Assembly: GCA_021372585.1 (NCBI GenBank)
Contig: JAJFUD010000036.1
Span: forward strand, 1-34,469
Length of the DNA: 34,469 bases
Source: a bacterium
GTDB taxonomy: Bacteria; Caldisericota; Caldisericia; UBA6126
Reading direction: 5' to 3'
Shown piece by piece: positions 1 through 34,469 of the stretch. Below the pieces are notes generated by a model. The model was not told where the DNA came from. It saw only the letters and a list, made by a program, of their open reading frames with translations, and searched no databases. Both the position numbers and the translations under genes were made by a program. Position 1 is the stretch's first letter. Each line of letters begins with the position of its first letter.

Positions 1-98
1 GGTAACGTAGCCATGAAGTAAAAGATCCCGGACCCAAGCAAGAAGCCAATAATCTGAACAGTATTTCTTACGTTGGTGTTTCTGAATTTACTTGCCAT
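1..98 (-). CDS. N-terminus of a membrane protein, cut by window edge
   Basis: An open frame runs from an ATG at 96-98 to the left edge, giving about 32 residues that begin MASKFRNTNVRN and continue into a hydrophobic stretch (roughly residues 14-31) suitable as a transmembrane helix or signal anchor. A good ribosome binding site (GGAGG, read on the minus strand) lies a few bases upstream. The start overlaps the end of the preceding 117-residue gene by 11 bases, so the two are probably translated from one message. The positively charged start followed by a helix fits a membrane protein, but too little is visible to name a family. Existence as a gene is well supported by the ribosome site and overlap; function is unknown. 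Confidence 0.6.
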   Translation of the reverse strand, partial: MASKFRNTNVRNTVQIIGFLLGSGIFYFMATL

Positions 99-441
99 GT
101 TGTCCTCCGGTCTTTCTGGTGGCTACTGCAATCACCTTGTAGACTACTAACGTTAACACAAATATGCCGGCGATTGAACCGAGAATCTTAAAATTAATCT
201 CGCCTAAACCAATACAGGAAAGGCATAAAGTCATCGCAGTGCCATAAATTTCAGGCAACTGACTCTCCGCGGAGAAGCCTAAATTGCTGAGTGACCCGGT
301 TCCCAGTAACATCAAAAAAATACAGACTAACGCTACCAACCAGTATAAATACCCCGAACTTCTTTCGGTTCGTGCTGTTGAGGCAGGTGGTGTCTTTTTG
401 GTGGTAGACTCCCTAGTTTCTTGGTTTGCATGGTCTGGCAT
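88..441 (-). CDS. Small two-helix membrane protein with a CxxC motif, function unknown
   Basis: The 117-residue product has a polar, Thr/Ser/Lys-rich N-terminus (residues 1-29), a transmembrane helix at about 31-52, a loop with the sequence CLSC (C73 and C76), and a second helix at about 86-107 followed by a short basic tail. By the positive-inside rule both ends would be cytoplasmic and the CxxC loop would lie outside, where it could be a redox or metal site; this is inference. AAAGGA lies upstream of the ATG at 439-441. A promoter facing left at 487-514 drives it, and its 3 prime end overlaps the next gene by 11 bases. I do not recognise the family. Confidence 0.6.
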   Translation of the reverse strand: MPDHANQETRESTTKKTPPASTARTERSSGYLYWLVALVCIFLMLLGTGSLSNLGFSAESQLPEIYGTAMTLCLSCIGLGEINFKILGSIAGIFVLTLVVYKVIAVATRKTGGQHGK

Positions 442-486
442 GTCACATTCCTTTCATTCAGAATCTTATTCCCTAATCTAAATGCT

Positions 487-514
487 TTTATACCAGTCTT
501 TTTGACAGTTGCAA
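487..514 (-). promoter_or_regulatory. Sigma70-type promoter for the left-edge membrane genes
   Basis: On the minus strand TTGCAA (514-509) is followed after 16 bases by TATAAA (492-487). It faces the 117-residue gene that starts at 441. It shares bases with the oppositely facing efp promoter. Confidence 0.5.
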
Positions 515-529
515 TAGATACAGTATAAT
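502..529 (+). promoter_or_regulatory. Strong sigma70-type promoter of the efp operon
   Basis: TTGACA (502-507) and TATAAT (524-529) are both perfect consensus hexamers, separated by 16 bases. The expected start of transcription near 536 leaves a leader of about 20 bases before the efp ribosome binding site. No other promoter of this quality was seen within the eight-gene operon. Confidence 0.8.
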
Positions 530-557
530 TCAACATAGCTGTAAGCAGGAGGAATGA

Positions 558-1121
558 ATGGTCACTGCAAATGAATTAAGACAAGGTAAAGCATTTGAAA
601 TGGATGGGGAATTATATGTGGTAACTGCTTTTCAGCATATAAAACCCGGGAAGGGCTCTCCTTTCGTAAGAATCAAAATGCGAAACATTAAAACCAGTTC
701 CACTACAGAGAGAACGTTTCGACCCGATGAAAAAGTACAGGATGCTTATCTGGAACACCGAAAGATGCAATTTCTTTATAAAGCAGACGGTTATATCTTC
801 ATGAATACAGATACCTTTGAGCAGATCACCTTACCCGAAGAGGAAGTAGAAGAAGAAGCCAATTATCTTCTTGAAAACCTGTTAGTCGATATTCTTTTTT
901 ACGGTGAAGAACCAATCGGTGTTGAGCTTCCCACCAGCATGGAACTGAAAGTAACACATACTGAACCCGGTTTTAAAGGAGATACCGCACAAGGTGGCAG
1001 CAAACCAGCCACATTAGAGACAGGATTATCGATCAATGTGCCTCTATTCATTGAAGAGGGAGATACTATAAAAGTAGACACCAGAACCGGAGAGTATATT
1101 GAGAGGATGTCAAGAGGATGA
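558..1121 (+). CDS. efp: Translation elongation factor P
   Basis: The 187-residue protein matches EF-P in length and sequence. The N-terminal KOW-like domain carries the loop KPGKGSPF with K32 at the position that is post-translationally modified in other bacteria. The acidic middle OB domain and the C-terminal OB domain with the signature ending in VDTRTGEYIERM follow. EF-P binds ribosomes stalled on polyproline stretches and promotes peptide bond formation. AGGAGG at 547-552 is five bases from the ATG at 558; the ATG at 554 is in another frame. It is the first gene of the operon, directly behind a consensus promoter. The 2209-residue protein in this window has a proline-rich linker of the sort that benefits from EF-P. 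Confidence 0.97.
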   Translation: MVTANELRQGKAFEMDGELYVVTAFQHIKPGKGSPFVRIKMRNIKTSSTTERTFRPDEKVQDAYLEHRKMQFLYKADGYIFMNTDTFEQITLPEEEVEEEANYLLENLLVDILFYGEEPIGVELPTSMELKVTHTEPGFKGDTAQGGSKPATLETGLSINVPLFIEEGDTIKVDTRTGEYIERMSRG

Positions 1122-1153
1122 CGAATCTTTAGAATTTTGCTTCCTTTCTCCGT

Positions 1154-1603
1154 ATGAAAAATAATGCGATCTTTTTTAATCAAAGACTGCACGAACGTTT
1201 ATTATGTTTATTATTTCAACTGGAATTTCGCTCAGATAAGATTGAAGAATTAACAGCTATTTACAAAGATTACCCGGACGATGAAAAAGGTGATGAAGAA
1301 GGATTAGGATTGTTATCCAATAACATAGCCATAGAAATCTCGGATAGAATCGTTGATATCGACAACCTGATCCAGCAGTTTTTAGAAAACTGGTCATTTG
1401 AAAGAATTATGCTCGTTGACAAAGAGACCTTGAGAATCGGAGTATATGAGTTGTTATATCAGCAGGATATGGAACCCCGAGTCGTCATTGACAGATTAGT
1501 GAGGCTATCCAAAAAGTACGGAGGAGAAAACTCAGGGAAGTTCATCAACGGTATTCTGGGCGCTATTCACCGAAACAATGATAGTTTGTTTAGCGATAGA
1601 TAA
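1154..1603 (+). CDS. nusB: Transcription antitermination protein NusB
   Basis: The 149-residue all-helical protein has the NusB pattern: an N-terminal helix containing RLLCLLFQLEF, the central NWSFERIMLVDKETLRIGVYEL segment (seen at about residues 89-110), and the C-terminal KKYGGENSGKFINGILGAI motif. NusB binds boxA RNA with NusE/S10 and supports antitermination of rRNA transcription. It starts 32 bases after efp. No clear Shine-Dalgarno sequence is seen before the ATG, and an in-frame stop at 1130-1132 excludes a much longer start, so translation may depend on efp. The insertion around residues 35-50 is acidic and slightly longer than usual. Confidence 0.93.
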   Translation: MKNNAIFFNQRLHERLLCLLFQLEFRSDKIEELTAIYKDYPDDEKGDEEGLGLLSNNIAIEISDRIVDIDNLIQQFLENWSFERIMLVDKETLRIGVYELLYQQDMEPRVVIDRLVRLSKKYGGENSGKFINGILGAIHRNNDSLFSDR

Positions 1604-1647
1604 CGTCTCCATACCCGAAAAATTTTGGTAAAGCGTGGTGATGAAAA

Positions 1648-2499
1648 ATGGAAAATCTTTCTTTGCATCAGTACCTGGATCAGAAAAAAAAACAGATAGA
1701 CCAGGCTTTGAACGATTCGTTAAGCGAGATTAAGGAAAAATCCTCTCTTTATGCGGCCATGTCCTATGGCATTTTTTCCGGTGGAAAGAGAATTCGGCCT
1801 ATGTTACTCCTGGCTGTAAGCGAAGGCTTCGGTGTCAACCCGGAAAAAGCCATGATTCCGGCGTGTGCGCTGGAGTGCATTCATACCTATTCGCTGATAC
1901 ATGACGATCTACCTTGCATGGACAACAGCGGTACCCGCCGTGGAAAACCTACTGTCCATCAATTATACGGAGAAGATATGGCTTTATTAGCTGGTGATGC
2001 ACTTTTAACTCATGCTTTTTCACTCTTATCCTCTCCAAAAGCTTGCGAACTTATTTCTACTCCCATTTTAGTGAGATTAATCAGCGAGTTATCGCATAAA
2101 AGCGGCGTCTTGGGCATGGTGGAAGGACAAGCGTTTGAACTGCTTCAACAGCAAAACACGCTTTCAGAAGATATATTACATTATATCGATGAACACAAAA
2201 CCGCTGCTTTATTTTCAGCGGCGCTTTCTATGGGAGCTATTCTGGCAGAAACTGATCCTGACACCATAGAAACCTACAGTAATATCGGTCGGCAGTTTGG
2301 GCATGCTTTCCAGATTGCAGATGACCTCCAGGATTATGAAACAGATCAAAACCTCACCAATTATGTGCATTTACATGGTTTGGAATACAGCCGTCAAAAA
2401 CTTCACGATTATGTGAACGAGGCAAAAGCGCTGATATCAGCTCAACCGATTCCACATCCACGCATTTTAGAATTATTTTCCCTGCTTGAAAGAGAATAA
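1648..2499 (+). CDS. ispA: Short-chain polyprenyl (farnesyl/geranyl) diphosphate synthase
   Basis: The 283-residue enzyme has both aspartate-rich motifs of trans-prenyltransferases: DDLPCMD at residues 86-92, in the extended DDxxxxD form typical of bacterial farnesyl diphosphate synthases, and DDLQD at 225-229. GGKRIRP near residue 45 forms the isopentenyl diphosphate site. The enzyme condenses isopentenyl diphosphate with allylic diphosphates to make C15 (possibly C20) precursors for quinones, carotenoids and undecaprenyl phosphate. Chain length cannot be fixed by eye. It lies 44 bases after nusB and its 3 prime end reaches to within seven bases of the dxs start, so it is in one operon with the pathway's first enzyme. 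Confidence 0.92.
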   Translation: MENLSLHQYLDQKKKQIDQALNDSLSEIKEKSSLYAAMSYGIFSGGKRIRPMLLLAVSEGFGVNPEKAMIPACALECIHTYSLIHDDLPCMDNSGTRRGKPTVHQLYGEDMALLAGDALLTHAFSLLSSPKACELISTPILVRLISELSHKSGVLGMVEGQAFELLQQQNTLSEDILHYIDEHKTAALFSAALSMGAILAETDPDTIETYSNIGRQFGHAFQIADDLQDYETDQNLTNYVHLHGLEYSRQKLHDYVNEAKALISAQPIPHPRILELFSLLERE

Positions 2500-2506
2500 G
2501 GATCTT

Positions 2507-4360
2507 ATGAGAGACTATTCAGAGTTAAACTCACTAAATAAACAACAAACCAAGCAGTTATGCGCAGATATTCGGGAAGTATTAATCAGCACGATATCGA
2601 AAAATGGCGGACATCTGTCTTCCAACCTGGGAGTGGTCGAGTTAACCGTTGCCATGCTAAAGTGTTTTCACCCTCCCCAGGATGACATTATCTTTGATGT
2701 CGGTCACCAGTCTTACACGTATAAATTACTGACAGGAAGATGGGAAGCTTTTAGCACCCTCAGGCAGGAAAATGGTATCAGTGGATACCCTGACCCGAAA
2801 GAGAGTGAGTTTGATTCCTTTATCAGCGGACATTCAAGCACCGCTCTCTCAGTGGCATTTGGATTTGCGTTAACCAAAAAACTGAGTGGGGACCCTTCTT
2901 ATACGGTTGCATTGGTCGGAGACGGCTCTTTGACGGGAGGAGAGGCATTTGAAGCGTTAAATAATATCGGGCATTATCAGCTGAATGTTCTCGCTATTCT
3001 CAATGACAACGAGATGTCTATCAGCAGAAATGTCGGTTCTTTATCGCTAAGTTTATCCAAATTAAGAAGCAGTCTATTCTATCGAAGCCTGAAATTGAAG
3101 TACCGTAGCCGTTTACAAAAAATTGGATTCCCCGGGAAACTCTTGGTTCAATTCTGGGATTTTATTCGCCAGCTGATCAAAAAGATTTTCTCGATCAAAG
3201 TGATATTCGAGGAGTTGGGCTTTTCCTACCTAGGTCCTATTGACGGTCATGATATAGACGAGATGGTCGATATGATACAGCGAACCAAGAATTTTAAAAA
3301 ACCGGTGCTGCTGCATATCATCACCAAAAAAGGGAAAGGCTACGAATGTGTAGAGAATGATCCCACCAAATTCCACAGCTCTCCCCCGTTTTTGATTGAG
3401 GGTAATCACTTTACAACGATGCCAAAACAACCGTCCTATTCTGAGACGGCGGGTTTGGCTGTGTTAAAAATGATGACTCTCCACAAAAAAGTGATTTTTC
3501 TGACAGCGGCGATGGGAGAAGGATTGGGAATGGCTGCTGTCGCGAGTTCGTTTCCTGATCGCTTTTTCGATCTGGGAATCGCGGAACAACACCTGACTTC
3601 TAGCGGCGCTGCTATCGCTAAAAAAGGATTTATCCCAATCATCGGTATCTACTCTACTTTTCTACAAAGAGCCTATGACCAGATTATCCATGACTGTTGT
3701 CTCCTGAACCTGAAAGTCATTTTCCTGATAGACAGGGCCGGGGCTGTATCTGATGACGGTCCTACTCATCAAGGCTCTTTTGATATCGCCTCACTGCTCC
3801 CGGTACCGAACACCACCATACTCTCTCCTTCCAGTGCTTCAGAATTTGAAAAAATGATTCAATGGGCAGTAGAGAGTGCTGTCGGACCTACCTTTATCCG
3901 GTACCCTAAAGCTCCCTCCCAAGCCCATCGCTATCAAGATAAGATTGAATTTGGGAAATCCCATCTTATCGAAGAGAAACCGGGAACTCATCTTCTTTTT
4001 TTGGGTCCGTTTTTTGAAACGGTTAAAAAGGTTCAGGAACTCCTGCTTCCTAAAGGGATTGAAATCGGCTTGTCAGATGCCCGTTTTGCAAAACCGCTGG
4101 ATGAAAGTTTCCTGGTGAATATCGCTCATAATCATTCTTTGCTGGTTACACTGGAAGACGGCGTTGTGACAGGAGGATTTGGGCAATATATCCAATCTTT
4201 CCTGCAAGAAAAAGAGCTGACGGATTGCCATATCATGACGCTTGGCATCCGGCAACCCCTGTTGAAACAGATGAAACGGGAACGTTTACTTGAGGTGAAC
4301 CATCTATCCGCTGAAAAAATTGCGGGAACCATTCTGGAATATTGGCATAAAAAAATATAG
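2507..4360 (+). CDS. dxs: 1-deoxy-D-xylulose-5-phosphate synthase
   Basis: This 617-residue enzyme makes DXP from pyruvate and glyceraldehyde 3-phosphate, the first step of the MEP isoprenoid pathway. Visible motifs are GHQSYTYKLLTGR (residues 66-78), the thiamine diphosphate motif from GDGSLTGG at 138 to NDN at 166-168, YLGPIDGHD, the catalytic AEQH with E360, and DRAGAVSDDGPTHQG. The frame could open at a TTG at 2486 that overlaps ispA, but the ATG at 2507 has AAGGA just upstream and gives the usual N-terminus. It sits between ispA and nadK, the order known from Bacillus and Clostridium minus the intervening tlyA. Confidence 0.95.
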   Translation: MRDYSELNSLNKQQTKQLCADIREVLISTISKNGGHLSSNLGVVELTVAMLKCFHPPQDDIIFDVGHQSYTYKLLTGRWEAFSTLRQENGISGYPDPKESEFDSFISGHSSTALSVAFGFALTKKLSGDPSYTVALVGDGSLTGGEAFEALNNIGHYQLNVLAILNDNEMSISRNVGSLSLSLSKLRSSLFYRSLKLKYRSRLQKIGFPGKLLVQFWDFIRQLIKKIFSIKVIFEELGFSYLGPIDGHDIDEMVDMIQRTKNFKKPVLLHIITKKGKGYECVENDPTKFHSSPPFLIEGNHFTTMPKQPSYSETAGLAVLKMMTLHKKVIFLTAAMGEGLGMAAVASSFPDRFFDLGIAEQHLTSSGAAIAKKGFIPIIGIYSTFLQRAYDQIIHDCCLLNLKVIFLIDRAGAVSDDGPTHQGSFDIASLLPVPNTTILSPSSASEFEKMIQWAVESAVGPTFIRYPKAPSQAHRYQDKIEFGKSHLIEEKPGTHLLFLGPFFETVKKVQELLLPKGIEIGLSDARFAKPLDESFLVNIAHNHSLLVTLEDGVVTGGFGQYIQSFLQEKELTDCHIMTLGIRQPLLKQMKRERLLEVNHLSAEKIAGTILEYWHKKI

Positions 4361-4397
4361 GATTACAATAGGACAAACGCTTGCAAAGGAGTACAAA

Positions 4398-5240
4398 ATG
4401 GTAGTGGGTCTTCATTTTAGAAAGCGAATAGAGAGCATTACCAGCATCACCCACCAGATCATTCTGTTTCTAACCTCCCGGAAAATAGAAGTGCTCATCA
4501 CCGAAGAAAATCAGGATTTGTTTCCTGATGTCCCCGTATTCCATAAGAAGAATGCCCAAACGTTAGACTTCCTGGTATCGATCGGGGGAGACGGTACTTT
4601 TTTACAAGCTTCGCAATATGCGATTCCGCACCAAATTCCGATTATCGGTATCAATTATGGCTATACCGGTTTCCTGACTTCTATTGAAAAAGAAGACATC
4701 TTCGCATCATTAATGGATATTATCGAACAACGGTACACCCTGGAAGAGCGTTCCGTGATGAAAGCCGTTTTAATACGGAATGGCAAGGAATGCGTCGATC
4801 ATTATGCCGTTAACGATATCGTGATCCAGCGAGAAGCAGAGGAGAAAATTCTTCAATTAACCGTTTTTTTAGGAAAACACAAAATCATGGAGGTGCGGGG
4901 AGATGGATTGATTACCTCAACGGCTACAGGTTCAACCGCTTATTCATTATCAAACCACGGACCGATCGTCGACCCTAAATGCCCTGTTTTTCTGATTAAT
5001 CCAATTGGATCACACTCTTTGACTTCTCGCTGCGTGATTGTACCGGATTATAAAAAGATTTTTATCGCAGTAACGACAAACAATGAACACTCTAAATTGA
5101 TTTACGATGGGATAGAAGCGATCCAAATCGAGCACCAGGACCGGATCAGCATTGAAAAATATCCGTTTCCCTTAAAGCGGATTATTTTACAGCCCAAACA
5201 CTTTTTTGAAGTGTTACACGAAAAATTCAATTGGAATTAA
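4398..5240 (+). CDS. nadK: NAD kinase
   Basis: A 280-residue ATP-dependent NAD kinase that makes NADP. It has the GGDGT motif (residues 63-67), GINYGYTGFLTS, the NDIVIQRE segment and the glycine-rich TATGSTAYSLS motif characteristic of the family. The frame is open back to 4320 inside dxs, but AAGGAG at 4386-4391 six bases before the ATG at 4398 fixes the start and removes 26 untypical residues. The gene ends three bases before recN. NADPH from this step also feeds the reductive steps of the MEP pathway. Confidence 0.95.
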   Translation: MVVGLHFRKRIESITSITHQIILFLTSRKIEVLITEENQDLFPDVPVFHKKNAQTLDFLVSIGGDGTFLQASQYAIPHQIPIIGINYGYTGFLTSIEKEDIFASLMDIIEQRYTLEERSVMKAVLIRNGKECVDHYAVNDIVIQREAEEKILQLTVFLGKHKIMEVRGDGLITSTATGSTAYSLSNHGPIVDPKCPVFLINPIGSHSLTSRCVIVPDYKKIFIAVTTNNEHSKLIYDGIEAIQIEHQDRISIEKYPFPLKRIILQPKHFFEVLHEKFNWN

Positions 5241-5243
5241 TCG

Positions 5244-6947
5244 ATGCTGCAATTGATACAAATCCATGATTTTATTCTCGCCAGAGAGATTTCTTTCGAA
5301 TTAGGCGCCGGGCTGAATGTAATTACCGGAGAGACTGGAGCCGGCAAAACAATCGTGATCAACGCGTTGAAATACGGAATCGGGGAGAATCTGTCCAAAG
5401 AATTGTTTGATTTCTCACGCCAGCAGCCTAACGTAGTATTGCATTTCTCCATTCCACACCCGGATCAGTTTCAATGGTTTGAATTGGATCCGGAGGAAGA
5501 GATTATCTGCCAAAGAATAACTAAGAATACCGGAAAAACACTCGCTTACATCAACGGAGTGCACGTTCCCCTTCCTCTTTATAGGGATTTTTGCAGGCAG
5601 TTGCTCCAGATTCATGGACAGAATGATACCGAACAGTTGTTTTCCACCACGACTCAGAAGAAACTCTTTGACCGGTTTTTTGCCGGTACACTGCAACCAT
5701 CGATTGATCAGATCGAATCCTTGCGCAATCAATACATTACCATCAAGCGGGAGTTGAAAAAGTTATACCAACATGAACAGGATCGAGTCAGAGAGATCGA
5801 TTTTTTACGCTACCAAATCCATGAAATCGAGGAGGCTTCTCTCCGGGAGGATGAATGGGAAGTTTTGTTGGAACAGAGAGAGATCCTGACTCATCGTGAG
5901 AATATCAAAGCAGCTTTACAACAGGCTCAAAAACTGTTCCAGCCAGAGCAACCATTTTCCACTCTCTACCCACAACTGGTCAGTCTGTTAAACCAAACAG
6001 CGGGTCTGAAGCAGTATTCTGATGAATTAAACAGTGTCAGCGAATCCTTCCAGACGATCCTGACACTCATGAAAGAATCCGAACGGGATATTGAACATAG
6101 TATTGATGCGATCATGGCACAAGATTCTGAACAATTGCTCTACTCGGTACTCAGCAGAATTGACCTGATTAAAAACCTTCAGCGAAAATTTGGCGAGACC
6201 ATACCCGCAATACTCAGAACAAAAGCGAATTTATCCGAGCAACTTTCCGTTCTACAACATCAAGCAGAAAAAACAAGCTCTCTGGAAAAGAGCCTGCGAA
6301 CTATTACCCAATCACTCACAACTCTCTGTCTGCAGATCAGTCAAAACAGGACAACCTTAAGCGAGGAATTTATCTGCCGCATGGAAAAAGAATTAGCAGA
6401 TGTCAGTCTATCGAAGGTAAAAATGAATATCCAGATAGAGCAGGAAGAGGCAGAGGAGACAGAGGATGCTTTGCTCATTGATCATCACTGGTATCGGTTA
6501 TTCCCGGATGGGATTGATAAAGTACAGTATCTGGTCTCCACGAATCCCGGTCAACCATACCTTCCGCTCTCAAAAATAGCATCCGGTGGTGAACTGTCCC
6601 GGTTTATGCTCGCATTGAAATCCCTCCTTGGAAAATTGGAAAACGTCGATACCCTGATTTTTGATGAAATCGATGCCGGCATCGGCGGAGTTACCGCCCA
6701 TCAGGTAGGATTAAAATGCCGTGATTTAGCCAAAAGTAAACAGATTATCTGTATCACGCATCTTCCGCAAATTGCCTCGAAAGGACAGCATCATTTCGTC
6801 ATTGATAAAATTATCACGGATAACCAAACCAGCCTCTCTTTAAAGACAGTGGAAAACCAGGAACGTATCGAGGAAATTACCAGAATGTTAGGAGAGCCGT
6901 ATTCTGAAGCATCCAAACAATTAGCCAAATCAATGTTGGAGACATAG
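5244..6947 (+). CDS. recN: DNA repair protein RecN
   Basis: The 567-residue SMC-like ATPase has the Walker A motif GETGAGKT (residues 29-36), long central coiled-coil segments (about 155-410, rich in Glu, Gln, Lys and Leu), the ABC signature ASGGELSRF and the Walker B region IFDEIDAGIGG followed by THLPQIAS. RecN acts early in double-strand break repair, holding DNA ends or sister duplexes together. Length is normal for the family. There is no clear ribosome site of its own; it starts four bases after the nadK stop and is probably translationally coupled. Confidence 0.95.
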   Translation: MLQLIQIHDFILAREISFELGAGLNVITGETGAGKTIVINALKYGIGENLSKELFDFSRQQPNVVLHFSIPHPDQFQWFELDPEEEIICQRITKNTGKTLAYINGVHVPLPLYRDFCRQLLQIHGQNDTEQLFSTTTQKKLFDRFFAGTLQPSIDQIESLRNQYITIKRELKKLYQHEQDRVREIDFLRYQIHEIEEASLREDEWEVLLEQREILTHRENIKAALQQAQKLFQPEQPFSTLYPQLVSLLNQTAGLKQYSDELNSVSESFQTILTLMKESERDIEHSIDAIMAQDSEQLLYSVLSRIDLIKNLQRKFGETIPAILRTKANLSEQLSVLQHQAEKTSSLEKSLRTITQSLTTLCLQISQNRTTLSEEFICRMEKELADVSLSKVKMNIQIEQEEAEETEDALLIDHHWYRLFPDGIDKVQYLVSTNPGQPYLPLSKIASGGELSRFMLALKSLLGKLENVDTLIFDEIDAGIGGVTAHQVGLKCRDLAKSKQIICITHLPQIASKGQHHFVIDKIITDNQTSLSLKTVENQERIEEITRMLGEPYSEASKQLAKSMLET

Positions 6948-6948
6948 A

Positions 6949-8031
6949 ATGAAAAAAGCGATCATCGTCGGGGAAAAAGGACATTCGGATACGTTACACG
7001 AGTTAGAATTGCTGCTTGCCACTCTTGGTTTCGAAACTATTGCGCCTTTCCTCATCAATACCAAAACGATCACCCGTTCCACCTTTATCACCTCCGGGAA
7101 ATTAGAGGAACTAAAAGGGATCGCTCCGCTTTTGGAAGCTGATGTAGTCGCTTTTGATTTCTCACTCTCTTATACCCAGCTAGCCAACCTTAAAAAAGAA
7201 ATCCCGGCTATGATTTTAGACAGACCGAGAATTATCCTGGAAATTTTTTCCAAACGAGCTACCACCCGGGAGGGAAAGATTCAAGTTGAATTGGCCTACC
7301 TGAAAATCAGGTTGCCGGAATTGGTCAACCCAAAAGCGAAACTGGACCAACAAATGGGTTATATCGGGGGAAAGGGTCCCGGTGAAAAGAAACTGGAGCT
7401 GAACAGAAGAGCATTAAGCCTTCGAATTCAATCCTTGAAGAAGAAACTGCGCACGATAGAAAAAAACCGCGCCCAGAAACGTGACCGAAGAATGCAATCT
7501 GACCAATTCATTGTCTCCCTGGTTGGGTATACCAATGCTGGCAAGTCCACTCTGTTCAATCAGTTGACGAAACAGTCCATGCCTACGGATAATCTATTGT
7601 TTCATACCTTAGAACCAAAAATCGGGAAAGGTTTTCTTTCCTCTGCGCTTCATCCGGTTTTGTTTGCAGACACAGTCGGTTTCATCAGAAAATTACCCCA
7701 TGAACTGATTGAATCCTTTAAAAGCACGCTGGAAGAGATCTCTCTCTCTGATTTATTGTTAATCGTCCTGGATTGTTCAGATTCTGCCTTGATTGCTCAA
7801 TACAAGGTGATTCAGGACACTCTCAAGGAGATTCATGCTGACCACCTGCCGTTTATGCTTGTCTACAATAAAGCGGATCTGCCAACGACTGAGCTCAAAC
7901 GCGCTGAGATTGTCTCGTCATTGGGAGACGGCGTGTGGATATCCGCCAAAACGGGGGACGGTTTAGAGGAGTTGCGGAAAAGAGTTCTCGACCAACTATT
8001 CCAGCATTACTCAGCAAAGGATTCTGTTTGA
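6949..8031 (+). CDS. hflX: Ribosome-associated GTPase HflX
   Basis: The 360-residue GTPase has the HflX N-terminal domain with the glycine-rich GYIGGKGPGEKKLELNRR segment, a helical linker, and a G domain with G1 GYTNAGKST (residues 193-201), G3 DTVGFI, G4 NKAD and G5-like SAKTG. HflX splits stalled or heat-damaged 70S ribosomes. A GGAGA ribosome site lies at the end of recN and the ATG is one base after the recN stop. The gene is rarely part of the efp-recN cluster, so its position here is a lineage feature. Confidence 0.95.
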   Translation: MKKAIIVGEKGHSDTLHELELLLATLGFETIAPFLINTKTITRSTFITSGKLEELKGIAPLLEADVVAFDFSLSYTQLANLKKEIPAMILDRPRIILEIFSKRATTREGKIQVELAYLKIRLPELVNPKAKLDQQMGYIGGKGPGEKKLELNRRALSLRIQSLKKKLRTIEKNRAQKRDRRMQSDQFIVSLVGYTNAGKSTLFNQLTKQSMPTDNLLFHTLEPKIGKGFLSSALHPVLFADTVGFIRKLPHELIESFKSTLEEISLSDLLLIVLDCSDSALIAQYKVIQDTLKEIHADHLPFMLVYNKADLPTTELKRAEIVSSLGDGVWISAKTGDGLEELRKRVLDQLFQHYSAKDSV

Positions 8032-9011
8032 TCACGGACCTAAGACCCCTCCGTTTTGATAATCATTCGCTGATTATCCTGGACCAACGTAAACTACCCA
8101 ATACAGAAACATGGATACCCATCCCCCATTCTGAAGCCTTATGGGAAGCGATTCAGACTTTAGCGATCCGTGGAGCTCCCTTACTTGGTTTCGCCGGTTT
8201 GATCGGGGTCTATTTCTCCCTGTTAGAAACGGATAATGAGCCTGACTGGATGAATCGTATCGATATATTACGCTCTGTTCGTCCTACAGCGGTGAATTTA
8301 GCGAGTGAGGTCACCAAAGCAGTCAGGATTCTGTCCGGTATTTCAGAAAAACAACAAAGAATCGACGAATGTTTGCGATTAATTAAAACAGCAGAGGCTG
8401 ATTCTATCAAAGAATGCGAATCGATCGCTGATTATGGGTGTTCTTTACTACAGGATGGGGATGGACTATTAACCCATTGCAATACCGGGTCTTTAGCCTC
8501 CATCGGCATAGGGACAGCCTTGGGCATCATTAAAAAAGCGTATTTTTCCAAAAAGAACATCCGGGTATATCATACTGAAACCCGCCCTTTATGGCAGGGA
8601 GCCAGATTAACCGCTTATGAACTCATGAAATGCGAAATTCCCGCTGTGATGGTCATCGATAGTGCTATCAGCGCCTTAATGGCAAGCGGAAATATCACCA
8701 AGGTGATAGTAGGGGCAGATAGAATTGCTCTAAATGGCGATACCGCGAATAAAATCGGCACGCTCTCCCTGGCCCTTTCCGCTCATTATTATCGAATTCC
8801 ATTTTATGTCGCTGCGCCAACGTCCACCTTTGATACCCAACTCCGAAACGGCTCTGAGATTCCGATTGAACTCAGAAATCAACAAGAAGTTTTGATGTGC
8901 GGAGAAAAAAAATTAGCTCCTTCAGCGACAAAAGTCTGGAATCCAGCCTTTGATGTTACACCGAAGGAGCTAATCAGCGCTTTTATAACTGAACTAGGTA
9001 TTAATCCTTAA
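8028..9011 (+). CDS. mtnA: S-methyl-5-thioribose-1-phosphate isomerase (MtnA family)
   Basis: The 327-residue protein belongs to the eIF2B-related aldose-ketose isomerases. It has RGAP with R48, the catalytic cysteine in HCNTG (C151), the HTETRPLWQGARL segment and the catalytic aspartate in GADRI (D231), followed by NKIGT. MtnA converts methylthioribose 1-phosphate to methylthioribulose 1-phosphate in methionine salvage. A longer frame opens at 7935 inside hflX, but AAAGGA at 8016-8021 and the TTG at 8028, which overlaps the hflX stop, give the family-like start. Related isomerases act on other ribose phosphates, so substrate is likely but not certain. Its 3 prime end overlaps the opposing gene by 11 bases and contains that gene's probable terminator. 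Confidence 0.88.
   Translation: MITDLRPLRFDNHSLIILDQRKLPNTETWIPIPHSEALWEAIQTLAIRGAPLLGFAGLIGVYFSLLETDNEPDWMNRIDILRSVRPTAVNLASEVTKAVRILSGISEKQQRIDECLRLIKTAEADSIKECESIADYGCSLLQDGDGLLTHCNTGSLASIGIGTALGIIKKAYFSKKNIRVYHTETRPLWQGARLTAYELMKCEIPAVMVIDSAISALMASGNITKVIVGADRIALNGDTANKIGTLSLALSAHYYRIPFYVAAPTSTFDTQLRNGSEIPIELRNQQEVLMCGEKKLAPSATKVWNPAFDVTPKELISAFITELGINP
8906..8975 (-). terminator. Intrinsic terminator of the NHL-protein gene, embedded in mtnA
   Basis: A perfect 12-base inverted repeat (8913-8924 with 8964-8975) is followed on the minus strand by an unbroken run of T from 8913 down to 8906. The 39-base loop contains a smaller hairpin (8932-8952). It begins 25 bases after the stop codon of the minus-strand gene. 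All of it lies within the coding end of mtnA. Confidence 0.6.
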
Positions 9012-12000
9012 TCGTAATCTCCCTTAATTTTTCGTTCCATTCAATATTAGCACCTAAAATCTCGGAGATAAAACGTAAGGGAACGAATGTTCGATTGTAC
9101 TTAATTTCCGGTGGGGCGTCCAGGATCACCTTGTCTTCTCCCAGACCACCTTCTTCTTTAACATAAGCGTCCTTAGAACCAATTCTGATCCGGATGGTTT
9201 TTCCATCACGCATAATCGTGACTTCTTTTAATACTTCGTTCCATTCCACAGTGGCTTGCATCGCCTCGGCGATGAAACGGATAGGCACCATCGTGCGTCC
9301 ACTCTTCAGATAAGGTTCTGCATCAATTTGTTTGGTTTCTTCATTAATTTGTACTGATTTAGAACCAATTCGCAATTTGATCAGTGTGATTTTCTTGACA
9401 TCAAACGAGAGGAAAGTGGAGTTGTTCGCGGTATCGACCGCCATGATATCGATCGTGTTGTACCCTTTTGTCAGGGTGATGGTAAATTCGAAAAATCCAT
9501 CTTTATCGATAGATACGTCGCTCTCGCCCACTTTAATCACAGCGCCTTGTTCGGTTCTGCCATGTATTGTTAGTGTTTCTGCGGTTACTTCTTCGGGAAT
9601 CTCATCAACTTCCAACAAAGGAGGTTTGGAATCAAAAGTCACGACCTTGGTTAACTCTGTGGTTAATCCTTTTCGATTTGTACCCAACACATTGATAACA
9701 TTCTGCCCCTCCACCAAGACTATCATGAGTGAAAAACTACCGGAGTTTTCCACTTTGACCGGTTTATCGTTAATGACAATAGTCACGCTTGGATCGGTCA
9801 TACCGGTGATCTCAAGATCTTTTTTATTCGTCACCAAATTATCGGTTGGGTAGGTCAGATCGATCACAGGAGGAAGCGCATCAGGATTCTTTAATACATT
9901 GATGGTAATGATCTGGGCTTTCTCAATTTTATCACCGGTAGCCAAAAGAGTTAGATCAATCTTTTTATCCGGCGTTTCAGGTTTAAATACTATATGGAGA
10001 AGAGATTCAAAAGGAGCTGTTCCGGTTGGAACGGTAAACTCATAAGATAATATTTCAGCAGGGATCGACTTCAGGCTTAATTGAATCGGAGTGTCAAAAT
10101 AAGGATCCGGAAGCACTTTTACCGTTAAGGAAAGCGTTTCTCCTGCTAGTATCTTCGTATTTTCCGGAGTCCCTTCTACAACGAGCTTGATACCGGGGGG
10201 TCGTGATTCAATGACATCGATACGACCGATGATGGTTTTCATTTGAGCTGTAGCGGTTGAAATCGCTTGAATGGTAAAAACCTGTTCCGATTTCGGAGCA
10301 GCGTTATTGGGAATAGCTACCTTGATTTCGACTTTCGCAAAAGAGCTGGGCTCGATTTTGATACCGCCGTTCGTATCTCCCGATTTCTGTTCCCCATTAA
10401 TTAAAGTCTGATAAAGCCATTTTTCTTTGGTTTTGTTTAAGATGAGGCAATTATAACTATCTGCGACGGTACCGTTATTGTAGATGTAACTGGTCATGGT
10501 GACTTCTGTTCCTTTGACCTGTTTCTGAGACATCGATCCATCCGATATCAGATCAAAGGCACGGTTATTGATCACCTTTACCGGGTACACCTGGGTTTGC
10601 AGGACGCGCTTCGTCACATTGTCCTGGACAAATACCACCATGGATAGATTGTTAATATCATAGATATCCAAGACATCAAAGCTGACGGATTGCTCGAACG
10701 TATCGCCTTTCAGCCCGAATTTCTCGCCCGATCCTTTTTTCATCGGTATGCCAAGATAGTCTGTCAGGTTATCGTTCTTAGGGGTGATGTAATCCCGTAA
10801 CACAAAATGATGCACTTTATCCCCATTAATCGCATTAAATGGAATATTGCTCTCAATCAGCGCAAAATACAGACGCGGGTCTTTATAGGGGATGCTGTCC
10901 AGTGCAGTAATATTGGCAGTGATGTTGCCTTTCCGGTTCTTGGAATCAAACCGGCTCCTGGATGAGATGCTGATAAAGGAGGGTTCTTTAGATTTCTCGA
11001 TGACTTTTTCCCGATAGGATTCATACATACGCCTTGCTTTTGCTTCAAAGGAGTCGTCGTCCATGTTTGGTACACCTTTAAGATATTCTGTCCCATCAAA
11101 AAAACAAGTAGGCAATCCTTTATCGGACATATACCATTTCATTCTCTGTTCGGATTCGGTATAGGCCAGTCTGGGCGCCGGTAAGTCTGCTGTGGAATCC
11201 ACATAGTACTCAATCCAGGCGACTTTTTCTTTTCCCAATTCTCCGTATAAGCGATCCATCGCGGTATGAGAATGCACGCAATTGATACACCAGATGGCTG
11301 TAAACAATTCTCCCAACACAGTATGAGGCACTAAGTCTGTTTTCTGTTTATAGATAAACGTGGAGGAGGCTTTATGATGAATGTCTTTTTTAATGGTTTG
11401 TGCTTCTATCTCGATATCATACACACCGGCTTCCACCAACTTAGTGGAAGGGCGTAACTTTAAATACACCGTATCGGCATCTGGCAAAATAACAGAAGAC
11501 GGTTCGAATTCCGTAGTGGTATTTTTTGGCATACCAAGGGCAATAAACGTAACAGCACCGGTAAATCCGTTTTGCGGAACCACTTTGATTGGAATCCGGT
11601 ATCCTTCATCATCCGCTGAAGTCACGAGCAAAGGTTCAATCTCCATGTAGAAATCGGGGGATTCATTGGCCTTAAACAATACAGTCAATGTTTTGACGGT
11701 TTGGTTGGAAAATTCAACTGTAATCGTGGATTCATACGCTTTACCCGCTTCCAAACCTGACCCATTTATAGAAACGGTAACTTCTTGGTTGGAACCTTTA
11801 AATGAAGTGGGAGTAATCACCAGGTTTGGATTATCAGAAGTAATCTTTCCTTCCAGAAGAGAACCACCTTCGTTGTGGATCAGAAAAATTCGGTCAAATT
11901 TGGATTGTTTCCCGATGGAACCAAAATCAAGATAGCTGGGTGTCAGCCGTATCATATCTTCATGATAGATAGCTGTAAAAGGAATCATCTGGACACGGAC

Positions 12001-13794
12001 ATTAAAAGGATCCGCTATGACTAAGCTGTCTTTAAACACAGCCACATCGGAGGGATACACAAATCTGCCGGGTATCACTCTATAATCATAGTCTTTTGTA
12101 GCATTGGCAAAATTGTCTTTGACCTGAAAAACAGATCCGAAACTACCGTATACATGAGATTGATTGGTAATCGTGTCCAGAATCTGAATACGGTTGTTGT
12201 TGGTGTCAGCAATAAAAATTTTGTTGGAGGAATCGGAGTCAATACCGGTTAATTCACTGTAACTGCCCAATTCATACCCATCTTTACCCATTTTGCGGAT
12301 AAAATTACCTTCAAAATCAAATTGCTGAATACAGGAATTGCCGGAATCCGAAACAAAAATAGCATTTTCTTCAACAGAGATACTCTTGGCAGCAACCAAT
12401 TGGCCATTCGCTCTGCCAAAAGAACCAAACGTTTTTTTCCATTTGCCTTCCTGATTAAAAATCTGGATTCGAGAATTACCCGAATCACACACGACAATCA
12501 CATCTCCGAAAACAGAGATATCATTGGGGAAGATAAATTGACCATCCAGCGAACCATATTCGCCAAACGTTGACAAGATATCTCCTTCTTCTGAGACTAT
12601 GGCTACTTTTGAGGCGGAGGAATCGACAATATATAATTTTTGATTGTTGTAATCTATCGAAACAGGAGAGGTAATTCCGGCTTTTGCTAAATTTTCAGCA
12701 TTGATAGCACTGACAAATTTTCCGGCTTCATCAAATTTCTGGATTGATTTCATGACAGCATCCAAAACAAACACATGCTTGTCCGAAACAGCCACTTTAG
12801 AAGGTCTGACAAAATATCCATCCGGCTTTTGCTGAGATCCAAAAAAGCCGTACAATCTTCCATCCAACTCCAATGAGAAAATCTTGTTCAGTTCAATATC
12901 TGAAACCAAGATTTTATTGTCTAATATGGAGATGCCAAAAGGAGATGAAAACTCAGTAAAAGAAAGTATTTGTTTAAAAACACCATTCTTTTCAAATACT
13001 TGGATCCTGTGGTTGCCGGAATCGACTACATAGAGGCTTCCATTGTAAAGCGTGATGCCTTTCGGATATATAAATGCTTTTTCTTCTGATCCCTGCCATC
13101 CAAACGAGGTTTGGTAAGCACCATGAAGATCTAATACCTGGATCCTGTGGTTATTCGTATCGGCCACAAAAATATTGCCTTCCGATACTTCGATGCCGAG
13201 AGGGTTATTAAATTCCACGTTACCGAGTCCAGCTTTCCCAAACGCAGAGACAAACTCACCGGTGGTTTTAAAAACCTGGATTCTTGAGTTACCGGTATCG
13301 CAGACGTATAAACTGTCTCCATCAATAGAGATATCAGTAGGATTCCTGAAAAAGCCTTCTTCGGTTCCAAACGATCCGAATTGGCTCAGGTAGACACCTT
13401 TAGCATCAAAAACCTGAATTCGAGCGTTGGCAGAATCCACCACGAAAATCTTTTCATTGTTCGAGGCAATACCACCGACTTTATCAAATTCGCGTTCATT
13501 TTGACCAAATCCGCCAAATCCTAACTGGAAAACATTGCCACGGATAAATGCTTGGACTCTGTTGTTGTAGGAATCAGCGACATAAAGCCTTTGTTGTTCT
13601 ACATTGAGATACGTAGGAGAGCAAAAGAGACCTTTCGGCAATCCTCCTCCGCCAATAATTTTTTCTCCTTTATCCTGTGTTTCTGTTTCTTCTGCATAAA
13701 CATTTTTTGTAGTATTCAGGATGGATAAAAAAGCCGGGGAACTTCCGATGCTCAACACCAAAACAAATGTTAAGGCTATTCTAATGAGTTTCAT
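9001..13794 (-). CDS. Secreted NHL-propeller, thioredoxin-like, Ig-like and CuAO_N1-like protein
   Basis: A 1597-residue exported protein with a signal peptide (residues 1-34, cleavage probably after NVYA). About twelve NHL repeats, each with a [LIV]-x-V-x-D-x-x-N-x-R-[IV]-Q-type core, fill residues 50-625, enough for two six-bladed propellers. Ig-like beta domains follow, then a thioredoxin-like domain (about 815-960) with W835 and the CxxC pair C836/C839, resembling Omp28-type domains. Further Ig-like domains lead to two C-terminal copper-amine-oxidase-N-like repeats (about 1465-1597). The frame opens at a GTG at 13809, but the ATG at 13794 is preceded by GGGAGGAGGG and begins the signal peptide. 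It is 14 bases downstream of the 290-residue gene. The role is probably a surface scaffold with a redox function; no enzyme activity is proven by the sequence. Confidence 0.85.
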   Translation of the reverse strand: MKLIRIALTFVLVLSIGSSPAFLSILNTTKNVYAEETETQDKGEKIIGGGGLPKGLFCSPTYLNVEQQRLYVADSYNNRVQAFIRGNVFQLGFGGFGQNEREFDKVGGIASNNEKIFVVDSANARIQVFDAKGVYLSQFGSFGTEEGFFRNPTDISIDGDSLYVCDTGNSRIQVFKTTGEFVSAFGKAGLGNVEFNNPLGIEVSEGNIFVADTNNHRIQVLDLHGAYQTSFGWQGSEEKAFIYPKGITLYNGSLYVVDSGNHRIQVFEKNGVFKQILSFTEFSSPFGISILDNKILVSDIELNKIFSLELDGRLYGFFGSQQKPDGYFVRPSKVAVSDKHVFVLDAVMKSIQKFDEAGKFVSAINAENLAKAGITSPVSIDYNNQKLYIVDSSASKVAIVSEEGDILSTFGEYGSLDGQFIFPNDISVFGDVIVVCDSGNSRIQIFNQEGKWKKTFGSFGRANGQLVAAKSISVEENAIFVSDSGNSCIQQFDFEGNFIRKMGKDGYELGSYSELTGIDSDSSNKIFIADTNNNRIQILDTITNQSHVYGSFGSVFQVKDNFANATKDYDYRVIPGRFVYPSDVAVFKDSLVIADPFNVRVQMIPFTAIYHEDMIRLTPSYLDFGSIGKQSKFDRIFLIHNEGGSLLEGKITSDNPNLVITPTSFKGSNQEVTVSINGSGLEAGKAYESTITVEFSNQTVKTLTVLFKANESPDFYMEIEPLLVTSADDEGYRIPIKVVPQNGFTGAVTFIALGMPKNTTTEFEPSSVILPDADTVYLKLRPSTKLVEAGVYDIEIEAQTIKKDIHHKASSTFIYKQKTDLVPHTVLGELFTAIWCINCVHSHTAMDRLYGELGKEKVAWIEYYVDSTADLPAPRLAYTESEQRMKWYMSDKGLPTCFFDGTEYLKGVPNMDDDSFEAKARRMYESYREKVIEKSKEPSFISISSRSRFDSKNRKGNITANITALDSIPYKDPRLYFALIESNIPFNAINGDKVHHFVLRDYITPKNDNLTDYLGIPMKKGSGEKFGLKGDTFEQSVSFDVLDIYDINNLSMVVFVQDNVTKRVLQTQVYPVKVINNRAFDLISDGSMSQKQVKGTEVTMTSYIYNNGTVADSYNCLILNKTKEKWLYQTLINGEQKSGDTNGGIKIEPSSFAKVEIKVAIPNNAAPKSEQVFTIQAISTATAQMKTIIGRIDVIESRPPGIKLVVEGTPENTKILAGETLSLTVKVLPDPYFDTPIQLSLKSIPAEILSYEFTVPTGTAPFESLLHIVFKPETPDKKIDLTLLATGDKIEKAQIITINVLKNPDALPPVIDLTYPTDNLVTNKKDLEITGMTDPSVTIVINDKPVKVENSGSFSLMIVLVEGQNVINVLGTNRKGLTTELTKVVTFDSKPPLLEVDEIPEEVTAETLTIHGRTEQGAVIKVGESDVSIDKDGFFEFTITLTKGYNTIDIMAVDTANNSTFLSFDVKKITLIKLRIGSKSVQINEETKQIDAEPYLKSGRTMVPIRFIAEAMQATVEWNEVLKEVTIMRDGKTIRIRIGSKDAYVKEEGGLGEDKVILDAPPEIKYNRTFVPLRFISEILGANIEWNEKLREITIKD

Positions 13795-13808
13795 GATCCC
13801 TCCTCCCA

Positions 13809-14681
13809 CTATTCCTTAGAAGGCTTTGGGAATAGGATCGTAACAGTTCTCGTAGAAGCTTCCCACCCTACTTCTGCGCCTAGAATCTCACCAACATAAC
13901 GAACCGGTACTAAAGTTCTACTATTTTTGATTATTGGGGCAGCATCCAAAGGAATGGTCCTTTGGTATACAGGTCCGATTTTGACCATCGCCTCTTTTTT
14001 GTCAATCCAGAAAAAGGCAGATAAATCGCCTAATACATAAGTGACTTTTCTGGTGGCATTGTCCCATAGAATTTCAGCAGATAACGCTTCCCCGATAAAG
14101 CGTAAAGGCACCATCGTTCTTCCGCTGATAATCATCGGGGGGACGTCTAAGGTGATATCTTTTCCACCCACAACGGCATTTTTCTTGTCAATGACTAATT
14201 TGATATTGGATGGCTTTACCACAATTCCGTAGAAAGTCAGGGTGGTTTTCAGGTTGGCTTCTCTCGTGGGCCATACTTCAAGAACAATCCTGATTTTCTC
14301 TCCTACTTTTGCGCCGGTGTAGGGGTATAAGGTGACATGCATCTCTTCGGTTGCATTATTTTTGACTTTATTGGGTGAAGTACCTTCATCCAAAAAACAG
14401 ATATTGGAATAACAAAATTGGGTAAACCAGTTTTGCTCATTCCCTTTTGGAAAATCCTTGACTGTGATTTTTGCGCTTAATGTAGATTCCTTTTTCGACA
14501 GGTTTTTAAAATAGAAATAGACCTGAGCAGCTTTACCAGCTTCCAAAGGAGTAAAATAAGTGTCTTCCGGAACTGCTTTTTCTGCAGAACCTACCGATTG
14601 GTACGAAGTAAAAGGGAACACCATGGCGACCAATAAAACCAATACAACTGTCAGAGAGGAAAGATTCATCTTCTTAAACAT
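13809..14681 (-). CDS. Secreted protein with beta-sandwich and CuAO_N1-like repeats
   Basis: The 290-residue product has a signal peptide (about residues 1-32), a beta-rich domain (about 40-165) containing a close cysteine pair in the segment FCYSNICF, and two CuAO_N1-like repeats (about 170-290) with the pattern SGRTMVPLRFIGEAL and NSRTLVPVRYVGEIL. Despite the domain name there is no catalytic amine oxidase domain; such modules occur on exported proteins of Firmicutes and other phyla. AAGGAG precedes the ATG. It lies between the subtilase and the NHL protein on the same strand, 14 bases from the latter, so these two are cotranscribed. It is the simplest carrier of the shared C-terminal module and could be a wall-binding or adaptor component. 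Confidence 0.8.
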   Translation of the reverse strand: MFKKMNLSSLTVVLVLLVAMVFPFTSYQSVGSAEKAVPEDTYFTPLEAGKAAQVYFYFKNLSKKESTLSAKITVKDFPKGNEQNWFTQFCYSNICFLDEGTSPNKVKNNATEEMHVTLYPYTGAKVGEKIRIVLEVWPTREANLKTTLTFYGIVVKPSNIKLVIDKKNAVVGGKDITLDVPPMIISGRTMVPLRFIGEALSAEILWDNATRKVTYVLGDLSAFFWIDKKEAMVKIGPVYQRTIPLDAAPIIKNSRTLVPVRYVGEILGAEVGWEASTRTVTILFPKPSKE

Positions 14682-14716
14682 AATAATTCTCCTTAAAAAA
14701 ATTCAACACTATATTG

Positions 14717-14755
14717 CAAAACCATTCGTGCCGTCATTCAACGGCACGGATGGTT
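14717..14755 (-). terminator. Hairpin between protease gene and the 290-residue gene, possible terminator or attenuator
   Basis: A 15-base-pair stem (14720-14734 with 14741-14755, one non-Watson-Crick pair) with a six-base loop is followed on the minus strand by only four T residues. It lies in the 126-base gap after the protease gene. The weak T run suggests partial termination or protection of the upstream message rather than a full stop. Confidence 0.45.
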
Positions 14756-14807
14756 CAAATATTCAGCGTCTATTAAGTAATACTCTTTTCACTGGATTAT
14801 GTTCACA

Positions 14808-17800
14808 TTATTTAACTCGAAGGATCACTTCTCCCTTTTTATATCTCCCTTTTGCATCCCTGGCTTCAATCTTGATTCGGTAAACACCCGGTTTTGTGTA
14901 AGTATGCGTTAACAGATACTCTTCAGAGACGGCTGCTTTATCCAGCACCTTCTCGCCGTCATTCCAATCCCAGTTGTAGGTGTAATTGCCGGTACCGCCT
15001 TCAATTTTGAACCGGACTTTTAGCTCTTTTCCATTGGCGATAGTGCCTTCATCATCAAGGTTTTCAAAATATACTTTAAAGTATAAAGGATATTCAGCGG
15101 CTTGTTTTGTCTTAAGACTGGTCTGTACTGTAAAAGTCTCCGTATAGAAAGGATTGGAGAAGACAGTTAACTTGCTGATCAGGATCGTACCATTGTCAGG
15201 TTTTATCCTAAATGGCTTTACCTTGGCTGTGATAATCACATAATGGCCATCAATATCGCTGATACAGGGAAATTTAATCGCTTCGCAATTGCTGGCTGGA
15301 TAACACTCCCCAATCGCTAAATCACGAATGCCGATATACAACTCACCGCTGGCGTAACTACCGGCCGGATCGGAAAATACAAATTCAAGATTCGGATCGA
15401 GTTCAAAAATCAGGGTGTTATTCGTGAGCGGTTCATTACCAACATTCTTGATCTGGATTCGATATTTGACAATACCTTCTTCGTCGACTGTTTCAGGAGA
15501 GGATTGCATACAGATTTGTGTTTTGTATATGCTGACGCGTTTTTGAACATGCAGGATAAAGTGTTTAAAAACAGTTAAGTTACGGGAAGAAGTATTGTTC
15601 TTTCCAATAACCTGTATCTCGTAGGTTCCAACAGGAGCTTCCAGAGAGACATCGATGGTGAGTTTGGTTTGGTATTTCATGAGATTGGTAGTGGGATTAG
15701 GTTTCAAGCTAAAGGATAGTCCTTCCGGTAATCCTAATGTGTCTACCTCAAACAGCACATCCTCAGAAAAACCGAAGAAAGTAGAGACATCTATCATAGT
15801 AAAGCCGGACTTGTCCTGTTGGATATACACATTGGTCGGGGTGAACGAGAAATCAAAATAAGGCTCCATAATCACATTCATTCCGACAATCACCGTATTT
15901 GATACTAAAGTTTGTGTAAACGCTGTCACCCTGAACTCATAATCACCGACAGGAGTATTGCTCGAAGTGGTGACATCAATAACAGATTCCGCCTGACCTC
16001 CGGCTGATAAGACAGGATTGAGAGGGTTGATGGTATAGGTGATACCATAATCCAACGGACTGACAGGCAAAGAGTTGTACAGCATCTGTACAGAGAAATT
16101 GATCGATCCGCTCGCGCCATCATAAGAGATCACTCTGGCGTTATAGGAAGTAGCGGCGCCCTTGAATACTTGTCTTACAGAAGGGGATACCGACAATCTG
16201 ATCTGCGGGTTCAAGACTGGTGGCGGATACTCTGCATCATGCAAACCGCCCGTGATAACAAGCGCATATGGCTGAGGTCCGGCAGGAATGTTGGTGCCAT
16301 AGACGACAAATTGATATACCCCCTCTTCAGGGACTTGAATATTCACCACTTCGACATTATTGATGGTATCAATCATCGAAGTGGAAGGATTCACGATGGA
16401 ATTACCGGAACTGCTATCGATAGCATTCCCAAAAAATGATTGACCTTTATCATTGGTGACCTTCAGATCAAGATCGTTGACTAATGCTTTGGTTCCGTTC
16501 GGGCTACCGGGATAATCTGTCCAAACCAAAGTCACTTTCAGAGGAGCGGTGGGAGCGATATAGAAGGAGATGGGCGTACTGTTTGCACCGGTATAAAGGC
16601 TATTTGCACCTTGCCTATCATAAAATTTAATCTCTTTTCCTTCAGGTGCGACAGCATTTTTCACATTGACCCGCCCCCATCCGGAAATCCGGCTGGGAGA
16701 ATAGAGCTGTGTGAGAGTGGTTCCGGATCTGGTATATAATTTTTCATTAAAAGCGCCGTTGATTAAAGCGGCTTTTAATAATGCGGAAGAGGGAGTCTGA
16801 TGGGCAATCTCATCGGCTCCGGTACCGTTAGTAAAAAATTCACGGATGACCGCAAGCGAACCTGCAGTAATCGGTGTGGACATACTGGTACCTCTCATTT
16901 CAATATAGGAATGTATTGGCGGACTAACGCGATGGTCTGTTACGGTTGATCTAATATATTGACCGGGCGCTACAACGTCAGGTTTGATCCTGCCGTCAGA
17001 AGTCAATCCGCCGGAAGAAAACTGAGCCATCACAGCAGGATTTCCACCATGATTATTATTTTCCGTTGCGCCAACGGTAATACAATTCTTTGCATTGGCT
17101 TGTTCCAAAAGCGTACTGGTTGTATATCCTGAGTTTCCGGCAGCAAATAATACGCTGAAATCTTTGTTGTTCCAAAGGAAAGAATCGATCTCGGCAGAGT
17201 CTCCGGTATAAGCATTGTTGCCTCCACCCCAGCTATTGGTGTGAATTCTTGCATCAGCACCGTAAGCATCTCCGAACAAAGTAGCATACGGGGGAGCATT
17301 AATCGCTCTGGGACTACCGGGAACTTTTAAGGATTGAATCACTAGCTTTGCTTTGGGAGCCATCCCTTTGTAACGAGTAGCAGAGGTGACATCCCCATCG
17401 CCGTCCCCCAGTACGCTTCCGCTAACATGGGTTCCGTGTTCATCACCAGGAGCGGGATGATCGGCCCAATCACCAGAAGACGCAGGAGTGGATTGGTATC
17501 CAAAATGAGCGTGCACTCTGTTTGGATCGAGAAAAGCCGGATGAAGGGTTGTTATATTGCCGGTAGATAAGCCGGTGTCTCCGACTGCAACTACCTGGTT
17601 ATCGCCTTCATTCAATGTGCTGAAAGTGGTATCATAAGCGTCCCTGACCTCAACTACCTGAGCAGCTTCTGCATTAAAAACTTTCTTTTCAGGAACCAGA
17701 TTCATGGATACAATATCAATATGCTGATAGGCTGCTTTGATTAACATCGCGGGAAAATCAACAATTCGTAAAAAACCGACCTTGTCGGTTTTTGAAAAAT

Positions 17801-18488
17801 AATATTGTTCGGGTTGGATGAACATATCTTCAAAAAAGTTTTCCAGATTGATATCGGGGGTCGTATTCATTGAAACAGAGATCGTGTTCGGTAACGATCC
17901 GGATAATAGATCCGGACTTGCTTTCAATACAGGAGGAACATACCCGATTCCTCTGACAAAACGTATGCTTTTCAGCTGTTGAGCTACAACAGGGGTAGTG
18001 CGTACCAAATAAGCAGAGTAGGGCAGTGGGTAATAGAAATCCACATCGAACGTTTCAATTTCAGTAATCCATTCTGCTTTGACAGGACCGATAAACTGAA
18101 GCAGAAAATAGCCAAGCTGATTATCCTGGGGCATCGTAATTCTCTTCAATACCTCTTCAGGATAAACCAGGTTCTTCCCTGCATCCGGATGAAATATATA
18201 ATTTGCATAGCGAATATCGAATATATCCTTGATTTCAACATAGGATATATTCTTACGCTGCAGGATCGTCTCCTGTTCATCAGATACTTCAGCCAGGAAG
18301 AAAGCATCATATACCTCAAGAATATTAAAACCAGACCGCTTAAACGTCTCAATAAGCGCTGAATTGGTTTCATAGACAATGACATGCTTACTGCCGGCAG
18401 CTAAGGTGGTTCCTTTCAATGGCGCAAAAAATGAGCCAAAAAGAAATAGAAATACAAGCATAATCCTCAATAATTGCTTTTTAACCAT
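14808..18488 (-). CDS. Secreted subtilisin-like serine protease (Kp43-like) with Ig-like and PKD domains
   Basis: The 1226-residue protein has a signal peptide (about 1-31), a long N-terminal pro-region (about 32-275), and an S8 catalytic domain with the triad D304 (VGDTG), H351 (HGTHVSG) and S535 (GTSMSTP), plus oxyanion N452 (AAGNSG). The domain has the features of Kp43-type subtilases, including a following beta-barrel with the segment VTLVWTDYPGSPNGT. Ig-like and CARDB-like domains follow, and the C-terminus (about 1140-1226) is a PKD domain with YNWDWNDGE and HTYTKPGVYRI. AAGGAGAGG precedes the ATG. A good promoter lies upstream. It could degrade external protein or process its surface-protein neighbours. 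It lacks the CuAO_N1-like module. Confidence 0.93.
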   Translation of the reverse strand: MVKKQLLRIMLVFLFLFGSFFAPLKGTTLAAGSKHVIVYETNSALIETFKRSGFNILEVYDAFFLAEVSDEQETILQRKNISYVEIKDIFDIRYANYIFHPDAGKNLVYPEEVLKRITMPQDNQLGYFLLQFIGPVKAEWITEIETFDVDFYYPLPYSAYLVRTTPVVAQQLKSIRFVRGIGYVPPVLKASPDLLSGSLPNTISVSMNTTPDINLENFFEDMFIQPEQYYFSKTDKVGFLRIVDFPAMLIKAAYQHIDIVSMNLVPEKKVFNAEAAQVVEVRDAYDTTFSTLNEGDNQVVAVGDTGLSTGNITTLHPAFLDPNRVHAHFGYQSTPASSGDWADHPAPGDEHGTHVSGSVLGDGDGDVTSATRYKGMAPKAKLVIQSLKVPGSPRAINAPPYATLFGDAYGADARIHTNSWGGGNNAYTGDSAEIDSFLWNNKDFSVLFAAGNSGYTTSTLLEQANAKNCITVGATENNNHGGNPAVMAQFSSGGLTSDGRIKPDVVAPGQYIRSTVTDHRVSPPIHSYIEMRGTSMSTPITAGSLAVIREFFTNGTGADEIAHQTPSSALLKAALINGAFNEKLYTRSGTTLTQLYSPSRISGWGRVNVKNAVAPEGKEIKFYDRQGANSLYTGANSTPISFYIAPTAPLKVTLVWTDYPGSPNGTKALVNDLDLKVTNDKGQSFFGNAIDSSSGNSIVNPSTSMIDTINNVEVVNIQVPEEGVYQFVVYGTNIPAGPQPYALVITGGLHDAEYPPPVLNPQIRLSVSPSVRQVFKGAATSYNARVISYDGASGSINFSVQMLYNSLPVSPLDYGITYTINPLNPVLSAGGQAESVIDVTTSSNTPVGDYEFRVTAFTQTLVSNTVIVGMNVIMEPYFDFSFTPTNVYIQQDKSGFTMIDVSTFFGFSEDVLFEVDTLGLPEGLSFSLKPNPTTNLMKYQTKLTIDVSLEAPVGTYEIQVIGKNNTSSRNLTVFKHFILHVQKRVSIYKTQICMQSSPETVDEEGIVKYRIQIKNVGNEPLTNNTLIFELDPNLEFVFSDPAGSYASGELYIGIRDLAIGECYPASNCEAIKFPCISDIDGHYVIITAKVKPFRIKPDNGTILISKLTVFSNPFYTETFTVQTSLKTKQAAEYPLYFKVYFENLDDEGTIANGKELKVRFKIEGGTGNYTYNWDWNDGEKVLDKAAVSEEYLLTHTYTKPGVYRIKIEARDAKGRYKKGEVILRVK

Positions 18489-18557
18489 TTCTAACCTCTC
18501 CTTATCACAAGAGATTTAATTCCAATATACATAATTCATCGAATATCACTAGAGTAT

Positions 18558-18586
18558 TTTATAAGTTTTTCAATGGGTAAAGTCAA
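18558..18586 (-). promoter_or_regulatory. Sigma70-type promoter of the protease gene
   Basis: On the minus strand TTGACT (18586-18581) is followed after 17 bases by TATAAA (18563-18558). It lies about 70 bases upstream of the protease start codon. Confidence 0.65.
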
Positions 18587-18654
18587 GAAAATTTCTCTTT
18601 TTCCCCATAATAAAAATAAAAAAGGGAATTCGAAAAAACAAAACCAGCGGAAGA

Positions 18655-18682
18655 TTGAGATTTGCCTCAATAGTCCTATAAT
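18655..18682 (+). promoter_or_regulatory. Sigma70-type promoter of the SpoIID/PQQ gene pair
   Basis: TTGAGA (18655-18660) is followed after 16 bases by TATAAT (18677-18682). Transcription starting near 18690 would leave an untranslated leader of about 105 bases. Confidence 0.55.
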
Positions 18683-18796
18683 TAGGTAAAATTATAAGTA
18701 ATTTATTATCATTGGGTGTGTAGTTGCTGATTTTTTATTGAACGCTAAACGCTCAGTGCTTTATTTTATATAAGAATTCTAGGAGAGGAGGGCGGA

Positions 18797-21745
18797 GTGA
18801 TTAGAAAAATCGTTGTCCTCAGTTGGATAGTGTGCTTCACGATGATCTTACCGTTCCAAAACTTTCCATCTGTGTTACCAGCAGAGGCAAAACAAGAAAA
18901 ATGGTTTATACGCATTTTATTGGCTTCCCAGGAAAAACAACTTATGATTACTAATGACCATGCTTATATATTAAAACTTTCCGGGTCTTATTCATTTAAT
19001 CAAAAAGAAAACCGCTTTCATATACTCAAAGAAAAAGGCAGTTACCAGAATGGTTTTTTCACCATTTTGTTGAAATCCGGTCTGACTTTGATGGAAGCAC
19101 AACAGCTGGCGATTCAAACCAGAGATCGCTATTTTAAAGCCTCTGATATAAGTTTCCTGATTCAGGAAACCGATCAGAATCAATTTTCACTCTCTTTGGG
19201 TTTATTTGCAGAACTTAAAGAAGCTGACTTTATTGCCTCTTTTTTGAAGTCATTTTTTCCCGAAATGAAAAATACTAAGCATAAAACCGATGACAATGCG
19301 GTAGGTTTGCAGTTGGATGACAATATCTCCCTGATTTCTGCTTATACGGACTCTCCCGATGCTTGCAAAAGTTTTTCCATTACCACTGCCCAATCCCCCT
19401 GTCAATACAAAAAGGTGTCGTATCCAGACACCTTAGAACTCTATCTCTGCAATCACACACTTTCTCTGGTAAACCGTACGGATATCGAAACTTATCTTGG
19501 CGGAGTGGTCGGCTCGGAAATGCCAGATGATTGGCCGTTAGAAGCCTTGAAAGCCCAAACCCTCGCTTCCCGGACTTATGCGTATTCCAGGTCGCTAGCC
19601 GCCCGCCAGCGAAACGCTTATTTTGACGTGACCAACGATACGAACAGCCAGGTATATCTCGGCATCCGGCATCTGCCAAATTCTTTCAAAGCCATCTCTG
19701 CCACTGAAGGGTTGATTATCACTTCTCAATCGAAACCGATCGAGAGCGTCTTTCACTCTTCCAGCGGAGGGTTTACGGAAAACAATGAATTTATTTGGTC
19801 AGGATCGCCGACACCGTACTTACGCGGCGTACCCTCTCCCGGGGAGGAAATTTCTCCTCATTTCAGCTGGTATCGTTCTTTTACCAGAAAAATAGTGTTG
19901 GAAAAACTGAATACCTATCTGACAAAAAAGCAACTGCCTTCACTGAATACGAACCCTTTCACTCTGTCCATTACCGAGAAAGGAATCTCTCCTCGTGTCA
20001 GAAAAATTTCCCTATTACAGGATAAGAGAGAGGTTTTCCTGACGGGTAGTGATTTCGTCGCTTTGTTTAATCTGAAGAGCACTTGGTTTGATTTTTTTTG
20101 GTATACCCCTGAAAAAACAGGACAGGTACCACCTTTGCTACAATACTTCGGAGAACAGCACACTCCACTTGATCAGGAAAGTACACTATATATAGTCGGC
20201 AGAGGATGGGGTCATGGCGTCGGGATGTCACAATATGGCGCCCTGGCGATGGCTAAAAAAGGGAGCTCTTACCAGGACATTATTGCACATTATTACTCCG
20301 GCACGAGAATCGAATCGATTCCCTCATTTCAATCCCAATCCAAGACGTTACAGACCCTCCAGAATCAGATTCTGTTTGATCCTTGCTGTGTCCGGATTCA
20401 AAATGGCTCTTTTCTGGATGTCAGGATGAAAATCAATACTCAAACGAACATTTTTGGGATTTCCTTTGAGATGAAATATCCGAAAGATCTGATTATTCTC
20501 AAAAAAGAGGAGATCCGTGAGGGAACTTTTCTGAAGAGTGATCAAAAATCAACTATTTTCCTCGTCTCTGAATCGGAGAATGGGTACAAAGTCGGCTTGT
20601 CACGCGAGGGCAAAGTAGGCGGGGTGACCGGGGAAGGGGACCTGATTTTCTTTCGTTTCCAGGGAGTACAAAGCGGTATGGGGACAATCCAGTTATTGAA
20701 CCTTCAGGCTCTCGACTCCAGACTGGAACCAACCGCGATAAACGCCCAGGCGATGGAAATCACGGTTTTCGAAAAGGATACCACCCCTCCTGTCACCAGG
20801 ATCACCCAAACCCCCGGCAAATGGATCAATCAGCGTAAGGTATATTTTGAGTGGATCGGGGAAGACGATCAGACCCCCGTTTCGGAGCTCTTGTATTCCT
20901 ATCGCCTCAATCAGGAGCCATGGTCCACTTTTTCATTTATTACCCATACCAATATCACACTCCTCCATGATGGTCCCTATATATTTTCCGTTCAAGCCAA
21001 GGATAAAGAAGGAAATACCGATACCCCTGCCCCTGAATATAGTTTTATACTGGATACTACTCCTCCCATCCTGAATATTTCTCCCGCTCCCGCAGAGACA
21101 AACTTATCGGAATACACCCTGAACGGGCTCACAGAGTCTGAAGCATCGGTCATGATGAATGGAAAAACACTCGCAATCTCTCCGGATGGCACCTTTTTTG
21201 TGAAAGTGGCTTTATCGTTGGGCCACAATTCTTTCCAGTTCACCGCGACGGATAAAGCGTCCAATGCCACCCTGGTGACTATTTCCATCCTTCGAAAACA
21301 ATATCAGCCGATTATTATAATGATGACGATCGGTAGTAAAAAAGCGATTGTGAATGACACCGTCCTGACATTAGACTCCGTTCCTTTTATTAAACAGGAC
21401 AGAACTTTTGTCCCACTGCGGTTTATAGCAGAAGCGTTCGGCGCTTCCGTACAATGGTTTCCGGAATCAAAAAAAATCGAGATCAATCTGGACCACCCCC
21501 TGGTGAAGAAAAAAATTGAATTGTGGGTAGACCAAACGGTCGCCTATGTGAATCAGACTCCTTTTACGATGGATGCGCCCCCTTTTATCGTTCCCCCCGG
21601 CAGAACCGTGGTTCCTATTCGGTTCATTGCTGAATCCATGGAATCAAAAGTGGAATGGTTCTCCTTGACACAAACCATTACAATTACATTTCCTGAAAGT
21701 TTGATGAATGAAAGCACTGAAATTTCCTATTTGGGAGGTTTATAA
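18797..21745 (+). CDS. SpoIID/LytB-domain protein with cohesin-like, Ig-like and CuAO_N1-like domains
   Basis: A 982-residue exported protein with a signal peptide (about 1-31). Residues about 225-510 form a SpoIID/LytB domain with GGVVGSEMP, EALKAQTLASRTYAY, NDTNSQVYLG, FHSSSGGFTE and GRGWGHGVGMSQYGA. In spore formers SpoIID cleaves denuded glycan strands; outside sporulation, related domains bind or activate peptidoglycan enzymes. Residues about 524-656 look like a cohesin domain, followed by an Ig-like domain opening TTPPVTRIT, a second beta domain, and two CuAO_N1-like repeats (about 838-965). It starts with GTG at 18797 behind AGGAGAGGAGGGCGGA. Its TAA overlaps the ATG of the next gene. 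It probably attaches to peptidoglycan and offers a cohesin to partners; this is inference. Confidence 0.87.
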   Translation: MIRKIVVLSWIVCFTMILPFQNFPSVLPAEAKQEKWFIRILLASQEKQLMITNDHAYILKLSGSYSFNQKENRFHILKEKGSYQNGFFTILLKSGLTLMEAQQLAIQTRDRYFKASDISFLIQETDQNQFSLSLGLFAELKEADFIASFLKSFFPEMKNTKHKTDDNAVGLQLDDNISLISAYTDSPDACKSFSITTAQSPCQYKKVSYPDTLELYLCNHTLSLVNRTDIETYLGGVVGSEMPDDWPLEALKAQTLASRTYAYSRSLAARQRNAYFDVTNDTNSQVYLGIRHLPNSFKAISATEGLIITSQSKPIESVFHSSSGGFTENNEFIWSGSPTPYLRGVPSPGEEISPHFSWYRSFTRKIVLEKLNTYLTKKQLPSLNTNPFTLSITEKGISPRVRKISLLQDKREVFLTGSDFVALFNLKSTWFDFFWYTPEKTGQVPPLLQYFGEQHTPLDQESTLYIVGRGWGHGVGMSQYGALAMAKKGSSYQDIIAHYYSGTRIESIPSFQSQSKTLQTLQNQILFDPCCVRIQNGSFLDVRMKINTQTNIFGISFEMKYPKDLIILKKEEIREGTFLKSDQKSTIFLVSESENGYKVGLSREGKVGGVTGEGDLIFFRFQGVQSGMGTIQLLNLQALDSRLEPTAINAQAMEITVFEKDTTPPVTRITQTPGKWINQRKVYFEWIGEDDQTPVSELLYSYRLNQEPWSTFSFITHTNITLLHDGPYIFSVQAKDKEGNTDTPAPEYSFILDTTPPILNISPAPAETNLSEYTLNGLTESEASVMMNGKTLAISPDGTFFVKVALSLGHNSFQFTATDKASNATLVTISILRKQYQPIIIMMTIGSKKAIVNDTVLTLDSVPFIKQDRTFVPLRFIAEAFGASVQWFPESKKIEINLDHPLVKKKIELWVDQTVAYVNQTPFTMDAPPFIVPPGRTVVPIRFIAESMESKVEWFSLTQTITITFPESLMNESTEISYLGGL

Positions 21746-24700
21746 TGACGACGCCAAACCTGTTTTTGGTTAAAAAATTGGTTGCAGTCAATTTGACATT
21801 GTGGTTGTTATTGGCAGCCAGTCCTTTTCATAGTAAAGTGGCAGTGGCATCTGCTGATTATCATAATTGGCCTACTTTCCATTTTAATGAATCCAGAAGC
21901 GGGAATACCCCCGAATCGCTTCAAGCGGAGACTCTATTGGAAAAATGGCGTTATCAAGCGGATTCATCCATTTCCAGCTCTCCGGTGATTGTCGATAATG
22001 TTGTGTATCTCAATGCAGATAACCGCAAATTAGTGGCATTGAATGGAGACTCCGGTCAGAAGATGTGGGAAACAGACCAGTATCTGAATTACCCTCTCTC
22101 CCTTGGATCCCCTACCGTACAAGGAAACAGGATCTATTTTGTGACCGGCGGTTCTTCCGAGCAACCCTCCTTTCTCTACTGCTACAGCACCAACGGAACA
22201 CTCTTGTGGAAGTTTGTCGCCTTTGGACAAATTACCTCTAGCTCTGCGTTGGTATATGGTTCTAAAATCTTTTTTGGCAGTTCTACCGACCTGTTATACT
22301 GTGTAAATGAATCAGGCAGTCAAAACTGGCAATACGGTTTAAACGGACCGCTTTTATCCTCCCCCTGTCTGGGTGCCGGAAGAGTGTTTGCAGTGACCGC
22401 AAAAGGCCGTGTGTATGCATTCGATTATAATGATTATAAAAACCTGTTTGAAACGGATCTTCCCTTGTCTACTTACGGAGAAGTCAGGTCCTCCCCTGTT
22501 TTTCATGACGGTATGGTCTATATTGCGACCCGAAGCGCTAACGAAAAAGGAGAGATGTTCGCACTCAATGCCTATACAGGAGAGATCATCTGGCGGTCCG
22601 GCAATGTCGGCAATTTCACCTCCACTCCGGCGATTAGCGACAAATATATCTTTATTGGTTCCGAAGAGGGCACTTTTTATTGTATTCAACGAACCGACGG
22701 TAAAGTAAAATGGAAATACAGCACCAAAAATAAAATAATCGGCTCCCCGGCGATTACGGGAGAATATGTCATTTTAGGCGGTAATGACGGATATATATAC
22801 GCTTTTCAGCAGGATACCGGTGAAGTCCGTTACAGCCAATCCCTTGGAAACGAGATCATTACCTCCCCCATTATCAGCGACCATAAACTGATCGTGACCT
22901 TCTCCAATGTCTGCGTGACGCTGGCGGACAACATCGATTTTAAGGTGGAAACGGATACTCCCTCTCTCTCCCTCTATCAATCCGAAGAAAGTACTATCGA
23001 TATCACCCTGACCGCGACTTCCGCTCTTTCTCAGAATGTGTATCTACGGATGGAAAAAGTGCCGGTTGGGTTAGATACCCTCATTACACCGAATATTGTC
23101 AAGATGACCGATAACATCGGAAGGGCAAAATTAAAAATCACGGTAAGCAAAGATATGAAACCGGGTACTTACCAAGCCATTATAACCGCTGAAACCAACA
23201 ACAGGATACGGAAATGCGCAGTGACGATAGAGGTTCTCGGACTATCCGAGGGTCACTTCGAGATTTCGTTTATTCCCGCACAGGGAGAGGTATATGCTGG
23301 CAATGCCCTGGTTTTTCAGGTGCAAGTCAGCACTCCGGATAATTTTGCCGGTACCGTCAACCTCTCCGTGATGAATGCCCCCTCCGGATTTACCTGCACT
23401 TTTGCCGATCCAAGGGTGATGGTTCCCGGTTTTACCAATTTGGTCGTCCTGGTGGATATCACCGTCGATCCAGCCCGGTATAGCATTGCCATCAGCGGTA
23501 AGGGCGGTGGTAAAACCGTTATCAACCGTTTCAGCATCGATGTAAAAGGAACCAAACGAACCGATTGGGGTGGTTTCGGAAACCAGAGCCGTCTGACGAA
23601 CTTTACGAAAGAAGCTGTCAATGCAAATCTGGAGCTTCGATACACTTTCCAGGCAGATGGTGCGATCCGTTCTCAACCCGCTATCGTGGGCGATATCGCC
23701 TATTTTACCGCTGAAAAAACGAGTCCTTCCAAATACCACTCTACCCGGCTTTATGCGATTGACACCAGAACCGGTGAAAAAAAATGGGACTATTACCTGG
23801 GTTCTTCCAGTAGAATTCTCCCTGAGATCGGGGCAGAGACAAAGGATGACCCCCCTCCATGGATCTCTTCTCCGCGAGTGGAGGGCAATAAATTGGTAGT
23901 GGGAACGCTGGACGGGATTGTTTTTTGTTTCGACCGGCTGACCGGCAGAGTGATCTGGTATAAAAATGTCGGATCCAGCATCCGGTCCACACCCTGCATC
24001 GGAGATGAAAAAGTATTTGTCGGCACAGAGAATAACAAGCTATACGGCTTGGATCTGGAATCCGGAGAGCAGCGGTGGATAACAGAACTCAAAGGGGCTG
24101 TCTACTCTTCTCCCGCTTATTTTAAAAACAGACTTTATGTCAGCTGTTATGACAATAACCTATATTGCCTCTCACCGGTAAATGGATTGATTATCTGGAG
24201 TTTTGACGGATTCAGATCCTCTTTTAAAGCCTCTCCCATTATTGGAGAGGAGAATATTTACATCGGCGGGGCCGGACAAAATAAATTTTTCTACCGGGTG
24301 TCGATGTCAGGGCTCCAAAAATGGCAGATCCTGACTGCCGATGAAATTCCCTCTACCGCGGCGATTGATGAAGATGAAAAGTTCGTATATTATATCGCTG
24401 TCAGAGAAAATGCCGCGTTGGAATTGGCAGAATTAGTCAAAGTCAATGCGGAAACCAAGGAAAGAGTATGGGGATATTCCGCAGGGGGAAGCGGTATGAC
24501 CACTTGCCCCGTTATTGCTGACGATAAAATCATTTTTACCAGTATGGACAAAAACCTTCATGTCGTTGGTACAGATGGCAATATGCTGTTTAAATACCAA
24601 CTGGATGCCAAATGCCAGGGAAATCCTGCTGTTGGCAGAGGGGTAGTGATGGTAGGCACCAATAGCGGCTCCTTATATTGTTTCTCCTCCAGCGTTGGCT

Positions 24701-26547
24701 TCACTATGATTCCCAGCACACCGTTAGTGACAATGTTCCAGGGCAGTACAGCTTCTCTGGACATCAATATCATTACCGATATGCCCTTAAAACAACCTTT
24801 AAAACTCTCCATTGAGAATATTCCTACCGGGATGACCTACGAGTTCACCCCGACTGAAATGAGAGAATTTCCCGGTCAATTTCACTTAAAACTGATCGCT
24901 TCTGACAGAACAGGAACCGGAAAATACAAGATTGTTATCACCGGGCAGAGTGGAACCATCAAACGGAATACGGAATTTGAATTACGCATCCAGAACACCT
25001 CTCCCGGCAGGTTTGCACTGAGGATGGAACAGGTGAACAAAGAGATTAATGCAGGGACAATTACCAATAACGAATTGTTTATCGAGCCTTCCGGAGGCTT
25101 TAACGCCCCCGTTACCCTAAGTGTAAAAGAGACATTACCCCAAGGCATTGAAGTGACATTCAATCCCAAGACTACGATTGCTCCCGGCAAAAGTACTGTT
25201 TATTTTCGGGTAGCCCCTCAGGTAGAGCCACAAATTTTCACGATCACCCTTCGGGGGGACGGCGGAGGAAGATATGCTGAATTAGCCTTGAATATCACTA
25301 TTTTTGAGACACTGGAAGGTGATTTTTCCTTAGTGGTGCGTCCGACAAAACAACAGATCTATGTGAGTGAAAAAGCTGTTTTTGAAATCAACTGCGATAG
25401 TTTTGGCGGTTTTAAAGAGACGGTAGCGCTCTCCCTATCCACTCTTCCATTGGGCTACACTTATGAATTCTCCAACCTTACTTTACAAGTAGGCGAAACC
25501 GTTTACCTGACGGTACTGACTACTCAACAGACAGCACCGGGCACGATTAAGTTTGAAATCCGGGGAAAAGCCTTCAAAACGGAGAAGAAAGTGCCGATTG
25601 AGTTAACCGTTGCGATTGAAATGGGTGATTTTTCCCTGAATATTAATTCGAATCTACAATTAACCGGTACAGCGGGGGAGAATATCATGCTTCGCTTTAC
25701 CCCTACCTCCAGCCCAAGCTGGAACGCACCAGTGCGGCTATCTGTACTGAACCTCCCTGTATTGGTGAAAAGCAAGATTACCCCGGAAGTGATTGAAGCC
25801 GGGCAGATGGAAAAAGAGGTAGTAATCGAATTTTCAATCGATCCATCTGTTGACGGAGGCCTTTTCTCAATTCAAATCCAAGGAGTTGGCGGGGGCAAAA
25901 TCCGGACATACCATGTTAAATTCCAGGTGTTATCAACTAAAGACGGGTTTATCTCTCTGAAACTGAATCCACCGGTACCCCAGTTTAAAAAAGACAAGGA
26001 AACCCAGGTGGATATCCAGATTGAAGGCGCAAAAGATCTGATTTATATGGATATGGTGTTGTCATGGGATCCTGCTCTGTTGAAATTGGTTGAGATAATC
26101 CCAGGTTCTTTCCTGACCGATGAAAAAGGAGCGCCTGAGGTGATTTCTGAGATTGACCAGGCAAAAGGCACTGCTAACATTAAGATTTTTAAAAACCAAG
26201 CGGAAGGAGCCTCCGGCACAGGTGTTTTATTCTCCGTGAAAATGAGCGGTCTTCAAAAAGGCGTGGCGTATTTTAAAATGGATCAGGTCAACGCTAAGAA
26301 TTCCCAGCTCGAAAGTATCGCTGCAAAAGGATTCCAGGCAGAAGCCTATGTTACCCTCTTTTTAGCAGGGGACGTGAATGGAGACAGCAAAGTAGATATG
26401 GATGACCTGATTATTTTCTCCAGAGCCTTTGGATCCAAAACCGGAGATACCAATTTTGACAAACGGGCTGATTTTAATAACGACGGTTTAGTAGACGGTA
26501 TCGACCTAATCTTACTAGCCTATAACTGGGGAGAGGTTCTTCCCTGA
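21745..26547 (+). CDS. Secreted double PQQ-type propeller protein with Ig-like, cohesin-like and dockerin domains
   Basis: A 1600-residue exported protein with signal sequence (about 1-36). Two regions of PQQ-type (BamB-like) beta-propeller repeats, about residues 55-400 and 620-990, show recurrent SSPVIVDNVVYL and YCIQRTDGKVKWKY-type blades. Ig-like domains fill about 405-600 and 990-1395. A cohesin-like domain (about 1398-1538) and a C-terminal dockerin (about 1541-1600) follow, the latter with two calcium loops, DVNGDSKVDMDDL and DFNNDGLVDGIDL. The ATG overlaps the previous stop in TAATG, with GGGAGG six bases upstream, so translation is coupled to the SpoIID protein. The dockerin suggests docking to a cohesin, perhaps that of its neighbour. 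No quinone-dependent dehydrogenase activity can be claimed. Confidence 0.87.
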   Translation: MTTPNLFLVKKLVAVNLTLWLLLAASPFHSKVAVASADYHNWPTFHFNESRSGNTPESLQAETLLEKWRYQADSSISSSPVIVDNVVYLNADNRKLVALNGDSGQKMWETDQYLNYPLSLGSPTVQGNRIYFVTGGSSEQPSFLYCYSTNGTLLWKFVAFGQITSSSALVYGSKIFFGSSTDLLYCVNESGSQNWQYGLNGPLLSSPCLGAGRVFAVTAKGRVYAFDYNDYKNLFETDLPLSTYGEVRSSPVFHDGMVYIATRSANEKGEMFALNAYTGEIIWRSGNVGNFTSTPAISDKYIFIGSEEGTFYCIQRTDGKVKWKYSTKNKIIGSPAITGEYVILGGNDGYIYAFQQDTGEVRYSQSLGNEIITSPIISDHKLIVTFSNVCVTLADNIDFKVETDTPSLSLYQSEESTIDITLTATSALSQNVYLRMEKVPVGLDTLITPNIVKMTDNIGRAKLKITVSKDMKPGTYQAIITAETNNRIRKCAVTIEVLGLSEGHFEISFIPAQGEVYAGNALVFQVQVSTPDNFAGTVNLSVMNAPSGFTCTFADPRVMVPGFTNLVVLVDITVDPARYSIAISGKGGGKTVINRFSIDVKGTKRTDWGGFGNQSRLTNFTKEAVNANLELRYTFQADGAIRSQPAIVGDIAYFTAEKTSPSKYHSTRLYAIDTRTGEKKWDYYLGSSSRILPEIGAETKDDPPPWISSPRVEGNKLVVGTLDGIVFCFDRLTGRVIWYKNVGSSIRSTPCIGDEKVFVGTENNKLYGLDLESGEQRWITELKGAVYSSPAYFKNRLYVSCYDNNLYCLSPVNGLIIWSFDGFRSSFKASPIIGEENIYIGGAGQNKFFYRVSMSGLQKWQILTADEIPSTAAIDEDEKFVYYIAVRENAALELAELVKVNAETKERVWGYSAGGSGMTTCPVIADDKIIFTSMDKNLHVVGTDGNMLFKYQLDAKCQGNPAVGRGVVMVGTNSGSLYCFSSSVGFTMIPSTPLVTMFQGSTASLDINIITDMPLKQPLKLSIENIPTGMTYEFTPTEMREFPGQFHLKLIASDRTGTGKYKIVITGQSGTIKRNTEFELRIQNTSPGRFALRMEQVNKEINAGTITNNELFIEPSGGFNAPVTLSVKETLPQGIEVTFNPKTTIAPGKSTVYFRVAPQVEPQIFTITLRGDGGGRYAELALNITIFETLEGDFSLVVRPTKQQIYVSEKAVFEINCDSFGGFKETVALSLSTLPLGYTYEFSNLTLQVGETVYLTVLTTQQTAPGTIKFEIRGKAFKTEKKVPIELTVAIEMGDFSLNINSNLQLTGTAGENIMLRFTPTSSPSWNAPVRLSVLNLPVLVKSKITPEVIEAGQMEKEVVIEFSIDPSVDGGLFSIQIQGVGGGKIRTYHVKFQVLSTKDGFISLKLNPPVPQFKKDKETQVDIQIEGAKDLIYMDMVLSWDPALLKLVEIIPGSFLTDEKGAPEVISEIDQAKGTANIKIFKNQAEGASGTGVLFSVKMSGLQKGVAYFKMDQVNAKNSQLESIAAKGFQAEAYVTLFLAGDVNGDSKVDMDDLIIFSRAFGSKTGDTNFDKRADFNNDGLVDGIDLILLAYNWGEVLP

Positions 26548-26555
26548 CGAGATCA

Positions 26556-26597
26556 TAAAAAAAGGGGAGCAGACTACTGTCTGCTCCCCTTTTTTTA
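26556..26597. terminator. Bidirectional rho-independent terminator
   Basis: An 11-base GC-rich stem (26564-26574 with 26579-26589, loop TACT), extended by A:T pairs, is flanked by A and T runs of about seven bases. It therefore works for both the plus-strand PQQ gene ending at 26547 and the minus-strand gene ending at 26606. Confidence 0.92.
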
Positions 26598-26605
26598 TGA
26601 GAAAA

Positions 26606-29600
26606 TTATTTTGTGACCCATCGTTCGATGGTAACGGTTTGATTAATGCCATCCCAGGATACTTTCGCATCCAAAGCTTCCGAGATGAAGCGGATCGGAA
26701 CGAACGTCCTGCTATTACGAATCATAGGCGGGGCGTCCAGCACATAAATACTTTGACCGACCATCGCCATGGTATTACCGATCTGCATTGAGATAAACGA
26801 CCCTTCCAGCTCAATTTCAACTGTTTCCGATTTTGCCTGCCAGTTTACTTTCGCACCGAATGCTTCAGAAATAGCCCTGACAGGAACCATTGTCCGATTA
26901 TTAAAGATAAATGGCGAGGCATCTAAGGTGATCGCTTTCCCGTTGACATACATCGCATTTTTACCGATTGTCAACAGGATCACAAGCTTCCTGGCTACAT
27001 GAATCGTGACTTTAACTTCAGTGACCAATTCAAATTCATCGATTGCTTGAACTATCACTTCATTCTTGCCCAGTACAACAGGAACGGTATGAGAGAATCG
27101 TAAACCATCCAGCTCTACCTTCTCTAGATTGATAAACACTTTCACTTGCTGGTTTTCGACAGAACCGGTGATCGTATAGGTCGTCACATCCACGACCGGA
27201 TCCGGTATCGGGTCAATGACCAGATTCGGTCCCTTCATGACTCGGATAATCACAATTTCTTTCTTGTTTGTCCTGCCTAACGGATTGGTTGCCTGTATCT
27301 GGAACACATTCTCTTCTTTGGTTAATAAAAGCGTGACCGAGAACTTCCCGGTTTGATTGTCTACCGTGATAGGCTGACCATCCAGGGAAACCTGGCAACC
27401 CGGATTTGTTTTTCCTGACAGGATAAGGTCTTTGGCTTTTGTTTTATCAGGATACGGATCCATTTCTAAAAGCGGGGGCATCGAGGAATCTAACACCAAA
27501 ATCCTAGGTGGATTCAGCAGGACATCTTCACTTAACAGAGAAATCGTAATCACCCCCGGGTTGGTGGGACGAATATTGAAATAGGCAATGCCCTCTGCAT
27601 TCACTTCTTCTGTAGCATTCACTCCGGAACCCTGCAATTGAATTTTTTGATGGTTGAACGATTGGATTCCAACCAGTTGGAGCGTGACATCGTTATCCAT
27701 ATCCGTATAGACAGCCTGCCCTTTTAATATCACAACAGAAACGCTCCCAACCACATCGAAATCAAGCAATTTCAGAGAGACGGTTTTGTGGGGTGTCAGT
27801 TTCATGTCTGTATACAATGAAACAGCAGAAGCACCTGCCAAAGAGGGAGTCAGTTTTGTCTGGAAGGAGAGCCCGGCTTCCCAGTTGCCTGTGGAGAGAA
27901 CTTTTCCATTTTCAGTGAAACGAAATACGTCAAATAGCTTTCTCGGGGAGTCGGCATGAACGATTAACTCGTTCTCGGTGCCGGATATCAAATCAAATTG
28001 CTTATTCTGATAAGCGCCAAACGGAAGCGGATTGCCGTTCTTATCTGTCACGCTGAGAGAGAGTGGATCTACTTTGAGAGTGCTATCGGCCATCGCGAAC
28101 CAATCAAAGGCAAACACCCCATCGGGATTGAAACGTCGTTTGATGCTGGAACCGTTATCTTCCGGGGTACCTCCTGCCACATCTGCCAGGTCATTATCCA
28201 GTATCAATGGGTTGAATCCGACAAAGAATCCGATTTCACCAGGCACCACCCCAAACAGTGTAAAGGAAATCTCTCCGGTGATGGTGCTGATGGCATCCTT
28301 CGTATTGATCTTATTGTCTCCCTGTACATCCGCCACATAATATTGGCTTAGGTAAGGAGAATTATAGATACACCCCGGGCCAAACCAGTCTTTTTTGTTT
28401 TTAAGCCGTTTCTCTTCACTGACCGTTGTATCATAGAGTTTGTTCAGTTCCATGATTTCATTGTCCTGAATCGTTTTATCGCCGTTTTGGTCGAACCCAA
28501 TGTAAGCCTTTTTATCAGAATCAGCCGAGACACTCTGGTCAAATACAAAGTACGGGATTACCTGTAAGCCGGTGCCGATTAATGCCTGTTTCTCGGCATC
28601 CATGATCTTGGCTTTCACCAGATATTGGTTGCCGATACTTGGTTTTTCGACGGTCCCCTCACTATTTTTTACGGTGTATTCCACTATCGGGCGCGCCGCT
28701 TTCACATCCAGCGTACCATATTGACGGGCATCTTTGGTTTGTACCCGTAATCGGAAGGTCCCTTTGTCATTGACGACAAAGTTCTTGAATTTATAGATGC
28801 CCTTTTTCGCTTCCGAGAAATCATACTGCAACAAATTTTTGGCGCCATACAATCCTTCATTGGAAACGTTATCTGCCGCACTATTCTGCAGGTCAGTCTT
28901 AAGCCAGTAATAGGCTGGAAGAGTGACCGGAACATCATCAAAGAACAGAGCGGCTGTTTCCTGAGTGGTATTCCTGCCGCCATTCGTCAAATCGACCGGA
29001 GAACCGTCGTCTTCTTTCACGGTAAATTGCAGGCTATCCCCTTTAAACACTGTCTCTGAGGTAACGCCTGCCGTAATCACAGGAGGGTCCATGGTCACCA
29101 CGAGAGATTTCTTGGGACCACTGCTGTACCCGATCGGTACGGTAGCTTGTCCGGCGATGTAGACTTCATGGGAGAATAGTTTATTATCGACGGGGCTCGC
29201 ATATAAAGGAGTAAAGCCACGGTCATTGTTGTCATCCCCGTATTTATAGGCAGTCACATAGACAGGCATGAGTTCATTGTCGTCCAGAATCCGATTCTCG
29301 TTAAAATCGAGACCCAGCGTATCCACCACACATCCTTTAGCCTGGGAGAGCTGGAATCGGTACACACCGTTATTGACCTGGAAGGTTCTCGCATCCCGGA
29401 TGCCTCCGAACCAGGTATTGGTCGCCATATCATAGGAGCCCACGATTTCAGTTTCATACGCATTAAAAGTGATTTTACCATCTTCATTCAGGTCATCATA
29501 TGAAGAATACGCACCATAACTGCCCGATCCCGTAGAAGATTCAGGGGCTCCGGTCATCCACCCGTCTCCGGCACCGGTCAATTCGGAATATTTGGACTTA

Positions 29601-32600
29601 ATACCCCGGTCCTGCCAGATAAATACGACGGCATCATTGACTGCCCGTACACTCTGCATCGGTTCATATTCTTTAATTGTCACGGTGAACTCAGAATCTT
29701 CTTCCACCTCGATGCTTCCGGTAAAATTGCTGATATCTAATGCCCGGACCGGAATGCCCTCAATGGGCTCTTCACAGCAGTCAAAGTAACTGCCCACTCT
29801 TCCATCTGCCAATTTCACCACGATTTTAATCATGCCATAATTCACAGGAATCAGTTCATCGATCACGATGACCCTGGGAATCCCTTTATAATTCAGCTTC
29901 CTGGAATATTGCAAATACGTGTTCGCTTGGCCATAAGAGACAGCTTCCGCCATACCCGGATTGATGATGTTAGTCCAATCGTCGCCAACCAGTTCATATT
30001 CTTCATAGTTGGAGGAGTCGATATTTACTTCTCCGGATTGTTCATATTGAATGGGTATATGCTGCAGTCCCTGGAAGTCATTGTTCGCCAATGGGAACAA
30101 TGGAGTCCAGAAAGGACCGGTGAGGTCGATACTGACGATCCTGTGTGAACGGTCCGTGGATTCAAAAGATAGTAACCCACCATCCTGACTGTCTCGCAGA
30201 ACAAAATAAATCCCATAATCAGCCATTGGCAAAAACTCTGTACCCAGCTTGGTAAACTGATTTTCCCAGATGGCAGGATACCCGTTTCGACCTTCCCGGT
30301 TCGTTCCACCGGTTCTGCCGGTATGGGTCTGCCCGCCGGGATAACCGCGAAAATCGCGGATTAAGGAGGACAGAACCGGGTTATAATCCGGTTTAATGTT
30401 GGCATTGTAAGAGACATCGGAATACCGGAGTCCATGATCGAGGACCACCATTTCAGAGAAAACGATTCCGTCGTTTCTTCCTCCACCACCGCCGCCTCCT
30501 CCTGGAGGATCAGGATCTTCCGGAGGGTTAGGATCTTCGGGAGGATTGGTGGCTTGCCAACCAATCGTGATCAAACCACAATAATCAATCCCACTGGTAC
30601 CCCCGCTGATGAAATAGGGAGGGTGTTGGATCGTGCTGTTATAATCAAATAAAGCCTGGGTGGTAAAGACCCGTATGGTTAAAGGATCGGTATTGTCTTT
30701 TGGCCAGACAGGGATGGGAATCTCTCCCCCCTCCTTGCCCCACATTCCTTCGCCGTAGGGGGTAACAAACACCCACACCCCATCAGAGAGAATGGTACCA
30801 AGCGTGCCATTAAACACACCAAACGTATCCCCTTTGGTAATTTTACCTAATGGAGGAATATTCCCGGCTTTACATACGTCACATTCAACGAAATTCGCTG
30901 AACAATCAATGTCCGTAAACCGTCCGTTATACAATTCCTCTTCATTGACCGAACTAAAAGGACCGGTAACTTCGTCCTGAAAATCCAACGCGCCGAAATA
31001 CCCTTTCCCGGGAGCCGGACTCGGTTTATCTACCCACTTCCAAATCAGGTACGTGTTATCTTCATTGACCTGTACAATATATTTGATTCCACTGGAATCC
31101 TGAGCGGTAAAACTGTACAGAATGCCCGCTCCTGTGACATTGATATTCGCTAAAATGGTTTTAGAGGGAGTCGTCGCCATGTAGAGATTCGCAGGGTCAT
31201 TGACATCATTTTTATTATCCGCATCTTTAATACGAGCGATTAAATTTGGAAACCGAGAGCTGATTTTCTGTAAACAGGTCGCAGAACAACTGCCGGTTAA
31301 AGCTTCCGGTAAAACGGTCATCTGGTTAAAACTTCTGCAATCATAACGGTTCTCCAGAAATTTGGCTGTGGAGGAAGTCGTGATGTTCCAGTACCCGTAC
31401 ACCCCATCCTGAGGTCCCGTCGCATCATTGTGCATCTTTAGATTGCGGTATACTTCTATGATGATCGGTTGAAATTTCCCGTCAGCCCCGCAAGTTCCCT
31501 CATAAGGAGTGTAGGTAAACGTGTATTCAGAGGTAGCTTCGTAGATTTCTTTCATCATGTCCGAGCCATCCGGGGAACGAAGGATTAAAATCGCTCTCTC
31601 GCCGTTTTGTAAAGCCGGATAGAAGGTGACTTCAATCGTGGAAGTTTGCTCCACCTGTAAAGCCGGACTGATTCGCACATTCATGGTTGACTGTGCCGGC
31701 AGTACTTCCAGATCCATGAACCGGAAATCTCCGCATTTGCCCATGCTGATACCAGTGACTGGATTCTCATACTGCCAGGTGTCGCCGATCCGTACCTTCG
31801 AACCGCAGTCGTAATGCTGACCACGGTAGGTAACCTCGGTTAAACGAACATCATTGGCTGAGACAAGATGGTTGGAGTCAAAATCACGGTAGATAAAATC
31901 GTGTTCATCAAACAAAGAATCCGTATTGTTATCCACAAATTTTTCAATAACCATATTCTGGAGAACGAAGCCGGCATCGGCATCGCCATCGGTCACAGTG
32001 GTCCCGCTCGGATAGGAAATAACAGTGTCTCCTACCGTGACGGTGATGGAACTTAATCGGTTATCCCCCAAGGAGACCATTGAGTTATTATCTAAATCAT
32101 TATAAATAGCTCCCTGACATCCATAGATGAGGCTCCCGCTACTGTAATGCCGTAGTGTGGATGGGAATGGCAGCAATGGCAGAAAAGAGTCCGTATCGGT
32201 CTCGTTGCTGTTCATCCCGAGAAATTCTTCGCATTGAACCCCCGGCTTATAATCGTCAGACAGGTTGTAAGCCGTGGTAGAACCGCCGCTCAGATGAAAA
32301 TTCACCCCGTTATCCTTCCATATTTCCACCCCAATATACTCTCTGTATTTCAGAGCAATATTATGAAAAGTAGTGGCGGGGGCAAAAAATCTGTCTCCAA
32401 CAGGAGCGAGAGCAGTACTCTGTTGAACTGATTGTGCGTTCGCAGGCACATCATGATTCGGAGAATACAACCTGGCAGAAGTCACCGCGGGTTTTACTCC
32501 CATCCATACATCCGACTCAACGGAGATATCATATTGATTGTTTTGGCAACTGGCAAATAATAGTTCAGACATCAAAAGAATCTTGGTCTGCTTTTCTCCT

Positions 32601-33235
32601 AAGATGGCCTGGCCTAATTTAAACACCCGACCGGTAAAATCCAGGTCTGAAAAGAAAAGCGGATTCACAGATCCCAATCGGGTGAATTGATAGCCTTTTT
32701 TATGGGATAGATGGAGATAATCCCCCACTGCATATGGTCCATAGGTATTATTGGATACAATGGTGTCCACCCGGTTTGCGGATTGACTGCATCGTTCCAT
32801 AGGAGTATTGGCTTCACGGGCGTCGTGGAAATGACCATCCTGGTCGATCCAAATCTGTCCGGCATTATCTAATACAGCATAATAATGTCCCTCTAACTGG
32901 GACTGCCCTCCTGCCGCGATCACATCCACATAGAATTCCGTGTAAAAAAGAGGCTTGGATGCTTGTTGTGAGGTAGCCGGACGAGAAGCGCCAGCAGAGG
33001 GCATCGGATATCCCGCCCGTCCCCACACCTCTTCACTTCTTCGCTGCCACGGAAATTGAGAGCCATTCGTGATAGTCTCTCCCTCACGTGTTATACCTAC
33101 TGGTACCCATTGAACGGCTATAAATGTCGCCTGTTTGTTTGCGGCAAAAGCAAACAAAGGTTTGATTGGTATGACTGAGAGAAAACTCACCGCTACAGAG
33201 AGGGTGATCCACGCACTGACTAGTATTTTTTTCAT
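26606..33235 (-). CDS. Giant secreted protein with calcium-loop motifs and C-terminal CuAO_N1-like repeats
   Basis: The 2209-residue product has a signal peptide (about 1-32). I recognise no catalytic domain. Visible features are an N-terminal region of about 890 residues with many cysteines; at least six EF-hand or dockerin-type loops, for example near residues 375-390, 430-478, DLNEDGKITF (about 1243), DFNENRILDDNE (about 1306), DQNGDKTIQDNE (about 1580) and DVQGDNKINTKD (about 1635); a Pro/Gly linker (about 895-922); Ig-like domains; and two CuAO_N1-like repeats at 2078-2209 with NNRTMVPVRAISEAF and NSRTFVPIRFISEAL. AGGAAGGGG precedes the ATG. The gene lies 94 bases after the exosortase-associated gene on the same strand, with no terminator seen between. 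It is likely a large calcium-stabilised surface protein. Confidence 0.8.
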   Translation of the reverse strand: MKKILVSAWITLSVAVSFLSVIPIKPLFAFAANKQATFIAVQWVPVGITREGETITNGSQFPWQRRSEEVWGRAGYPMPSAGASRPATSQQASKPLFYTEFYVDVIAAGGQSQLEGHYYAVLDNAGQIWIDQDGHFHDAREANTPMERCSQSANRVDTIVSNNTYGPYAVGDYLHLSHKKGYQFTRLGSVNPLFFSDLDFTGRVFKLGQAILGEKQTKILLMSELLFASCQNNQYDISVESDVWMGVKPAVTSARLYSPNHDVPANAQSVQQSTALAPVGDRFFAPATTFHNIALKYREYIGVEIWKDNGVNFHLSGGSTTAYNLSDDYKPGVQCEEFLGMNSNETDTDSFLPLLPFPSTLRHYSSGSLIYGCQGAIYNDLDNNSMVSLGDNRLSSITVTVGDTVISYPSGTTVTDGDADAGFVLQNMVIEKFVDNNTDSLFDEHDFIYRDFDSNHLVSANDVRLTEVTYRGQHYDCGSKVRIGDTWQYENPVTGISMGKCGDFRFMDLEVLPAQSTMNVRISPALQVEQTSTIEVTFYPALQNGERAILILRSPDGSDMMKEIYEATSEYTFTYTPYEGTCGADGKFQPIIIEVYRNLKMHNDATGPQDGVYGYWNITTSSTAKFLENRYDCRSFNQMTVLPEALTGSCSATCLQKISSRFPNLIARIKDADNKNDVNDPANLYMATTPSKTILANINVTGAGILYSFTAQDSSGIKYIVQVNEDNTYLIWKWVDKPSPAPGKGYFGALDFQDEVTGPFSSVNEEELYNGRFTDIDCSANFVECDVCKAGNIPPLGKITKGDTFGVFNGTLGTILSDGVWVFVTPYGEGMWGKEGGEIPIPVWPKDNTDPLTIRVFTTQALFDYNSTIQHPPYFISGGTSGIDYCGLITIGWQATNPPEDPNPPEDPDPPGGGGGGGGRNDGIVFSEMVVLDHGLRYSDVSYNANIKPDYNPVLSSLIRDFRGYPGGQTHTGRTGGTNREGRNGYPAIWENQFTKLGTEFLPMADYGIYFVLRDSQDGGLLSFESTDRSHRIVSIDLTGPFWTPLFPLANNDFQGLQHIPIQYEQSGEVNIDSSNYEEYELVGDDWTNIINPGMAEAVSYGQANTYLQYSRKLNYKGIPRVIVIDELIPVNYGMIKIVVKLADGRVGSYFDCCEEPIEGIPVRALDISNFTGSIEVEEDSEFTVTIKEYEPMQSVRAVNDAVVFIWQDRGIKSKYSELTGAGDGWMTGAPESSTGSGSYGAYSSYDDLNEDGKITFNAYETEIVGSYDMATNTWFGGIRDARTFQVNNGVYRFQLSQAKGCVVDTLGLDFNENRILDDNELMPVYVTAYKYGDDNNDRGFTPLYASPVDNKLFSHEVYIAGQATVPIGYSSGPKKSLVVTMDPPVITAGVTSETVFKGDSLQFTVKEDDGSPVDLTNGGRNTTQETAALFFDDVPVTLPAYYWLKTDLQNSAADNVSNEGLYGAKNLLQYDFSEAKKGIYKFKNFVVNDKGTFRLRVQTKDARQYGTLDVKAARPIVEYTVKNSEGTVEKPSIGNQYLVKAKIMDAEKQALIGTGLQVIPYFVFDQSVSADSDKKAYIGFDQNGDKTIQDNEIMELNKLYDTTVSEEKRLKNKKDWFGPGCIYNSPYLSQYYVADVQGDNKINTKDAISTITGEISFTLFGVVPGEIGFFVGFNPLILDNDLADVAGGTPEDNGSSIKRRFNPDGVFAFDWFAMADSTLKVDPLSLSVTDKNGNPLPFGAYQNKQFDLISGTENELIVHADSPRKLFDVFRFTENGKVLSTGNWEAGLSFQTKLTPSLAGASAVSLYTDMKLTPHKTVSLKLLDFDVVGSVSVVILKGQAVYTDMDNDVTLQLVGIQSFNHQKIQLQGSGVNATEEVNAEGIAYFNIRPTNPGVITISLLSEDVLLNPPRILVLDSSMPPLLEMDPYPDKTKAKDLILSGKTNPGCQVSLDGQPITVDNQTGKFSVTLLLTKEENVFQIQATNPLGRTNKKEIVIIRVMKGPNLVIDPIPDPVVDVTTYTITGSVENQQVKVFINLEKVELDGLRFSHTVPVVLGKNEVIVQAIDEFELVTEVKVTIHVARKLVILLTIGKNAMYVNGKAITLDASPFIFNNRTMVPVRAISEAFGAKVNWQAKSETVEIELEGSFISMQIGNTMAMVGQSIYVLDAPPMIRNSRTFVPIRFISEALDAKVSWDGINQTVTIERWVTK
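30478..30545. repeat. Low-complexity tract encoding a Pro/Gly linker
   Basis: Short degenerate repeats on the plus strand (CCTCCACCACCGCC, then two copies of a unit like GGAGGATCAGGATCTTCC) encode, on the minus strand, two PPEDP units followed by eight glycines. It joins two parts of the giant secreted protein. Confidence 0.75.
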
Positions 33236-33329
33236 CTTAACCCCTTCCTAAAACCACTTTCAATCCATATCACTTATTGGCTAAAATACAGCGAAATGGT
33301 TACATCGGTTCAGTCAGAAGCGAAAACGG

Positions 33330-33791
33330 TTACGAAAGAAGGGACTGCTTGCTTTTGATCATGTACCCTATCCAGATAATAAAGGGCAGCGCTACCCGTA
33401 AAGTACCCAACATCAGAATGGTAAAATATAAATAACCGGTCTGACCCGGCTTATAAAAGGCATATTTCTCAAAAAAACGCCCCAATACTTCCACGGAGAA
33501 TAAACTCAAGAACACCCATAACAGAAAGAGGTAATTGATCTTCTTCCACGATGGGAGGGTAGTCAAATAAAGCGCCAGAAAAGGCAGGAATGAGAACATC
33601 TCCCCCGCTATTTTTTCAGATTTAATTCCTTCCCAGGCAGGAAAGTAGCTACATAGGTTTAGCAATAAATAAGCCAGCTTCAGACGAAGCCAAAGATAAT
33701 ATGGAGCGATGGGAAGCCAGATACAGTATAAAACCACTAATAAGCCGATGAAAACAGCTGTTTTTTTCAGCAGAAAAATAAAATGTTTCAT
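33330..33791 (-). CDS. Small polytopic membrane protein coupled to the exosortase
   Basis: The 153-residue protein is very hydrophobic, with probable transmembrane helices at about 9-29, 64-80, 86-105 and 122-146 and basic loops (KKTAV, SWKK, KSKQ). The ATG overlaps the exosortase stop in TAATG, which implies strict co-translation. Exosortase H loci are known to encode a small associated membrane protein next to the enzyme; this protein fits that place, size and topology, but I identify it by context more than by sequence. It could help the exosortase recognise or transfer its substrate. Confidence 0.7.
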   Translation of the reverse strand: MKHFIFLLKKTAVFIGLLVVLYCIWLPIAPYYLWLRLKLAYLLLNLCSYFPAWEGIKSEKIAGEMFSFLPFLALYLTTLPSWKKINYLFLLWVFLSLFSVEVLGRFFEKYAFYKPGQTGYLYFTILMLGTLRVALPFIIWIGYMIKSKQSLLS

Positions 33792-34336
33792 TAGGGAAAT
33801 GCTTCAGGGAACCGCTTCTGCAACTGAGTAATCCAGAGATAAAACACCATGACAACAAACCATATCAGGAATAATTGCCAAAAATACGTGTGGAGGAAAG
33901 GGAACCATTTTGGATTTTTCTGGGAGATCAGGAATAATGTCACCAACCGAATCAGATTCATGACATAGATAATAACGACTCCGATCAAGCTGATTTTATA
34001 CTTCTCCATCCATGGAAACCGGGTTGCCCAGACCCCTGCTAATAAAACAATAATGCCGTATACGCCTGTGCATTCATAAATAATCTCCATGTCGATCCCG
34101 GCCAGGATGTGAAATGTACCTTCCTGGATCTGCAATGTCGCACTGGGTGTAAACCACCGGATAATGTAATGCACCAACCATGTGGTAGCATAGGTAAATG
34201 GCTCCCGAATGAGCGTCCAATGGGTGACCCATTGAAAAACAAGTAAGAATAAGAAAAAAAAGCTGACGAAACGAAAAAACGGCTGCTTTAAAAAAAGAAA
34301 CAGCCGTTTTTGTAAAGACGTTTTCTCCGTGTTCAA
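33791..34336 (-). CDS. Exosortase/archaeosortase-family membrane protein, probably exosortase H type
   Basis: The 181-residue polytopic membrane protein has the three signature residues of exosortases: C89 in YECTGVYG, R130 in MNLIRLVTLF and H149 in FLHTYFW, each at the edge of a transmembrane helix. Exosortases are transpeptidase-like enzymes that cleave C-terminal sorting signals of exported proteins. The short length resembles exosortase H rather than the longer EpsH forms. The start is a TTG at 34336, three bases after the stop of the upstream gene, without a good ribosome site; no better start lies before the first helix. It is followed by an overlapping membrane-protein gene and preceded by a gene ending in a PxLxxWG tail, the signal expected for this family. 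Confidence 0.88.
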   Translation of the reverse strand: MNTEKTSLQKRLFLFLKQPFFRFVSFFFLFLLVFQWVTHWTLIREPFTYATTWLVHYIIRWFTPSATLQIQEGTFHILAGIDMEIIYECTGVYGIIVLLAGVWATRFPWMEKYKISLIGVVIIYVMNLIRLVTLFLISQKNPKWFPFLHTYFWQLFLIWFVVMVFYLWITQLQKRFPEAFP

Positions 34337-34339
34337 AAT

Positions 34340-34469
34340 CTATTTTATTGGTTTTTTTAAGTCTACCCGTTTGGATACTACGTAGAAAGCCAATATCATC
34401 GAGAGTAGAATGATAAACCAACCCCAGGTATTCAGGAATGGGGTAGCCATATCGTCTATCTGGTCATAG
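34340..34469 (-). CDS. C-terminal end of a protein with an IPTLxxWG-like sorting signal, cut by window edge
   Basis: A minus-strand frame is open from the right edge to a TAG at 34340-34342. Its last 42 residues include TPFLNTWG, then a transmembrane helix of about 18 residues starting WFIILLSMILAFYVV, then a basic tail (SKRVDLKKPIK). The layout of P-x-L-x-x-W-G, helix and positive cluster is that of the IPTLxxWG-CTERM signal used by exosortase H, with T-P-F-L in place of I-P-T-L. It ends four bases before the exosortase gene. The body of the protein lies outside the window, so its function is unknown. I infer that it is a dedicated substrate. Confidence 0.75.
   Translation of the reverse strand, partial: YDQIDDMATPFLNTWGWFIILLSMILAFYVVSKRVDLKKPIK

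Follow-up and report, generated by a model that had tools for sequence, protein, structure and literature searches.

Organization of the exosortase locus

The window, that is, the whole stretch of DNA analysed here (34,469 nucleotides), is the entire contig C15 of a Caldisericia genome of 1.88 Mb in 104 contigs that is 97.7% complete. At its right end, three genes on the minus strand follow one another in the order of a large exported protein with a C-terminal tail, an exosortase, and a partner membrane protein. We refer to this triplet and its enzyme as type A. Of the first gene, the C-terminal 42 codons and the stop are present (34340–34468, minus strand), and because the window is the complete contig and ends at 34469, the cut gene cannot be extended. 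The open frame 34468–34343 translates to YDQIDDMATPFLNTWGWFIILLSMILAFYVVSKRVDLKKPIK and is closed by a stop at 34342–34340. It contains TPFLNTWG, a hydrophobic stretch at residues 10–33, and the basic end KRVDLKKPIK, which is the general CTERM layout of motif, helix, and basic cluster.

The exosortase gene (33791–34336, minus strand) encodes 181 residues and starts with a TTG codon at 34336. The initial annotation had placed it four bases from the stop of the cut gene; the two genes do adjoin, but the gap between the stop and the TTG is three bases. The substrate stop codon TAG and the TTG lie in one reading frame with a single codon (ATT) between them (34334–34342), so that read-through of the stop would fuse the substrate with the enzyme. 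The orthologue at locus L011 instead has a 59-base gap.

The partner gene (33330–33791, minus strand) encodes 153 residues, and its ATG shares one base with the stop codon of the exosortase gene (TAATG). The product had been described as a coupled four-helix membrane protein. The coupling is consistent with the overlap, but the number of helices is only approximate, as three strong hydrophobic stretches appear in a Kyte-Doolittle scan over 19 residues and five helices in a low-confidence model. The structure models of the enzyme and the partner, which were made from two-sequence alignments, are both of low confidence (pLDDT 55.6 and 63.2). Downstream of the triplet is a gene for a 2209-residue exported protein (26606–33235, minus strand) that has no sorting tail. 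Pfam identifies C-terminal Cu_amine_oxidN1 domains and a Glucodextran_B domain in this protein.

The sorting tail and its orthologues

At the DNA level, the degenerate pattern P-x-[LF]-x-x-W-G has 20 matches in the genome, compared with 21 for a reversed control. Only the window copy lies in an open frame that continues into a helix and a basic end before the stop, and it is therefore above chance; the remaining 19 matches were rejected as tails.

The same gene order is found in two other genera. At locus L011 of the Caldisericia metagenome-assembled genome STF1_269, the substrate is complete and consists of 1273 residues with an fn3 domain, a hydrophobic signal sequence, MKLTRKIFSLFICLILSFAFASFSF, and a tail, LKTPFLDIWGALALLFGMMLVAWQFVFRKKEEQSF, that contains TPFLDIWG. 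It is followed by the exosortase, an overlapping partner gene, and a 2206-residue protein corresponding to the product of the window gene at 26606–33235. That gene is thus a conserved downstream neighbor of the type A triplet. Locus L013 has the same order, and its substrate tail contains MKTPGFDLWG. The C-terminal parts of the L011 and L013 substrates are 32% identical. The window fragment aligns with both tails; T-P, W-G, and a tyrosine upstream are conserved, and the type A tail can be written as TP-x-[LF]-[DN]-x-WG followed by a helix and basic residues. These orthologous tails bear out the initial reading of the cut gene as ending in PFLNTWG, a helix, and a basic tail. On the strength of this alignment, the cut gene is most likely orthologous to a gene for an exported protein with a signal sequence. 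The N terminus of the window protein lies beyond the cut, and the signal sequence is that of the full-length L011 orthologue. Searches of the genome with the orthologues found no piece of the missing N-terminal part on another contig; their matches were limited to fn3 domains and the like in other proteins, and those proteins have Cu_amine_oxidN1-like ends and do not stop at a contig break.

A hydrophobic helix followed by basic residues is also typical of simple C-terminal anchors, and the tail could be such an anchor beside an exosortase that is inactive or acts on something else. We regard this as very unlikely. In the tail alignment, the helix drifts but the TP....WG motif in front of it is kept, and the gene order is retained across three genera. 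The catalytic residues are invariant, and the occurrence of tails follows that of the enzymes across the phylum, as described below.

Classification of the exosortase

The window enzyme scores 58.9 bits against the exosortase superfamily model TIGR04178, well above the cut-off of 23, so the 181-residue protein does satisfy an exosortase model. The residues Cys-89, Arg-130, and His-149, which the initial annotation had listed as intact, are invariant in an alignment of Caldisericia enzymes (A1; 8 of 8 sequences, one of them partial). Pfam gave no match for either the enzyme or the partner.

The tail had been called the known mark of exosortase H (XrtH) substrates, and this did not hold when the curated models were applied. 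Among the specific models, XrtH (TIGR04177) gives the window enzyme its highest score, but at 66.6 bits this is under the cut-off of 86. The type A orthologues in the two other genera, with 67.0 and 68.0 bits, are also under it. The IPTL-CTERM model (TIGR04174, cut-off 20.5 bits) has no match at E ≤ 1 anywhere in the genome of the window, including the tail. Since neither curated model is satisfied, the tie between the tail and exosortase H is one of evolutionary descent that we infer, and not one of membership. In f7, a less closely related family of this phylum, both tested enzymes pass XrtH (103.8 and 93.0 bits), and four of the six tails of one genome (G052) are above the IPTL-CTERM cut-off. 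For these reasons we place the window system on a diverged XrtH branch. The enzyme is best described as XrtH-like rather than as XrtH, and it is probably XrtH-derived.

The score order is different for some orthologues, for which archaeosortase B (TIGR04144), a member of the same superfamily, is the best or second-best specific model. Its scores exceed those of XrtH for the L013 orthologue (75.9 versus 68.0 bits) and for enzymes of family f6 (88.4 versus 78.8 and 79.9 versus 66.7), and the window enzyme might accordingly be grouped with archaeosortase B (VPxxxP-CTERM) rather than with XrtH. All of the enzymes are, however, far under the archaeosortase B cut-off of 150 (49.1 bits for the window enzyme). 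The VPxxxP motif was not found in the examined tails, which resemble [IVLM]PxLxxWG. Together with the two f7 enzymes that pass XrtH and a partner that resembles the XrtH-associated protein, this makes an archaeosortase B assignment the least probable of the readings considered here.

The partner membrane protein

The window partner has no direct family match, and the model for the XrtH-associated membrane protein (NF041730 XrtH_assoc, cut-off 35 bits) did not match it. The same model matches partners from families f6 and f7 at 9–19 bits, and in six genomes these matches lie where the partner gene is expected. Comparison with hhalign relates the window partner group to the partners of other Caldisericota exosortase loci with probabilities of 93.8–97.4%, and a partner gene follows the enzyme at every examined locus with an assembled downstream side. 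The window partner is thus a probable diverged relative of the exosortase H-associated membrane protein, for which the Caldisericota loci provide genomic context.

A second enzyme-substrate pair

The genome of the window contains a second, paralogous triplet of substrate, enzyme, and partner, which the initial annotation had overlooked. On contig C5, a tailed S8 subtilase is followed by a second exosortase (type B) and a second partner. The subtilase (1108 residues, PF00082) ends in EQPIPVMNRTTLLLLGALLLGIGLFGIRKGLVAKKQA, in which EQPIPVMN precedes a helix and the basic end RKGLVAKK. The type B enzyme together with a tail-bearing subtilase is also present in genomes G003 and G001 of the same family. 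Contig ends interrupt the locus in two further genomes: in G002 the type B enzyme and a probable substrate each abut one, and the G004 contig breaks off within the enzyme gene. Types A and B are separated with full support in the enzyme tree, and type A is nearer to family f6 (92/88).

Distribution of enzymes and tails

An HMM of the tails was built from 13 sequences, partly from genes adjoining exosortases. It scores the window tail at 2.4e-13 with that tail in the model and at 1.1e-6 with it left out, and the C5 tail at 1.4e-11. In leave-one-out tests every tail was recovered, with E values from 3e-10 to 0.03. The genome of the window contains exactly two exosortases and two detectable tails, and each tail gene immediately precedes the gene for its own enzyme. 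The only P-x-[LF]-x-x-W-G tail is that of the window, and the third-best HMM match (E = 0.066) falls on a helix inside a longer protein. The earlier suggestion that the enzyme may serve one or few substrates is therefore borne out, with one detectable target for each enzyme, a count that is bounded by the 97.7% completeness and by motif-based detection, which would miss tails with no recognizable motif. The other six large exported proteins of the window have no such tail at their ends, as had been claimed.

Exosortases are carried by 12 of 54 Caldisericota genomes. Tails at E < 1e-3 were found in 11 of these 12 and in none of the 42 exosortase-negative genomes, a count that is partly circular because the HMM includes tails found beside enzymes; seven of the recovered tails were outside the model. 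Weaker matches (E 0.007–0.02) were set aside, and those inspected (L101, L103, and L104) fall within large multi-helix membrane proteins. In the family of the window (f1), three genomes have two enzymes and two tails and a fourth has one of each, as do two f6 genomes. In both families, a tail-bearing gene is directly upstream of every enzyme with an assembled upstream side. The f7 genomes have one enzyme with one to six tails. In the genome with six tails none adjoins the enzyme, whereas a tail gene does adjoin it in G049 (one tail) and G050 (two tails). G051 and G053 have one tail apiece, weak or distant, and in neither does it lie beside the enzyme.

An ordinary exosortase H that serves many IPTL-CTERM substrates, only one of which had been noticed, would agree with XrtH as the best specific model and with the f7 enzyme that has up to six tails. 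For the window enzyme this is improbable, as the XrtH score is 66.6 against a cut-off of 86 and the IPTL-CTERM model has no match in the genome. Two independent genome searches also found no further such tail beyond the neighbor of the second enzyme.

Some neighbors of the exosortases in other families differ in their tails. In f7, the neighbor at L060 (6372–8771) and at L058 (7032–9278) is a protein with a beta-propeller (delta-60 repeat) and InlB repeats, and the tails (MPSMSWWG and LPSLGWMG) stop at the helix with no basic cluster. The f6 subtilase substrate at L062 (6893–10960) ends in VPATSTWS and a helix, and its match to the midcut-by-XrtH family is weak (12.9 bits, below the cut-off of 45).

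A model for dedicated sorting

We consider it very probable that the locus is a dedicated sorting operon in a genome with two exosortases, each with about one adjacent substrate, and that both pairs descend from an XrtH/IPTL-CTERM-like ancestor. From the observed gene order, conservation, residues, tail counts, and co-occurrence we infer how cleavage, transfer to an acceptor, partner function, and specificity could be arranged. The large protein encoded upstream would be exported by an N-terminal signal peptide, and its C-terminal tail ([KA]TP[FG][LF][DN]xWG, helix, basic residues) would anchor it in the cytoplasmic membrane. The adjacent exosortase would cut the tail near the motif by means of its Cys/Arg/His site and would most likely pass the cut protein to an acceptor in the envelope, and the small, translationally coupled membrane protein would help the enzyme. 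For the superfamily it is established or proposed that an exported protein stays membrane-bound through its tail until the exosortase cuts this off, and the joining of the cut protein to an envelope component is possible (PMC3237569, PMC12188702). The window system may coat or decorate the cell surface. An S-layer protein of Methylomirabilis carries a predicted IPTL-CTERM domain (PMC8671808).

The system resembles exosortase H/IPTL-CTERM (TIGR04177/TIGR04174) in the short Cys/Arg/His enzyme, in a tail of the form P-x-[LMF]-x-x-W-G, helix, and basic residues, and in a coupled partner that resembles XrtH_assoc (NF041730). It differs in that the window enzyme and its tail are both under the curated cut-offs, in having one adjacent target per enzyme, and in having two paralogous enzymes with different tails in one genome. 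In cyanoexosortase B, the exosortase is likewise directly followed by an associated-protein gene, that of the downstream CrtB-associated protein, and sorting affects the exoproteome. That enzyme belongs to a different exosortase subfamily, however, and its genome has 35 predicted PEP-CTERM proteins (PMC12188702).

The closest parallel to the arrangement is found among rhombosortase/GlyGly-CTERM pairs, in which an enzyme adjoins its sole target even though the enzyme, a rhomboid serine protease, and the tail are unrelated to those described here. Single targets of rhombosortases tend to adjoin the enzyme and multiple targets tend to be apart from it (Haft and Varghese, 2011; PMC3237569), a rule that the adjacency trend in Caldisericota matches. 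Cupriavidus metallidurans has two rhombosortases with one target next to each (PMC3237569), so the principle of dedicated systems is already known. Among the papers searched, none deals with exosortases in connection with Caldisericota. In this phylum, the tags and the duplication of the enzyme-substrate arrangement look new; the sorting principle is not.

The two pairs would form a channel A, with the window enzyme and the fn3-containing protein, and a channel B, with the contig C5 enzyme and the subtilase. It is conceivable, though we give it somewhat less than an even chance, that the two XrtH-derived paralogues have each co-diverged with the adjacent tail (TPFLxxWG versus PIPVMN) into insulated, mutually exclusive channels in one cell. 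The pairs may also show cross-processing. If the channels are insulated, the intermediate tails, in which the tryptophan is replaced by tyrosine or phenylalanine, would be a natural series for the study of exosortase specificity. In one family of Caldisericota an enzyme goes with several canonical tails, and in others it has a single diverged, adjacent target. Because the phylum has both kinds, these naturally matched pairs make enzyme-tail specificity testable, through co-changing residues and through cross-reaction between A and B.

Other large proteins of the window

The window also encodes a 1226-residue subtilase-like protein (14808–18488), which has no sorting tail, unlike the tailed subtilase of the C5 pair. 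Ends that resemble paired Cu_amine_oxidN1 domains are present in the large exported products of window genes 9001–13809, 13809–14681, 18797–21745, and 26606–33235, as well as in five proteins on other contigs; Pfam confirms the domains only for 26606–33235. These ends may be the main non-CTERM means by which proteins are held at the surface in this lineage.
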